A stretch of 64,000 nucleotides of DNA from Byssovorax sp. Its GTDB lineage: Bacteria; Myxococcota_A; Polyangia; Polyangiales; Polyangiaceae. The position numbers were made by a program, and so were the translations under genes. The notes under the pieces were generated by a model. That model searched no databases, was not told the DNA's origin, and was given only the letters and a program-made list of their open reading frames with translations. Location: positions 1 through 64,000 of the forward strand of contig JANYGI010000167.1 in NCBI GenBank assembly GCA_025362495.1, in the 5' to 3' direction. Positions 1 to 64,000 of this stretch are shown here, piece by piece (the stretch's first letter is position 1; the number at the start of each line of letters is the position of its first letter).

Positions 1-314
1 CGCTCGATGTAGTTCCCGTTCCCCTGGAGCACGCCCAGCAGCACCGGCTTCAGCTCGTTCGAGGTGTAATCGATCTCGATCCCGTCGACGACTTCCATCC
101 GGTCGGCGTGAGGAGCGCCGGTATCGAGCCCGAGCACGCGCGCCGTGGTCTCGATGTGGATCGACTTGAGATCGAGATCGCTGTCGGGCGACGGGAAGCC
201 ATAGGCGTGGCCGCCGCTCAAGGCGATCACGAGGTGGTAGCGCTTGCGCTCCTCCTCGGCGATCACCTGCTCCATCACGGCGCGCTGCTTCGGGGTGAGG
301 ACTCCGTCGTTCAT
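1..314 (-). CDS. Predicted nucleotidyltransferase (COG3541-like), 3'-truncated by window edge
   Basis: The first 104 residues of a nucleotidyltransferase run off the left edge. The translation shows the Pol-beta-superfamily signature GGHAYGF (residues 34-40) followed by SDLD (45-48), the G-[GS]-x(9-13)-D-x-D pattern that binds metal and NTP. Its ATG (312-314) overlaps the stop of the upstream gene in an ATGA arrangement, so the two are translationally coupled. The neighbour is a second protein of the same superfamily. The substrate is unknown: members of COG3541 (YcgL-like) are only predicted nucleotidyltransferases. The family call is fairly secure; function is not. Confidence 0.8.
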   Translation of the reverse strand, partial: MNDGVLTPKQRAVMEQVIAEEERKRYHLVIALSGGHAYGFPSPDSDLDLKSIHIETTARVLGLDTGAPHADRMEVVDGIEIDYTSNELKPVLLGVLQGNGNYIE

Positions 315-1579
315 TCGTCTTCTTCGCCTTCCCGGATGATCTCCGGCACCGCCGGCGCGTCGCGGCCCCACGGCCCGGGCTCGCGTGTGAGCCAGCGCCG
401 CGCGGCCTCTTCGTGGATCCGCCGCAGCAGCGCGTCGGCGCGGGCCACGTCGGCGTGGCGCGGCAGCTTCGTCGCCTGCCGCGCCGCTTCGAGCTCGCGC
501 GTGCGCACCTCGGCCTCGCGCATCGTCTCGTCGAGCGAGAGCTGACCGCGCTTGATCGACAGCAGCAGATCGCGAAACTCGCCCGTCGTCTCGAGCTCGG
601 CCTCGCCCGTCGTCAACCACTGGATCGCCGAGCCGAGGAGCCGCACCAGGTTGTAGGCGTTCTTCGGCCGCAGCTCGCGCGGCATCTCGATTTCTTCGGC
701 TTTCCCCCGGGCGAAACGCACCATCGAGGGGAAGTCGCGCTCGGGCAAGAGGCCCTGATCGTAGAGCGATCGGTAGAGCTGCTTGATGTACTCCTTGGCC
801 TGGAGCACCGCGTCGGCGAACGTCGGCGCGACGCGCGGGCTCACCTTCGCGAGGCGCTCGGCGACCTCGTCGAGGCCGGGCGCGGGCTCTTCGCGCAGCC
901 ACTCGAGCACCACGCCGCGGTGCTCGGCGAGGCGCTGCGACTGGGTGAGCCGCTTGAGCTGCGAGAGCGCGTAGCGCCCGAAGCTCCCGTAAATCTCGGC
1001 CGAAGCGAAGGCGTCGCGCTCCCGGAGGATCCACTCGCCGATCGGATCGAGGGCGCGCGCCGAGTCGACGAAGAGCAGCTCGAGCGTGTTGGGATCGGCC
1101 CGCAGCGCCTGGCGGATCATCTTCTCCGCCTCCCAGTACGTCGCGCTGCCGTCCTCGCTCACCAGATCGCGTGGAGCGTCGCCGAGGCCCGTGGACCAGG
1201 GGAATGGAAGCACGAACGCGCCGCGCAGATCGGTGTCGGAGCCCTCCTCGGCGAGGCCCCACGCGCGCGATCCCACCGTCGCTTCGATCACGGTCGTGGG
1301 CCGCAATGCGGTCCACGCGTCGGCGCGCCGCTGCGCATAGCGCATCTGGCCGATCTTGCGCGGGATGAGCTCGCTCCGGGCATAGCGGAGGACGCCGACG
1401 CCGACGATCTTCACGTCGAACATCGCGCCTTCGGCGCCGACCACGCGGCCGATCGCGCCCTCAGGCACCGGGCGTCCGCCCGGGATCAGCCGCGCGACAC
1501 GCGTCGTCACCTCCGTTCCGCTCGGCAGGGGCACCGCCAGCGGATCGAACGGGGCGAGCGGACGCGACCCGGATTCCAT
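311..1579 (-). CDS. Predicted nucleotidyltransferase, COG3541-like
   Basis: A 422-residue protein. Residues 103-120 carry GSRAWG then SDTDLRG, the glycine-serine helix plus D-x-D metal-binding pair of Pol-beta-type nucleotidyltransferases. Residues 1-80 form a small beta-rich region (G-R-V-V-G-A-E-G...) not typical of the minimal catalytic fold. A charged helical C-terminus follows residue 340. The ATG at 1579 is the first in frame. The stop overlaps the start of the next, similar gene by 4 nt, so the pair is one operon of two related enzymes. The substrate cannot be inferred. Minimal nucleotidyltransferases are often toxins, but this one is long and has no obvious antitoxin partner. Confidence 0.82.
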   Translation of the reverse strand: MESGSRPLAPFDPLAVPLPSGTEVTTRVARLIPGGRPVPEGAIGRVVGAEGAMFDVKIVGVGVLRYARSELIPRKIGQMRYAQRRADAWTALRPTTVIEATVGSRAWGLAEEGSDTDLRGAFVLPFPWSTGLGDAPRDLVSEDGSATYWEAEKMIRQALRADPNTLELLFVDSARALDPIGEWILRERDAFASAEIYGSFGRYALSQLKRLTQSQRLAEHRGVVLEWLREEPAPGLDEVAERLAKVSPRVAPTFADAVLQAKEYIKQLYRSLYDQGLLPERDFPSMVRFARGKAEEIEMPRELRPKNAYNLVRLLGSAIQWLTTGEAELETTGEFRDLLLSIKRGQLSLDETMREAEVRTRELEAARQATKLPRHADVARADALLRRIHEEAARRWLTREPGPWGRDAPAVPEIIREGEEDE

Positions 1580-1688
1580 CGCGAGACGCTACCACGCACC
1601 CGCAAGAAGATCGTTTTTCGTGCGCATTTCGCCCGGGCGTTCACGTCGATGGTTTGACGTCGTCTCGTGGTCACGGCAAGACCTCGGC

Positions 1689-2111
1689 GTGACCTCCGCA
1701 CAATGCATCTTCTGCAAGATCGCCGCGGGCGAGCTCGCTGCTCACCTGATCTTCGAGGACGCTGACTTCCTGGCGTTCCTCGACCATCGCCCCCTGTTCG
1801 CGGGCCATTGCCTCCTCATCCCGAGGCGCCACCACGAGACCGTGCTCGATCTCCCGGTCGATCTCGGCGGCGCCCTGCTCGCCCACACCCAGCGCCTCTC
1901 GCGCGCGGTCGAGGCCGGAATGAAGGCCGACGGCTTCTTCCTCGCCGTCAACAACCGGGTCAGCCAGAGCGTGCCTCACGTCCACACCCACGTGATCCCG
2001 CGCCGCAAGAAGGACGGCCTCAAAGGCTTCTTCTGGCCGCGCTACAAGTACTCTGGCGAAGACGAGATGACCCGGGTGCAGGAGGCGATCATCGCAGCAT
2101 TGAGGCAATGA
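1689..2111 (+). CDS. HIT family protein (nucleotide hydrolase/transferase)
   Basis: A 140-residue histidine-triad protein. The HIT signature VPHVHTHVIP is at about residues 95-104, with the catalytic triad HVHTH. CIFC at residues 6-9 is the usual N-terminal zinc-binding pair. I chose the GTG at 1689 because the family fold begins at CIFCKI; upstream residues in the same frame look non-coding. HIT enzymes hydrolyse nucleotide phosphoramidates or dinucleoside polyphosphates in the cytoplasm. The exact substrate is not visible. It diverges from the nucleotidyltransferase operon, and a structured repeat lies directly downstream. Confidence 0.9.
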   Translation: MTSAQCIFCKIAAGELAAHLIFEDADFLAFLDHRPLFAGHCLLIPRRHHETVLDLPVDLGGALLAHTQRLSRAVEAGMKADGFFLAVNNRVSQSVPHVHTHVIPRRKKDGLKGFFWPRYKYSGEDEMTRVQEAIIAALRQ

Positions 2112-2127
2112 GGAGAGTCGGAACTCA

Positions 2128-2226
2128 ACGCAAAGGCACGGAGGCGCAGAGACGCGGTCGGAGGAGAGGGAAATAAAAATTCTCGCTCTCGTATTTTTGC
2201 GCCTCTGCGTCTTTGCGCCTCCGCGT
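2128..2226. repeat. Imperfect palindromic intergenic repeat (GGAGGCGCAGAGACGC type)
   Basis: Two 28-nt arms (2128-2155 and 2199-2226) are inverted copies that differ only by transitions (about 7 of 28). They flank an AT-rich centre containing AAATAAAAATT. The arms contain GGAGGCGCAGAGACGC and, on the other side, CGCAAAGACGCAGAG-like sequence. The element fills the space between the HIT stop and the convergent gene ending at 2257, so it can act as a bidirectional transcription barrier. Similar GGAGGCGCAGAGACGC elements recur in many bacterial genomes; that statement is from memory. Confidence 0.6.
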
Positions 2227-2256
2227 CGAGATCCGGTCTGCCTCTCTTCCGGTGGG

Positions 2257-3759
2257 TCAGTGCCGCGGGGCGCGGCCGACGGCGATGAGGCCCGCGCGGC
2301 AGGCGACCCAGGCGCACTCGCGCGCCGGATCCCACCCGATGGCCGCGGGCGCGCCGCCGAGCCCTTCGATCGCGGCGACGCGCGTGGGCTCGCCCTGCAC
2401 GGGGAGCTGCACCACCGTGCCGCTCTCCGTGAGGATGAGCAGCGTCGCGTCGGCCTCGTCGCCGACGAACGCGAGCGCCACGATCGGGCCGAACGCGGCG
2501 GTCGCGAAGGTCGCGCCGTCGTCGCGCGAGATCGCGATCTGCGCGCCGTCGGTGAAGGCGACGGATCGACCTCCCGCCGCGGCCACGAGCGTGATCACGC
2601 CTTGCTTGGCGGCGCTCTCGGCGAGGCGGCGCGCGGCCCCGCGGAGCGCGACGACGCGAGGCGCCTCGTCGTCGGCGCGGAGGCGCTCGATCACGGGGCC
2701 GGTCGCGCCCGCGGTCAGCAGCAGCGCGGCGCCGCCGCTCGCGGTGACGGCGAGCACGCCGCGCTCGCGCACGGGGACGAGCGAGGCGTCGGGGGGCGTC
2801 ACGCTGTGGAGCACGCCGTCGCGGCGGATCCACCCGCGGCCGGGCGTCGCCGCGAGCTCCATCGGGCCGGATCCCGCGCGGAGCGCGCCGACCGCGGTAG
2901 CCTCGGTCCACGCGCCCTGGCTCACCGCGATCTGACCGCGCGCCGTCGCCGTGACGAGCAGATCGTCGGACGCCGCGATGGCGATCACGCCGGCGCCGAA
3001 CGACGCGGGGCGCGCCGCTCGCTCGCCTTCGCCCACGATCAGCAGCACCTCGCCGGCCGCAGCGACGCGGCCCGCGGCGATCGCCAGCGCGTCGCACGGC
3101 GTGGACGCGCCCGCGCCCTCGAGCGGCGTCCAGCGCGCGGCGTCCCACGCTGGCAGCTCGGTCTGCGCGTCTGCGAGCAGCACCTCGGCGAGATCTTCAT
3201 CGCCCTCGTCGACGTCCTCGTCGGCGTCGAGCTCGGGCAGCGCTGACTCGTCGACGGCGTCCTCCGGCAGCTCGTTCGTGCCCTCGATCCCGCCGTCGTC
3301 CGCCGCCGCGCGCTCCTCGAGATCGATGCCGTCATCGTCGTTCGCCGCGTCGCCGAGGCCGTCGTCGTCGAGCTCGTTCTCTTCACCGATGTCGACCTCG
3401 TCGTCGAGCGGGCCGACGTCGACGTCGCTCTCGTCGCCGTCGTCGTCGTCGATGTCGTCGATCTCGTCCTCGCCGGCGTCGACGTCCGACGCCTCGGCGT
3501 CATCCAGCGGGCTGTCGCCGCCGTCGTCGCTGTCGTCGATCGCGTCGGCGTCGTCGTCCGCGTCGAGGCTGCCCGAGGGCTCGTCGTCGTCGCCCTCGCC
3601 CGTCGTCGGGAGATCCAGGTCGGCGTCGATCTCCGGATCCACGTCGTCGGCCTCGCGCTCACGCGGATCGCTCGGCAGGGCGGATGCGCACGAACGAGGG
3701 CCCGAGAGGATCACGTCCGTGGAGGAGTCGCGCTCGGGGGAATGCTGTCGGGAGGCCAT
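2257..3759 (-). CDS. Hypothetical protein: acidic disordered N-terminus plus propeller-like domain
   Basis: A 500-residue protein of two contrasting parts. Residues about 35-200 are dominated by Asp and Glu with Gly/Ser, a highly acidic, probably disordered stretch. Residues about 205-500 contain repeated short beta-strand blocks (VVASL-, ITLVAAAGGRSVAF-, LLILTESGTVVQL-like) suggesting a WD/BNR-type beta-propeller. One block reads IAISRDDGATFATA, resembling an Asp-box (S-x-D-x-G-x-T-W). No signal peptide is evident. It converges on the HIT gene across the 2128-2226 palindrome. I do not recognise a family; acidic domains of this kind often bind calcium or basic partners, which is inference. 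Confidence 0.7.
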   Translation of the reverse strand: MASRQHSPERDSSTDVILSGPRSCASALPSDPREREADDVDPEIDADLDLPTTGEGDDDEPSGSLDADDDADAIDDSDDGGDSPLDDAEASDVDAGEDEIDDIDDDDGDESDVDVGPLDDEVDIGEENELDDDGLGDAANDDDGIDLEERAAADDGGIEGTNELPEDAVDESALPELDADEDVDEGDEDLAEVLLADAQTELPAWDAARWTPLEGAGASTPCDALAIAAGRVAAAGEVLLIVGEGERAARPASFGAGVIAIAASDDLLVTATARGQIAVSQGAWTEATAVGALRAGSGPMELAATPGRGWIRRDGVLHSVTPPDASLVPVRERGVLAVTASGGAALLLTAGATGPVIERLRADDEAPRVVALRGAARRLAESAAKQGVITLVAAAGGRSVAFTDGAQIAISRDDGATFATAAFGPIVALAFVGDEADATLLILTESGTVVQLPVQGEPTRVAAIEGLGGAPAAIGWDPARECAWVACRAGLIAVGRAPRH

Positions 3760-3957
3760 CGCGCCGGACTTTAGCGCCCCTGACGGCCGCCGGGGCCATT
3801 TGCTGACCTGATCGCGTCCGTGGTGGGGATGACGCCGTGCCAGCCTGTCGTCCTTCTCTTCACCGATGGTTCAGGTTCTTCCTGATGAAAGGCCTGCCTG
3901 CATTGTCGCTAGTCTTCAAACCTAGGGACCTTCACATCGATTGAATGAGGTCGAGTC

Positions 3958-4620
3958 ATGCACGAGAGCTCCGGTAGGAAGATACGCGTATTCCTGATCG
4001 ACGATCACCCGATCGTCCGCGAAGGGTTCGCACGCGCGCTGACCGACGCGCCGGACATCGTGGTGGTGGGTCAGGCCGAGACCGCGGCGGACGCGCTCAA
4101 GGAGGCACCCTTCACCTCGCCCGACGTGATCCTGGTCGATCTCAACATGCCTGATCGCGACGGGATCGAGCTGATCGGGGCGCTGCACGCGCGGATGCCC
4201 GACGTGAAGCTCCTGGTCCTCAGCGCCTACGACGACGAGTTCCGCGTCGCCGAGGCCCTCCGCGCGGGCGCGCACGGCTACCTCGTGAAGACCTCGAAAA
4301 TGGACGAGGTGATCGACGGTATCCGCCGCAGCGCCGCGGGCGGAGCGGCCCTGAGCGCGCGGATCGCCGGCGCCGTCGTGCGGGCCATGCGCAAGCCGTC
4401 GGGGCAGGGAACCGGCGCCCTCGACGCCCTCACCACCCGCGAGCGTCAGGTCCTCCGCCTGCTCGCCATGGGCGTCTCCACGCGCGAGGCGGCGGCCCGA
4501 CTGACCATCAGCCCCAAGACGGTGGAGACCCACCGGGTCCGTATCTACACCAAGCTCGGCTGCAAGAGCGCGGTCGAGCTGACGCGAATCGCCGTCCGCA
4601 CCGGGATGATCGAGGCCTGA
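3958..4620 (+). CDS. NarL/FixJ-family two-component response regulator
   Basis: A 220-residue DNA-binding response regulator. The receiver domain (about 8-125) has the acidic pair DD at 15-16, phospho-acceptor D61 in VDLNMPD, and the conserved Lys in YLVKTSK. The LuxR-type helix-turn-helix (about 150-215) reads LTTRERQVLRLLAMG followed by SPKTVETHRVRIYTKL. The ATG has GAGGTCGAG a few bases upstream. No cognate histidine kinase is adjacent, so this is an orphan regulator; its partner and target promoters are unknown. Confidence 0.95.
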   Translation: MHESSGRKIRVFLIDDHPIVREGFARALTDAPDIVVVGQAETAADALKEAPFTSPDVILVDLNMPDRDGIELIGALHARMPDVKLLVLSAYDDEFRVAEALRAGAHGYLVKTSKMDEVIDGIRRSAAGGAALSARIAGAVVRAMRKPSGQGTGALDALTTRERQVLRLLAMGVSTREAAARLTISPKTVETHRVRIYTKLGCKSAVELTRIAVRTGMIEA

Positions 4621-4935
4621 CGAGGGCCCACCGGGATCCCCCCGGGAGGCGAGGAGATCGGGAGTCGAACGGCCGGAACACCCGGGGATCAACACCGGAT
4701 CTTCTCGGCTGCCCTGCTTCCCATCAGCTCATCTCCCCGGGGTGAAGCCTCGGTCTCTCGTCGGCGCCGCGCGACCAGCGGTGGCGCGGCGAACGGGGGC
4801 GACCGAGACGACGCGCGGTCCCGGGTCGACGACGCAGCACGGAACGAACGAAGTTGGCACCGCGATCGCGCTGTGCGTGGCGCGTTCGTGCGCCCCCTAG
4901 ATCTCCCAGGCGAGTGGTGCTTAGGTGCGTGCCCC
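4621..4935. other. 315-bp intergenic region, no gene seen
   Basis: No credible open frame on either strand. The first 25 nt after the regulator stop contain a short CCGGG/CCCGG hairpin without a T-run. The stretch 4650-4735 superficially resembles a tRNA on the minus strand but lacks a pairable T-stem and anticodon (see rejected items). The promoter for the following small-gene pair presumably lies in the last 100 bp. Confidence 0.4.
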
Positions 4936-5283
4936 ATGTCGGAGCAGCAACGAAACGATGGCGCCGCGCCGATGATGCGCGCCCGCACCAAGACCCCGCT
5001 CCCGATCGAGCTGATGCGGGCGGGGATGGTCGCGCGCGAGCTCACGGTGAGCCCGCCCGACGTCGTCTTCGTCAAGGGCCTGATCGAAGCGAGCGAGGGC
5101 ATCGGCGCTCTCTTCGCCGAGAGCGGCGGCGATCTCACCATCGTCGCCCACGAGAGCCGCTGGGCCGAGATGACGGAGTTGCTCACGGATCTCGAGCTGG
5201 AGATCGGCGCGCGCCTCGGGCCCATGCTGCCCGCGCTCCCCGAGTCGAGCGAACCCACCGCGGCTCCGGCCGGGTCGAAGTAG
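4936..5283 (+). CDS. Small DUF4911-like protein
   Basis: A 115-residue protein. The core (about residues 35-90: VSPPDVVFVKGLIEASEG then LTIVAHESRWAEMTELL) resembles DUF4911, a short alpha/beta domain of unknown function found mostly in delta-proteobacterial relatives. The C-terminal 20 residues are a Pro/Ala/Ser tail. I chose the ATG at 4936 over an upstream in-frame ATG because the upstream residues look non-coding. It ends 13 nt before the next gene and is probably cotranscribed with it. The DUF assignment is from memory of the motif. Confidence 0.65.
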   Translation: MSEQQRNDGAAPMMRARTKTPLPIELMRAGMVARELTVSPPDVVFVKGLIEASEGIGALFAESGGDLTIVAHESRWAEMTELLTDLELEIGARLGPMLPALPESSEPTAAPAGSK

Positions 5284-5296
5284 GGGATCGCGGATC

Positions 5297-6040
5297 GTGG
5301 AATCGCATCCGTTCGGCGACGAAGAGTCCACCGATCCGGGCCTCGCCGAGCTCGGTGGATCGTTCGGCGCTCCGCTGACGCCGGTGCCCAGCGCGGTCCT
5401 CGACGTGGCGCGATCGCTCCCCGGGATCGAGCCGCGGATCCTCGCCGCGTGGCGCGAGTGGCTCTCCGCGCTGGCGACCGACGCCGAGGCCGCGATCGCC
5501 GCGGCGCACGTCTACGGCGAGCTCGGCCCCGAGGCGCGCGACGCGTGGCTCGACGCCCTCCACGAAGACGGGCCCAACCTCGACGTGCCGCGCGTCGCGA
5601 TCTACGCGCCGCTGCTCTCGGTCGAGGCCGATCCGGCGCGCCGCGAGCGGATCGAGATCGCCATCAGCACCGATCCCGACGGCCCGATCCTCGGCGGCGG
5701 CATCCGCGCGCTGCGCGGCATCGCCGGCGACGGCGCGCGCCTCGTCGCGCTGGTGAGCCCGCTCTACCTGCGCTTCGTGCGCGTGCTCTGGTGTCGCTTC
5801 GTCTCCGACGAGGGCTTCGACTGGGTCCGCCACGATCCGATCCTCGGCGAGCAAGACGCCCCGCGCGACGGCGCCGTCGTCGACGGGGTACGACTCGAGG
5901 TCACCCCGCTGAACCCGGTGATTGAAGAGCTGGCGCTCGCCGTGCTCGCGCAGCGCCGCAAAGGCATCGAGCTGCCCCGCTCACTCCACCTCTTCGCCAA
6001 CCTCTTCGATGCCCACGTCGAAGAGCTCCCCCTCCCTTGA
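5297..6040 (+). CDS. Hypothetical protein (247 aa)
   Basis: Starts at a GTG 13 nt after the preceding small gene. The sequence is helical and acidic with no signal peptide or membrane segment. The N-terminal half contains alternating Ala-rich helices (WREWLSALATDAEAAIAAA). The middle block RLVALVSPLYLRFVRVLWCR may be a buried core helix. I do not recognise a family. Its position after the DUF4911-like gene and before a long palindrome suggests a two-gene transcript that ends at 6041-6163. Confidence 0.7.
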   Translation: MESHPFGDEESTDPGLAELGGSFGAPLTPVPSAVLDVARSLPGIEPRILAAWREWLSALATDAEAAIAAAHVYGELGPEARDAWLDALHEDGPNLDVPRVAIYAPLLSVEADPARRERIEIAISTDPDGPILGGGIRALRGIAGDGARLVALVSPLYLRFVRVLWCRFVSDEGFDWVRHDPILGEQDAPRDGAVVDGVRLEVTPLNPVIEELALAVLAQRRKGIELPRSLHLFANLFDAHVEELPLP

Positions 6041-6163
6041 GACCGGGCTCGACAGGCTGCTGCGCGCCGCGAATCGTCGGTCGGCCTCGGTCAGCGTACT
6101 TGCGTACGCCTCCCTCGGCGCTCCCTGGCTTCGCGGCGCTCGCGACGCCTGTCGAGCCCGGTC
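6041..6163. repeat. 123-bp long imperfect palindrome beginning at a stop codon
   Basis: Perfect 17-nt arms GACCGGGCTCGACAGGC (6041-6057) and their reverse complement (6147-6163) enclose further partial pairing (GCGCCGCGAA against its complement) and a central GCGTACTTGCGTACGC near-palindrome. The element begins on the base after the stop of the 5297-6040 gene and ends 47 nt before the next start. It could form a very long cruciform or transcript hairpin and so terminate or attenuate transcription. It resembles mobile REP-like intergenic elements, but no second copy is present in this window. Confidence 0.65.
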
Positions 6164-6210
6164 GGGTGGCGTTATTGCAGGGAGTGAGAGGGGTGAAGGG
6201 GGTGAGGGGA

Positions 6211-6744
6211 ATGAGAGGGGTTGTTCTCAGTGTGGCTATTGCTGGGATGGTGGCTGGGTTGATGGGGTGTTCGGGCGCGGCCGCGGTGGCGCCGGAGGCT
6301 GCTGTTGCCGTGGTGGCGACGGGGGCTCCGGTGCGGTTTGCTTTCGAGACGCTGGAGGGGAAGCCGCTGACGGGGGAGTCGTTGCGGGGGCGGATCAGCG
6401 TGATCGGGTTTCTGACGACGTATGACTTTTACTCGCAGGCGGAGGCTCGGTTTCTTTCGTCGATCGCGCGTCGGCACGCGCCGCGGGTGAACGTGGCGGC
6501 GTTGATCCTCGAGGCGAGCGAGAACCGGACGCTGGTCGAGGCGTTCACGGCGGCGCTGAAGCTGCCGTATCCGGTCGCGATGGCGGACGAGGCCACCATC
6601 GCGGGGGAAGGGCCCTTTGCCGGGCTGCACAACGTGCCCAGCATCGTGATCCTCGATCGCGAGGGCCGCGAGGTCTACCGCCACGTGGGCCTGGTCAATG
6701 AGGCCGCAATCGAGGCCGCCATCCGCGCCGTCGAGCAGCGCTGA
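6211..6744 (+). CDS. Redoxin/TlpA-fold lipoprotein lacking the CxxC motif
   Basis: A 177-residue protein. Residues 1-20 form a lipoprotein signal peptide ending in LMGC, so C20 would be lipidated. The remainder has the thioredoxin-like layout of TlpA/AhpC redoxins: F-E-T-L-E-G-K near the start, VIGFLTTYDFYSQAE at the redox-motif position, then VPSIVILDREGREVYRHVG carrying the cis-Pro and the following strand. The expected W-C-x-x-C is replaced by TTYDFYS, so it cannot do dithiol chemistry. I chose the ATG at 6211 because it places the signal peptide correctly. It is probably a membrane-anchored, non-redox thioredoxin-fold protein. Confidence 0.8.
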   Translation: MRGVVLSVAIAGMVAGLMGCSGAAAVAPEAAVAVVATGAPVRFAFETLEGKPLTGESLRGRISVIGFLTTYDFYSQAEARFLSSIARRHAPRVNVAALILEASENRTLVEAFTAALKLPYPVAMADEATIAGEGPFAGLHNVPSIVILDREGREVYRHVGLVNEAAIEAAIRAVEQR

Positions 6745-6810
6745 GCCGTCGCGCCCCGCGCGCCTCCCCGACTCCAGAGCTCCGCACGAAACAAGCCCGC
6801 CGCCCCGCAA

Positions 6811-7629
6811 TCAGCGCTTCGGCCAGATCCCCGCCCGGGGCTGAGCATGCTCATCGAGCCGAGGCAGCAACAAAGCCAACCCCCGCAAATGCGCCGCCAC
6901 CGGCTCCACGAAAATATCAGCCCCCATCAATCCAAGCGATCCCGCCCGCAACCCGGCATGCCGCCCCTGCAACAGCGCCTCTTGCACCAGGCGCGCTTCC
7001 CCGACGCCGAGCCGCGCACTGGCAGCCACCACGTCCGACGGTATCGGCCCCGCATGGGCAATCACCCGCACCCCGGCCTCGCCCCACCCGGCGCGCAGGA
7101 TCCGGGGAGCGCGGCGCCCCGGCCGCTCGTCGAGGTGAATGAACGTCGCCCCGACGTCGGCGCTGCCCTCGATCACGGCGCGGACGACGGCCTCGTGCGA
7201 GCCGAGGAAGCGATCGCTCGCGAAGGTGCTCTCGGGATCGATGCCGAGCGAGCGCAGGTGAGCGCGGATGAGCAGGTAACCGGAGACGCTCTGTCGATCG
7301 ACCCAGGCCGCGCGCGCGCCGGCGAGCTCGGTGTGAGAGCGCACCCGCGACGACTCGGCGACGAAGAGCGCCGTCGAGTACGACGACACGCCGCCGCGCA
7401 CCGGCACCGCGAGCGGGATCGCCCGCCCGTCGCAGGCAGCTTGCGCCGCGAGGATCGGCGGGAGCCACGCCACGTCGACGTCGCCCATCTCCATCGACTC
7501 GATGAGGCGATGATAGTGCCACAGGGCGATCCCCGTCACCTCGAGGCCTGTCGCGGCGCCCAGCGCGCGACAGAAGGTATCGACGTGCTCGCGCGTCGAT
7601 CCGTTCGTCAGGGCGACTCCGACGCGCAC
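6811..7629 (-). CDS. PhnD/TAXI-like phosphonate-type substrate-binding protein, no signal peptide
   Basis: A 272-residue protein with the PhnD-like periplasmic binding fold: VGVALTNGS at the start, MGDVDVAWLPPILAAQ, VSSYSTALFVAE, GSHEAVVRAVIEGSADVGATF. These match PF12974-type proteins that bind phosphonates or phosphite. No secretion signal is present even if an upstream GTG at 7716 is used. I prefer the GTG at 7629 because GAGG sits 7 nt upstream and the domain starts immediately. No ABC permease or ATPase is adjacent, so a sensory or enzymatic role in the cytoplasm is possible. Ligand unknown. Confidence 0.75.
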   Translation of the reverse strand: MRVGVALTNGSTREHVDTFCRALGAATGLEVTGIALWHYHRLIESMEMGDVDVAWLPPILAAQAACDGRAIPLAVPVRGGVSSYSTALFVAESSRVRSHTELAGARAAWVDRQSVSGYLLIRAHLRSLGIDPESTFASDRFLGSHEAVVRAVIEGSADVGATFIHLDERPGRRAPRILRAGWGEAGVRVIAHAGPIPSDVVAASARLGVGEARLVQEALLQGRHAGLRAGSLGLMGADIFVEPVAAHLRGLALLLPRLDEHAQPRAGIWPKR

Positions 7630-7919
7630 CCGAGCGCCTCGTTGCGCCGGGGGATGGCTGGAGCCGACCACGCGCGTAAGCTCGCAGGCTTGCGAACGCC
7701 GGTCAAGGCGCAGCACCTGCTTCTACGCGGGGATTCGACTGGTTTTTTGTGGATCTGAAGACGAGCGACGCGGCCAGTGGCGACGGCCTGCCACGGGTCC
7801 ACTGACCTTCGCTCCTGGAGAGTCGCGCGATGACGCGGGGCCTCTGGGCCCGATACCGTGTCGAGTACACCGGGGTGCACATCGCGATGGCGGCGCAGCC
7901 TTCGCCGCGCCACGCGAGA

Positions 7920-7991
7920 GAGCCTCTGTCCTGGAGAGCGCGTCGTGCGCGCTCGGGCCCCACACCCGGGGCACCCTCAGGAGAGAGGCTC
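7920..7991. terminator. Hairpin-rich region downstream of lipoprotein gene
   Basis: A 17-nt near-perfect inverted repeat (7920-7936 against 7975-7991, GAGCCTCT-TCCTG core) encloses two smaller hairpins, GAGCGCG/CGCGCTC and GCCCC/GGGGC. It begins 8 nt past the stop codon of the minus-strand gene at 8000. There is no T-run, so a factor-dependent terminator or mRNA 3'-end stabiliser is the reasonable reading. Confidence 0.4.
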
Positions 7992-7999
7992 GTCCGGGA

Positions 8000-8629
8000 C
8001 TACATGCGCTTGAAGAAGAGGGTCTGCGCCTTCTTCGGGTCCTTCGCGAACGGGTCCTTCACCGAGAAGGTGTTGTCGTCCGTGAAGGTGATGGTGATCT
8101 CCGCGCCCTTGAGATCCTTCTTGGTGGTCGCGTCCTTGCCGAGCTTGATCGTGAGGTTGTTCGGGTCGTCCTTGGACGTGACCTCGAACTTGATCGTGTG
8201 GACGGGCTTGCCCTTCACCGAGAAGGTGTGGGTGTCGGCCGTGTTCTCGATCGTGACCTGCGCGAGGCCGTCGACGATGGTCTTCATCGCGGCGTCGTGC
8301 TTCTTGGAGTCCTTCTCCTTCGCGAACTTCGTCTTCGCGGAAGCCTCGAAGGCATCCTTCACGTCGCCCTGGAAGTCCTGGACGAACTTGCCCGTGAACT
8401 TCTCCTTGGCCGGCTTGGCGGGGGGAGCGGGCGCGGGGGCCGGCTCAGCCGAGGTGGCCGTGGTGGGGGCGGGGGCCTCCATCGTGGCGGCCGGGGGCGC
8501 CGAGGGCGCATCCGTCGGCGAAGCGGAGGGCTGGGGCGGCACCTCGGGGGTGGCCGGGTCGCCGCAGCCTGCCATCAGGGCGGTCGAGAGGGCGAGCAGA
8601 AGTCCGTACGACAAGCGCCTGTTGTTCAT
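8000..8629 (-). CDS. Lipoprotein with Pro/Ala-rich linker
   Basis: A 209-residue protein. The signal peptide ends in the lipobox LMAGC at about residues 18-22. A long Pro/Ala/Thr linker (about 25-75) is followed by a lysine-rich globular domain (about 75-209) with repeated beta-strand blocks such as THTFSVKGKPVHTIKFEVTS and NTFSVKDPFAKD. ATG 8629 has GGAGAG about 9 nt upstream; longer frames upstream are not needed. No family recognised. It is probably anchored to the inner leaflet of the outer membrane. Lysine enrichment is unusual against the neighbouring Arg-rich genes. Confidence 0.8.
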   Translation of the reverse strand: MNNRRLSYGLLLALSTALMAGCGDPATPEVPPQPSASPTDAPSAPPAATMEAPAPTTATSAEPAPAPAPPAKPAKEKFTGKFVQDFQGDVKDAFEASAKTKFAKEKDSKKHDAAMKTIVDGLAQVTIENTADTHTFSVKGKPVHTIKFEVTSKDDPNNLTIKLGKDATTKKDLKGAEITITFTDDNTFSVKDPFAKDPKKAQTLFFKRM

Positions 8630-9042
8630 GCGTAAACTCTCCGTGGGGGTAATTTCGCCCGCGTTCGAAGGCTCGATAGCGGACTTTGCTGGCGACGTCG
8701 AGATCGACACGTTCGCGCCATGTCTAGACGCCCGTGGGCTTCGCAATGGCTCGCCGGACCGTACTGGATTCCGATTCGGCGGCCCAACCTTCGTCGAAAG
8801 GCGCCCCCTCCGGTGGGAGCGGGCGCCCGCCGCGCCGTCCCGATTCACCGGTCGTTGCGCGGAAAAGCACGCGAGGACCATGAACGGGGAGCTGAGCGAC
8901 CGGGGAAAGGCGAGCCGCTCTTAACCCAATCGTGGGGCTCTGTCGATAGTTCTGAGAGGAAGGGAAGGGCTCGCAGCGAGAGAGGCGCTGCGGGGAGGCC
9001 CGTGGCCGGCATCACGCGACGCCGGCCGGTCGGACGCGCGAG
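8630..9042. other. 413-bp intergenic region with a hairpin at 9004-9027
   Basis: No convincing gene. The left part must hold the promoter of the minus-strand lipoprotein, but I see no clear -35/-10. At the right end, GGCCGGC (9004-9010) pairs perfectly with GCCGGCC (9021-9027) about 15 nt past the stop of the gene ending at 9043. Without a T-run this is at best a weak terminator. Confidence 0.4.
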
Positions 9043-11001
9043 CTACTCGGCCGCGATCGGCTCGTACCTGGTCGTGGTGACCTCGGGGTTGTTCTCGAAG
9101 TACGCCTTGCCGGCGAGCTTCCCGAGGAGCGGCCCGAAGCGGTCCTTGGCCTTGCCCTGGACGAGGTCGCGGATGAGGAGCCAGTCCTGCTTGAGGCGGT
9201 CGTGGAGCTCGGGATCGGCCGCCGTCTTCGCCGCCTTCGTCGCCAGCGCGGGGAGGCTCGAAACGAAGCCGATCGTCGACTTCGCCGTCGCGGTCGCGCG
9301 CTTCGTCGCGCGCTCCATGACCGACTGCTGGATCAGCGGGGCGACCTCGTACACGAGGTTCGCCGCCGAGCCCGCCACGGTGTGGGGCGAGTGGTGGAGC
9401 GGGCTCGCGTACTTCGGGTGCGACGCGATGAACGCGCGGACCTGCGCCTCGGTGAGGCCGGTCTTCTCGTAGGCCTTGGTGAGCTCGGTCTCGGCCGCGA
9501 TCCGGGCCTTGAACATGTACATCTGCACGCGCGAGTAGAAGTTCGTCGCGCCGTCGCCGCTCGTCTCGACCGCGCAGAAGATCGTGCCCGGGTAGCGCGA
9601 GGTGATCAGCGACTGCACGCCGTCGGACACGCCCGACGAGGGCATGCAGCCGAAGGGCTTCACGCTCACGGTGACGTGGGCCTTCTGGTTGACGACGTTG
9701 ACGATGAGCTTTCCGACCTCCATGTGGCCCTCGCCGCCGCGGAGATCGTTCGAGTAGTACTGGTGCGCGACCTCGGCGACCTGATCCATGTCGGGGAGGT
9801 GGTAGCCGAAGAGGCCGAGCGGGATCGCGAAGGCCTGGAAGCCGACGCGAAGGCCCGCCTCGGCGAGGCGCATCGTCGCGAGGCGCTTGGCGACGCCGAA
9901 CTCGTCGAGGCCGGCGAGGCCGTAGAGCGAGTCGTCGGCGCCGCGGAGATCACGGCGCTCGCGCGTGTCGCGGGCGTTCTCCCAGATGTTGTAGAGGAGC
10001 CACGCGGTCGTGAGCTGGATGTCGTTCTCGCCGCCCTCGCTCTCGAGGAAGCGCTGGAGGGCGTAGTTGCCGTCACCCTCGGTCGTCATGGCCCAGAACT
10101 CGCCGATGATCGACGTCTTCGCCCGCGGGCGAAGCTTGTCGACCTCGACGGCCTCGATCACCTTGCGGGCCTTGTAGAGCGCGAGGAAGACGTTGGTCTT
10201 CTCGAAGAGCGACGCGTAGAGGATCTTCTTCGCGCTCTCGACCGCGATGTTGGTCGCGCCGGCCGTGACCTCGTAGGGGCGCACGCGGTACGCGAGGGCG
10301 TTGAGCACGTCGCCGCAGACGATGGCCTTGATGATCGCGATGAAGAACGCGGGGTTCATCTCGAGGCCGACGTCGTCGCCGGTGGCCTGCGAGAGGCCGC
10401 CCGTCTGCTGGAAGAGCATGACGCGGAAGCCGTCGAAGCCGGCGTCGCGCAAGGCCTTGCGGTACTCGGTGACGTACATGCCGAAGCGGCACGGACCACA
10501 GGCGCCGGCCGTGACGAACACGTAGTTCTTGATGATGTCCGCGGCGGGGATGCCGTCCTTGTCGCGCAGATCGATCAGGTGCTTCACCAGCGAGCCGACG
10601 GTGAAGTACGTCGGGTTGCACTGCCCGCGGTTGCCGAACTCCTTGCCCGTTTGCAGGCCCTCGTTGTTGCTCACGCCGAAGTAGTTGACGTTGTAGCCAA
10701 GGCCGCGGAGCGCGCCTTCGGTGAGGAAGTCTTGCGCCGCCGTCAGGCCGCTGATGAGGAGCGTCACGTTGGCGCGCTCGCTCTTCTTCATCACGGGCTT
10801 GAGCATGCTGTCGACCCACTGTCGACGCTCGGCCTTGATGCCGAGGCGCGCGCGCTCCGACTCTTCGAAGGCCAGGAGCTCGGCCTCGACGTCGATGTCG
10901 TCGGCGACGGGCTTGCTGGAGATGAGCGGAAGGCTCCGCTTCTTGCGGTCGGTATCGTGACCGGTATCGTGACTGGACTCGATGGTGTGGTCGATGGTCA
11001 T
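9043..11001 (-). CDS. 2-hydroxyacyl-CoA dehydratase D-component-like protein (COG3581-type)
   Basis: A 652-residue protein of the CoA-substrate-specific dehydratase group. The conserved block VTAGACGPCRFGMY (about residues 167-180) supplies cysteines expected to ligate an iron-sulfur cluster. LFQQTGGLSQ and VKPFGCMPSSGVSD are further family blocks. RBS-like AAGGGAAGGA precedes the ATG. It lies 15 nt downstream of the large activase gene, so the two form one operon. In many bacteria the activase domains and this component are fused in a single 1400-residue protein; here they are split. Likely role is ATP-driven, ketyl-radical-type reduction or dehydration of an acyl-CoA; the substrate is unknown. 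Confidence 0.82.
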   Translation of the reverse strand: MTIDHTIESSHDTGHDTDRKKRSLPLISSKPVADDIDVEAELLAFEESERARLGIKAERRQWVDSMLKPVMKKSERANVTLLISGLTAAQDFLTEGALRGLGYNVNYFGVSNNEGLQTGKEFGNRGQCNPTYFTVGSLVKHLIDLRDKDGIPAADIIKNYVFVTAGACGPCRFGMYVTEYRKALRDAGFDGFRVMLFQQTGGLSQATGDDVGLEMNPAFFIAIIKAIVCGDVLNALAYRVRPYEVTAGATNIAVESAKKILYASLFEKTNVFLALYKARKVIEAVEVDKLRPRAKTSIIGEFWAMTTEGDGNYALQRFLESEGGENDIQLTTAWLLYNIWENARDTRERRDLRGADDSLYGLAGLDEFGVAKRLATMRLAEAGLRVGFQAFAIPLGLFGYHLPDMDQVAEVAHQYYSNDLRGGEGHMEVGKLIVNVVNQKAHVTVSVKPFGCMPSSGVSDGVQSLITSRYPGTIFCAVETSGDGATNFYSRVQMYMFKARIAAETELTKAYEKTGLTEAQVRAFIASHPKYASPLHHSPHTVAGSAANLVYEVAPLIQQSVMERATKRATATAKSTIGFVSSLPALATKAAKTAADPELHDRLKQDWLLIRDLVQGKAKDRFGPLLGKLAGKAYFENNPEVTTTRYEPIAAE

Positions 11002-11016
11002 GGCGAGATCCTTCCC

Positions 11017-14661
<3,645 letters not shown>

Positions 14662-14759
14662 GGGAGGCCCCTCTTGTTCGGCACTGGAACGACGGTGTTT
14701 TCGCGGGGAAATGCGCCCTGATTCACTCCAGCGCGCGCTCCTCTGAAACTTGCCGTCGG

Positions 14760-14781
14760 CGACTGACTGGCCAGTCAGTCG
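14760..14781. promoter_or_regulatory. 22-bp perfect palindrome, probable TetR-family operator
   Basis: CGACTGACTGG is followed directly by its reverse complement with no mismatch. It lies in the 298-bp divergent region between the activase gene (start 14661, minus) and the TetR gene (start 14960, plus). TGACTGAC/GTCAGTCA half-sites are typical of TetR/AcrR operators. It is 99 nt from the activase start and 179 nt from the regulator start, so repression of the dehydratase operon with some autoregulation is the simplest model. Confidence 0.75.
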
Positions 14782-14959
14782 TCCAGGGGTACACCCTTCC
14801 CAGGACCAGAGCAAGAACGGGAAGTGACCCAGCGGCACCAAAATCGTGCCGCGCATTTCGTTCCATCTTGGCTTCTCGAACGAAAGCATGCGAGACGCTC
14901 GGATCAATCCGCCGAGAGGGCCATCGGTGATGCTCGGGTGATGCTAAGAGGCTCGCGCC

Positions 14960-15643
14960 ATGGGCAAGATCGAGCGCCGTAAAGAGCTGATGCGCGCGGC
15001 GCGCGAGGTGTTCTCGACCAAGGGCTACCACGACGCCAAGGTCGACGACATCGTGGCCCTGGCCAAGGTCGCCAAGGGGACGTTTTACCTTTATTTTGCG
15101 GACAAACGCTCGATTTTTGTCGAGCTCGTCGGCACCCTGTTCGAGCGCATCGGCGCCGCGGTGTTGAAGGTCGATCCGCGGTCCGACATCGAAGAGCAGG
15201 TCAAGCACAACATCCGGGCGATCGTCGCGGCCCTGCTCGACGATCCCGCGCTGACCAAGATCCTGTTCTCGTACGCGGCCGGGCTCGATCCGGCCTTCGT
15301 GACGGCGATTCGATCGTTCTACGACGGCTCGAAGGCGCTGCTCGAAGCGAGCTTGATCGAGGGGCAGGGCCTGGGGATCGTGGCGCCGGGCGACGCGCGG
15401 CTCTTCGCGACGTTCACGCTGGGCGCGCTGAAGGAGCTGGTCTTCGAGAACGTGACGGCCGAGAAGGCCATGCCGCGCGAGGAGATCGTGAACGAGCTCT
15501 TTGCCTTCTTGCAGGGCGGCTATCTGCGGATCGGGCCGCCGCGAGCGGCGTCGCAGCCGCCGCCGGCGCCCGCTGCGTCGAAGAAGCCGACGCCGGCGAA
15601 GAAGGCGGCCACGCCGGCGAAGAAGGCGGCTCGGAGCGGCTGA
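14960..15643 (+). CDS. TetR/AcrR-family transcriptional regulator with Lys/Ala/Pro tail
   Basis: A 227-residue regulator. The N-terminal helix-turn-helix (about 5-55) reads RKELMRAAREVFSTKGY...VDDIVALAKVAKGTFYLYF, a textbook TetR domain. The middle helices (60-195) would form the ligand pocket and dimer interface. The last 25 residues are a low-complexity tail of KKxTPAKKAA-type repeats, like histone H1 tails, that probably adds non-specific DNA affinity. It diverges from the dehydratase/activase operon with a palindromic operator between, so it most likely controls that operon; the inducer would plausibly be an acyl-CoA, but this is inference. Confidence 0.93.
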   Translation: MGKIERRKELMRAAREVFSTKGYHDAKVDDIVALAKVAKGTFYLYFADKRSIFVELVGTLFERIGAAVLKVDPRSDIEEQVKHNIRAIVAALLDDPALTKILFSYAAGLDPAFVTAIRSFYDGSKALLEASLIEGQGLGIVAPGDARLFATFTLGALKELVFENVTAEKAMPREEIVNELFAFLQGGYLRIGPPRAASQPPPAPAASKKPTPAKKAATPAKKAARSG

Positions 15644-15646
15644 TCC

Positions 15647-15662
15647 CCGGCCTGTCGGCCGG
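15647..15662 (+). terminator. Short GC hairpin after the TetR gene
   Basis: CCGGCC-TGTC-GGCCGG begins 3 nt after the TetR stop codon. It is a perfect 6-bp stem with a tetraloop but no T-run, so intrinsic termination would be weak. Confidence 0.35.
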
Positions 15663-15820
15663 CGACATGCGTCGAAATCACGGTGACTCGTCGGTCAGCG
15701 GGGAGTCGCCGGGGCGCCCCGCCGAATCGGTCAAGCAGTGAGGCCCCAAGGCATGCTTGACAGGCGCTTTGCGGGGGCGCTCTGCTGGATGCTGGCAGAC
15801 ACTTGCGAGAGACCTCTTCT

Positions 15821-18800
15821 ATGCGCTTTTCCCGCACGCTCCCGGGCCTGTTGCTGTTCGCGTTCATCCTCGTTTTCGCCGTCGCTCCGGGGTGCGGGGC
15901 CGGGCCCGAGCCGCCGGCTGCAGAGCAGCTCCGGCGATCGTTCCCCGCGCAGGCCGCCGCGATGCTCGACCGCCGCGAGGCCTTCGCCCCGGTGGCCGAA
16001 GGGTTCGGGAGCCGCGGCGCGAGCGGCGAGCCCGGCGCGGGCGGCCGGGTCCAGGCGACCCTGCCGCTGTCCGCGAGCGAGGCGATCGCGCTCCGGGTGC
16101 CTGCGAACGGCTTCAAGATCACGGTGCGCGAGCGCGACGCGGCGGGCGAGAGCGCCCTCGCGGGCAGCGCCGTCACCTACGCGCGCGTCAACGGCTCGTC
16201 GTTCTGGGCCGCGACCGAGGCCGGCGTCGAAGAGTGGTTGATGCTCGACGACGGCGTGGCGCGCGCGGGGCAGGTCGTGGCCTCGTGGGAGATCGAGGGC
16301 GGCGCGGTCCGGCAGGACGGTGACGCGATCGTCATCGACGACGCGTCCGGGGCGCCGCGGATGCGGGTGACCGCGCCGACGGCGTTCGCGGCGGGCGGTC
16401 GGGCCGTGCGCGCGACGCTCGCGGCCCACGGCGCGACGATCGATCTCTCGGTCGATGCGAACGGCGAGGCGGCGCTCGTCGATCCGCTCTGGGTCGCGGC
16501 GGGCGCGCTGAAAGTCGCGCGCTACAACCACTCGGCGACGGTGCTCGGCAACGGCAAGGTGCTGGCCGCCGGCGGCAACGGCAGCGCCGGCGTCCTCGGC
16601 AGCGTCGAGCTCTACGATCCGGTCGCCGACGCGTGGACGACCGTCTCGTCGATGCTCACGCCCCGCACCAACCACCGCGCCCTGCTGCTCGGCAATGGCA
16701 AGGTCCTGGTCGTCGGCGGTACCGGCACGGCGGGCGTGCTCACCTCGGCCGAGGTCTACGATCCCACGCTCGGCACCTGGGCTTCCACGGGCGCGATGAC
16801 GCTCCCGCGCGACGCGCCGTCGATGGCGCTGGTCGGCCCCGGCAACGCCAAGGTGCTCGTCACGGGCGGTGTCTCCGGCGGCCTGCCGACGAACCTGACG
16901 GAGCTCTACGATCCGCTGGGCGGCACGTGGGCCCTCGCGGCGCCGATGCTGATCGCGCACTCGACGCACACCACCACGCTGCTCGGCACCGGCGAGGTGC
17001 TGGTCGTCGGCGGGCGCTCCACGGCGAACATCAGCGTCGCCGGCGCCGAGGTCTACACGGTGTCGAACAACACCTGGACGGCGGTGGGCCCGCTGCCTTC
17101 TCCGCGCGCGGAGCACAACGCGACGCTGCTGCTCAGCGGCAAGCTCGGCGTCACCGGCGGGATCAACTGGACCACCCCCACCAGCGGCGGCGGCCAGCAA
17201 TCGCTCGTCGTTTACGATCCGGTCGCCAAGACATGGACGCAGGGCGGCGGGACTGGCTATCACGACTACGGGACTGCCACGCTCCTCGCCAACGGCGGGC
17301 TGCTGCTCGCGGGCGGCAACGTCTTCCCGACGCTGGTGGACTTCCTCGATCCGCTCGGCGTCGCGTGGACCAACGCGGGGCCGCTCCCCGGCGTCGGGCA
17401 CACCTACCACACGGCCTCGCTGCTTGGTAACGGCAAGGTCCTGCTCGCCGGCGGCTACAGCGGGTCCACGAATACCTACCTCCAGGCCTGCGATCTCTAC
17501 TCGCCTTACGTGGCGTCGACGACGTGCGCCGTCGCGGGAGAGTGCCAGAGCGGGTTCTGCGTCGATGGATTCTGCTGCAACGCGGCCTGCACCGGATCCT
17601 GCCAGGCGTGCAGCGCGGCCAAGACCGGGGGCGCCAATGGCACCTGCGGCAACGTCACCATCGCGACCGATCCCGACAACGATTGCAACGCGCAGGCTAC
17701 GTCGACCTGCGGGACCAACGGGCTCTGCGACGGCACGGGCAAGTGCCAGCTCTACGTGAGCGGCACGTCGTGCCTCGGATCGTCGTGCACCGGGAGCACG
17801 CTCACCAGCGCCTCGACGTGCAACGGCGGCGGGACGTGCGTCGCCGGCGGGACGCAGAGCTGCGGCGCGTACCTGTGCGCGGGCGCCGTCTGCGGGACGA
17901 GCTGCACGACGGCGGCGAACTGCACGGTCGGCAACGTTTGCATCGCCGGCAAGTGCGTGGCGCCGCTGCCGACGGGCTCGGTGTGCACCGCGGCGAGCCA
18001 GTGCTCGAGCGGATTTTGCACCGATGGATTCTGCTGCGGATCGGCGTGCAACGGGCTCTGTCAGGCGTGCAGCACGGCCAAGACCGGCGGCCCGAACGGC
18101 ACCTGCGGCGGCGTGACGATCGCCACCGATCCCGACAACGAGTGCGCGGCGCAGGCGCAGGCCACGTGCGGGACCAACGGCTCGTGCAACGGCGTCGGCG
18201 CCTGCCAGCTCTTCGTGACGGGCACGTCGTGCGTCGCGCCTTCGTGCACGGGGAGCACGCTCGACAACGGCTCGACCTGCGACGGCGTGGGCGCCTGTGC
18301 CTCGGCGGGGACGACGACCTGCGCGCCCTACGTGTGCGGCGTCGGGGCCGCGTGCAAGACGACCTGCGCCGCCGACGCCGACTGCACCGCGGGTAACCTC
18401 TGCATCGGCGGCAAATGCGGGACGCCGCTCGGCGATGGATCGGCCTGCGCGAACGCGGGGCAGTGCAACAGCGGCAACTGCGTCGACGGAGTCTGCTGCA
18501 ACACGGCGTGCTCGGCCGGGGCGTGCGACGCGTGCTCGGTCGCGACCGGCGCGCTGAAAGACGGCGTCTGCGCGCTGCTGTCGGGTACCGCGTGCGACGA
18601 CGGCGACGTCTGCACCCAGAACGACACGTGCTCGGTCGGCGCGTGCATGCCCGGCGGTCCGGTGCAGTGCGCGGCGATCGACATGTGCCACAGCGCGGGC
18701 GTGTGCGACTCGACGATGGGCGGCTGTACGAACCCGGTCGTCGCCGATGGATCGTCGTGCGTCGACAAGGACGGCTGCACGCAGAACGACACCTGCCAGC

Positions 18801-19528
18801 AAGGGAAATGCGTGGGTGGCCCGGTGTGCCCGCCGCCCGCGGACGGCTGTCAGGTGGGCAGCTGCAACGCGCTCGGGCAATGCGACTACGCGCCGGTCAG
18901 CGACGGGACGTCGTGCAGCGACAATGACGCCTGCACGCAGACGGACGTGTGCAAGGCCGGCAAATGCGCCGCGGGGACCCCGAAGGTCTGCGCGCCGATC
19001 AACGGTTGCCACGCAGAGGGCAAGTGCGCGCCGACCACGGGTGCCTGCGCCGACGGCGCGATGCTGGCGCCGGCGTGCCCCGCGGATCCGGACTGCGAGA
19101 CGATCATCACCGCGTGTGACGTCGCGACGGGCGCGTGCGTGAAGTCGGCGAAGCCCGACGGGACGCCGTGTCAGAGCACGGGCGAGTGCCTCGCGGGGAG
19201 CTGCGTCGGTGGCCAGGGGACGAGCAGCGCGAGCTCGGGCAGCGCGAGCACCGGCGGCACGGGCGCGGGCGGCACGGGCAGCGCGAGCACGGGCAGCGCG
19301 GGCACGGGCAGCGCGGGCACGGGCAGCACCAGCACCGGGGGCGTCGGCGGCGGCGCGAGCACCGGAGCGAGCGGCAGCGGCGGTAACCCCGGCGATGGCA
19401 CCGTGGCCCCGGCGGGCGGCTGCGGGTGCAGCACGGTGGGTACGTCGGAGAGCCGGGCGCCGTGGCTGCTGCTCGGCCTGGCGCTGCTCGCGGGTCGGCG
19501 TCGTCGCCAGGCCCGCGCCGCGGGCTGA
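15821..19528 (+). CDS. Kelch-repeat, Cys-rich surface lipoprotein with MYXO-CTERM-like tail
   Basis: A 1235-residue exported protein. ATG 15821 gives a signal peptide ending in VAPGC (lipobox-like). Residues about 215-560 contain kelch-type repeats (ALLLGNGKVLVVGG, SAEVYDPTLGTW), forming a beta-propeller. Residues about 565-1120 are dense in cysteine pairs, with an internal duplication of about 153 residues. A Ser/Gly/Thr linker follows, then GCGCS, a hydrophobic helix (LLLGLALLAG) and RRRR: a MYXO-CTERM sorting signal, expected to be processed by a myxosortase for surface display. Carrying both an N-terminal lipobox and MYXO-CTERM is notable. Possibly an adhesin or cell-contact protein; no catalytic motif is seen. 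It ends before a clear terminator hairpin. Confidence 0.9.
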   Translation: MRFSRTLPGLLLFAFILVFAVAPGCGAGPEPPAAEQLRRSFPAQAAAMLDRREAFAPVAEGFGSRGASGEPGAGGRVQATLPLSASEAIALRVPANGFKITVRERDAAGESALAGSAVTYARVNGSSFWAATEAGVEEWLMLDDGVARAGQVVASWEIEGGAVRQDGDAIVIDDASGAPRMRVTAPTAFAAGGRAVRATLAAHGATIDLSVDANGEAALVDPLWVAAGALKVARYNHSATVLGNGKVLAAGGNGSAGVLGSVELYDPVADAWTTVSSMLTPRTNHRALLLGNGKVLVVGGTGTAGVLTSAEVYDPTLGTWASTGAMTLPRDAPSMALVGPGNAKVLVTGGVSGGLPTNLTELYDPLGGTWALAAPMLIAHSTHTTTLLGTGEVLVVGGRSTANISVAGAEVYTVSNNTWTAVGPLPSPRAEHNATLLLSGKLGVTGGINWTTPTSGGGQQSLVVYDPVAKTWTQGGGTGYHDYGTATLLANGGLLLAGGNVFPTLVDFLDPLGVAWTNAGPLPGVGHTYHTASLLGNGKVLLAGGYSGSTNTYLQACDLYSPYVASTTCAVAGECQSGFCVDGFCCNAACTGSCQACSAAKTGGANGTCGNVTIATDPDNDCNAQATSTCGTNGLCDGTGKCQLYVSGTSCLGSSCTGSTLTSASTCNGGGTCVAGGTQSCGAYLCAGAVCGTSCTTAANCTVGNVCIAGKCVAPLPTGSVCTAASQCSSGFCTDGFCCGSACNGLCQACSTAKTGGPNGTCGGVTIATDPDNECAAQAQATCGTNGSCNGVGACQLFVTGTSCVAPSCTGSTLDNGSTCDGVGACASAGTTTCAPYVCGVGAACKTTCAADADCTAGNLCIGGKCGTPLGDGSACANAGQCNSGNCVDGVCCNTACSAGACDACSVATGALKDGVCALLSGTACDDGDVCTQNDTCSVGACMPGGPVQCAAIDMCHSAGVCDSTMGGCTNPVVADGSSCVDKDGCTQNDTCQQGKCVGGPVCPPPADGCQVGSCNALGQCDYAPVSDGTSCSDNDACTQTDVCKAGKCAAGTPKVCAPINGCHAEGKCAPTTGACADGAMLAPACPADPDCETIITACDVATGACVKSAKPDGTPCQSTGECLAGSCVGGQGTSSASSGSASTGGTGAGGTGSASTGSAGTGSAGTGSTSTGGVGGGASTGASGSGGNPGDGTVAPAGGCGCSTVGTSESRAPWLLLGLALLAGRRRRQARAAG
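17543..18463 (+). repeat. In-frame tandem duplication in the Cys-rich region
   Basis: Two successive units of 459 nt (17543-18001) and 462 nt (18002-18463) encode matching 153-154-residue blocks. Each opens with C-x-SGFC-x-DGFCC, passes through TIATDPDN and CGTNG, and closes near GKC. A partial third unit (CNSGNCVDGVCC) follows. Divergence is moderate, so the duplication is not recent. Confidence 0.85.
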
Positions 19529-19600
19529 TCGGGTAGCCGAGGGGCTCTCGCGAGAGGGCCTCTCGGCGCCGCAGCTCCTCGACGAAGAGCTGAAATGAAG

Positions 19601-19633
19601 AAGGCGCGAACGAGGAGATCTCGTTCGCGCCTT
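19601..19633 (+). terminator. Strong hairpin terminator after the surface protein gene
   Basis: A perfect 14-bp stem (AAGGCGCGAACGAG and its complement) with a 5-nt loop GAGAT is followed by TCTCG. It lies 72 nt after the stop codon of the 1235-residue protein. The T-tract is short, but the stem is by far the strongest in the window. Confidence 0.75.
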
Positions 19634-19710
19634 TCTCGTCGTGCCCGGTGGCGAGCTCGACGCGGGGAAGCGGGCTAGAGCACCGAACAGGTTGAAAAGT
19701 CGGAGAATTC

Positions 19711-19795
19711 ACAGGGAGGCGAGGAGGACCGGGAGACCCGAGGGAAAATCCTTCCCAATCTTCCTCTCACCTCCCCGTCCTCCTCGCCTCCCTGT
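19711..19795. repeat. Palindromic intergenic repeat, GGGAGGCGAGGAG family, copy 1
   Basis: Arms of 25 nt (19711-19735 and 19771-19795) pair with one mismatch; each holds ACAGGGAGGCGAGGAGGAC or its complement. Pairing extends weakly outward into AATT-containing flanks. The 35-nt loop is AT/pyrimidine-rich. A second copy with the same arm core occurs at 37970-38088. Both lie between genes, this one between a terminator and a convergent kinase gene. Confidence 0.75.
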
Positions 19796-19843
19796 TAAAT
19801 TTCCGGTCTTCTTTTTTTTTGGCATTTCAAGCTGATCGGCGCC

Positions 19844-20704
19844 CTAGAAGCGGGGTATCTGGCGGAGATCGTCCCAGGCTTCCCGGGCCGACTGGTAGCG
19901 GTGCGCGTCGCGGCGGCGAAGGAGCTTGGCGATCACGGTGGCGACGGGCGTCCCGAGCGCTTCGGCCTTCTGGCGCGGCGTCCCGTCGGCGATCTGGCGG
20001 GCGATCTCCTCGTAAGGGCCAGAGACGTCCATGGCCGGTTGGCCCGAGTGCATCTGGTAGAGCAGGAGTCCGAGCTGGTAGAGATCGCTCTGGGCGGTGG
20101 TGTAACCGGCCGTGACGAGCTCGGGCGTGAGGATCTTGGGGTTGGCCACCTGAGGCCGAAACCAGCGCGTGCTCCCCTCGAGCTGGTGGGCGACGCCGAA
20201 GTCGGTGAGCTTGACGATCGGCTGCCGATCGATCTGCGAGATGAGCACGTTGCCGGCGTGGAGATCGGAGTGGACGACGCCGTTGTCGTGCAGGTACGCC
20301 AGCGTCATCAGGAGCTGACGGGCGATCTCGACGAAGAGGGCGTCGGGCATCGGCCGGCCGAGCAGGCCGCGCAGGCTGGTGTCACAGCGCTCGAGCGAGA
20401 GATAAAAGAGGAAGTTGTTCTCGAACGCGTCGTGGATGTAGACGATGTTTGGGTGGCGGAAGCTTTCGAGCCGCTGCATCTCGCGCGACCACTCTTCCTT
20501 GACCACCTGGTAGGGCTTGTTGGCCGGCCGCAACATCTTCAGCGCGTAGGGCTGGTCGAACGGGCCGACGCACTCGTACACCGAGCCGTACTGGCCATCT
20601 CCGATCAGCGCGCCGACGGTGTAATTGCCGCGCGTCGATGTCAGCGTCGTCCCCGGGACGGGGAACGGGATCAGATGCGAGCCAGTGGTGGACCAGGACG
20701 ACAC
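19844..20704 (-). CDS. Ser/Thr protein kinase (Hanks-type), cytoplasmic
   Basis: A 286-residue kinase consisting of little beyond the catalytic domain. The glycine loop is GDGQYGSV (about 35-42), the ATP-anchoring Lys is in YALKML (K56), the catalytic loop reads HSDLHAGN (H145, D147; the usual Arg is Ser), and DFG is at 168-170. Loss of the HRD arginine suggests regulation without activation-loop phosphorylation. The activation segment ending in the APE position reads ILTPELVTAGY. The start is a GTG at 20704. No membrane segment. It lies upstream of nothing obvious; the TerB-like gene on the same strand precedes it. Confidence 0.9.
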   Translation of the reverse strand: MSSWSTTGSHLIPFPVPGTTLTSTRGNYTVGALIGDGQYGSVYECVGPFDQPYALKMLRPANKPYQVVKEEWSREMQRLESFRHPNIVYIHDAFENNFLFYLSLERCDTSLRGLLGRPMPDALFVEIARQLLMTLAYLHDNGVVHSDLHAGNVLISQIDRQPIVKLTDFGVAHQLEGSTRWFRPQVANPKILTPELVTAGYTTAQSDLYQLGLLLYQMHSGQPAMDVSGPYEEIARQIADGTPRQKAEALGTPVATVIAKLLRRRDAHRYQSAREAWDDLRQIPRF

Positions 20705-20748
20705 GGAGCTTCACTCTACTGCAATCGGGCCGGGCGCGGCGTGGCTCT

Positions 20749-21174
20749 TCAACCGCCGAGCTCCTTCACGAGATCGGCGGCCTCGTCGCGGTCGATCTCC
20801 AGCGCCTCGGCGACGTCGAGGATCAGCTCGCGCTCGGTCGTGCGGATGATCCCGTCGGCGGCGACGAGGCGGATCGTCAGCGACAGCGCCGTCTTGCGCT
20901 CGCCCGGGGTCGTGAGGCGCTCTTTCACCGAGGCGAGGCGCGCGGCCCGACCGGACTTCGCGAGCTCGGCCTGGATGCGCGTGAGCAGCGCGTCGGTGGT
21001 CGCGGTCGACATCGCCCGGTCGGTGAGCGACTCGACCGAGGAGATCAGCTGCGCGCGCTCCTCGTCGCCGAAGTCGCCGTCGGCGAACGCCGCGAGGAAC
21101 ATCGTCTCGATCAGCGCCTCGAGCCTGGGCTCGTCGAACGCGCGCACCGAAGGAGGAGAGGCCGAAGAGGTCAT
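20749..21174 (-). CDS. TerB-like tellurite-resistance-fold protein
   Basis: A 141-residue all-helical protein. The C-terminal block LTIRLVAADGIIRTTERELILDVAEALEI and the N-terminal FLAAFADGDFGDEER are the paired D-G-x-(x)-x-x-E-x-x-x-x-x motifs of the TerB/DUF533 fold, which bind a divalent metal. The family is linked to stress and membrane-associated signalling; a specific role here is unknown. It is 44 nt upstream of the small Ser/Thr kinase on the same strand and could be cotranscribed with it. Confidence 0.8.
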   Translation of the reverse strand: MTSSASPPSVRAFDEPRLEALIETMFLAAFADGDFGDEERAQLISSVESLTDRAMSTATTDALLTRIQAELAKSGRAARLASVKERLTTPGERKTALSLTIRLVAADGIIRTTERELILDVAEALEIDRDEAADLVKELGG

Positions 21175-21216
21175 GGTGCGGGAGCACTACAACGGGGCTA
21201 CGGCCGGGGCCACCCT

Positions 21217-22887
21217 CTAGAAAGAACCACGGATCTCCAGACCACCGCCCTGCGCGCACACCTCGGGCGTCACGCCGTCGAGGCGGAGGCCCGTCTTCTT
21301 GCGCTCTGGCGCGAGCGGCGCGCGCGACGAGGGCGCGGCGTCGAGCTCGCGCGGCCTCTCGATCTGCGCATTCGACGCGGGGTTGGGATCGCTCAGCAGC
21401 GCGTAGCCGGTGGCGGCGACGAGCAGGCCCGAGACGCCCAGCGAGACGAAGCCGCCGATGCGGAACCACGGCTGGGTGCCGGTGGCCGCGACGCGAGGAA
21501 GACCCGGGAAATCAAGCCCTTTTTCGAGCTGATACGAGGGCTGACGGAAGAGCACGACGGCGCCCACGCCGGCCCCGACGGCGAGCGTGCCGCTCAGCAC
21601 CGCGTTGCTCCGCGGGGGCTTGAACGCGAGGCGGCCGTGCACGGCGACCTCTTGCCCGCGCGGGACGACGACGTCGACGGCGACGGGCTTGCGGCCGCTC
21701 GCGACGAGCTCGACCTTGTGCGGCCCGGCGGGGAGGCGGATCTTCAGCGGATCGCCGAGCGCCGAGTACGCGCCGTAGGGCACGGAGTCGACGGTGACGC
21801 TGACCTCCTCGGCGTTGGCGTCGACGAGCAGGAAGCCGTAGCTCACGCGCTCGAGCGGCGCCGCGACCTGGAACGTGTCGCCGCGCTCGACGGTCACCGT
21901 GCGCAACAGCGTCTCGTAGCCGCTGGCCTCGATCCACACGCGGTGCGGGCCCGGCTCGATCAGATCGCCGTGCGGCGCGCGACCCCACGAGCCCTTCGCG
22001 AACGGCGGCGGATCGTCGACGTGGATCCGCGCGCCCTCGACCGGCGACGTCACGCGGAGAAAGCCGAGGAACGCGCCCTGCGAGAGGTTCGCCTTGAAGT
22101 TGTAGACCCGCCCCGGCTTGAGCTCGAGATCGGTCTCGCTGCGCTTCAGATCGCGGAAGGCGTCGAGGACGATGTGGTACCCGCCCGCCGCGAGCGACAC
22201 GTCGTACGGCGTCTTCTCGTTCTCGACGACCCGGTGCCAGCCCGGGTTGAGCGTCCCCGTCACGAAGGGCGAGGCGCCCGATTTGCGCAGGTACACGGTG
22301 AGCGGCGCGCCCGGCGGATCGCTCTCGACGACGACCTGCGATCGGATCTCGACGGCAGGCGGCGGAGGCGTCGCACTCGCCGTCGGGGCGCCGCCGTCGG
22401 TGACCTCGAAGAGCACGGTGGGCGCACCGGCGTCGTCGGTGGTCGGCGCGGGCAGAGAGGCGTCGCCCGGCGCGCCGCCGTCGAGATCGGGCGGGTGCGC
22501 GCGGAGCTGCGCCGCGAGCTGCGCTTCGAGCCAGGCGAGCACGGTCTTGATCCGCAGGAGATCCGGCGGGTTGGGCTCGGCGGAGAGGAACGATCGGTAG
22601 CGCGCGATCGCGCTCTGGAAATCGAGCGCGCGCTCGTAGGCCATGGCCGCGTTGCAGAGCGAGGCGCTGAAGGGCTGCGCCTGGTACGCGGCGTCGAACT
22701 CGGCCGCGGCCTCGCGGAACTGGCTCTTGTCGTAGAGCTCGAGGCCGTGGTCCATGTGGCGGCGCGCCTCCTCGACCGACGCCGCGCACGGCACGCCCTG
22801 CGCGTCGCGCTCGGGCGCGAGCAGAGCCAGCGGGATCGCGAGCGCGAGGGCGCAAGCGAGGGCGAGCGGGCGGAGGCGAAGCGTCAC
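21217..22887 (-). CDS. Exported TPR and PEGA-domain protein
   Basis: About 556 residues. I chose the GTG at 22887 because a signal peptide (LRLRPLALACALALAIPLALLAP) follows directly; the frame is open 45 nt further. Residues about 35-120 hold TPR-like helices (HMDHGLELYDKSQFREAAAEFDAAYQ pattern). From about 185 on come several PEGA-like beta modules (VVVESDPPGAPLTVYL, HRVWIEASGYETLLRTVTV, HKVELVASGRKPVAVDVVVP). Two hydrophobic segments occur near the C-terminus (LSGTLAVGAGVGAVVLF and IGGFVSLGVSGLLVAATGYALL). This layout is common in myxobacterial envelope proteins. No enzymatic motif. Confidence 0.78.
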   Translation of the reverse strand: MTLRLRPLALACALALAIPLALLAPERDAQGVPCAASVEEARRHMDHGLELYDKSQFREAAAEFDAAYQAQPFSASLCNAAMAYERALDFQSAIARYRSFLSAEPNPPDLLRIKTVLAWLEAQLAAQLRAHPPDLDGGAPGDASLPAPTTDDAGAPTVLFEVTDGGAPTASATPPPPAVEIRSQVVVESDPPGAPLTVYLRKSGASPFVTGTLNPGWHRVVENEKTPYDVSLAAGGYHIVLDAFRDLKRSETDLELKPGRVYNFKANLSQGAFLGFLRVTSPVEGARIHVDDPPPFAKGSWGRAPHGDLIEPGPHRVWIEASGYETLLRTVTVERGDTFQVAAPLERVSYGFLLVDANAEEVSVTVDSVPYGAYSALGDPLKIRLPAGPHKVELVASGRKPVAVDVVVPRGQEVAVHGRLAFKPPRSNAVLSGTLAVGAGVGAVVLFRQPSYQLEKGLDFPGLPRVAATGTQPWFRIGGFVSLGVSGLLVAATGYALLSDPNPASNAQIERPRELDAAPSSRAPLAPERKKTGLRLDGVTPEVCAQGGGLEIRGSF

Positions 22888-22958
22888 GGGGAACGGTATG
22901 AGAGCGACAACGCAGCGCGAGCGCCAGCCCAATCCGGGGCGACGACGCGGGCGATGGG

Positions 22959-23753
22959 TCAGATGCTGATCTCCGCGTAAACCCCGTAGTGATCGGTCGC
23001 GGCGACACCGTTCTCCACTTCATCCAGCACGACCCGCGCGGCGATCGGCTTGCCGCGCGCCTTCAGATCGGGGCCGCGCACGAAGACGTAGTCGATGCGC
23101 CGAGGGTGCTCGTGGGTCTCGGCGGCGAACGGGTTCCGCGTGGCGTCGAAGGTCACGCCCGGCCCCCAGCCGACCTGCGCGAAGCTGTCGGCGAAGTAGT
23201 GGCTCTTGCCGCCGAGCGACTGCAAACCCTTCAAGAAGCGGATCTCGGCGGACTCGGGCTCGGCGTTGAAGTCGCCGACGAGCACCGGCGGGAGCCCGGC
23301 GAGCGGCGCTGCGGCCTCCACGATCCCGGCGATCTGCTCGACCTGCGCCTCGCGCACCACGCCATGGTGGAGCTTCCAGTTGAGGTGCGTCACGAAGAAC
23401 GGGATGCGGCCGTGCGGCGAGTCGATCTCGGCGAACATCAGCGAGCGCTCTTCCTCGGATCCGCCGTTGGGCAGCGGGTAGACGCGCGACGAGGCGATCG
23501 GCCAGCGCGAGAGCACGGCGTTGCCGAAGAGGACCCCGCCGCCGAGATCGTGGGCGAGGCCGAACGCGCCCTCGTAGCCGAGCCCCTCGCGGATCGCGTC
23601 GGCCTGGCTCTGCCCCTCGTGCGAGATGACCTCTTGCAGGCCGACCAGATCGGGATCGAGGCGACGCACGCCCTCGCGGATCATCCGGAGCCGCTCTTCC
23701 CAGGGCCCCTGTCGGTTCCAGATGTTGAGCGTGAGCACGCGCAGGCGGTTCAT
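22959..23753 (-). CDS. Endonuclease/exonuclease/phosphatase (EEP) family hydrolase
   Basis: A 264-residue enzyme. Family motifs are in order: LTLNIWN, DLVGLQEV (metal-binding Glu), FFVTHLNWK (catalytic His/Asn), VGDFNAEP (Asp-Asn pair), RIDYVFVRG and ATDHYGVYA (terminal Asp-His). All catalytic positions are intact. ATG 23753 is preferred over an earlier start because the fold begins MNRLRVLTLN. EEP members cleave nucleic acid, phosphoinositides or sphingomyelin; no signal peptide is visible, so a cytoplasmic phosphodiesterase is most likely. Substrate not determinable. Confidence 0.9.
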   Translation of the reverse strand: MNRLRVLTLNIWNRQGPWEERLRMIREGVRRLDPDLVGLQEVISHEGQSQADAIREGLGYEGAFGLAHDLGGGVLFGNAVLSRWPIASSRVYPLPNGGSEEERSLMFAEIDSPHGRIPFFVTHLNWKLHHGVVREAQVEQIAGIVEAAAPLAGLPPVLVGDFNAEPESAEIRFLKGLQSLGGKSHYFADSFAQVGWGPGVTFDATRNPFAAETHEHPRRIDYVFVRGPDLKARGKPIAARVVLDEVENGVAATDHYGVYAEISI

Positions 23754-23795
23754 CCCGGCAGGGCTACGCCATCCCCGGAGCCGCGGCAAACCACG

Positions 23796-24197
23796 CTACT
23801 TGATGATGATCTCGCCCGCCGGAGCGCCCATGTTCTCGGGCGTGCCGATCTCGCGGTGCACGCAGAGGCCCTGCTTGCAGTAGGCGACCGGAGGCGGCTT
23901 GCACTCCGACTTGGTCTCCGCGCATTTGCCCTTCTCGAAGTCGGCCCGCATCGGCTTGATCTTGTCGAAGGTCTCGTTGCTGAGGGGCTTGGCGCAGCCC
24001 GGCCACTCGCTCTGGCGACAGTCCTTGTCGTCGTTGCAGTGCTGCGCCTTGTTGATGAGATCGAAGGCGTCGCCGCGGATCTGGTTGCACTGCTGCGGCT
24101 CCATGCTGCTCGAGCAGCCGCTCGAGAGCGGCAGCGCGAGGCCGAGGACAGCGACGAGGGCGAGGACGGCGCGGGCGGGGCGGAACGCAGGGTTCAT
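23796..24197 (-). CDS. Small Cys-rich lipoprotein
   Basis: A 133-residue protein. The signal peptide ends LPLSSGC, and the mature part carries nine further cysteines (CNQIRG, HCNDDKDCRQ, PGCAKP, KCAETKSECK, YCKQGLCVH), suggesting several disulfides. ATG 24197 is 42 nt from the divergent Sel1 lipoprotein gene, so the two share a compact promoter region. No family recognised beyond the general myxobacterial Cys-rich lipoprotein type. Confidence 0.82.
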   Translation of the reverse strand: MNPAFRPARAVLALVAVLGLALPLSSGCSSSMEPQQCNQIRGDAFDLINKAQHCNDDKDCRQSEWPGCAKPLSNETFDKIKPMRADFEKGKCAETKSECKPPPVAYCKQGLCVHREIGTPENMGAPAGEIIIK

Positions 24198-24239
24198 GAC
24201 GCCTGCCTGCTTATCACGATTCACGGCCTGAAATGTGTC

Positions 24240-24956
24240 ATGGTGAAGTCGGTGCGCATCGCGTCGACCCTCGCTTCCGCGGTCCTGCTGGTCGCGCCGC
24301 TCCTCGGGTGCTCGGCCGGCGCGCAGGCGACGGCGGTCCGCGCGGCGCGGCCGCCGGGCAACGAGATGGTGAGCGCCGCGACCGAGCCTCCGGCGCCCGC
24401 CCCGCTGCCGTTCCACCTGCCCTGCGCGTCCGACGACGTCGCGGGGTGCACGAAGGGCTGCGACGATCATCACGTCGAGGACTGCGTCACCCTCGGCATG
24501 ATCGAGCTCGCCGCGGCCGCGTCGTCGGCGGAGGCCGAGCACGCGGTCGGCCGGTTCCGCGCGGCGTGCGGCGAAGGCAACGCGCGCGGTTGCCTCAAGC
24601 TGGGCGACGCGTACCACGTTGGCGTGCTCGTCGGCGACGCCGAGGAAGCCGACGCGTACCGCCGCGCCTGCGACGCCGGCGCGAACCTCGGGTGCGTCGC
24701 CGCGGCGGGCGTGTACCTCGCGGGCAAGGGCGTCGGCGCCGATCCGGGCCACGCCGCGACGCTGCTCGCGCGCGTCTGCGACCGGGGAAACGCCCGCGCG
24801 TGCTTCGAGCTGGCGCGCCTTTACCGGGCCGGTGAAGGGGTCAAGCTCGACGCCGCGCGCGCCGCCGAGCTGTTCGAGAAGGCCTGCAAATTAGGCCTCG
24901 ACGAGGGCTGCCTCGCCGCGAGCCACACCGGCGACGTGCTCTCGCCGCGCGACTGA
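24240..24956 (+). CDS. Sel1-repeat (SLR) Cys-paired lipoprotein
   Basis: A 238-residue protein with lipobox PLLGC. From about residue 60 it has four to five Sel1-like helical repeats, each with the spacing C-x(n)-G-x-A-x-G-C (AYRRACDAGANLGC, LLARVCDRGNARAC, LFEKACKLGLDEGC). The paired cysteines resemble Helicobacter-type Hcp repeats, which are disulfide-stitched. Such solenoids act as periplasmic adaptors. It diverges from the small Cys-rich lipoprotein gene and ends 13 nt before a convergent kinase gene. Confidence 0.85.
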   Translation: MVKSVRIASTLASAVLLVAPLLGCSAGAQATAVRAARPPGNEMVSAATEPPAPAPLPFHLPCASDDVAGCTKGCDDHHVEDCVTLGMIELAAAASSAEAEHAVGRFRAACGEGNARGCLKLGDAYHVGVLVGDAEEADAYRRACDAGANLGCVAAAGVYLAGKGVGADPGHAATLLARVCDRGNARACFELARLYRAGEGVKLDAARAAELFEKACKLGLDEGCLAASHTGDVLSPRD

Positions 24957-24969
24957 GAGGCGCCGTCGC

Positions 24970-26397
24970 TCACCGCGGGCAGAGCTTGCGCATGCCGTTG
25001 GGCAGGAGGTAGTCGAGCTCGCCGCGCTTGCACTGCGGCGGCAGGACCGGCGGCTTGATGATGGGCCCGACCGAGGCGCTGCTGATGGGCAGGCTCGACG
25101 CGCTCGGGATCGGGATCGGGATCGGGACCGCCGACGTCACCGGGAGCGCGCTGTCGATCGTCGCGTCGATCACGCGCGTCGCCGCGTCGGCGCTGGCGTC
25201 AACGTCGTTGACGATGGGATCCGCGTGCTGGGCGACGCCCCAGGTGATGCCGGCGATCGCCGCGCCCGCGAAGAGCCCGCTGGCGATCACGCCCCAGGGC
25301 ATGGTGGACGGCGGGCGCGGAGGCGACGTCGGCCGCTGCACCGTGACCACCGGGTTGGTGAGCGGCGTCAGCAGCCGCACCATGGGCCGCTCACCGCTCG
25401 CGGCGCGATCGATGCGCTGGATCGCGCCGATCATCGCCTGCGACTCCGCCGCGGCGAAGGGCGCGAGCGCCGCCGCGAACGACGCGACCGTCGGGTAGCG
25501 ATCGTCGGGGTAGCGCGCGTAGGCCCGCGCTATCACCTCGCCGAGCTCGTCGGTCACGTCGGGGCGGTGGCGGCTGATCGGATCGGGCGGATCGAGGCTG
25601 ACCTTCACGCAGAGCTCGGAGAACGACTCGGCCATGAACGGGTGCGTGTGCGTCAGCAGCTCGTAGAGCGTGATGCCGAGCGAATAGATGTCGGTGCGGT
25701 AATCGACGGTCTTCGTCGATCGCATCTGCTCGAGCGACATGTAGAGCGCCGAGCCCATCACCGCGCGCGTCTTGGTGAGCTCGAGGTTCTGCTGGGCCGT
25801 CTCCTCGACGACCTTGGCGATGCCGAAGTCGAGCATCTTCACGTGCGGCGTCCCGTCGGAGGCGCGCGTGAGGAAGAGGTTCGCGGGCTTGACGTCGCGG
25901 TGGATCACCCCGGCTGCGTGGGCCTGCGCCAGCGCCTCGGCGGCCTGGACGATGAGGTCGATCGCCTCGTGGATCGAGAGCTTCGGCGTCGACTTGAGGT
26001 GCCGGCCGAGGTCGACGCCGTCGAGGTATTCCATGACGATGAACGGGACGCCGGGCGGGCCGTCGGGCTGCGCGACCTCCTCGCCGTCCGGGCCGCGCGG
26101 CGCCGGAAAGCCCGCGAGCGCGCCGGGCAGCGTGCCGACGTCGATCACGCGCGCGACGTGCTCGCTGTGGATGCGCGTGGCGGCGCGCGCTTCGCGCACG
26201 AAGCGCTGCGCCGCGTCGGGCAGCGCCGCGAACTCCGGCAGCAGGAACTTCATGGCCACGCGGGTGCCGAGCTGCACGTGCTCCGCGCACAGGACGACGC
26301 CCATGCCGCCCATCCCGAGCTCCCGGATGATCCGGTACTTGTCGAGCAGGACGGTCCCGGGAGGAAACGTCGCAAAGCCGAGGGCTTCGGTCACCAC
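24970..26397 (-). CDS. Transmembrane Ser/Thr protein kinase (PknB-type)
   Basis: A 475-residue kinase starting at GTG 26397. The catalytic domain spans about 20-325: GMGGMGVV loop, Lys in VAMKFLLPE (K50), HRDVKPAN catalytic loop, MLDFGIAK, and ALYMSLEQM in place of APE. The activation loop includes KTRAVMGS. A single membrane helix follows near 367-390 (GVIASGLFAGAAIAGITW). The outer part is a short Pro/Ser tail ending with a Cys-containing stub, so there is no PASTA sensor. It converges on the Sel1 lipoprotein gene. Confidence 0.92.
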   Translation of the reverse strand: MVTEALGFATFPPGTVLLDKYRIIRELGMGGMGVVLCAEHVQLGTRVAMKFLLPEFAALPDAAQRFVREARAATRIHSEHVARVIDVGTLPGALAGFPAPRGPDGEEVAQPDGPPGVPFIVMEYLDGVDLGRHLKSTPKLSIHEAIDLIVQAAEALAQAHAAGVIHRDVKPANLFLTRASDGTPHVKMLDFGIAKVVEETAQQNLELTKTRAVMGSALYMSLEQMRSTKTVDYRTDIYSLGITLYELLTHTHPFMAESFSELCVKVSLDPPDPISRHRPDVTDELGEVIARAYARYPDDRYPTVASFAAALAPFAAAESQAMIGAIQRIDRAASGERPMVRLLTPLTNPVVTVQRPTSPPRPPSTMPWGVIASGLFAGAAIAGITWGVAQHADPIVNDVDASADAATRVIDATIDSALPVTSAVPIPIPIPSASSLPISSASVGPIIKPPVLPPQCKRGELDYLLPNGMRKLCPR

Positions 26398-26702
26398 CCG
26401 CGCACTCTAGCTGCTCTCGTCCGGCAGGTCAGGGGCTCCCGCGTCGGCTCGGCAGCGCCGGCTGAGGCGCCGTGCCTCCGGGCCGCCGCGACCTCTGGAA
26501 ACCACGCCGCTCCCGGGTACGCGGCCGCGATGCGTCGACGGGTTCGCGCCCCGGGAGGCCAGCGCCGTCCGGCGCGGGCGGGAACAAGCTCGCCCCGCGG
26601 CGCTCGAAAACAAGGTAGATCAATGCCGCCGCGGCGAGCGCGACAGTCGTCCGCCGCGTAGACTCATCGAGGCGATCGTCGCCTCGACCCGACCCCTGGA
26701 CC
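26398..26702. promoter_or_regulatory. Intergenic region upstream of the TIR gene with 19-bp inverted repeat at 26668-26686
   Basis: 305 bp between a divergent kinase gene and the TIR-domain gene. CGAGGCGA and its reverse complement TCGCCTCG are separated by TCG, ending 16 bp before the TIR ATG. Position and symmetry suit an operator or a hairpin covering the ribosome-binding site. The rest shows no recognisable element; a small antisense frame with one hydrophobic stretch is judged doubtful. Confidence 0.45.
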
Positions 26703-27341
26703 ATGCCCGAGCGAACTCCGGTCAACGTCTTCTTCTGCTACGCGCCTCAGGACGAAGAGCTCCGCGGCGAGCTGGAGACGCACCTCGCGCTGCTGAAGCG
26801 CCAGGGCTTCGTGCAGAGCTGGAGCTCGCGGCGCATCAGCGCGGGCCAGGAGTGGCGCGGCGCGATCGACCGGCACCTCGAGGAAGCCGACGTGATCCTC
26901 GCGCTGATCAGCGCCGATTTCCTCGCGTCGGATTACCTCTACGACGTCGAGCTGCGCCGGGCCCTCGAGCGGCACCGGACCGAGCGCACGATCGTGGTCT
27001 CGATCGTCCTCCGCCCTTGCGATTACGCCAGCAGCGACTCGCCGCTGCGCGACGAGATCGATCTGCTGCTGCCCTCGGGAGGCCGCCCCGTGACGAGCTG
27101 GCCGTCGCACGACGACGCCTTCGCCGACGTCGCGCAGGGGCTGCGCACGCTGCTGCATCGCGGCGGACGCGGCCAGAGCGGGAGGACACCGGCAAACCCT
27201 CCCCCGGCTCACCTCTCCCAGGCGTCAGGGAGGTGGGCCCGAGCCAGACGACGCGCGAAGGATCACACCCGGCGCTGCCCGCGACGTGGAACGTCCCGCA
27301 CCGGCGCAACCCCACGTTCACCGGCCGTGATCACGAGCTAG
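26703..27341 (+). CDS. TIR-domain protein; 5' part of a frameshifted TIR-NB-ARC-TPR gene
   Basis: The first ~150 residues form a TIR domain: VNVFFCYAPQDEELRGELETH, then SAGQEWRGAI, ADVILALISADFLAS and DYLYDVELRRAL. The Glu in DVELRRAL occupies the catalytic NADase position of bacterial and plant TIRs. After about residue 152 the frame becomes Arg/Pro-rich nonsense, while the -1 frame continues a plausible linker into an NB-ARC domain. The slip most likely lies in 27150-27215, which includes a C5 run (27201-27205) in CCTCCCCCGG. Either the gene is broken, the base call is wrong, or a programmed -1 shift is used. Alone, this part would be a TIR NADase without a sensor. Confidence 0.75.
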   Translation: MPERTPVNVFFCYAPQDEELRGELETHLALLKRQGFVQSWSSRRISAGQEWRGAIDRHLEEADVILALISADFLASDYLYDVELRRALERHRTERTIVVSIVLRPCDYASSDSPLRDEIDLLLPSGGRPVTSWPSHDDAFADVAQGLRTLLHRGGRGQSGRTPANPPPAHLSQASGRWARARRRAKDHTRRCPRRGTSRTGATPRSPAVITS

Positions 27342-29335
27342 CGGAGCTCCACGCCGGCCTCGGGTCGGCGCTGCCCGGCGCTTCGTTTCGCGCGGTGAGC
27401 GGCCTCGGGGGCGTCGGCAAGACGCAGCTCGCGGTCGAGTACGCGTACCGCCACGCGGCCGACTACGACGTGGTCTGGTGGCTGCGCGCCGAGGAGCCCG
27501 CGCAGCTCGCGGCCGACTTCGCCGAGCTCTCGTTCGCGCTCCGCCTCCGAGCGCGCACCGATCCCGATCAGCGCCTCGCCGTCGAGGCCGCGCGGAAGTG
27601 GCTCGCGCAGAACGGCAACTGGTTGCTCATCTTCGACAGCGCGCGCGATCCCGCGACGGTGGCGCCGTACCTCGGCACCTCGGGCGCGGGGCACGTGATC
27701 ATCACCTCGCGCCACTCCAGCTGGCGCGGCCAGGCGATCCCGCTCCAGCTGCGCGAGCTCGCGCGCCAGGACTCGATCGCGTTCCTCCTCGGGCGCAGCG
27801 GCCGCAGCGACGACGGCTCGGCCGAGCTGCTCGCCGAGGCCCTCGGCGATCTGCCGCTCGCGCTCGCGCAGGCCGCGGCCTACATGGAAGAGTCGGGCGC
27901 GCCGATCAACTTCTACCTCGAGCTCTTCGAGAAGCGCCGCCACGAGCTGCTCCGTCGCAGCGCCCTCGGCGAGACCGCGCCCAGCGTCGCCACGACGTGG
28001 GACATCGCATTCGAAGAGGCGCAGAGCCGATCTCCCGCGGCCGGCGAGCTCCTCCGCCTCGCGGCGTTCTTCGCGGCCGACGACATCCCGCGCGAGGGCC
28101 TCGCCCCCGGCGCGGAGTACCTCCCGCCGGCGCTCGCGGACGCCGTCAACGATCCGCTCCTCCTCGACGACGCCATCGCCGCGCTGCGCCGCTGCTCGCT
28201 CGTCGAGGCCCAGGAGCGCTGGCTCTCGGTGCACCGCCTCGTGCAGGCCGTCGTGCGCGATCGGCTCTCGGACGAGGAGTACACGTTCTGGGCCGAGGCG
28301 GCCGTGCGCGTCGTCTACGAGGGCCTCTCCGCCGATCTCGAAGAGGCCGGCACCGGCTCGCCTGATCGTGGGCGCTTCCTCCCGCACGTGCTGCCCGCGG
28401 CGGACCACGCCGAGGCCGCCGGCGTCGCGCGCGAGGTCACCGAGCAGCTCCTGATCCGCGCCGCGAAGTACCACCTCGAGACCGGCGCCTTCATCGCCTC
28501 GAAGGACTTGCTCGAGCGCGCTCGCGACATCGCCACCGCGATCCACGGGCCAGATCACGCCCACGTCGCGACGATCTACACCAAGCTGAGCCGCGTCCTC
28601 GGCGAGCTCGACGATCCCGAGGCGCTGACCTACGCGGAGCGGGCCCTCGAGATCGACATCGCGCTCTACGGCGAGGACCACTCGTCGGTGGCGCGCGACT
28701 ACAACAACATCGCCAAGGTGCTGCGCAAGCGCCGCGATCTCGCCGGCGCGATCCTCAACGTCGAGCGCGCGCTGGCCATCGACGAGCGGCTCTACGGGCC
28801 CGACGACGCCGAGCTGATCCCGAGGCTCAACGATCTCGGCTTCCTCCGCCGCGTGCAGGGCGATCTCGACGGCGCGCGCCAGGTGCTCGAGAGCGCGCTC
28901 GTCCGCGGCGAGGCAGCGTGGGGCGCCGATCACCCCGACCTCGGATCGCTCCTCGGCAACCTCGCCGACGTGCTCCCCGAGCTCGCCGAGCGCGAGCGCC
29001 GCGCCGGGAACTTCGACCTCGCGCGCGCCAGGCTCGTGGAGGCGCGCGGGCTGCTGGAGCGCGCCGTGGCCATCGGCGAGGCGACCTACGGGCCGAACCA
29101 CTACGTCGTCTCCATGCGCCGCAACAACCTGGGCCTGCTCCTGCGCGACCTCGGCGACATCGCGGGCGCGTTCCGCGAGATCACGCGGGCGCTGGAGATC
29201 ATGAAGAAAGAGGTCGGCGTCGGGCACCGCCGGGTGATCCAGTTCGAGAAGAACCTGGAGGTCGTGAGCCGCGAGTTCAAGCGCAAGAGCGGCACGATGC
29301 CCGCCGTCGGCAAGATCCCGTCAGGCGGCTCGTAG
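27233..29335 (+). CDS. NB-ARC ATPase with TPR repeats; 3' part of the frameshifted NLR-like gene
   Basis: The -1 frame relative to the TIR part encodes VPHRRNPTFTGRD, the usual entry into NB-ARC, then Walker A GLGGVGKTQLA, Walker B-like WLLIFDSA, TSRHSSW (sensor) and GDLPLALAQAAAYM (GxP motif). From about 28400 onward the protein is TPR repeats of the kinesin-light-chain type (YTKLSRVLGEL, YNNIAKVLRKRRDLAGA, RRNNLGLLLRDLGDIAGAF). No good start codon exists near the domain entry: GTG 27233 overlaps its own GGGAGG. That favours one fused protein of about 875 residues. The architecture equals STAND/NLR immune or signalling ATPases. Confidence 0.78.
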   Translation: MGPSQTTREGSHPALPATWNVPHRRNPTFTGRDHELAELHAGLGSALPGASFRAVSGLGGVGKTQLAVEYAYRHAADYDVVWWLRAEEPAQLAADFAELSFALRLRARTDPDQRLAVEAARKWLAQNGNWLLIFDSARDPATVAPYLGTSGAGHVIITSRHSSWRGQAIPLQLRELARQDSIAFLLGRSGRSDDGSAELLAEALGDLPLALAQAAAYMEESGAPINFYLELFEKRRHELLRRSALGETAPSVATTWDIAFEEAQSRSPAAGELLRLAAFFAADDIPREGLAPGAEYLPPALADAVNDPLLLDDAIAALRRCSLVEAQERWLSVHRLVQAVVRDRLSDEEYTFWAEAAVRVVYEGLSADLEEAGTGSPDRGRFLPHVLPAADHAEAAGVAREVTEQLLIRAAKYHLETGAFIASKDLLERARDIATAIHGPDHAHVATIYTKLSRVLGELDDPEALTYAERALEIDIALYGEDHSSVARDYNNIAKVLRKRRDLAGAILNVERALAIDERLYGPDDAELIPRLNDLGFLRRVQGDLDGARQVLESALVRGEAAWGADHPDLGSLLGNLADVLPELAERERRAGNFDLARARLVEARGLLERAVAIGEATYGPNHYVVSMRRNNLGLLLRDLGDIAGAFREITRALEIMKKEVGVGHRRVIQFEKNLEVVSREFKRKSGTMPAVGKIPSGGS

Positions 29336-29370
29336 CGCTAGCGCCGCGCGCCGCAGTAGACTGCGCTCCG

Positions 29371-30302
29371 ATGGCCTCCCCTCCCGCATTCGATCCCCGT
29401 CCCCGAGGCCCGGTCGTCGCCGATGCGCTGGCGCTGATCGGCGGGACGCCGCTGGTGCGCCTCGCGCGCCTGTCGCCCGAGGGCGGCGGCGTCGTGTACG
29501 CCAAGCTCGAGGCCAAGAACCCCGGCGGGAGCATCAAGGATCGCGCGGCGCTGAGCATGGTCCTCGTCGCGGAGCGCGACGGCGCGCTCGCCCCCGGCTC
29601 GACCATCGTCGAGGCCACGAGCGGCAACACCGGCATCAGCCTGGCGATGATCGCCGCCATCCGCGGCTATGCCTGCATCCTCGTCATGCCCGAGGACATG
29701 AGCCTCGAGCGTCGCCACATCCTCCGCGCCTACGGCGCCGAGATCGTCCTCACGCCCGCCGAGCGCGGCATGACGGGCGCCGTCGAGCGCGCGCGCGCCC
29801 TCGCCCACAGCACGCCCCGGAGCTGGATGAGCCGCCAGTTCGAGAACCCCGCCAACCCCGACGCGCACACCTGCGGCACGGGCCTCGAGATCCTCGAGCA
29901 GACCGGCGGCGAGATCGCGGCGCTGGTCCTCGGCGTCGGCACCGGCGGCACGATCACCGGCTGCGGCCGCGTGCTCCGCGAGCGCCTCGGCGCGGCGGTG
30001 CGCATCGTCGCCGTCGAGCCCGCCGCGAGCGCGGTGCTCTCCGGACGCTCCCCGGGCAGCCACGGCATCCAGGGCCTCGGCGCGGGCTTCATCCCCTCGA
30101 TCCTCGACCGCTCCCTCCTCGACGAGATCGTCACCGTGACCGACGTCGCCGCGGAGCGAATGGCGCGGCGGATCGCCCGTGAAGAGGGCCTCCTCGTCGG
30201 GCCGAGCTCGGGCGCCAACGTCCACGCCGCGGTCGAGGTCGCGCGCCGGATCAAGGGCACGATCGTCACCGTGCTCTGCGACTCCGGCGAGCGGTATCTG
30301 TT

Positions 30303-30306
<4 letters not shown>
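29371..30306 (+). CDS. Cysteine synthase / PLP-dependent beta-replacing enzyme
   Basis: A 311-residue fold-type II PLP enzyme of the CysK/CysM group. The PLP lysine is K56 in NPGGSIKDRAA, the substrate loop is EATSGNTGISLA, and the phosphate-binding glycine turn is GVGTGGTITG. VGPSSGAN and LCDSGERYL close the fold. It would form L-cysteine from O-acetylserine (or a phosphoserine/thiocarboxylate variant) and sulfide. CysK versus CysM is not separable by eye. Its stop shares CTAG with the convergent histidine kinase stop (30303-30306). Confidence 0.92.
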
Positions 30307-32648
<2,342 letters not shown>

Positions 32649-32730
32649 CTCTGAATGAACTCATGCGCTCCCTCACTGCACAAGGGGGACGCGTGCCGTT
32701 TGGGCGAAAATCCGCGGCAGACTGGTAACG

Positions 32731-32751
32731 ATATCAGGCTTTACCTGATAT
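32731..32751. promoter_or_regulatory. 21-bp AT-rich inverted repeat, candidate operator
   Basis: ATATCAGG and CCTGATAT flank the spacer CTTTA. The repeat sits in a locally AT-rich patch of the 149-bp gap upstream of the hybrid kinase (start 32648, minus), 83 nt from its ATG. Symmetry, AT content and location suit a dimeric regulator site; the protein is unknown. Confidence 0.45.
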
Positions 32752-32797
32752 TGAATTCAGGACACCCTGGAGACCCGCTCACCGCGGCACCCTGGAC

Positions 32798-33481
32798 TCA
32801 CCCGATTGCGCCGATATGCTGCTCGAGGAAGGCCAGCGTACGTCGCTGCGCCAGCGCCGCGCTCGCCGGATCGTGTGCCGCCCGATCGGCGCAGTTGAAC
32901 CCGTGGTCGGCCGGATATGCGAAGATGGCCACGCCCGGGTGCGCGCCCCGGATCGCCTCCACGTCCCCTGGCGGAATCAGGGCGTCGCGCTCGCCGAAAT
33001 GGAGCAGCACCGGAACGCGGGGGCGCTCCGCGATGAACTGGATGATCTGCGCGCCGTAATAGGCAACCGAACAGGCCACCTCGGCGCTGCGGCAGGCCAC
33101 GAGCCAGGCGAGCGAGCCACCCCAGCAAAACCCGATCACAGCCGGGCCACGGCCGGTGAGCCCGGCGAGCGCGCGCGCGGCCGCCACGACGTCGAGGACC
33201 GGCGCGTCCCAGCCGATCTGCGTCCGCAGCGCGCGACCTTCCTGCGTACCTTCCGACGTGTAGTCGAGCTCGACACCTCGCCTCACGCGGTCGAACAGCG
33301 CCGGCGCGATCGCCGCGTATCCCAGGCTCGCGTACTCGTCGACGAGGGCGCGGACGTGGTGCTTTATCCCGAAGATCTCCTGGACGATCACCACGCCACC
33401 GCGGGGCTCGCCCGCCGGCGAGGCCTGGTAGGCGTCGAGCCGGTGCCCATCCGACGCCTCCAGGATCACCGACGCTCCCAC
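32798..33481 (-). CDS. Dienelactone hydrolase family protein
   Basis: A 227-residue alpha/beta hydrolase starting at GTG 33481. The dienelactone-hydrolase triad is complete: C119 in GFCWGG, D166 in FGERDALIP, H193 in PADHGFNC. E35 in VIVQEIFG matches the residue that controls the cysteine nucleophile in DLH. It would hydrolyse a lactone or thioester; the natural substrate is uncertain because the family is broad. It starts 4 nt after the DUF427 gene on the same strand, and may belong to the tail of the pyrimidine operon. Confidence 0.92.
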   Translation of the reverse strand: MGASVILEASDGHRLDAYQASPAGEPRGGVVIVQEIFGIKHHVRALVDEYASLGYAAIAPALFDRVRRGVELDYTSEGTQEGRALRTQIGWDAPVLDVVAAARALAGLTGRGPAVIGFCWGGSLAWLVACRSAEVACSVAYYGAQIIQFIAERPRVPVLLHFGERDALIPPGDVEAIRGAHPGVAIFAYPADHGFNCADRAAHDPASAALAQRRTLAFLEQHIGAIG

Positions 33482-33485
33482 CGGC

Positions 33486-33770
33486 CTACTTCTCCACCGT
33501 GACGCCCTTCCAGAAGGCGACGTGGCCCTTGATGTTCGCCGCCGCCGACTTCGGCTCGGGGTAATACCAGGCAGCGTCCTTGTTGACCTTGCCGCCCGCC
33601 ACGACGTCGAAGTAGCTCGCCGTGCCCTTCCAGCCGCACTCGGTGTGGGTGGCGCTGTCGGTGAAATGCTCGCGCTTCAGGGCCTCTGCCGGGAAGTACA
33701 CGTTACCTTCCACCACCTCGAATTTGTCGCTCTCGGCGAGGACCTCGCCGTTCCACGTTGCCTTGGCCAT
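33486..33770 (-). CDS. DUF427 domain protein
   Basis: A 94-residue single-domain protein with the DUF427 pattern: WNGEVLAES near the start, GNVYFPAEAL, HTECGWKGTASYFDV, and AAWYYPEPK at the end of the fold. DUF427 proteins are small beta-barrel domains of unknown enzymatic role found in bacteria and fungi. It is 12 nt from preA upstream and 4 nt from the dienelactone hydrolase gene downstream, so cotranscription is likely. Function in pyrimidine breakdown has not been shown. Confidence 0.9.
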   Translation of the reverse strand: MAKATWNGEVLAESDKFEVVEGNVYFPAEALKREHFTDSATHTECGWKGTASYFDVVAGGKVNKDAAWYYPEPKSAAANIKGHVAFWKGVTVEK

Positions 33771-33782
33771 GCTCGTCTCCTT

Positions 33783-35168
33783 TCAGGTGGCGGCCCGGGC
33801 GGCCGCGGTCGCGTCGAGCCCGCCCGGTACGATGTTGGTCCCCTTCTGGACTCTATCGTTCCAGGTCTCGGGCACCTTCCCCGTGGGGAGCTCCTTCATC
33901 GTGATGCACCCTTGCACGGGGCACACCAGCGCGCACAGGTTGCAACCGATGCACTCGTCCTCGTCCACGTAAGGCACCCTGGCGCCCTCGGCGGCGGCGA
34001 GCGAGATCACCGCCCGATCGGGGATCAGCTTCGGCATGTGGATGTGCCCGGCGGCGCGCGACTCGGCCTCGGTCTTTCCGGGCAGGTGGATGCACTGGTG
34101 AGCGCCATCCATGCAGGCGACATAGCAGAGCTGGCAGCCGATGCACTTGTCGACGCTGATGTCGGCGACGACGCGGTAGGAGAGGTCGAGATCGCCCCAC
34201 TCCTGGTACGCCGGCACGGCCCGGCCGACGAGCTCGCTCACCGACTTCATCCCCTGCGAATCGAGGTAATCGGAGAGGCCTTCGAGCATGTCCTCCACGA
34301 TCCGATAGCCGTAGTGCATCACCGCCGTGCACACCTGGACGGTGGTCGAGCCGAGGGCGATGAACTCGGCCGCGTCGCGCCAGTTCGATATGCCACCAAT
34401 TCCCGAGATGGGCAGCTTGCGGATCTGCGGGTGACGCGAGAGCTGGCTGAGCAGGTGGAGAGCTATCGGCTTCACCGCGGGGCCACAGTAACCACCGTTG
34501 GTGGAGGCGTTGCCGACGCGGGGGAGCGGGACCATCTTCTCGAGATCGACGCCGACGATCGACTTGATGGTGTTGATGAGCGAGATGGCGTGAGCGCCCG
34601 AGCGGAGCACGGCCTCGCCCGGCTCGGTGATGTCACCGATGTTGGGCGTGAGCTTGATGATCACCGGCGTCTTCGCGAACTCGACGGCCCAGCGGGCGAT
34701 CTCCTCCAGCACCTGGGGCTCGTTGCCGACCGCCGAGCCCATCCCGCGCTCGCACATGCCGTGCGGGCAGCCGAAGTTGAGCTCGAGCCCGTCGGCCCCG
34801 GCGTCCTCGGCCTTCATGATGATCTCGCGCCACTCCTCCTTGGTCTCGACCATGAGAGAGGCAATCACGATGTGCTTCGGATACCGGTGCTTGACCTCGC
34901 GGATCTCCCTGAGGTTCACCTCGAGCGGCCGATCGGTGATGAGCTCGATGTTGTTGAGCCCCATCAGCTTCGTGTTGCCGTAGTCGACCCCGCCGAAGCG
35001 GCTCGACACGTTGACGATGGGGTTCCCGAGCGTCTTCCAGACCGCGCCGCCCCAGCCGGCGTCGAAGGCGCGCATGATCTGATCGCCGGTGTTGGTCGGC
35101 GGCGCGGACGCGAGCCAGAACGGGTTCGGGCACTTGATGCCAGCGAAATCAATCGACAGATCAGCCAT
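33783..35168 (-). CDS. preA: NAD-dependent dihydropyrimidine dehydrogenase subunit PreA
   Basis: A 461-residue enzyme. Residues 1-325 form the FMN-binding dihydroorotate-dehydrogenase-like barrel: FAGIKCPNPFWLASAP, ELNFGCPHGM (active-site Cys loop) and GIGGISNWRDAAEFI (FMN phosphate). The C-terminus carries two 4Fe-4S motifs, CIGCQLCYVACMDGAH and CIGCNLCALVCPVQG. With PreT it reduces uracil and thymine to dihydropyrimidines. It lies 6 nt downstream of preT in an operon whose next steps are encoded upstream. The tail ends in a short Ala-rich stretch. Confidence 0.95.
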   Translation of the reverse strand: MADLSIDFAGIKCPNPFWLASAPPTNTGDQIMRAFDAGWGGAVWKTLGNPIVNVSSRFGGVDYGNTKLMGLNNIELITDRPLEVNLREIREVKHRYPKHIVIASLMVETKEEWREIIMKAEDAGADGLELNFGCPHGMCERGMGSAVGNEPQVLEEIARWAVEFAKTPVIIKLTPNIGDITEPGEAVLRSGAHAISLINTIKSIVGVDLEKMVPLPRVGNASTNGGYCGPAVKPIALHLLSQLSRHPQIRKLPISGIGGISNWRDAAEFIALGSTTVQVCTAVMHYGYRIVEDMLEGLSDYLDSQGMKSVSELVGRAVPAYQEWGDLDLSYRVVADISVDKCIGCQLCYVACMDGAHQCIHLPGKTEAESRAAGHIHMPKLIPDRAVISLAAAEGARVPYVDEDECIGCNLCALVCPVQGCITMKELPTGKVPETWNDRVQKGTNIVPGGLDATAAARAAT

Positions 35169-35174
35169 GCTCTC

Positions 35175-36509
35175 TCAAGCTCCCATCATCTGAGCATGCA
35201 TTGCTCGCACGGCGATCTTCGCCTCGGCCACGGCGTTGACGACCTCTTTGCCGCCGTTGACGCAGTCGCCGCCGCTGTACACCTTCGCGTTGCCGGTGCG
35301 GTGCGTGGCCGCGTCGACGACGACCCGGCCTTTCGGGTCGACGACGACGCCGTCGAAGGCCAGGGCGATCTGCGTCGCGCGGCTCTGGCCGATGGCGACG
35401 ACGATGAGATCGGCCGGCAAATCCGACTCGGTGCCCGCGATCGCCTTGCCGTCTCTGGACTCGGCGACGCGGAGCGCGATGACCCGGTCGCCGTCGCGGA
35501 CGACCGAGACTGGCACTCTGTTCTCGACGAGGGTGCCACCGTCGAGGCGAGCCGCCGCGAGCTCGTGGACGTAGCCCGTCATCTGGGCCTCGGTCCGGCG
35601 ATAGACCATCGACGTGGCGACGCCGAGCAACGAGAGCTCGTGCAAGGCGTCGAGCGCGGTGTTGCCGCCGCCGACGACGATCGCGCGGCTCACCCCTTCG
35701 AGCTGGAGCCCGGGGTGCGACTTGATCCGCTCGATGAGGTGCACGGCGCCGACGACGCCGGCCCCGTCTTCGCCGGGGATCCCGAGGTTGGAGTCGGGCC
35801 CGAGCCCGAGCCCGAGGAACACCGCGTCGTACTCGCGAAGCAGATCCGCGGAGGATACCTGTCCTGCCCCGGCTTCACCCTTGACCACCTCGACGCCGGT
35901 GCGCAGCTCGATCCCGCCGATCGACAGCACCCACTCGATCTCGACGAGCGCGGCGTGCCCCTTCATCTTGTACGGAGCAATGCCGAGAGTGTTGAGGCCG
36001 CCCGGAATGGCCTTCTTCTCGAAGATCACCGCCTCGTGCCCTTCGAGCGCCAGATACCCGGCAGCCGCGATCGACGCCGGGCCGGCGCCCACGAGCGCGA
36101 TCTTCTTGCCAGTGGGCGCCTTGCGCGTGAAGAGCGCCGGATCGCGCTTCAGCGTCTCGGTCACGGCGTAGTGCTGGAGGCGACCGATCTTGATCGGATC
36201 GCGCCCCCACTCGTTGTAGACGCAGTCGCCGGCGCAGAGCACCTCGACCGGGCAGACTTGCCCGCACGACTCGCCCAGGAGATTGGCAGTCAGGATCGTC
36301 CGCGCGGCGCCCTTGACGCTGTCGGCGGCGATCTTGCGGATGAAGGTGGGAATGTCGATCGAGGTCGGACAGGCCTTGATGCACGGCGCGTCGACGCAGT
36401 AAAGACAGCGGTTGGCCTCGGCCAGGGCCTCGGCCGGCGTGTAGAGCGGCTTCTTCTCGGTGAAGCGCTCCTCCAGCCGGCCCACCGGCAAACGGTGCTT
36501 GGCTTCCAT
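35175..36509 (-). CDS. preT: Dihydropyrimidine dehydrogenase subunit PreT (GltD-like flavoprotein)
   Basis: A 444-residue NAD(P)H/FAD oxidoreductase. N-terminal Fe-S motifs are CLYCVDAPCIKACPTSIDIP (about 34-53) and CGQVCPVEVLCAGDC (about 80-94). The FAD Rossmann loop is IALVGAGPAS, and the NAD(P) loop is IVVGGGNTALDA. YSGGDCVNGG closes the FAD site. It passes electrons from NAD(P)H to PreA. ATG 36509 shares one base with the stop of the dihydropyrimidinase gene (TGATG), implying translational coupling. Confidence 0.94.
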   Translation of the reverse strand: MEAKHRLPVGRLEERFTEKKPLYTPAEALAEANRCLYCVDAPCIKACPTSIDIPTFIRKIAADSVKGAARTILTANLLGESCGQVCPVEVLCAGDCVYNEWGRDPIKIGRLQHYAVTETLKRDPALFTRKAPTGKKIALVGAGPASIAAAGYLALEGHEAVIFEKKAIPGGLNTLGIAPYKMKGHAALVEIEWVLSIGGIELRTGVEVVKGEAGAGQVSSADLLREYDAVFLGLGLGPDSNLGIPGEDGAGVVGAVHLIERIKSHPGLQLEGVSRAIVVGGGNTALDALHELSLLGVATSMVYRRTEAQMTGYVHELAAARLDGGTLVENRVPVSVVRDGDRVIALRVAESRDGKAIAGTESDLPADLIVVAIGQSRATQIALAFDGVVVDPKGRVVVDAATHRTGNAKVYSGGDCVNGGKEVVNAVAEAKIAVRAMHAQMMGA

Positions 36510-37918
36510 CAACTGGCCCCCATCAGGCTCGACTTCTCGAGCTTGCGCGGGAGGTAGCGCCCTGCGCCGCGGACGACGTCGAGCTTGCCGTCCTTGAACT
36601 GGACCCGCCCGTTGACGATCACGTGGCTCGGCTTGCCCTTGACCTCGAAGCCCTCGAAGATGCTGCGATCGCAGCGGTGGTGGTGGGTCTTGGCCGAGAT
36701 GGTCTGGGTCGCCGTGGGATCGAAGACCACGAGATCGGCGTCCCCGCCGGGGACGATCGAGCCCTTGCGCGGGTAGAGACCGAAGATCTTCGCCGGCTGC
36801 GTGGCGAAGAGATCGACGAACTTGTGGACGTCGATCTTCCCGGCGAGCACTCCATACGTCCACATCAGGCCGAGGCGATTCTCGATGCCGGCGGCGCCGT
36901 TGGGGATCTTGGTGAAGTCGTTGATGCCGCGGTCCTTCTGGCCGACGTTGTGGAAGGGGCAGTGATCGGTGGCGATGGTCTGGATCAGGCCCGAGGCGAG
37001 GCCGGCCCACAAGGCCTCTTGATGACCATCGGCCTTCGGACGGATCGGCGGGCTCATCACGTAGGCCGCGCCCTCGAAATCGGGCTTTTCGTAGACCGAG
37101 TCGTCGAGGAGCAGATACTGCGGGCACGTCTCGGCGAGGACGATTTGGCCGCGGCTGCGGGCCTCGGCGATGGCCGCGACCGACTCCTTGCACGTCACGT
37201 GGACGATGTAGATCGGCTCGCCCGTCAACCGCGCCAGCACGATGGCCCGGTTGGTCGCCTCGCCCTCGATGATCGAAGGGCGGCTCTGGGCGTGGTAGCG
37301 CGGGTGGGTCTTGCCCTCGCGGATCAGCTTCTTTTGCAGCGAGACGACGGCGTCGCCGTGCTCGCAGTGCACGGTGACGAGGGCGCCGAGGCCCTTGGCG
37401 CCTTCCATGACCTGGATGAGCTCGGTGTCGTCGACGCCGATGGCGCCCTTGTAGGCCATGAACGTCTTGAACGAGGGGATGCCCTTCTCGCGGACGCACG
37501 TTTGCATCTCGGAGAGGGTGTTGTCGCCAAACCAGGTGACGGCCATGTGAAAGGCGTAGTCGGCGACCGCCTTCTTGGCTTTCTCGTTCCACTGGGCGAG
37601 CCCGTCGAGGAGGGGCTGATTGCGGTTCGGGATCACGAAGTCGATGATAGACGTCGTCCCGCCGGCGACGCCGGCGGCGGTCCCGGTCTCGAAGTCGTCG
37701 GAGCTCTCGGTGCCCATGAAAGGCAGCTCCATGTGGACGTGCGCATCGACGCCACCGGGGAGGATGATCTGCCCCGAAGCGTCGATGACCGTATCATCGC
37801 TACTCCGCTTCTCGAGCCCGGGCCCGACGGCGACGATCTTGCCGTCAGCGCAGTACACGTCGCCCACGAACCGCTCGGCGGCCGTGATGATCTCACCGTT
37901 CTTGACCAGGATACCCAT
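36509..37918 (-). CDS. hydA: Dihydropyrimidinase (D-hydantoinase)
   Basis: A 469-residue cyclic amidohydrolase. The metal ligands are H60 and H62 in DAHVHMELP and the carboxylated lysine K157 in FKTFMAYKGA. Further ligands are VTVHCEHGD, YIVHVT and ATDHCPF. It opens dihydrouracil or dihydrothymine to N-carbamoyl-beta-amino acids. ATG 37918 has GGGAGG 6 nt upstream, a near-ideal ribosome-binding site, so longer frames are rejected. It follows a 211-bp gap with a palindromic repeat and is coupled to preT. Confidence 0.95.
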   Translation of the reverse strand: MGILVKNGEIITAAERFVGDVYCADGKIVAVGPGLEKRSSDDTVIDASGQIILPGGVDAHVHMELPFMGTESSDDFETGTAAGVAGGTTSIIDFVIPNRNQPLLDGLAQWNEKAKKAVADYAFHMAVTWFGDNTLSEMQTCVREKGIPSFKTFMAYKGAIGVDDTELIQVMEGAKGLGALVTVHCEHGDAVVSLQKKLIREGKTHPRYHAQSRPSIIEGEATNRAIVLARLTGEPIYIVHVTCKESVAAIAEARSRGQIVLAETCPQYLLLDDSVYEKPDFEGAAYVMSPPIRPKADGHQEALWAGLASGLIQTIATDHCPFHNVGQKDRGINDFTKIPNGAAGIENRLGLMWTYGVLAGKIDVHKFVDLFATQPAKIFGLYPRKGSIVPGGDADLVVFDPTATQTISAKTHHHRCDRSIFEGFEVKGKPSHVIVNGRVQFKDGKLDVVRGAGRYLPRKLEKSSLMGAS

Positions 37919-37969
37919 GATTGCCTCCCAAACGCGGACGACGGAACTCGGAGGAGAGGAGAAGTTTTT

Positions 37970-38088
37970 ACAGGGAGGCGAGGAGACAGGGAGGTCAGAA
38001 GGGATCCGGAGGAGAATTCTGGTTCTCGGAATTTCCGGACCGACAAATTCCGGTTTGTTCCGGCCTCCCTGTCTCCTCGCCTCCCTGT
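37970..38088. repeat. Palindromic intergenic repeat, GGGAGGCGAGGAG family, copy 2
   Basis: Perfect 25-nt inverted arms (37970-37994 and 38064-38088), core ACAGGGAGGCGAGGAG, enclose a 69-nt loop with GAATTC- and CCGGA-containing partial pairs. The element sits inside the pyrimidine operon between the beta-ureidopropionase and dihydropyrimidinase genes. Transcribed, it would make a very stable hairpin that could lower downstream expression or mark an mRNA processing site. Confidence 0.8.
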
Positions 38089-38129
38089 GAATTCCTCTGA
38101 ATCTCCTCTGCTCTCCTCTGCTCAGCACA

Positions 38130-39002
38130 TCACGGCAGCTGCTTGACCATGTCGTCGTAGGTCTCGGGGCGCCTGTCGCGGTAGAACTGCCACGTGCGGC
38201 GGACCTCCTCGATGAGGTCGAGATCCATCGTCGCGCAGACGAGCTCGTCGTTATCCTCGCTCGCGGTGGCGAGGAACTTCCCGCGAGGATCGCAGAAGTA
38301 GCTCGTGCCGTAGAACTTGCCGATGTTCCAGGGCGCCTCGGTGCCGACGCGGTTCGACGCGGCGATGTAGTAGCCGTTGGCGACGGCGTGGGCCGGCTGC
38401 TCCAGCTTCCAGAGGTACTGCGAGAGCCCGGCGACCGTGGCCGACGGGTTGAACACGATCTCGGCCCCGTGGAGGCCGAGGAGGCGCGCGCCCTCGGGGA
38501 AGTGGCGGTCGTAGCAGATGTAGACACCGATCTTGGCATACCGCGTCTGGAACGTGGGATACCCGAGGTTACCGGGCTTGAAGAAGTTCTTCTCCCAGAA
38601 GCCGTTGGTCTGGGGGATGTGGTTCTTCCGGTAGATACCGAGCGTCGAGCCGTCGGCGTCGACCACGACAGCGGTGTTGTAGTAAACACCGGCCATCAGC
38701 CGCTCGTAGATCGGGATGACCATCGCCATCTTGTACTTCTTCGCGTACTCGGCGAGGTGCTTGACCGTGGGGCCGTCGATGGCCTCGGCGATGTCGCACC
38801 ACTTCGGATCCATCGAAGGACAGAAGTACGGGCCGTTGAAGATCTCCTGCAGGCAGAGGATCTGCACGCCCTTCTTTCCCGCTTCGTCGATGAACGGCAG
38901 GTGCTTGTCGAACATCGCGTCGCGGACCTGAGCGACGGTCGCGTTCGGATCGTTGAGCGGGTTACTGCACTGGATGAGACCGCCGAGTACGTTGCGTGCC
39001 AT
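38130..39002 (-). CDS. Beta-ureidopropionase / N-carbamoyl amidase (nitrilase superfamily)
   Basis: A 290-residue carbon-nitrogen hydrolase. The catalytic triad is E53 in CLQEIFNG, K126 in YRKNHIP, and C163 in YICYDRHFPEG. The context fixes the substrate as N-carbamoyl-beta-alanine or N-carbamoyl-beta-aminoisobutyrate, the product of the next gene's enzyme, giving beta-alanine, CO2 and ammonia. ATG 39002 is 17 nt after the dehydrogenase gene. By sequence alone an N-carbamoylputrescine amidase would also be possible. Confidence 0.92.
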   Translation of the reverse strand: MARNVLGGLIQCSNPLNDPNATVAQVRDAMFDKHLPFIDEAGKKGVQILCLQEIFNGPYFCPSMDPKWCDIAEAIDGPTVKHLAEYAKKYKMAMVIPIYERLMAGVYYNTAVVVDADGSTLGIYRKNHIPQTNGFWEKNFFKPGNLGYPTFQTRYAKIGVYICYDRHFPEGARLLGLHGAEIVFNPSATVAGLSQYLWKLEQPAHAVANGYYIAASNRVGTEAPWNIGKFYGTSYFCDPRGKFLATASEDNDELVCATMDLDLIEEVRRTWQFYRDRRPETYDDMVKQLP

Positions 39003-39019
39003 GGTTCTCTCCGATCCTC

Positions 39020-40468
39020 TCAAAACCAGCGGGTGATGACGACTTTGCGCTCGGTGTAGAAATCGAGGGCCGTCGCGCCGTGAGCCTTGGCGTCGCCGAA
39101 GAAGCTCTGCTTGGCGCCGCCGAAGGGGAAGAACGCCATGGGCGCCGCGACGCCGATGTTGATCCCGACCATGCCCGCGCCGCTGCGGCTGGCGAAGGTG
39201 CGGGCCGATTTCCCGTTCGAGGTGTAGATCGACGAGGCGTTGCCGTACTCGCTGCGATTGGCAATCTCGATGGCCTCGTCGAGCGTGTCGGCCTTCATCA
39301 GGCAGACCACCGGCCCGAAGATTTCCTCGGTGGCGATCACCATGCCGGGCTTGACGTTCTCGAAGATCGTCGGGCCGACCCAGTTGCCGTGGGGCAGACC
39401 TTCCACCTTGCAGTGGCGGCCGTCGAGGAGCAGAGTCGCGCCCTCCGCGAGCCCCTTCTCGATGTAGCCGAGGACCTTGTCCTTGTGGGAGGCCGAGATC
39501 ACCGGGCCCATGGTGACTCCGGGCTTCATCCCGTCGCCGACGACGATGGCCTTCGCCGCCGCGAGGAGCGCCGCCTTGACCTTCTCGTAGGCGTCGCCCA
39601 CGGCGAGGACCACGCTGCCGGCGAGGCAGCGCTGGCCGCTGCAGCCGTAGATCGACTCGGAGATGTTGGCGACCGACTTGTCCATCTCGGCGTCGGGCAT
39701 CACCAGCATGAAGTTCTTGGCGCCGCCGAGGGCCTGGACGCGCTTGCCGCTCTCGCCGCAGGCCTTGTAGACGTGGCGGGCGATCGAGGTCGAGCCGACG
39801 AACGAGACGCCGGCGATACCGGGGTTCGAGCAGAAGGCATTGACCACGTCTTTGCCGCCGTTGACGAGGTTGATGACCCCGGGCGGCAAGCCGATCTGGT
39901 CAATCAGCTCGAAGATCCGGCGCTGCGTCAGCGGGACCTGCTCGGAGGGCTTGAGCACGAAGGTGTTGCCCGAGGCGATGGCGTAGGGGATGAACCAGAG
40001 AGGCACCATCGGAGGGAAGTTGAAGGGCGTGATCGCCGCGAAGACGCCCATCGGCTGGCGAATCGTGCTGGAGTCGATGCCAGTCGAGATGCCTTCGAGG
40101 CATTGCCCCATCTGGAGCGTGGGCATGCCGGCGGCGTGCTCCACGTTCTCGATGCCACGGCCGAAGTCGTTGCGGGACTCGCTCAGCGTCTTTCCGTGCT
40201 CGGAGGTGCAGATCGCCGCGATCTCTTCCTTGTGCTCGTCGAAGATGGCCTTGAGCTTGAAGAGGAAGCGCGCGCGGACGGGCACGGGCGTGGCGGCCCA
40301 GCCGGGGAACGCGGCCTGCGCGGCCTTCACGGCGGCGTCGACGTCGCCTTCAGTCGACAGCGGGACCTTCGCGAGGACCTCGCCGGTCGCGGGGTTCTTG
40401 ACGTCGAGGAGGGTGGTCCCGGAGGACTTGACCCAGGCACCATTGATGTAGTTTTCGAGCACGCGCAT
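39020..40468 (-). CDS. mmsA: CoA-acylating methylmalonate/malonate-semialdehyde dehydrogenase
   Basis: A 482-residue aldehyde dehydrogenase of the MmsA type. FNFPPMVPLW and VLKPSEQVPL bind NAD, SFVGSTSIAR is the Rossmann turn, and C281 in GCSGQRCLAGS is the nucleophile. MmsA-type enzymes make acetyl-CoA or propionyl-CoA with CO2 release. In this operon it would consume the semialdehyde formed when beta-alanine or beta-aminoisobutyrate is transaminated; no transaminase is in the window. First gene of the operon, preceded by GGAGG. Confidence 0.93.
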   Translation of the reverse strand: MRVLENYINGAWVKSSGTTLLDVKNPATGEVLAKVPLSTEGDVDAAVKAAQAAFPGWAATPVPVRARFLFKLKAIFDEHKEEIAAICTSEHGKTLSESRNDFGRGIENVEHAAGMPTLQMGQCLEGISTGIDSSTIRQPMGVFAAITPFNFPPMVPLWFIPYAIASGNTFVLKPSEQVPLTQRRIFELIDQIGLPPGVINLVNGGKDVVNAFCSNPGIAGVSFVGSTSIARHVYKACGESGKRVQALGGAKNFMLVMPDAEMDKSVANISESIYGCSGQRCLAGSVVLAVGDAYEKVKAALLAAAKAIVVGDGMKPGVTMGPVISASHKDKVLGYIEKGLAEGATLLLDGRHCKVEGLPHGNWVGPTIFENVKPGMVIATEEIFGPVVCLMKADTLDEAIEIANRSEYGNASSIYTSNGKSARTFASRSGAGMVGINIGVAAPMAFFPFGGAKQSFFGDAKAHGATALDFYTERKVVITRWF

Positions 40469-40622
40469 TGATGAAGAGCCTCCACGGAGGGGAGCAGGCG
40501 AGCTGTCGGTCGAGAGCGCCGGCCAGCGAATCGGCAACACGCTACCGCAGGATCCGGGGCTGTGGACCGAATAAAACGCGAGGGTTTTCGCCGCGCTCGC
40601 GAGGGCGCACCGGCGCGTCGCG

Positions 40623-41747
40623 TCAAGAGATCGAGGCGGCCTCGCGCAGGATCCAGCCGCGCAGCGCCGGGGCCGCGTCGACCGACACGCGGCCCGCGCC
40701 GAGCGTCGCGTCGAGGTCGCCGTCGACGGCGAGCGCGGCCTCGACCCGGAGCAGCGCGGGCAGATAGACGGCCTCGCGCCCGAGGCCGCCGCCGCGATGG
40801 ACGCGGGCGGCGATGCGGAGCGCGTCGGCGAGCGGCGCGCCGTGATCGAGGAGCAGCCGGGCCGTGGCGACGAAGTCGGCCCGCGCGGCGACCGATCGCG
40901 CCGCCTCGTGGCGGAGGGCGATCTCGCGGCGCCGGCCGTGATCGAGGAACCCGGCGGCTCGCTCGCGCGAGAGGGCGCGGCCCTCCTGATCGTCGGAGCC
41001 CCGCGCCGTGCCGAGCGCGAAGATACCGATCGGCGCGGTGATCGAAGCCTGGCGCGGGAGCACGTGGCCCTCGATCTCGTGGAGCACGGTGCGCTCGACG
41101 TCGGTGCGCGAGAGGACGCGCTCGGCGACGATCTGGACGAAGCCTTCCCCCGTCGCCGCGAGCGAGGCGAGGTTGCGGCTGACGAGCACGCGCAGCGGGA
41201 GGCGGCGACGACCGAGCTCCTGCCGGAGGCGGCTCACGAGCGAGGTCGGATCCTGCTCGTCGTCGCTGCGGCTCGTCGCCGCGGGCATGGCAGCAGGCGC
41301 GGGCTCGTCGAGCCACGCGGCGGCCGTCACGTCCGCCACGGCCTCGAAGGCGTCGCGCAGCGCGTAGCGACGGCGCGCCGCCTCCCACAGCCCCGGGCGG
41401 CCGGCGTGCTCGCAGAGCTCGGCCTCGATCTCGAGCTCACGCGCGCGGTCCGCGTAGATCGATCCGAGCTCGCCCAGACCGTCGAGCTCTTCGGCGAGGC
41501 CGTGGAGCGCAGCGCGCAGCGTGGCGTGATCCGGCGGCGCGGCGTAGGTGAACCGAGGGAGCTCGGCGCGCGTTTGCCAGCAGGAATGAAGGCGATCCAG
41601 CTCTTCGCGGAGGTTGGTCGGCGTGTTGGACGCGATCACCCGGACCTGCGAAGCCGCGTCGCTCAGCGCCTGCGTCGCGCGCGCCGTCCAGCGAGGAGCG
41701 CGGGGCGCGCGCTCCTCGGGATCTCGCGGCGCGACGGATCGCTTCAC
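40623..41747 (-). CDS. DUF1704 (MATCAP-like) putative zinc peptidase
   Basis: A 374-residue protein of the DUF1704 family. The zinc motif HEIEGH (223-228) and a downstream QEGRA (254-258), the family's QEGLA block with one change, define it. The bacterial members were named for modulating flavohemoglobin expression; eukaryotic relatives are tyrosine carboxypeptidases of tubulin. The motifs suggest an active metallopeptidase, but no bacterial substrate is known to me. The N-terminal ~40 residues are basic and probably disordered. It ends 154 bp from mmsA and is 10 nt downstream of the phoH-like gene. Confidence 0.85.
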   Translation of the reverse strand: MKRSVAPRDPEERAPRAPRWTARATQALSDAASQVRVIASNTPTNLREELDRLHSCWQTRAELPRFTYAAPPDHATLRAALHGLAEELDGLGELGSIYADRARELEIEAELCEHAGRPGLWEAARRRYALRDAFEAVADVTAAAWLDEPAPAAMPAATSRSDDEQDPTSLVSRLRQELGRRRLPLRVLVSRNLASLAATGEGFVQIVAERVLSRTDVERTVLHEIEGHVLPRQASITAPIGIFALGTARGSDDQEGRALSRERAAGFLDHGRRREIALRHEAARSVAARADFVATARLLLDHGAPLADALRIAARVHRGGGLGREAVYLPALLRVEAALAVDGDLDATLGAGRVSVDAAPALRGWILREAASIS

Positions 41748-41757
41748 GAGAGCGATG

Positions 41758-43086
41758 CTACAGCAGGTTGGCCGCGAGCTCGGCCAGCTCGCTGCGCTCG
41801 CCCTTCGAGAGGATCACGTGGCCGGCGATCTTCTCGCGCTTGAAGCGATCGGCCGCGACGCTGAGGCCGTTCGAGGCGTGGTCGACGTAGGGGTTGTCGA
41901 TCTGCTGCGGATCGCCCGTGAGGATGATCTTCGTGCCCTCGCCGCAGCGGGTGATGATCGTCTTCACCTCGTGAGGCGTCAGGTTCTGCGCCTCGTCGAC
42001 GATCAGGTACTGGTGCGGCAGGCTGCGGCCGCGGATGTACGTGAGCGGCTCGACCTGCACGGTGCCGTTCTCGAGCAGCTCGAGGAAGCCGCGCGACTCG
42101 CGCCCGCCGCCCTTCACGCCGCCGTTGGAGAACAGGAACTCCAGGTTGTCGAAGATCGGCTGCATCCAGGGGTTGAGCTTCTCGTCGACGTCGCCCGGCA
42201 AGAAGCCGAGATCGCGCCCGAGGGGCATGATCGGCCGGCTCACCAGGAGGCGCGAGTAGGCGTTGTCTTCCGTCGTGCGCTTGAGCCCCGCGGCGAGCGC
42301 GAGGAGCGTCTTCCCGGTGCCGGCCTTGCCGATCAGCGTGATCAGACGGATCGAATCGTCGAGCAGCAAGTCGAGGGCGAAGGCCTGCTCGCGGTTGCGC
42401 GGGCGCACGCCCATCACGCCCTCGCGGCCCACGCGGAGCGCGACGATTTCATTGCGGGCGGCGTCGTAGCGGCCGAGCGCCGTGTGGGCCTTGGCGCCGG
42501 CGTCGCGGAGCATCACCGCCGTGTTCGGCAGCAGATCGGCGAGCGTCGGCGCCGTCACGTGGCCGTGCTGGAAGAAGGCGTCGACGTCGGGGCCGGGCAC
42601 CTCGAGCTCGACCACCGAGTGCTCGACGTCCGGGTCCTGGACCCTTTGATTCTCGTAGTTCTCCGACTTCACGCCGAGCGCGTCGGCGCGGATGCGGAGG
42701 TTGGTGTCCATCGTCACGAAGATCGTGGGGCGGGACAGGTCCCTGTCGCGCACCTCGATCGCGGTCTGGAGGATCGCCAGATCCTGCGAGTGCGACTCGA
42801 GGCCGACGAGCACCGACGGCCGCTGCTCGGGGATGGCGATCCGCAGGGTGCCGCCGCTCTCGAGCGGGACGCCCTTCGAGAGCGTGCTGCCGTCTTCGCG
42901 GCGTTGATCGTCGAGCAGCCGCGCGATGGTGCGGGCGTTGCGGCCGCGCTCCGAGCCCTCGCGCTTGAACTGATCGATCTCCTCGATCGCGAAGATCGGG
43001 ATGATCAGATCGTTGTCCTCGAATTTGAAGATCGCGTGCGGATCATGAAGAAGAACGTTGGCATCGAGGACGTAGTTTTTCTTCAT
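41758..43086 (-). CDS. PhoH-family ATPase with N-terminal PIN domain
   Basis: A 442-residue PIN-PhoH protein. The PIN nuclease domain (1-140) starts YVLDANVLLHDP (D8 metal-binding), followed by IEEIDQFK and FVTMDTNLRIRA. PhoH (about 235-440) has Walker A GKAGTGKT (253-260), Walker B QYLIVDEAQNL and a GDPQQIDNPY sensor. PhoH2-type proteins unwind and cleave RNA, using the helicase to feed the nuclease. All metal-binding Asp/Glu positions seem present. No PhoAT/VapB-like antitoxin is adjacent. Confidence 0.93.
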   Translation of the reverse strand: MKKNYVLDANVLLHDPHAIFKFEDNDLIIPIFAIEEIDQFKREGSERGRNARTIARLLDDQRREDGSTLSKGVPLESGGTLRIAIPEQRPSVLVGLESHSQDLAILQTAIEVRDRDLSRPTIFVTMDTNLRIRADALGVKSENYENQRVQDPDVEHSVVELEVPGPDVDAFFQHGHVTAPTLADLLPNTAVMLRDAGAKAHTALGRYDAARNEIVALRVGREGVMGVRPRNREQAFALDLLLDDSIRLITLIGKAGTGKTLLALAAGLKRTTEDNAYSRLLVSRPIMPLGRDLGFLPGDVDEKLNPWMQPIFDNLEFLFSNGGVKGGGRESRGFLELLENGTVQVEPLTYIRGRSLPHQYLIVDEAQNLTPHEVKTIITRCGEGTKIILTGDPQQIDNPYVDHASNGLSVAADRFKREKIAGHVILSKGERSELAELAANLL

Positions 43087-43160
43087 TCTTGACCGAGCTC
43101 TCGAGGAGTTGGACGGAGCGGCGGAGTCCCCGCCGCTGACGGGTGCGCGAGGAGAATACG

Positions 43161-44147
43161 TCAGGCTGCCATCTCCTGCCCGTAGCCAGAGAGGATGTCG
43201 AGGCAGCCCGCGAGGGAGTCGCAGAACAGGAGCTTCTTCCGCAGCGCCGCCGCGTGGCGGAGGCCGGTGAGGTAGCCCGAGAGGTGGCGCCGGGTGACGC
43301 GGACGCCGTGCGGCTCGCCCCGGGCGGCGACGTTGGCGATGAGGTGCGTCTGGCAGAGAGCGATGCGCTCTTCGGGCGTGGGCGGAGCGATTTCGACGCC
43401 GGTGTCGAGGAGCGCGCGCGCCTCGCGGAAGACCCACGGGTGATCGATCGCCATGCGCCCGACCATGACGGCCGCGCAGCCCGTCTCGCGCAGCGCGCGA
43501 TCGGCGTTCTCGGCCGAGCGAATGTCGCCGTTGACGATCACGGGGATCGACACGACCTCGCGCGCCCTGGCCGCCCAGGTCCAGTCGGCGGCGCCCGAGT
43601 GGCCCATCGCGGCCGTGCGGCAGTGGATCGTGAGCGCGGCGACGCCGACGTCTTCGAGGCGGCGCGCGAGATCGACGATCGGCATGTGCGACTCGGGGCC
43701 GAGGCCGATCCGCGTCTTCACGGTGATCGGGATCGAGCACTGATCGACCACGAGCTTGGCCATCGCGACCATCGCTTCGGGGTTGCGGAGCCAGCCGGCG
43801 CCGGCGCCGCGCCCGGCGATCTTCGGCACCCAGCAGCCACAGTTGATGTCGATCCACGCGGGCTGCGCGGCCTCGGCCACCTGGGCGGCCTCGGCGAGGC
43901 GCGCGGGATCCGATCCGTAGATCTGGATCGCCGTCGGCGTGTCGTCGGCCTGGAGCGTGAGCTTCTTCCTGGCCTTCTGGCAGCCGCGGAGGAGCCCCTC
44001 GACGTTGACGAACTCGGTGACGCAGAGATCGGCCCCGTGATCGCGGCAGAGGCGACGGAAGACGGCGTCGGACACGTCTTCCATCGGGGCGAGGATCACC
44101 GGCCTCTGGGCGAGGGCGGCGTGGAGCTGTTGCAGGGTGAAAGGCAC
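43161..44147 (-). CDS. tRNA-dihydrouridine synthase (Dus family)
   Basis: A 328-residue FMN enzyme. ILAPMEDVSDAVFR opens the barrel, TAIQIYGSDP follows, and the active-site loop reads INCGCWVPKIAGRGAGAG. Family members usually have NxGCP; here Trp replaces Pro after the catalytic Cys. TVKTRIG, LTIHCRTA, PVIVNGDI and GRMAIDHPW are FMN-binding blocks. It reduces uridine to dihydrouridine in tRNA D-loops. Start is GTG 44147. It lies 74 nt upstream of phoH on the same strand, though cotranscription is not certain. Confidence 0.92.
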   Translation of the reverse strand: MPFTLQQLHAALAQRPVILAPMEDVSDAVFRRLCRDHGADLCVTEFVNVEGLLRGCQKARKKLTLQADDTPTAIQIYGSDPARLAEAAQVAEAAQPAWIDINCGCWVPKIAGRGAGAGWLRNPEAMVAMAKLVVDQCSIPITVKTRIGLGPESHMPIVDLARRLEDVGVAALTIHCRTAAMGHSGAADWTWAARAREVVSIPVIVNGDIRSAENADRALRETGCAAVMVGRMAIDHPWVFREARALLDTGVEIAPPTPEERIALCQTHLIANVAARGEPHGVRVTRRHLSGYLTGLRHAAALRKKLLFCDSLAGCLDILSGYGQEMAA

Positions 44148-44420
44148 GGCGGCTGCGCGTTAAAGCACGACAGCCCTACGGGGGCCAGCGCCACGGAGCC
44201 GGATCCGGGTGGGTGGTCCCGGCCAAGGCCGCGCTCGGCGGGGCGGCGCGTCCACGGCACGCCACGACGAGCACGAGGCGTGAGTGCTCCACGTCCTCCG
44301 CTGCCCCGCGCCCTTTTCCGGCAGACACCGCCGCGCGATCCAGTGCATCATCGCCCCTTCGCCGCCTGCACGGAGGGCGCCCACAGTTCCGCTCTGCTCC
44401 ACCCCACGCCCGGAGATCAC

Positions 44421-45191
44421 ATGTCCAAGATCGTCACGTTCGACTCCACGATCGCCGCCCGCACCCGCGCCGCAGCGCAGATCCTCGGCACCCCGGATCT
44501 CCTGGCTTCCTACGAAGCCAGGGGTGGTATCCCGGAAGATCTCGAGAGCATCCGCGATCACGGCCAGACGGCAGAGGCGTTGAGTCAGGCGCAGAGCGCG
44601 GCCCAGGCGCAGGGCGGCGCGGCGACGCTCGCGGTGCTCGGCCCCTTCGTCGCGCTGCAGAAGGAGTACTCGGCGATCATGGCCGCGGTGCAGGCCGTTC
44701 GACACGATCTCGAGAAGGCCAAGGCGCCGGTCGAGGTGATGACGGCCGTCGACAAGATCCTCGTGAACGAGGCCGAGGTGACGATCAGGACAGTGCTCGA
44801 CAAGGACGGCAAAGCGAAGAAGAAGGCCAGGAAGAGCGCCAGTCAGGAGGCGTTGCGCGCCGAGATCGCGAAGGACGCGCGCGCCCTGCTGAACCTCGCC
44901 TCGATTCACAATGCCCTCGAGAAGCGCAAGGTCGATGGTCCCAGGCTCTCCAAGCTGATCACGGTCGCGGAGTCGCTGTCCGGCAAGCTCGCCGAGCGCG
45001 CCGCCACCAAGGGTTCCCAGAAGGCGGCGACGTCAGCGCTGCACGCCGCGGTCGACGAGCAGAAGCAGGTGTGGACGGCGTGCTATCGATTGCTCGCGTC
45101 GGTGGGCCGCGAGGACGCCCGCGTCGCGCAGCTGCTCTCGGAGGCGGCGTACAAGCGATCACCGAAGACGGCGAAGACCAGGACGGCATGA
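44421..45191 (+). CDS. Hypothetical helical protein (256 aa)
   Basis: A 256-residue protein with no signal peptide or membrane segment. Long Ala/Lys/Glu-rich helices dominate, including KDGKAKKKARKSASQEALRA near residue 135, so a coiled-coil or helical bundle is likely. The ATG has GGAGATC a few bases upstream. I do not recognise the family; predicted helices and Lys-rich patches would suit a structural or nucleic-acid-associated role, but nothing specific is visible. It faces away from dus and ends 57 nt before the decayed AbiE remnant on the other strand. Confidence 0.72.
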   Translation: MSKIVTFDSTIAARTRAAAQILGTPDLLASYEARGGIPEDLESIRDHGQTAEALSQAQSAAQAQGGAATLAVLGPFVALQKEYSAIMAAVQAVRHDLEKAKAPVEVMTAVDKILVNEAEVTIRTVLDKDGKAKKKARKSASQEALRAEIAKDARALLNLASIHNALEKRKVDGPRLSKLITVAESLSGKLAERAATKGSQKAATSALHAAVDEQKQVWTACYRLLASVGREDARVAQLLSEAAYKRSPKTAKTRTA

Positions 45192-45247
45192 TCCCGCCGG
45201 TGCGGTGACGTGGTTGCGGACCTGGTGTCGCTCGGCCACTCGCCGCG

Positions 45248-45755
45248 GCGCCACGTCCACGTCGGGGGATCCCAGGTGCCGTCTTCGCCGCGGAGCACTG
45301 GATCGAGGAACGCCCGCGCTACCTGCGTAATCTCGTCGAGAGACGTCCACCGAAGGCCGTTCTCGAGAGCCATGCGGGCACAAGGAGCGAGCCAGCTCTC
45401 CGGGGGTAGAGGTAGCGCGACGGGCACCGTATGGGTGGCGCGCGCGTCGAATGTCGACTGGATCGCCGCGCGAACAGCGTGACTGTCGAAGGGTCCAGTG
45501 AGCGCGAGGTGCACCTCGCGGGCGTACGCGAGGACCTGGATGGGAGGGATCGACGTGAACGCGAAGAGGTCGCTGCCGACGATGATCTCCGCCGGCTGCG
45601 CCATCGTGTCTCCGAACACGACATCGGAAGCGCTCGAACACCCAGCGTTGCCGCATCTGCTTGACCTCGACGCCGGCCGCGGCAGCGTGCTTCTTGATCT
45701 GGTTCTCCAGCGCCTGCTTGAAGTCTTCCGGCTTCGCGTATTTCCGGGGCATCAT
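45248..45755 (-). pseudogene. Decayed AbiEii-family nucleotidyltransferase toxin
   Basis: Starts MMPRKYAKPEDFKQALENQI, the typical N-terminus of AbiEii/AbiGii toxins, and reaches QRWVFERF after about 43 residues. There an internal deletion plus frameshift removes roughly 100 residues, including the K-G-G and catalytic T-x-D-[IL]-D motifs. It resumes as DVVFGDTMAQPAEIIVG...FTSIPPIQVL, then a second deletion removes the EKLHAYT / RVKDLPD block before VRAAIQSTFDARATHTVPV...FLDPVL and the C-terminal WTWR near 45248. About 169 of ~300 residues remain, so it cannot be a working toxin. Its start overlaps the remnant antitoxin stop as ATGA. Confidence 0.8.
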
Positions 45756-45928
45756 GCCGACTTCGCGGGAACGGTGACAGGGATCTGAGCCTCGGTGAAC
45801 AGACCGCGCTGGAGCCCTTCCTCGATGGCTTGCTCGATGAGATCTGGAGAGACGCCGATATCGATGCAATCGCGCAACGTCCGGAGAGCCGAGGTACAAG
45901 GCACCGAGCCTGGCCAGCTTCTCGTCAT
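45752..45928 (-). pseudogene. Remnant of the AbiEi antitoxin
   Basis: A 58-codon frame ending RDCIDIGVSPDLIEQAIEEG and GLFTEAQIPVTVPAKSA, with TGA overlapping the toxin ATG (ATGA), as AbiEi/AbiEii pairs do. It looks like only the C-terminal helix and tail of an antitoxin; the N-terminal winged helix is missing. The helical tail matching an antitoxin terminus is inference from memory and context. It may still be translated as a small peptide. Confidence 0.5.
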
Positions 45929-45931
45929 CGG

Positions 45932-46330
45932 CTACATCGCCTCGTGTTCAACGCGGCGAGCGCTCAGGCTCAACGTGGCCTCGCCGCCGGCCATCTCCAG
46001 CGTGACGAGCAAGGGGAGCGCCTGGTGCTCGTTCGTCATCGCGAAGCGCCCGTCGCCGGAGCTCACCCACGGCAAGTCGACAGGGCAATACGCCGCCCTG
46101 CCCTCCGGCGACTCCACCTCGACGCGCACGGGCCATGAGCGGCTCTGCACCGGGGGACTCAGCGCGACGGCCTCTCGCGGGACGTCCTCGCCATCGGCCC
46201 GACCGTGCTCCGCCGGGCGTTCGACCCCTGAAAGCCTCGCGCCGGTGAGCTCGATCGGCTCCCCTTCGTCGACGGCGTCTCTCAGCGCGGCCACGTCACG
46301 TCGCCCCTCGTCGGTTCGAGCGAAGGACAT
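45932..46330 (-). CDS. Hypothetical protein next to the AbiE remnant (132 aa)
   Basis: A 132-residue frame with acidic composition and beta-strand blocks (WPVRVEVESPEGRAAYCPV, ALPLLVTLEMAGGEATLSL). It starts at ATG 46330 with AGGAG about 13 nt upstream and ends 3 nt before the antitoxin remnant. The antisense frame looks like low-complexity noise, so this strand is preferred. No family recognised. It might be an immunity- or accessory-type cargo of the same patch, but that is inference. Confidence 0.5.
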   Translation of the reverse strand: MSFARTDEGRRDVAALRDAVDEGEPIELTGARLSGVERPAEHGRADGEDVPREAVALSPPVQSRSWPVRVEVESPEGRAAYCPVDLPWVSSGDGRFAMTNEHQALPLLVTLEMAGGEATLSLSARRVEHEAM

Positions 46331-46485
46331 GGAAAGAGCGAAGCTCCTGGCTCCCTGAAGAAGGTGGAGCCGATTCCCGCCTGGCCTTCGTGCCGTCACG
46401 TCATCGTCGGTGCTCCGATGCTCGCAGCGTATCACCCACCACCGCGGGGCCGCGCCCGGGCGCGGCGGGCCATGCTGTGCGCCAC

Positions 46486-46749
46486 CCGGGACGGCACGTT
46501 GCGTGACCCGGGACGGCACGGCCAGCGCTCCGGGACGGCACGTTCAACCACCAGGGATGGCACGGCCAGCGCTCCGGGACGGCACGTTCAACCACCAGGG
46601 ATGGCACGGCCAGCGCTCCGGGACGGCACGGCCAGCCGCCTGGAACGGCACCGACACCCACCTGGAACGGCGCCGGCAGCGACCTGGGATACCCCCGGGA
46701 GCCACCCGGGATACCCCTGGGAGCCACCCGGGATACCCCCGCTGCTACC
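46486..46749. repeat. Tandem array of 12 contiguous 22-bp units
   Basis: Twelve 22-bp units run head-to-tail with no spacers: units 1-7 follow CCGGGAcGGCACG (one variant CAGGGATGGCACG), units 8-9 CTGGAACGGC, units 10-12 C(C/T)GGGATACCCC. Units 3-6 are two almost identical 44-bp pairs, so the array has grown by duplication. The period is not a multiple of 3, so it is non-coding. The array fills the space between the 132-aa gene and the stop codon of the zinc-ribbon gene. A 22-bp spacing, about two helix turns, would put repeated protein sites on one face of the DNA. Confidence 0.9.
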
Positions 46750-47830
46750 GCTTTCGCCCGCACGCCGGGCACGCGATCCGCCCCTGCGCCGTCGGCGCGC
46801 ACCCCTCGCAGAGCAGGTGCATCCGCTCGTCGCACGCCGCCGGCTTCCCCGTCGTCCCCCCGCACCCCTCGCAGCAAATCCGGTCCACGCTCTGCGCCCC
46901 CGCCGGCACGCGGAGCACGATCTCCCGCGCCTCTTTTCGCCGTCGCAAGCGCACGCTCACCAGCGCAGCAGGGACCTCCGCCACCACCGCGGCGGCCGGA
47001 GAGCAGGTGATCTTCACGGCAAAGCGGCCTCCGAGATCCCGGAGCTTGGCGTCGCGATCGGCGAGCAAATGCGCGACCTTCGCCTCCACCACCTTGGCGT
47101 CGGCGCGCCGCCGCGGGGCCCGCGCCTCGGCGGTGAGATCCGCAAAGTAAGCGGTGATCCGCGCGTGATCGCGCGCGTGCCGGCGGCGCACCTCGGCGAG
47201 CACCGGGGCCGCTGCCTCGCGCACGGCCCGCTCGGTGCGCAGCGCTAACCAGGGCGCGGCGCCGGGGGCCGAGAGCGGCGTCGGGCTCGGCCGCACCACC
47301 GCATCGGGCCAGGTCAGATCGAGGTGCCCGCCCGTCGCGGCGTCGGGCTCGCCGCCGTCCGTCGCGTGGACGATGAGCCGCGTCAGCCCCTCGCGCCGAT
47401 CGTCCGCTTCGATGACGTAAGCCACGCTCGCGACGGCGTACACCGCGCTGCCAAACGACACCGACAGCACCTCGGCGAGGCCGTTGCGGAGGACGAACCG
47501 CGCCACCACCGCCTTGACGTGACCGAGGCGCGGGGGCTCGAGCTCGAGCCGCACCGACGCGACGGGCGCGCGCGCTCGGGCTTCGGCCACGAGCTTCTCC
47601 AGCAGCGGCGAGCCGATCCCCACGCTCACGTCGCCCTTCTGCGCGGGGTACACCGCGAGCCGGCTCTCCTCGGGCACGTCGAGCCGCTGCGCGAGCGCGG
47701 GCGGGAGCACCGCGATGGCCTCGCCCTCGCGCTCGCCGCGCTCGCAGAGGGCGTCCTCGGCCTCGAGCGCGGCGAGCACGAAGTCGAGCGGAGCGGGCAG
47801 GATCGCGGGGCGCGCAGCGTCGGCGATCAT
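46745..47830 (-). CDS. Hypothetical protein with C-terminal zinc-ribbon-like domain
   Basis: A 361-residue partner of the SNF2 helicase. The start ATG overlaps the helicase stop (ATGA), so both are one translational unit. Most of the protein (1-310) is an alpha/beta region of unknown fold with basic, helical residues 200-250. The end carries paired cysteines: CCEGCGG, AACDE, LLCEGCA and CPACGRKR, enough for two treble-clef/zinc-ribbon sites. It may bind DNA or RNA for the helicase. The stop lies inside the last 22-bp repeat. Confidence 0.78.
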   Translation of the reverse strand: MIADAARPAILPAPLDFVLAALEAEDALCERGEREGEAIAVLPPALAQRLDVPEESRLAVYPAQKGDVSVGIGSPLLEKLVAEARARAPVASVRLELEPPRLGHVKAVVARFVLRNGLAEVLSVSFGSAVYAVASVAYVIEADDRREGLTRLIVHATDGGEPDAATGGHLDLTWPDAVVRPSPTPLSAPGAAPWLALRTERAVREAAAPVLAEVRRRHARDHARITAYFADLTAEARAPRRRADAKVVEAKVAHLLADRDAKLRDLGGRFAVKITCSPAAAVVAEVPAALVSVRLRRRKEAREIVLRVPAGAQSVDRICCEGCGGTTGKPAACDERMHLLCEGCAPTAQGRIACPACGRKR

Positions 47831-50139
47831 GCCTCGTAGTCCTTCCCGAAGAGCTTCTCGTCGAGCTTCTTCACCTGCTCGTAGTGCCCGCGCGCCTTGC
47901 CGAGCTCCGACGCGATCGCGTCGAAGCCGGCCGCGAGATCCTCGTCCGATCGCGAGCTGGCGTAGAGCGCGACGATCCGCTCTTCCAGATCGCGCTCGTC
48001 GGCCATGTTGCCGAGGACCATGTCCATCTCGCCGACGACGAGCTCGAAGAGGTGGAGCCGGCGATCGAGCAGATCGAGCACGCGCTCCTCCGCGGTGCCG
48101 CTCGCGCAGAGGTTGTACACGCGTACCTCCTCGCGCTGCCCCATGCGGTGGAGGCGACCGATGCGCTGCTCGATCAGCATGGGGTTATACGGGAGATCGA
48201 AGTTCACGAGCACGTGACAGTGGTGCAGGTTCTGCCCCTCGCCGCCGACGTCGGTGGCGAGGAGCACGCGCGCCGAGCCGCCCTTGAACGCGTCGAGCGA
48301 GGCGCGCTTGTCCGCCGCCGAGAGGCCGCCATGAAAGAGCGCGGGGGCGATCCCGGCCTCGCGGAGCGTGGCCTCGACGTCGGTGAGCGTGTCCCGGAAG
48401 CGCGTGAACACGAGGATCTGCTCCTGGTGCGCGCGGGCGAGATCGACGAGGGCGCGCCCCTTGCGCGAGACGCGAACCAGCGCCGCGCGCTTCGAGAGCG
48501 CGGCGAGCGAGCGGCGCTCGGCCGGGGTGCGTTTGTCGCTCGCGCTCAGGCGCTCGAGGCTCCCGCGCAGCGCCGCGGGGCTCGAACCGGCGCAGAGCAG
48601 CAGCGTCGAGGCCAGCATCCGCGCGCCCTCGATCCCGCCGTGCTCGCGGAGGAACGCAACCACCTCGGCGTAGAGCTCGCGCTCTTCGAGCAGCGGCTCG
48701 ACGACGACCGTGCTGACGAAGCGAGGCGGCAGCGCGAGGCCGCTGTCGGCGCGGGTGTTGCGCACCATCACCTCGGCGAGAAGGGCGCGGAGGCGCTCGC
48801 GGTTCTTCGGCGACAGGGGATCCTTGGCGTCGACGAACTGCGCGCGGAAGGCCGCCGGTGTGGCGAACTGCCCGGGCCGGAGCAGCGTGACGAGGTTGTA
48901 GAGCTCCTCGAGATCCGTCTCGATCGGCGTCGCCGTGAGCAGGAGCAGGAAGCGGCTGCTCAGGCCGTTGACGAGCTTGAAGCTCGCGCTGCTGCGGTTC
49001 TTCACGTGGTGGGCCTCGTCGACGATGACGAGATCCCACGGCACCCCGTGGACGAGGGGCGCGTACTTCGCGCTGCGCGCGAGCGCGAGCGAGGCGACCA
49101 CCACCCCTTCGCCCTTCCAGAATGCCTCGGGATCGGCGCTGCGGGCGGCGTCCTCGGTGGTGCGCACGGTGAGGCCCGCCTTCTCGGCGAGCTCTCCGAC
49201 CCACTGCCCGAGCAGCGCGGGCGGCACGAGGATCAGCGCGCGGCGGGCCATCCCGCGGAGCTGGTACTCGCGCAGGATCATCAGCGCCTCGATGGTCTTG
49301 CCGAGGCCCACCTCGTCCGCGAGCAGCGCGCGGCCGCGGTAGAAGCGGAGCACCCGGCGCACGGTCTCGGTCTGGTAGCGGTGCGGCTCGACGCCCTCGA
49401 GCGAGGCGAGGCCGAGCAGCTCTTCGAACTGCTCGGCCGCCGCGAGGGCGTAGCCGCGGAGCGTGTGGCTCACCGATCCGAGCTGGCCGAGCGCGCCGTC
49501 GAGGCCGCGAGCCAGAGCCGCCGCGTCGAGCCCGACGAACACGAGCGGAGCCTCCGCGAGCGGAGGAGGGGGCGGAAGCGAGGGGGTGGAAGGCACGCTC
49601 GGTACGATGGGCGCGACCGGCAGAGGCTTGCGCGCGGCGGCCACGACCGGCGGAGCCTTGCGCGCGACGGCCGCGACCGGCGGAGCCTTGCGCGCAGCGG
49701 GCGCTGTTGGCCCGGGCCGAGGCGCAGGCGCAGGCGCAGCGGCCGCGCGCGGGCGAGGCGGAGCCGGCCTCGCCTCGGGCAGGCCCATGATCTCCCTCAG
49801 CGTGGGATCGTGGATCACCTCGGCGAGCCGACGAGGGAGCCCGACGCGGCGATCGACCAGGAACGTGTTCGCGTTGAACGCAACGAAGGCCCCGTCGGCC
49901 GCGGTCGCCCGCTGGATCACGCGCGCGAGCGAGGCGTGCGGGACGTCGTCCGGGAGGCCCTCCAGAAGGAGCGTATTGACGGCCTCGTCGACGGAGAACG
50001 GGTAATCGAGGGAGCGCCCGGACAGCGCGAGCGCGAGCGTGAAGAGATCGGCCCCCGAGAGGATGCGGGCGGCCCTGGGCGACGCGAGCAAGCGCCGCAG
50101 ATCGGTCCTGCTGACGCTTTCACTCTCGCGCATGCTCAT
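47827..50139 (-). CDS. SNF2/RapA-like superfamily 2 helicase
   Basis: About 770 residues from ATG 50139. The N-terminal ~120 residues are a unique helical domain, followed by a Pro/Ala/Lys-rich linker (about 120-195) with repeated ARKAPPV units. The ATPase core then has motif I DEVGLGKTIEA, motif II VDEAHHVKN (DEAH box), motif III LTATPIETD and the C-terminal lobe VFTRFRD, LLATDVGGEGQNL and QRIGRLHRMGQ. This matches bacterial SNF2/HepA translocases that remodel protein-DNA complexes. An upstream GTG (50214) would only add unstructured residues. Its coupled zinc-ribbon neighbour and the decayed toxin-antitoxin hint at a defence or accessory role. Confidence 0.9.
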   Translation of the reverse strand: MSMRESESVSRTDLRRLLASPRAARILSGADLFTLALALSGRSLDYPFSVDEAVNTLLLEGLPDDVPHASLARVIQRATAADGAFVAFNANTFLVDRRVGLPRRLAEVIHDPTLREIMGLPEARPAPPRPRAAAAPAPAPRPGPTAPAARKAPPVAAVARKAPPVVAAARKPLPVAPIVPSVPSTPSLPPPPPLAEAPLVFVGLDAAALARGLDGALGQLGSVSHTLRGYALAAAEQFEELLGLASLEGVEPHRYQTETVRRVLRFYRGRALLADEVGLGKTIEALMILREYQLRGMARRALILVPPALLGQWVGELAEKAGLTVRTTEDAARSADPEAFWKGEGVVVASLALARSAKYAPLVHGVPWDLVIVDEAHHVKNRSSASFKLVNGLSSRFLLLLTATPIETDLEELYNLVTLLRPGQFATPAAFRAQFVDAKDPLSPKNRERLRALLAEVMVRNTRADSGLALPPRFVSTVVVEPLLEERELYAEVVAFLREHGGIEGARMLASTLLLCAGSSPAALRGSLERLSASDKRTPAERRSLAALSKRAALVRVSRKGRALVDLARAHQEQILVFTRFRDTLTDVEATLREAGIAPALFHGGLSAADKRASLDAFKGGSARVLLATDVGGEGQNLHHCHVLVNFDLPYNPMLIEQRIGRLHRMGQREEVRVYNLCASGTAEERVLDLLDRRLHLFELVVGEMDMVLGNMADERDLEERIVALYASSRSDEDLAAGFDAIASELGKARGHYEQVKKLDEKLFGKDYEA

Positions 50140-50290
50140 GCCTCGGACATCGCGCCGCGCGTCGAGGGAGAGACCGAAGGCCTCGCCCCGCGTGACGTCC
50201 GGCCAGCCAGGCACTCCCCGTAGTCTCGTGGATCGCGCGGCGTCAACCTTGAGCTTCCCCGCCCCGCCGGGCTATGCCTGTCCCCTTCCC

Positions 50291-50296
50291 AAGGAG
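50291..50296 (+). promoter_or_regulatory. Ribosome-binding site deciding a GTG start
   Basis: AAGGAG lies 7 nt before GTG 50304, whereas the in-frame ATG at 50274 has no Shine-Dalgarno sequence. The GH13 domain begins immediately after this GTG. Confidence 0.7.
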
Positions 50297-50303
50297 CCCC
50301 CGC

Positions 50304-51701
50304 GTGATCCTGTTCGAGCTCAACGCCCGCCTGCACAACCAGCGCCTCGACGCGCTCGCTGACCAGCACCTCGCGCGCCTCGCGGCCCTCGGCTTCGACT
50401 GGGTCTGGCTGATGGGCATCTGGACGATGGGCCCCGAGGGCGTCGTCATGTCGCGCAAGTACGCCCCCGACTTCGAGGGCTCGCCCTACGCCATCGCCGC
50501 CTACGAGGTCGATCCGATCCTCGGCGGCGAGCAGGCGCTCCGGGTCTTCGTCGCGCGCGCCCACGCCCTCGGGATCAAGGTCATGGCCGACTTCGTCCCC
50601 AACCACCTCGCGCTCGACTCGCCGCTCATCGACGCCGATCCGGCGATGGTGATCCACTCGAACCCGGCCATCCGCCGCGAGTACGCCACCGACTACTACG
50701 ACCACCCGAAGGGCCGCCTCGCCCACGGCAAGGATCCGTATTTCGAGGGCTGGAACGACACGGTCCAGCTCGACTACGCGTACCCGCCGCTCCGCGCCCA
50801 CCAGGTGGCCCAGCTCCAGCGCATCGCCCGGCTCGTCGACGGCGTGCGCTGCGACATGGCGATGCTCGTCCTCCGCGAGCACGTGAAGAAGAACTGGTTC
50901 CCCGGCGTGGATCAGGCCTCGTTCGACGCCGCGTACCCGCGCGAGTTCTGGGACGAGGCCGTCACCACGGTGCGCGCGGACCGCCCCGATTTCGTCTTCA
51001 TGGCCGAGGTCTACTGGGACAACGAGCCCATCCTCCAGTCGCTCGGCTTCGACTACACCTACAACAAGAAGCTCTACGATCTCCTCGCGCACCACGCCCC
51101 GGCGGCAGAGACGGCCGCGCAGCTCGAGCACTGGCCGCAGGCCTACCTGGAGCGCTCGGTGCACTTCCTCGAGAACCACGACGAGGAGCGCGCCGCGCGC
51201 CGCTTCGGCAAGCGCTCACGCCCCTCGGCGATGCTGAGCTACGCCATCCCGGGCGCGGTGTTCGTGCACCAGGGCCAGATGGAGGGCTTCGCCGAGAAGC
51301 TCCCGGTGCAGCGTCGGATCCCGCTCCAGCACGAGACCCCGAACGCCGCGCTGATGGCCTTCTACGAGCGCCTCCTCGGCCTCGTGCGCCGCCCGATCTT
51401 CCGCGACGCCGAGCTGATGATCCTCGGCGCCGAGAGCGACGTCGTCCTCGCCCTGCGCCGCCGCGGCGAAGAGCGCGTCCTCATCGGCGCCGATCCGGGC
51501 TGGCACCGCCACCCGAAGAGCCCCGCGATCGAGATCCCCCTGGTGTGGCTGGGGATCGCGCCCGGCACCGCGGTGCGCTGCATCGATCTCTGGACCGGTG
51601 CGCGGGTCGAGCTGATGCCCTCGGAGATCGAGCTGCGCTTCGCCGAGGGCGCCGTCGCGAGCTGGGCGGAGAACCATGCGTTTTTGATCGAGCTCCGCTG
51701 A
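50304..51701 (+). CDS. Alpha-amylase family (GH13) glycoside hydrolase/transglycosylase
   Basis: About 465 residues. The four GH13 regions are present: I, DFVPNHLA; II, VDGVRCDMAML (nucleophile Asp); III, MAEVYWD (acid/base Glu); IV, FLENHDEER (transition-state Asp). No signal peptide, so it acts in the cytoplasm, probably on glycogen, maltodextrin or trehalose-type sugars. It has a short C-terminal beta domain. Its stop lies 7 nt from the convergent sthA stop. Exact specificity cannot be read. Confidence 0.9.
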   Translation: MILFELNARLHNQRLDALADQHLARLAALGFDWVWLMGIWTMGPEGVVMSRKYAPDFEGSPYAIAAYEVDPILGGEQALRVFVARAHALGIKVMADFVPNHLALDSPLIDADPAMVIHSNPAIRREYATDYYDHPKGRLAHGKDPYFEGWNDTVQLDYAYPPLRAHQVAQLQRIARLVDGVRCDMAMLVLREHVKKNWFPGVDQASFDAAYPREFWDEAVTTVRADRPDFVFMAEVYWDNEPILQSLGFDYTYNKKLYDLLAHHAPAAETAAQLEHWPQAYLERSVHFLENHDEERAARRFGKRSRPSAMLSYAIPGAVFVHQGQMEGFAEKLPVQRRIPLQHETPNAALMAFYERLLGLVRRPIFRDAELMILGAESDVVLALRRRGEERVLIGADPGWHRHPKSPAIEIPLVWLGIAPGTAVRCIDLWTGARVELMPSEIELRFAEGAVASWAENHAFLIELR

Positions 51702-51708
51702 TCGCCGC

Positions 51709-53181
51709 CTACGATCCGTCAGCGTCCGCCGTGTTCCGATCCGGCTTGATCCACCGCCCAAGCGCGTCGTACGCGGCGTATTTGTAGCACTCGGACAGCG
51801 TCGGGTAGTTGAACACCATCTCGATCAGGGTGTCGACGGTGCCGCCGAGCAGGATCATCGACTGGCCGATGTGCACCAGCTCCGTCGCGCGATCGCCGAT
51901 GCAGTTGGCGCCGATGAGCTTGCGGTTGCTCTTGTCGAACACGAGCTTCATCAGCCCGTCGTTGTCGCCGATGATTCGCCCGCGCGCGTTGTGCTTGTAG
52001 AGGGCGCGGCCGACGATGACGTCGATGCCCTTGGCCTTCGCGTCCTCCTCGGAGAAGCCCACGCAGGACACCTCGGGGATGGTGTAGATGCCGTACGGCA
52101 AGAGCTGGCTGACGGTGCGTTTGTAGTCGAATCCGAACGCATGACAGACCGCGACGCGGGCCTGCTCCATCGACGTCGACGCGAGCGCCGGGAAGCCGAT
52201 CACGTCGCCCGCGGCGTAGATCGACGGGACCGCCGTGCGGTAGTCGCAGTCGACCTCGACGTAGCCACGCTTCAAGAGCTTCACGCCCACGGCCTCGAGG
52301 TTGAGCTTCGCCGTCGCGCCCGATCGCCCCGCCGCGAAGAGGAGCTTCTCGCTCGCGACCTCGCCGGCCGCGGCGACGGGCTTGGCGTCGTGGAGCGGTG
52401 ACGGCGGCATCGGCGCCGCGAGGCTGAGCTGGGTCACGATCTGATCGCCGACGCGCTTCACCTCGCCCGCGCCGGTGTTGAGGCGGACGTCGATCCCGAG
52501 GTTCACCAGCGCCACGCGGAGGGCCTCGCTGATCTCGGCGTCGAGGAACGACAGGAGCTCGTCGCGCGGCTCGATCAGCGTGACCTTGACGCCGAGCGCG
52601 CAGAACATCGAGGCGTACTCGCAGCCGATGACGCCGCCGCCGATCACCGTCATCGTCTTCGGCAGCCGATCGACCTGGAGGATGGTGTCGCTGTCGTCGA
52701 TGTCGGGATCGCTGAAAGGGATCGACGCCGGCTGGAACGGCACCGATCCGGTGGCGATGAGGATGAACTCGGCGGTGAGGTTCTTCGTCTCGCCGGCCTC
52801 GCACAGCTCGACCGTGTGGCCGTCGACGAGGCGCGCCGTGCCGTGCAGGTAGGTCACGTTGTGGCGGTTCAAGTTCCAGTCGATCCGCTCGACCTCGGTG
52901 ACGACGACCGCGTCCTTGCGCGACATCAGCTTCGGCACCGCGAGCGTCGGATCGAGCGTGACGGTGAGGCCGTAGAGCTCGGCGTTGCGGTAGCCCGAGA
53001 GGTAGATCGCCGTCTCGCGCAGCGTCTTGGAGGGCAGCGTCCCGGTGTGCACCGCCGCCCCTCCCGGCTGGCGCGCCCTCTCGAGGATGGCCACGCGCTT
53101 GCCAAAGTAGGCGGCCTGGACCGCGCCTTTTTCACCCGCCGGCCCGGAGCCGATCACGATCAGATCATAGTCGTAGGACAC
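51709..53181 (-). CDS. sthA: Soluble pyridine nucleotide transhydrogenase (SthA-like)
   Basis: About 490 residues from GTG 53181 (YDYDLIVIGSGPAGEKGAVQAA). The FAD loop is GSGPAG, the NAD loop is GGGVIGCEYASMF, and the dimer end is FNYPTLSECYKYAA. The redox disulfide of lipoamide dehydrogenases is gone: the site reads GGAAVHTGTLPSK, with no cysteine. That is expected for a transhydrogenase, which passes hydride between NADPH and NAD without thiols. It helps balance the two nucleotide pools. FAD and NAD loops are intact. Confidence 0.9.
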   Translation of the reverse strand: MSYDYDLIVIGSGPAGEKGAVQAAYFGKRVAILERARQPGGAAVHTGTLPSKTLRETAIYLSGYRNAELYGLTVTLDPTLAVPKLMSRKDAVVVTEVERIDWNLNRHNVTYLHGTARLVDGHTVELCEAGETKNLTAEFILIATGSVPFQPASIPFSDPDIDDSDTILQVDRLPKTMTVIGGGVIGCEYASMFCALGVKVTLIEPRDELLSFLDAEISEALRVALVNLGIDVRLNTGAGEVKRVGDQIVTQLSLAAPMPPSPLHDAKPVAAAGEVASEKLLFAAGRSGATAKLNLEAVGVKLLKRGYVEVDCDYRTAVPSIYAAGDVIGFPALASTSMEQARVAVCHAFGFDYKRTVSQLLPYGIYTIPEVSCVGFSEEDAKAKGIDVIVGRALYKHNARGRIIGDNDGLMKLVFDKSNRKLIGANCIGDRATELVHIGQSMILLGGTVDTLIEMVFNYPTLSECYKYAAYDALGRWIKPDRNTADADGS

Positions 53182-53292
53182 GGTCCGCAGACTACGCCCG
53201 CCTGCGGCACGATTGAAAGCCCGAGCCCCCGCGGCTAATGTGCGCGCTCTTCGACGGGCCACTTTTGGCCCAAACCCTCAGGATCTGCCGAC

Positions 53293-55122
53293 ATGCTCTG
53301 GTTCGCCGAAATCGCCGGCGGCGTCGATCCCAAGACGCCGCAAGTCATCAACGACTCGAAGACCCCCTCGGGCCGCGTGCACGTCGGCGCCCTCCGCGGT
53401 GTCATCCTCCACGACGCCGTCTTCCGCGCCCTCCAGAACCGCGGCGTCCCGGCGCGCTACCTCTTCGGCGTCGACGACTACGATCCGCTCGACGAGCTGC
53501 CCGCCGGCCAGGCCGAGTTCTTCCTGCCGTTCCTCGGCGCCCCGCTCTGCAACGTGCCCGCGCCGGCCGGCTCCTTGGCCACGGACATGTCCGAGCACTT
53601 CATCGGCGAGTTCTTCGACGTCTTCCGCGAGCTCGGCGTCGAGGCCGAGCACTACCGGATGCGCGACCAGTACCGCTCCGGCAAGATGAACGAGTCGATC
53701 GACCAGATCCTGAGCAAGGCCGACGTGGTCCGCCGGGTGTACAAGGAAGTCTCCGGCTCCGAGAAGAGCGAGCACTGGCACCCTTTCCAGGCCATCTGCG
53801 AGCGCTGCGGCCGGGTCGGCACCACCGAGGTCGTGGCGTACGACGGCAAAGAGGTCGAGTACCACTGCCGTCCTCGGATGATGAAGCACGGCAAGGACCA
53901 GTACGTGAAGGGCTGCGAGCTCCACGGCAAGGTCTCCCCCTTCGACGGCAAAGGCAAGCTCCCCTGGAAGCTCGAGTGGGTGGCCAAGTGGCGGATCTTC
54001 GGCGTCACCATCGAGGGCGCCGGGAAAGACCACACCACCAAGGGCGGCTCGCGCGACGTCTCCGCGGCGTGCCTCGACGCCATCTTCGGCGAGGAGCCCC
54101 CGCTCAACATCCCTTACGAGTTCTTCCTCGCCGAGGGAAAGAAGATGAGCTCGTCCAAGGGCATCGGCACCGCCGCGCGCGACATGGCCGATTTCCTCGC
54201 TCCGGAGGTGCTGCGGTATCTCATCCTCCGCACCCAGCCGAAGTCCCCGGTCGACTTCCCGCTCGTCCCGGATCCGCAGACGCCCGGCCGACTCTTCCTC
54301 TCCGAGGACTTCATCGTCAAGCTCTTCAACGACTTCGACCGCCTCCACAAGCGCGTCTATACCGATCCGAAGATCAACGAGGAAGAGAAAGAGCTCTATC
54401 GCCTCTGCGAAGTGACCAACCCCGCGGACTCGTACGACGCCAACTTCCAGCTCGTGCTCACCTTCGTGCAGATGCCGCACGTGAACCTGCTGACCGAGAT
54501 GGAGAATCGCAAGGGCTCTCCCATGACCGACAACGAGAAGGCGCACCTCGAAGCCCGCGCAAGATCGGCCCGCTACTGGCTCGATCATTTCGCCCGCGAC
54601 GAGGAGAAGTTCCACCTTCAAGACACGCTCCCCGCCCGCGCGGCCGAGCTCGGTCAGGCGCAAAAGGCCTTCCTCCACCAGCTCGCCGCCGCCCTCCCCG
54701 CCGTGACGACCTGGGACGACGAGACCCTCCAGGCCACCACGTTCGACGTGGCGCGATTGACGCCGATCGCCCTGCCGCAGGCCTTCAAGGCCATCTATCG
54801 CACCCTGTTCGACCGCGAGCAGGGCCCGCGCGCCGGCGCGATCATGGCGATCCTCGACCGGGATTTCCTGATCAAGCGCTTCACCGAGCTGGCTTACGAG
54901 CAGGAGGCCTTCTGGAAAGAGACGGCCATCTCGGCGAAGGATCACCTGGCCCAGCTCGAAAAAGAGAAGAGCAAGATCGCCTCGATCAAGGTCAGCCGCA
55001 AGGCCGGGGCGATCATCGACTTCGAGGTCACCCACACCGACGCGAAGGTGCATATCCATCGCGTGGAAGACGCCGACGTCGACGCCCACGCCGCGCGCGT
55101 GACGGCGCCGAAGCAGCCCTGA
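53293..55122 (+). CDS. lysS: Lysyl-tRNA synthetase, class I
   Basis: A 609-residue class I enzyme. The HIGH-type motif reads SGRVHVGALRG (HVGA at about 30-33) and KMSKS reads KKMSSSKG (about 284-290). This Rossmann-fold form is unrelated to the usual bacterial class II LysRS and is common in archaea and scattered bacteria. CERCG and a later cysteine are probably zinc-binding. The C-terminus ends in an acidic, helical extension. It is the only LysRS in the window; whether a class II gene also exists in the genome cannot be said. Confidence 0.93.
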   Translation: MLWFAEIAGGVDPKTPQVINDSKTPSGRVHVGALRGVILHDAVFRALQNRGVPARYLFGVDDYDPLDELPAGQAEFFLPFLGAPLCNVPAPAGSLATDMSEHFIGEFFDVFRELGVEAEHYRMRDQYRSGKMNESIDQILSKADVVRRVYKEVSGSEKSEHWHPFQAICERCGRVGTTEVVAYDGKEVEYHCRPRMMKHGKDQYVKGCELHGKVSPFDGKGKLPWKLEWVAKWRIFGVTIEGAGKDHTTKGGSRDVSAACLDAIFGEEPPLNIPYEFFLAEGKKMSSSKGIGTAARDMADFLAPEVLRYLILRTQPKSPVDFPLVPDPQTPGRLFLSEDFIVKLFNDFDRLHKRVYTDPKINEEEKELYRLCEVTNPADSYDANFQLVLTFVQMPHVNLLTEMENRKGSPMTDNEKAHLEARARSARYWLDHFARDEEKFHLQDTLPARAAELGQAQKAFLHQLAAALPAVTTWDDETLQATTFDVARLTPIALPQAFKAIYRTLFDREQGPRAGAIMAILDRDFLIKRFTELAYEQEAFWKETAISAKDHLAQLEKEKSKIASIKVSRKAGAIIDFEVTHTDAKVHIHRVEDADVDAHAARVTAPKQP

Positions 55123-55123
55123 G

Positions 55124-56839
55124 TCAGTAGCCGGACGCGAGGAGCGTCTGGATCAGGAACCCGAGGTGCCAGACCGCTTCCCGGTCTGGCCCCGGGCGGC
55201 GCACGAGGTGCCGAGAAGCGGCCTCGACAGCGGCTGCGACGGCGGCGGGGGAGCGCAAAGGCTCCTCCGGGCCAGGCACCTTGGCGGCGAGCGGAGACAG
55301 GGAATTCAACCAGCGAACCCGGGCGGCGCCGACGCGGACGAGCTCGGCCTCCACGTCCGGCGGGAGCCCCTGCGAGAGCAGATCGTAGAGCTGCTGTGGC
55401 TGTCCGCTGCCCGCCGCAGCCTGCGTGAGCAGCGCCTGCACCCGGGCCGAGAGCGGCGGCTTGATCGCGTCGAGCGCGCCGGTGGCCAGGTCGTGGAGGT
55501 AGTGTTCGAAGACGCGACGGAGCACCCGAGGCGCGGTGGAGGAGGCCAGTGGACCGAGCGCGCAGACGGCCTGTACGGCGGCGCGTCGGACCTTGTGGCT
55601 CCCGTCGTGGAGGATGCGATTGAGGCTCGGAATCGCCACGCTCGCGGCGGGGCCGAGGGCTCCGAGGGCGCCCGCGGCGCGCTTGCGGACCGACGGGTTT
55701 CCATGGGCGAGGAGCGGCTCGAGGTAATCGACGGGGATGGCCGTCGAGAGCCGGGCCATCAGCTCGCGCGCGAGGCCGCGAGTCCGGGCGTCGCGGTCGT
55801 GGATCGCGGCGGACCACAGCACCGCTTCGAGGCCGGCCGGGACGCGATCGAGGCCGTGGAGAAGGCGTAACGCGACGAAGCGCTCTCCCGGCATCGACGA
55901 CGCCGCCAGCTCGGCGATCCGCTCTTCGGCGAGCCGAGGGGTCCGCTGCGCGAGCTCGTTGAAGACGAACAGCGCCTCTTCGCGGACGCCCCACCCGCGA
56001 TCGGCCGCGGCCGCGAAGACGCCGTCGATCGCCGGCCCCGACGCCTCGCCGAGGGTGGCGATCACGCGGAGCGCCGCGATGCGGACCGGCGGCGCCGAGC
56101 CGACCACGCGACGCCGGACGACGTCGAGGAGGCGCTCGCCGCGATCGGGACGCTGGCAGCCGCGGAGCGCTTCGAACGCGGCGACGGCTGCGCCTGGATC
56201 CGCGTCGTCGGCGGCGCTGACGAGGGCCGCGAACGCGTCATCGCGATCGACCGCGCGCGCGCTCACCAGGGCGTCGATCGCGGCGACGCGCACCGAGGGA
56301 TCGCCGTCGGCGGTGACGCTCGCCGCGAGCGCCGCCAGCGTCGTCTCGCTCGGCACGGCCTGCGCACCCAGCGCCTCGGCTGCGGCCGCGCGCACGCGAA
56401 ACGCCGGATCCGCAAGCCTCGCGAGGATGGCCCCCGTCGCGACGATCGCTTGATCTCCGGCGGCGCGTAGCGCTCGCAGCGCGCGCTCACGCACCGCCGC
56501 GTCGGCGTACTCGAGCGCGCCGGCGAGGCGATTCACCGACGCCGGCGAGCGCGCGACCAGGCTCGACGCGGCCTGCCGCACCCAGAGGTGAGCGTCGAAG
56601 AGCGCCACCTGATCGAGCGCCGCGAACACCTCTTCCTGCCGCGCCGCGATCGCGCCGTCGCCGCGCGCGAGCAGCGTCACGAGCGCCCGCACCGCCGCGC
56701 TGCGGGCGCGCCAGTCGGCCTCATGGAGCGCCGCGAGCAGATCGCTCACCGCCTCGTCGCCGGCGGGATCCTCGGCCGCGCGCGCGGCGATCGTGGCGCA
56801 CCGTCGATCGAGCGCCTGGAGGTCCGCGATCGAGATCAT
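55124..56839 (-). CDS. HEAT-repeat protein
   Basis: A 571-residue alpha solenoid. Tandem HEAT-like repeats of about 30-40 residues run through most of it (VRQAASSLVARSP, VRERALRALRAAG, VRAAAAEALGAQA, VRKRAAGALGALG, VRRAAVQAVCALG). The C-terminal ~110 residues are less repetitive and helical. No catalytic motif, membrane or signal segment, so it is probably a scaffold. It ends 2 nt after the lysS stop and diverges 73 bp from the HEAT-AKR gene, suggesting a shared locus of solenoid proteins. Confidence 0.85.
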   Translation of the reverse strand: MISIADLQALDRRCATIAARAAEDPAGDEAVSDLLAALHEADWRARSAAVRALVTLLARGDGAIAARQEEVFAALDQVALFDAHLWVRQAASSLVARSPASVNRLAGALEYADAAVRERALRALRAAGDQAIVATGAILARLADPAFRVRAAAAEALGAQAVPSETTLAALAASVTADGDPSVRVAAIDALVSARAVDRDDAFAALVSAADDADPGAAVAAFEALRGCQRPDRGERLLDVVRRRVVGSAPPVRIAALRVIATLGEASGPAIDGVFAAAADRGWGVREEALFVFNELAQRTPRLAEERIAELAASSMPGERFVALRLLHGLDRVPAGLEAVLWSAAIHDRDARTRGLARELMARLSTAIPVDYLEPLLAHGNPSVRKRAAGALGALGPAASVAIPSLNRILHDGSHKVRRAAVQAVCALGPLASSTAPRVLRRVFEHYLHDLATGALDAIKPPLSARVQALLTQAAAGSGQPQQLYDLLSQGLPPDVEAELVRVGAARVRWLNSLSPLAAKVPGPEEPLRSPAAVAAAVEAASRHLVRRPGPDREAVWHLGFLIQTLLASGY

Positions 56840-56911
56840 GGGCCGCGGAGGGTATCCCGCCCTCGTCGCCTCACCAATCGCGAAACAGGTTCAGGTATCG
56901 TGGCGCGCTCG

Positions 56912-59491
56912 ATGCTGCCTCACGCGCGCCGCCTGCTCTATCGCCTCCGCGACGCCGCACGTGCCGAAGAGTCGGCGATCGCCCTGCGCCACGAGCCGAT
57001 CCCCGGCGTCGTCGAGGGCCTGTGCGATCTGCTCGATCGCGCGTCGGCGCCCGCGGCGACGGCGCCGATCGCGGCCGGCGTCGCCGCGGCGCGCGTGCTC
57101 GCGGGGCGCGACGGTCCGCGGGCGCGCGAGGCGCTGATCGACGCCCTCGACGCCGGCGCGGCGCCGATCCGCCTCGAGGCGGCCGTGGCGCTGGAGCGCT
57201 TCCTGGAGCCCGCGAGCGCGCTCGCCCTCACGCGGCGCCTCCGGCTCGACGACGCCCCGGTGGTCCGTCACGCGGCGCTCCACGCGCTGGCGAGGCTGCC
57301 CGCGCCGCCATCGCTCGGCGTCGTTCATTCGCTCGCAGATCCGGTCTGGCGCGTGCGGCGCGACGCGGTGAGGCGGATCGAGGAGCCGCCGCCGCGCGGC
57401 CTCGGCCTGGCGAGCGCGACCGCGCGGTCGGCGCCGCGATCGCCCGGAACCGCCAGATTTCTCGGCGATCTACGCGCCGCGATCGCCGCGCTCGGCCCGC
57501 TCGACGACGCGGCGAGCGCCTCGATCGCCTACCTCGAGCAGCGCACCGGGGCGCGGCTGCGCGACGGCGATCCTTCGCACGCGAACGCGAACGCGAACGC
57601 CGCGCCGCAACGCGCGCCGTGGTGGGACGAGGATCCCCCGGTGCTGCTGGAGAACGTGCGCCACGCGACCGACGCGGAGCTCGGCGCCACGCTCTTCGCG
57701 CTGCCCTCGCTGCTCACGTTCCAGGACGGTCGCCCCTACGACGAGTGCGCCCAGCGCCTCCGCGGCCACGCGATCGACGCCCTCGATCGCCTTGGATCCG
57801 AGGGCGATCTCGCCGCCGTCGTCGAGCTGCTCGCGGAGCCGCGCCGCCCGTTCGTCCGGGCCGCCGTCGAGGATCTGCTCGGTCACCTCGATCGCGCGCG
57901 GCGGACGACGCTCGCCGATCACGTCCTCCACGCGCGCCGGGCTCGCGGCGGCGCGCTCGTGTGGGCCGTCGAAGCCGCCGGCCCCGCGGCCTTCTCCGAG
58001 CGCGCCGCCGAGCTCCTTTACGACGCCTCCGAGAGCGTCCGCGAGGCCTCGATTCAAAGGCTTTCTTCGAACAGCGCCGACCACCGCGCCTGGCGGCTCG
58101 ACGCGCTCCGCGACAGCGACGATCGGGTGCGCTGCGCCGCGCTCGCCGGCCTCGGCGACGCCCCCCTCGACGTCGTGACGGAGCGCATGGACGCGGGCGG
58201 CAGCGCGATCGTGCGGCGCGCGTGGACGACCTATCGGCTGGCGCATCGCGATCGAAGCCAGGCCTCGATCGAGGCCACCGTCGCCGCGGCGCTGGCCGAT
58301 CCCGACGCGCGCGTGCGCGCCGTCGCGGCGGCGGCGATCGCGGAAGCGGGAGGCGGCGCGGCCCTCGATCCCTTCACGCGCGACGCCGACGATCGCGTGC
58401 GCGCGGCCGCCCTCACCCCCGCCCTGGCCGCGGCGATCACCCGCGATCCCGAGCGCGAGCCCAGCGTCCGCGTGGTGGCGGCGGCGGCCCGCCTCGTCGG
58501 CGTCTCTCTCGTCGCGATCGCGCCCGACGCCGCCGCGACGGAGCTCCAGAAGCGCCCACCGGCGAGGATCGAGATCAGCGAGTCACCCTACCTCCGCAAC
58601 CGACCGACCCTCGATACGCGCGAGCGAGGCCTCGCCGCGCGCCGCGACACGCGCGATGACGGGCCGCCCGATCCGCCCGCCAAACCCCTGGATTTCGCGG
58701 CGGATCGGCCCTTCGGCGCCACCGGGCTCCGCCTCCCCGCGATGGCCATCTCCGGCCGCTACGGCCTCGCCGAAGAGGCTTTTGCCGAGGCGCTCGACCG
58801 CGGCGTGAAGCTGCTGTTCTGGGAGCCCGTCTACGAAGGCCAGACTCGCTATCTGCGCCACCTCCCCGCCCACCGACGACAGACCCTCTCGCTCATCGCC
58901 GGCAGCTTCGAGGCCGATCCGCGCGAGATCCGCCGCGACGCCGAGAAGGCTCTCCGCCTGCTCCGCGTCGACGCCATCGATGTGTTCGTGCTCTTCTGGG
59001 TGCGCAGCGCCGCGCGGATGAACGACGACGTCGTCGAGGTCCTCACCCGGCTCCGCGACGACGGCCTGATCAAGACCCATGGACTCTCGACCCACCGGCG
59101 CGACCTCGCCGCCGAGGCCATCGAGCAGGGCTGGCCGTCGGTGATGGTGCGCCACAACGCCGCTCACCGCGGCGCCGAGACCGAGGTGTTTCCGCTCGCG
59201 CAGGCCCGCGGCGCCGGGGTCCTCACCTTCAGCAACATCTGTTACGGCCGCATGCTCCGACCCGAGTGGGGCTCGCCGCCGACGGCCGCGGAGTGCTATC
59301 GCTATTCGCTGAGCCAGCCCGGCGTCACCACCTGCATCTCCGGTCCACGCGACCTCGACCAGCTCCGCGAGAACCTGCCTGTCCTCGCCGATCCATCGCT
59401 CGATCCCGAGCGAATCGCGAGCCTCCAGCGCTACGGCGCCCACGTTCACCAGGATAACCGCCGCTTCTTCGAGCTGATGCGATGGCGATAG
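56912..59491 (+). CDS. HEAT-repeat protein fused to aldo/keto reductase-like domain
   Basis: About 859 residues. The first ~540 residues carry HEAT-like repeats (PVVRHAALHALARLP, PVWRVRRDAVRRI, RVRCAALAGLGDAP, RVRAVAAAAIAEAG) with a variable insert. From about residue 600 the frame reads DRPFGATGLRLPAMAISGRYG and continues as an AKR TIM barrel (EALDRGVKLLFWEPVYEG, LRLLRVDAIDVFVLFWVRS, RLRDDGLIKTHGLSTHRR, LAQARGAGVLTFSNICYG). Only the Tyr of the D-Y-K-H tetrad is evident: FWEPVY stands at F-D-T-A-x-x-Y. It may be a binding domain. ATG 56912 is preferred; GTG 56900 is possible. It overlaps the next start by 10 nt. Confidence 0.82.
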   Translation: MLPHARRLLYRLRDAARAEESAIALRHEPIPGVVEGLCDLLDRASAPAATAPIAAGVAAARVLAGRDGPRAREALIDALDAGAAPIRLEAAVALERFLEPASALALTRRLRLDDAPVVRHAALHALARLPAPPSLGVVHSLADPVWRVRRDAVRRIEEPPPRGLGLASATARSAPRSPGTARFLGDLRAAIAALGPLDDAASASIAYLEQRTGARLRDGDPSHANANANAAPQRAPWWDEDPPVLLENVRHATDAELGATLFALPSLLTFQDGRPYDECAQRLRGHAIDALDRLGSEGDLAAVVELLAEPRRPFVRAAVEDLLGHLDRARRTTLADHVLHARRARGGALVWAVEAAGPAAFSERAAELLYDASESVREASIQRLSSNSADHRAWRLDALRDSDDRVRCAALAGLGDAPLDVVTERMDAGGSAIVRRAWTTYRLAHRDRSQASIEATVAAALADPDARVRAVAAAAIAEAGGGAALDPFTRDADDRVRAAALTPALAAAITRDPEREPSVRVVAAAARLVGVSLVAIAPDAAATELQKRPPARIEISESPYLRNRPTLDTRERGLAARRDTRDDGPPDPPAKPLDFAADRPFGATGLRLPAMAISGRYGLAEEAFAEALDRGVKLLFWEPVYEGQTRYLRHLPAHRRQTLSLIAGSFEADPREIRRDAEKALRLLRVDAIDVFVLFWVRSAARMNDDVVEVLTRLRDDGLIKTHGLSTHRRDLAAEAIEQGWPSVMVRHNAAHRGAETEVFPLAQARGAGVLTFSNICYGRMLRPEWGSPPTAAECYRYSLSQPGVTTCISGPRDLDQLRENLPVLADPSLDPERIASLQRYGAHVHQDNRRFFELMRWR

Positions 59492-60471
59492 ACCACCCCG
59501 ACCTCCACCGCGCCCGGGACCCGCGCACCCCCGCCGACGTTCTCGCCCGGCTCGCCGCCTCGGTCATCGACCGACTGGCCTCGACGCCGCGCACGGCATA
59601 CGAGATCGAGCTACGCGCGGCCATCGCCGCCAACGCCAATACGCCACTTGCGCTCCTCGCCAGGCTGGCCATCGAGCACACCGCCGAGGTCGTCCACAAC
59701 CCCGCGCTCCTGTTCGTCCTGGTAGAGGACGCGAACGCGCTGACGACCGTGTTCAAAGACGCCCTCCTCCGGCTGCTCGCTCACCCCGACGTCCCCGTCG
59801 ACTGGCTCCATCACGCCGCGCGCGACAAGCAGCCCTGGGTGCGTCGCGCCGCGGCCCGCGCCCCGAGCGTGCCGGCCGAGGCGCAGCGCGCGCTGGCCAA
59901 CGATCCCGATCCCTGGGTGCTGCTCGATCTGGCGACGAATCCGCGGCTGTTACCGCATTTTCTGGAGGCCCTGGCGCAGCGCGAGCCCCCGCCGGGCAAG
60001 GGGGCCTCGCCGCTGCGACGCGCCGTCGCGGCCAACCCCTCCGCGCCGGTTCACACCCTGGAGCGCCTCGCGGAGATTGACAGTCTCCTGACGATCGTCG
60101 CCGCGAACCCGGCCCTGCCCGCTTACCTCTTCGAGAGCCTGGCGGCGCACGAAGACCCCCTGGTCCGCGCTGCCGTGGCCTCGCAGCCGGGCCTGTCTCG
60201 ACGACTCCAGCGCCAGCTCGGCCTCGATCCGGATCGCCTCGTGGTGACGGCGCTGGCGACGGCCGGCCGCGATCCCGAGCTCCTCGATCAACTCTCGCTC
60301 TCGCCGGAGCTCTCGGTCCGCAAGGCCATCATCGACAATCCCCGCGCGCCGACCTCGCTCCTGAAGCGACTCCTCTACTCCCCGACAGGCCCCCATCGAG
60401 CCGCCGCAGAGGCCGCGTTGAAGGCCCGGAGCGCCGCGGAGCTCCCCTCTACCCCGCCTTCCTCCCCATGA
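59482..60471 (+). CDS. Leucine-rich-repeat-variant/HEAT-like protein
   Basis: A 329-residue helical solenoid. Short repeats of N-P-x-A/S-x-L/T-x-L-L-x-x-L-A type occur, e.g. ANANTPLALLARLA, APSVPAEAQRALAND, ANPSAPVHTLERLAE and DNPRAPTSLLKRLL, typical of the LRV family. Its ATG overlaps the HEAT-AKR end by 10 nt, and its stop overlaps the next start as ATGA, so three genes are translationally coupled. No catalytic motif. It is probably a protein-binding partner. Confidence 0.82.
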   Translation: MAIDHPDLHRARDPRTPADVLARLAASVIDRLASTPRTAYEIELRAAIAANANTPLALLARLAIEHTAEVVHNPALLFVLVEDANALTTVFKDALLRLLAHPDVPVDWLHHAARDKQPWVRRAAARAPSVPAEAQRALANDPDPWVLLDLATNPRLLPHFLEALAQREPPPGKGASPLRRAVAANPSAPVHTLERLAEIDSLLTIVAANPALPAYLFESLAAHEDPLVRAAVASQPGLSRRLQRQLGLDPDRLVVTALATAGRDPELLDQLSLSPELSVRKAIIDNPRAPTSLLKRLLYSPTGPHRAAAEAALKARSAAELPSTPPSSP

Positions 60472-60850
60472 CCCCTGGCTGGCTCTCCGCGAGCGGAGGG
60501 GCCGAGTGGGTGCAGCTCTACCTCGGCAACCTCGTCGCGCAGATGCGCGCCCACGGGCAGCTGAGCGTCCTCGTCGACGCCATGAGCCGCGAGCCTTCGT
60601 TCGCCGAGCTCCTGCGCTCGTCGGCGATCGAGGCGTACTGGCGCAGCGCGCTCCGCCAGGCGAGGTGGTGGCCCGATCGCTCGGCCAGGGCCAGGTCTCT
60701 GCGGGGATTGAGCGGATCCTCGGCCAGCTCGCCGCGCCGCAGATCGATTGGCGAACGCAGCTCTGGCGCTTCCTGGTCCGCACGCCGACGGACTTTGGCG
60801 ACTTCGATCGTCCGGATGATCCTCATCTCGACCAGCGCGTCGCCGCGCTG
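60468..60850 (+). pseudogene. Frameshifted, truncated DUF2201/VWA-like gene
   Basis: Begins with ATG in the LRV stop (ATGA) and reads about 65 residues as a plausible helical segment (AEWVQLYLGNLVAQMRAHG, IEAYWRSALRQA). At about 60659-60663 the coding register passes to the -1 frame, which continues VVARSLGQGQVSAGIERILG, LAAPQIDWRTQLWRFL and VRTPTDFGDFDR, as in DUF2201 VWA-like metallopeptidases. It then degenerates near 60790. The zinc-peptidase front half and the VWA part are absent. DUF2201 identity is moderate. Confidence 0.55.
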
Positions 60851-60858
60851 CCTCGCGA

Positions 60859-61737
60859 TCAACACGGCTCCACGCAGACCCCACTGCGGCACTCGAGGCC
60901 CGCATTGCACACGTCGCGAAAGCCACAGTCCTGTCCGGCGCCCCGCGTTCGCAGCCGCCCGCACACGGGCGCATTCGAGCCGAACTGCCCGGGGCAAAAG
61001 AGCCCCTCCCCGCACTGGCCGCCGGGGCAGGGCTCGCCTTCTTGCGGCATGGGGAAGCACGCCACCGGGTAATAACCGCCCACCGGGGGACCTCCCGTGA
61101 AGGCGCACGTGCCGCCGGGCGCGCAGTCGTTCAGGTCGCGATCATCCCCACCGCAGTTGGCGCCGATTGGCAACGTCGCCGTGCGACACACCTGTGCGCC
61201 GCAAAATAGACCTGCCACACACTGGCGCCCATCGCATGAATCGCCCTCCGTGCCCAGGCTCGCGACGACGCACTCCCCACCACTGCACTGGTCGCCGAGA
61301 GCGCAGCCGTGCAAACTGTCGCATGCCCCGCCGAGCACGCCGCGCGCAACGCAGCTCGCCAGGATCGGCAGGAGATAATCGCGGGCGCAATAGAGCTCGT
61401 CGTCGCAATCGAAGCTCTCGCCCTTGGCGCCGAGCGTGCAAGCCTCGCCCAGCGTCTTCTTCGTGCTCTTGCAGACGCCGCCGGCGCACGTGGCGGAGCC
61501 GCTGCAGCGCTCCAGCGCGCCACCACAAGGCTGGCTGAGCGCGCGGACATCGACGCAGACACCACAACCGCCCTCGGCCGGAACGCTGCAGCTTTGACTG
61601 GAGCACTGCGAGTCGTGTCCACACGCGCTGCCGGCTGCCCGGAGCGGCACGCCACCGAGCCCACCGCAGCCGGTGAAGAGGCCAAACGAGGTGGACGCCA
61701 GGACGACGAACAAGGACCCCAGCATGCGTGCCGTCAT
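60859..61737 (-). CDS. Cys-rich lipoprotein with Dickkopf-like repeats
   Basis: A 292-residue protein. A signal peptide ends in GLFTGC, a fair lipobox. The mature part has over 30 cysteines in pairs (CSSQSC, CATCAG-type, CAGGVC, CDSLHGCALGDQC, CPGGQCGEGLFC, CNAGLECRSGVC), resembling the short C-x(3-8)-C knots common in myxobacterial outer-membrane proteins. No catalytic motif. The 3' end abuts the broken DUF2201 gene. It has no repeats longer than one knot. Confidence 0.82.
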   Translation of the reverse strand: MTARMLGSLFVVLASTSFGLFTGCGGLGGVPLRAAGSACGHDSQCSSQSCSVPAEGGCGVCVDVRALSQPCGGALERCSGSATCAGGVCKSTKKTLGEACTLGAKGESFDCDDELYCARDYLLPILASCVARGVLGGACDSLHGCALGDQCSGGECVVASLGTEGDSCDGRQCVAGLFCGAQVCRTATLPIGANCGGDDRDLNDCAPGGTCAFTGGPPVGGYYPVACFPMPQEGEPCPGGQCGEGLFCPGQFGSNAPVCGRLRTRGAGQDCGFRDVCNAGLECRSGVCVEPC

Positions 61738-61804
61738 CGCACCACGCTAGCACGGTATTCCCGGTGGGCCGGGAGAATCAGCGCGACATGTCAGATCCCA
61801 CGAA

Positions 61805-63166
61805 TCAAAGCTCGATGTGATAATCCTTGATCTTGTAGAGCAGCGCGCGGTGGCTTATCTCCAGCACCTCGGCCGCCCGCGTCCGGTTGCCCTTGGTCTT
61901 GGTCAGGGCCCGCCGGATCAAGATCTCCTCGATGATCCGCGCCGTCTTCTTGATCGACATCTCCCCGCTCTTCAGGTGCATCTGCACCGGATCCCGCGAC
62001 TCGCGCACCCGCTCCGGCAAGTCGTCGGCAGAGAGCGAGTCTCGCTCCGTCAACACCATCGCTCGCTCGATGGTGTTCTCCATCTCGCGCACGTTGCCCG
62101 GCCAGGCATACTCCAGCAATAACCTGCGCGCCTCGGCGTCGATCCCGCGGATCTGGGTGTTGAAGCGCGCGTTGTTCCGCGCCAGGAAATGGTCGAGCAG
62201 GATGGGAATGTCCTCGCGCCGCTCGCGCAGCGGCGGAACATGGATGGGCAGCACGTTGATCCGGTAATAGAGATCCTCGCGGAAGCGCCCCGCCTTGGTC
62301 TCTGCCGCCAGATCCCGGTGCGTCGCCGCCAGGATCCGCACATCGATCTTCAGATCCTTGTTGTCCCCCAGCCTTCGTATCGTCTCCTCCTGGAGCACGC
62401 GCAACAGCTTGACCTGGAGCGAGAGCGGCAATTCGCCCACCTCGTCGAGCAGCAGAGTCCCGCCATTGGCCTGCTCGAACAGCCCCGCCCGGTCGGCGAC
62501 GGCGTCGGTGAAGGCGCCGCGCCGGTAGCCGAACAGCTCGCTCTCCAGCAGCGGCTCGGGGATCGCCCCGCAGTTCACCGCCACGAACGGCCCGCCTCGC
62601 CGGCTGCTCTTGCTGTGGAGCGCGCGGGCGACAAGCTCTTTGCCGACGCCGCTCTCGCCGGTGATCAGCGCCGTGGTCTTGTACTCGGCGATCTTGGAGA
62701 TGGTCTTGAAGATGGCCTGCATCTGCGGGCTCTTGGCGAGGATGTCCTCGAAGAGGTTCTCTTTGCGGATCTCCTGGCGCAGGGCCCTGTTTTCGCGCCG
62801 GAGCGACTCCCGCTCTTCCGCCTTGCGCAGCGTGAGCAGCACCTCCTCGGCCTTGAAGGGCTTCTGGATGTAATCGTAGGCGCCGGCCTTCATCGCCTCG
62901 AGGGCGAGATCGACGTTGCCGTACGCGCTCATGACGATGACGGTGCAGTCGATCCCCTTGGCCTTGAGCGTGGCCAGTAAATCCATGCCTCCCATCTTCG
63001 GCATCTTCACGTCGGTGAGGATCACGTCGGGGCCGAATGACTCGACGAGCGCCAGCGCCTCTTCGCCGCTCGCGGCTACCTCGACCTCGTACCCGTCCCG
63101 CTTGAGGAAGGTGCGAACGACGAGCCGGAGATTCTCTTCGTCATCGACGACCAGTACGCGGCGCAT
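61805..63166 (-). CDS. NtrC-family sigma-54-dependent response regulator
   Basis: A 453-residue activator starting [14 protein letters not shown]. Receiver (1-120) with D52 in ILTDVKMP and the conserved Lys in IQKPFK. AAA+ domain (about 140-375): Walker A GESGVGKE, sigma-54-contact loop YRRGAFTDA, Walker [11 protein letters not shown], and arginine-containing ATHRDL and [11 protein letters not shown]-terminal Fis-type [29 protein letters not shown]. It activates RpoN-dependent promoters, many of which control development in myxobacteria. No partner kinase is adjacent. Confidence 0.96.
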
Positions 63167-63376
63167 GCTTCTTCCTCGCAAACTTTTCTACACCCGGGGG
63201 CACCGGGGCCGCAACGAGTTGCGAGGCGCAGCGCAGCGTCGCCATCCGTGGCAGCGCGCCGAGATCGCGGTGCGTCGGCGATTTCGCGGCTTTTCGGCGA
63301 TTGACGCAGGCCTTTTGGGCTGTCATTTCGCGCGGGCGCCGGCCTCCGCCGTCGCGCACGGAGAGCAGAGCTGGCC

Positions 63377-64000
63377 ATGAGCATGAAGGATCGCCTCGTC
63401 GAGCAGGGAAAGAAGCTCGCGTCATCGGGCCCGGTGGTGCGGCTCATCAGCAACGACGGGGTGATGCGCGTCGCCACCGGGGTGATGGATGCGCGAACGC
63501 GGCTCTCGGCGGCCGCCGAGCACGCCTCGGAGGCCTGGAACATCCTGCTCAACGGCCACGCGATGCCCAACATCGATCCGGCCCTCGAAGGCGAGACCGA
63601 GGCGAAGGGTGACCGCGCGCCGAAGCCGAAGACCAACGGCGCTGCCGCCGCGCCCGCCGCGTCCCCCGAGAGCGCCCCCGCTCCGAAGACGCAGCCGAGC
63701 AGCGCCCCGACCGGCAGCGCCGAGCAGAAGCTCGCGAGCCAGATGGCCTCGCGCGGCGCGCTCTCGCGCATCGGCGGCAAAGACGTCTTCGAGAAGTGCT
63801 TCAAGTTCATGACCGCGGACAACGCCCGCGCGATGGGCGTTTACCCCTTCTTTCGCCCGCTCGATTTCAACAACGGGCCGGAGGCGCAGCTCGAGGGCCG
63901 CAAGGTCATCATGCTCGGGTCGAACAACTACCTCGGCCTGACGACGCACCCGCGCGTGCGCGAAGCGGCCAAGGAAGCCATCGACAAGTACGGCACGAGC
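63377..64000 (+). CDS. Alpha-oxoamine synthase-type PLP enzyme, truncated by window edge
   Basis: The first 208 residues are present. Residues 1-70 are helical. Residues about 75-115 form a Pro/Ala/Ser/Lys linker. The catalytic domain then begins [20 protein letters not shown] and [16 protein letters not shown], a family signature shared by serine palmitoyltransferase, KBL, BioF and ALA synthase. The N-terminal extension of over 110 residues is unusual. ATG 63377 follows GGAGAGCAG; a second in-frame ATG lies 6 nt later. Sphingolipid-type synthesis is plausible for a myxobacterium, but the PLP lysine is outside the window. Confidence 0.85.

What the first reader, a model, noticed from the sequence alone, without database searches (positions are those of the whole stretch)
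26703..29335. NLR-like TIR-NB-ARC-TPR gene split by a single frameshift
The TIR part and the NB-ARC/TPR part lie in different frames, linked by a -1 change. Both halves are well conserved, including the candidate TIR Glu, GGVGKT and TPRs, and no good internal start exists for the second half. That pattern suits recent inactivation of a defence/signalling gene, a base-call error at the C5 run near 27201, or a programmed -1 shift that would produce both a TIR-only protein and a full-length NLR. The third option would be new for this class. What is seen is the frame change; the rest is inference.
Basis: partly seen in the sequence, partly recalled or inferred. Interest (0 to 1): 0.78.

Follow-up and report, generated by a model that had tools for sequence, protein, structure and literature searches.

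The report
Frameshifted TIR–NLR immune-like gene
A bacterial immune-receptor-like gene appears to be read in two ways, because a conserved slippery sequence and RNA hairpin in the message let some ribosomes slip back one base and make a long receptor instead of a short TIR protein.

Summary
The frame change is real and is unlikely to be sequencing error or recent decay. Nine genomes from four genera of one bacterial family carry a related gene with TIR and NB-ARC-like parts in different frames. Heptamer plus stem arms are 21/23 invariant across the four genera, against 5/23 for spacer and loop and 34% for the surrounding gene. One stem pair is U-A, C-G or G-C in different lineages. The heptamer's first base is always A, supplied by uncommon codons (GCA, TTA, CAA). 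In seven genomes the zero frame stops right after the slip site, once as TGA instead of TAG; in six of these the ORF is SIR2-TIR.

Best explanation: programmed -1 ribosomal frameshifting that yields a TIR-only protein and a TIR-NB-ARC-TPR receptor. Frameshifting was not measured. Internal initiation at GTG 27233 is the main rival. Two of the nine copies carry a further frame break. My searches of an open-access library found no paper on frameshifting in a bacterial NLR.

The parts
26703..27341 (+). Zero-frame ORF: TIR-only product, 212 aa (the last 46 residues lie beyond the slip site, on DNA that also codes the -1 frame)
   Evidence: Pfam TIR_2 46.4 bits; PADLOC ThsB profile 158.5 bits
27180..27186 (+). 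SD-like GGGAGGA, 7 nt upstream of the heptamer: possible upstream stimulator, this strong in the window only
   Evidence: anti-SD duplex -10.3 kcal/mol; G066 -5.4, the other seven -2.2
27194..27200 (+). Slippery heptamer A_AAC_CCT, in register with the TIR frame
   Evidence: in register in 9 of 9 loci, last base T or C; of 21 other TIR loci, 20 lack AAACCCY in the TIR hit and the 300 nt after it, and one (L124) has it inside the domain
27201..27205 (+).
   Evidence: 5 nt in 9 of 9
27206..27239 (+). Hairpin, 12 bp in the window (27206-27217 with 27228-27239, loop 27218-27227), conserved core 8-9 bp
   Evidence: fold -21.6 kcal/mol; 98.8% of 81 cells pair; inner pair UA/CG/GC between lineages. 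Shuffle z-score of the window stretch is only -0.14
27200..29335 (+). -1 frame: linker, NB-ARC-like STAND NTPase, DUF7779, TPRs; reached by a shift at the heptamer, full product about 877 aa (reckoned from coordinates)
   Evidence: GGVGKT at 27407, WLLIFD at 27620, DLPLALA at 27848
27233..27235 (+). In-frame GTG in the 3' arm of the hairpin: rival internal start
   Evidence: GTG at this aligned place in 9 of 9; weak SD pairing, -1.7 to -3.2 kcal/mol

Best explanation
The gene is a TIR-NLR-like (TIR / NB-ARC-like STAND / TPR) gene expressed through programmed -1 ribosomal frameshifting. Ribosomes that stay in the TIR frame make a TIR-only protein of 212 aa. A fraction pauses at the hairpin (27206-27239), slips back one base on A_AAC_CCT (27194-27200), and goes on in the -1 frame to make TIR-NB-ARC-TPR of about 877 aa. 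Shown: the frames, the conserved element, its specificity and, in relatives, selection on both frames. Inferred: that slippage occurs, its frequency, and that both proteins act. Likely working model (inference): the NLR product senses a trigger and oligomerises, and its TIR domains seed free TIR subunits into active NADase assemblies; the shift fixes the sensor-to-effector ratio, as the dnaX shift fixes tau to gamma (dnaX recalled, no call).
For: (1) TIR and NB hits lie in a -1 relation in the window and in seven relatives; in G066 the net offset differs because of a further break; the in-register heptamer is in 9 of 9. (2) A 46-nt element aligns without a gap in 9 of 9; the stem pairs in 98.8% of 81 cells, 26-46% when slid by 1-3 columns; one pair has three Watson-Crick types. 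(3) Heptamer plus stem arms: 21 of 23 columns invariant over the four genera, spacer plus loop 5 of 23, the rest of the aligned stretch 369 of 1088; the same mask elsewhere reaches at most 18 (mask chosen after seeing the alignment). (4) The heptamer's first base is the third base of GCA in the window (5 of 384 Ala codons in seven window genes), TTA in G066 (0 of 213 Leu codons in four local ORFs, one of them with low GC3) or CAA in the other seven (5 of 50 Gln codons in G100 and 2 of 49 in G007, the junction codon counted): three amino acids, each in an uncommon A-ending codon. (5) Ser codon TCA in the 5' arm, 1 of 179 Ser codons in the seven window genes, is kept in 9 of 9. (6) The zero-frame stop follows the slip site at the same place in 7 of 9, as TAG six times and TGA once. 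(7) In six genomes of one genus dN/dS is 0.087 for TIR in the zero frame and 0.275 for NB in the -1 frame. (8) The single-frame tandem copy has no AAACCC in the 700 nt from its TIR hit in 7 of 7. (9) Covariance model R1, built from these loci, hits each of the nine genomes once with E under 1e-8, at this place; next best E 0.076. (10) In E. coli 61 of 64 heptamers exceed twice background with the IS3 pseudoknot, and A_AAC_CCC and A_AAC_CCU are not among the three that fail; C_CCY is among the shifty tetramers (PMC4066793, passages).
Against: No frameshifting was measured. A_AAC_CCY is not among the strongest E. coli motifs. The window hairpin is no more stable than shuffles of its GC-rich stretch (z -0.14). 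Within the six close genomes the element is not less variable than other 46-nt windows (911 of 1519 have as few variable sites), and whole-element pairwise identity is not exceptional (69 to 360 windows elsewhere are as high in six pairs). Six of nine pairs never vary; covariation rests on one pair with changes on both sides, and 165 of 500 shuffles also reach one such pair. Two of the nine copies carry a further frame break: G066 at its P-loop and G101 between SIR2 and TIR, so some copies may decay or be misassembled. A GTG in the -1 frame is conserved in 9 of 9. In the window and G066 the zero frame runs 46 and 51 codons past the heptamer, without the prompt stop of the other seven.
Confidence: 0.82

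Rival explanations
1. Two overlapping genes: a TIR gene, and an NB-ARC-TPR gene that starts at the GTG in the 3' arm of the hairpin (27233), translationally coupled through the hairpin. No slippage.
For: GTG at this aligned place in 9 of 9; a hairpin over a start codon is a known way of coupling (recalled).
Against: Does not explain the in-register heptamer at a fixed 5-nt distance or the uncommon A-ending codons. SD pairing is weak in all nine (-1.7 to -3.2 kcal/mol), but the six starts I assumed for other window genes are weak too (+1.1 to -6.5), so this counts little. In the window and in G066 the TIR stop lies 106 and 121 nt downstream of the GTG, far for reinitiation.
Confidence: 0.1
2. 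Recent inactivation: the window gene lost one base and is a young pseudogene.
For: Single-frame TIR-NB-ARC-TPR genes exist next door in relatives; two relatives' copies carry a further frame break (G066 at the P-loop, G101 between SIR2 and TIR).
Against: The break sits at the same conserved element in nine genomes; downstream coding is open in the window, and in six relatives under purifying selection.
Confidence: 0.05
3. Base-call or assembly error at the C5 run 27201-27205.
For: Homopolymer in GC-rich DNA; the assembly is a draft of 240 contigs.
Against: The same -1 relation in seven other assemblies, four of them single contigs; the spacer is 5 nt in all nine although its letters differ.
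Confidence: 0.02
4. Transcriptional slippage rather than ribosomal slippage yields the second frame.
For: Would also give two products from one gene.
Against: No long homopolymer at the conserved part; the hairpin at fixed spacing fits the ribosome (the rule is recalled).
Confidence: 0.01

Closest known systems
Programmed -1 frameshifting in bacteria (dnaX, IS3-family transposases)
   Same: X_XXY_YYZ heptamer in register, downstream hairpin after a 5-nt spacer, in the window also an upstream SD-like stretch; zero-frame stop soon after in seven relatives
   Different: Host gene is a TIR or SIR2-TIR NLR-like gene; heptamer is A_AAC_CCY, not A_AAA_AAG (the latter for dnaX recalled); slippage not measured
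Bacterial TIR-STAND (NLR-like) proteins, single frame
   Same: TIR, P-loop NTPase, DUF7779, TPRs in the same order; the tandem gene of relatives is such a protein (952-956 aa where complete; domains for G100)
   Different: Here TIR and NTPase are in two frames joined by a conserved element
FxSxx-COOH system proteins FxsC (TIR-like) and FxsT (TPR), NCBIfam
   Same: NB/TPR half passes the FxSxx_TPR cut-off (390.7 over 300)
   Different: TIR half misses FxsC (16.7 against 130); no FxsB over its cut-off in the window's genome (best 69.2 against 370); of the nine genomes only G101 has one (376)
Thoeris ThsB and sirtuin defence proteins Dsr1/Dsr2
   Same: TIR half matches PADLOC ThsB (158.5 bits); in six relatives the ORF carries SIR2_2 before TIR, in G100 weakly Dsr1-like (26.5 bits)
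   Different: A ThsA partner was not looked for; joined to an NLR-like part; far below the Dsr1 cut-off of 1400

Membership tests
Programmed -1 ribosomal frameshift gene | Slippery heptamer in register with the upstream frame, conserved | tested here: met
   9 of 9 loci
Programmed -1 ribosomal frameshift gene | Downstream structure at short fixed spacing | tested here: met
   5-nt spacer, 8-9 bp conserved stem in 9 of 9, one outer pair broken in G099; no excess stability over shuffles
Programmed -1 ribosomal frameshift gene | Both frames under coding selection | tested here: met
   six genomes of one genus: dN/dS 0.087 (zero frame TIR), 0.275 (-1 frame NB); not computed for the window lineage
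Programmed -1 ribosomal frameshift gene | Reduced variability over the signal | tested here: inconclusive
   not reduced as a whole within one genus or in pairwise whole-element identity; heptamer and stem arms reduced across genera
Programmed -1 ribosomal frameshift gene | Measured frameshifting | not testable with these tools
   needs reporter or mass spectrometry
TIR-STAND / bacterial NLR-like protein | TIR domain with candidate catalytic Glu | tested here: met
   TIR_2 46.4 bits; Glu83 aligned to a Glu of Cat1; activity not tested; Gln at this place in G007
TIR-STAND / bacterial NLR-like protein | NB-ARC domain by Pfam's own cut-off | tested here: not met
   NB-ARC 14.4 bits against 23.5 in the window; the tandem homologue in G100 scores 39.9, and GGVGKT and a Walker-B-like stretch are present, so it is called NB-ARC-like, STAND-type, not a Pfam NB-ARC member
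TIR-STAND / bacterial NLR-like protein | C-terminal repeats (TPR) | tested here: met
   TPR_12 113.4 bits
FxSxx-COOH system | FxsB radical SAM partner in the genome | tested here: not met
   best 69.2 bits against cut-off 370 in G000

The most novel reading that the evidence does not exclude
The frameshift is itself part of the immune switch: phage-induced changes in translation (tRNA damage, ribosome pausing) alter slippage at A_AAC_CCY and so alter the ratio of free TIR or SIR2-TIR effector to NLR-bound effector, which would make the mRNA junction an infection sensor and ratio-setter of a bacterial NLR.
Probability: 0.1. Interest if true: 0.93.

Novelty: new variant of a known kind. Interest (0 to 1): 0.8.

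Why it matters
Programmed frameshifting in bacteria is best known from dnaX and mobile elements (recalled). A conserved case in an NLR-like gene would mean that a bacterial immune-type receptor and its stand-alone effector are made from one gene at a ratio set by the ribosome. That is a simple, testable handle on how TIR effectors and NLR sensors are balanced. It also warns that pipelines may call such genes pseudogenes or split them: six genomes of two other genera carry SIR2-TIR-[shift]-NB in this form beside a single-frame paralogue.

Tried and rejected
Pattern search over 377 genomes found nothing, not even the window, because my pattern had the spacer one base short; it is no evidence and was replaced by the covariance model. 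One search (309 genomes) gave hits in 10: eight at this gene and two weak partial matches (G508, G078; E 0.006 and 0.01). G066 was not among them: not drawn, or lost to the stricter filters that call used. One search (377 genomes) gave the window and G355; the latter lies antisense to a 643-aa ORF that looks like a sigma-54-type regulator, and I take it as chance. The scan of IMG/VR found no relative. Relatives on plasmids (17 records) were not read for TIR or frame; nor were the 49 other loci beyond a tblastn for TIR, which hit only L005 among them. The four more distant NB relatives (G501, G504, G577, G581) gave no TIR by tblastn; that test also missed the TIR of G097, which Pfam finds in one frame with its NB part, so their layout is open. 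Tree of 35 TIRs (bootstrap not settled): the frameshift-bearing TIRs fall in two supported groups (window with G066; seven others); one origin is neither shown nor ruled out. Whole-element conservation was not striking. FxSxx membership was rejected. No structure was predicted.

Corrected on rechecking: one of seven training genes was read out of frame; one search counted window 1-20000 twice; one search did not scan three of the 21 other TIR loci. The figures given here are those. One search added the SIR2 test for five more relatives and showed a further break in G101; for that I lowered the main odds from 0.83 to 0.82 and raised the pseudogene rival from 0.04 to 0.05.

Full report
What is there. 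The window's TIR ORF runs from ATG 26703 to TAG 27341 (212 aa), and an NB-ARC-like/TPR frame, -1 to it, is open to 29335. Pfam gives TIR_2 for the first and TPRs, DUF7779 and sub-threshold NB-ARC for the second; NCBIfam gives FxSxx_TPR over its cut-off; PADLOC gives ThsB for the TIR part. Codon preference leaves the TIR frame at about 27150 and favours the -1 frame from about 27240. Neighbours include a protein kinase, a PLP-dependent enzyme and a hybrid histidine kinase; I saw no defence island there, but did not scan the whole window for one.

Is it a break? In the order, 10 of 183 genomes have an NB relative at E up to 1e-40. In nine of these ten (the window's G000, G066, G007, G099-G104) a TIR is followed by NB in another frame. 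The offset from TIR to NB is -1 in the window and in G007 and G099-G104; in G066 the net offset differs because a second, separate frame break lies at its P-loop. The tenth, G097, has TIR and NB in one frame. G007 and G099-G104 also carry, just downstream, a second gene with TIR and NB/TPR in one frame (952-956 aa; cut by a contig end in G104), with no AAACCC in the 700 nt from its TIR hit (7 of 7). A more distant relative, L005 from a Chloroflexota MAG, is also one frame.

The element. All nine frame-split loci hold, in register with the TIR frame, the heptamer A_AAC_CCY, then five bases, then a hairpin with arms RGCTCACC and GGTGRGCC; the 46 nt align without a gap. In the window this is 27194-27239, with a 12-bp stem. 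Over the window, G066, G007 and G100, 21 of 23 heptamer and stem-arm columns are invariant, against 5 of 23 for spacer and loop and 369 of 1088 elsewhere; no other placement of the same mask passes 18. The ninth pair is U-A in the window, C-G in G066 and G-C in the other seven; the fourth is U-G or U-A; G099 breaks the first. The base before AAC is A in all nine although the codon is GCA, TTA or CAA, each uncommon in the genes counted.

Specificity. In 208 kb (both strands of 104 kb of the window's contig) 7 AAACCCY sites occur, and only this one is followed at +5 by a stem of 8 bp or more; 5 of 384 X3Y3N sites have such a stem. Of the 30 TIR loci held, the nine frame-split ones have the heptamer at the TIR end; of the other 21, one (L124) has AAACCCT in register inside the domain and 20 have none up to 300 nt past the TIR hit. 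Other X3Y3N heptamers do occur in some of them. Covariance model R1, built from these nine loci and so bound to match them, finds one strong hit in each of the nine genomes (weakest E 9.6e-9), the next best being E 0.076; in 309 genomes of the class all eight strong hits are at this gene.

Selection. Among the six G099-G104 copies, dN/dS is 0.087 for TIR in the zero frame and 0.275 for the NB part in the -1 frame, whereas the same NB DNA read in the other two frames has ratios above 1 and stops in nearly all (5-8 per copy in one frame; 1 in five copies and 0 in one in the other). The zero-frame stop sits 10 nt after the start of the heptamer in G007 and G099-G104, as TAG in six and TGA in G099, which suggests that prompt zero-frame termination is kept. 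In the window and G066 the zero frame runs on for 46 and 51 codons. Against: within the six genomes the 46-nt element as a whole is not unusually invariant (911 of 1519 windows as low), pairwise identity of the whole element is ordinary, and the hairpin is not more stable than shuffles.

Domain layouts. The zero-frame ORF is SIR2_2-TIR in six of the seven G007/G099-G104 genomes; in G101 SIR2_2 lies in another frame than TIR, a further break. The -1 frame adds an NB part that stops early; in G100 Pfam finds no TPR in it. In the window and G066 the NB match runs on through the TPR region, and the window ORF starts at its TIR. So the shift joins a NADase-type effector ORF to an NLR-like part in both layouts. 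The TIR tree does not settle whether the element arose once; the gap-free element argues for common descent.

Mechanism. The anatomy fits programmed -1 frameshifting: tandem slippage on A_AAC_CCY with hairpin stimulation, in the window perhaps also with an SD-like GGGAGGA upstream. In E. coli 61 of 64 heptamers, A_AAC_CCC and A_AAC_CCU included by exclusion, exceed twice background with a strong stimulator (PMC4066793, passages), so the motif is plausible but not the strongest. The rival is initiation at GTG 27233; it leaves the heptamer, its fixed spacing and the uncommon codons unexplained. The function (TIR effector and TIR-NLR sensor in a set ratio, probably antiphage) is inference from domains.

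Literature. Searches for frameshifting with TIR, NLR, phage-defence or STAND terms or with Sorangium and for bacterial NLRs gave listings and abstract beginnings only, and showed no report of it; two searches listed 15 of 82 and 20 of 307 papers. One search listed frameshift papers, from which three were opened. In PMC3711429 a term search for TIR, NB-ARC, Sorangium, tetratricopeptide, AAACCC and defense found nothing. In PMC5009743, of which 300,000 of 475,107 characters are held, a term search for TIR domain, NLR, Sorangium, myxobacter, the heptamer and phage defen found nothing. The library is open-access papers only, so this is weak evidence of novelty.

Noticed in passing
L093:10944-12443 (-), L096:4263-5837 (+), L092:11093-12781 (-), L094:10494-12089 (-), L091:3373-6222 (+), L097:3241-4962 (-): In six relatives the frame-split gene carries a SIR2_2 domain before the TIR: two NADase-type domains, then a frame shift to an NB part, next to a single-frame TIR-NB-ARC-TPR gene (possible paired-receptor locus).
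   Followed up: partly
L095, about 11660-12840 (-): In G101 SIR2_2 and TIR of this gene lie in different frames, a further break in a single-contig assembly.
   Followed up: no
L096:5376-5831: At the place of the candidate catalytic TIR Glu, G007 has Gln (YEAQM against YDVEL/YDVEM), so this TIR may be inactive or act as a scaffold.
   Followed up: no
L090 (G066), around 5560: The G066 homologue has a second, separate frame break at its P-loop besides the conserved -1 junction: decay or assembly error.
   Followed up: no
window 27200-29335: NCBIfam's FxSxx_TPR equivalog model passes its cut-off here although the genome has no FxsB over cut-off: the name may be over-applied to TIR-STAND proteins.
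   Followed up: partly
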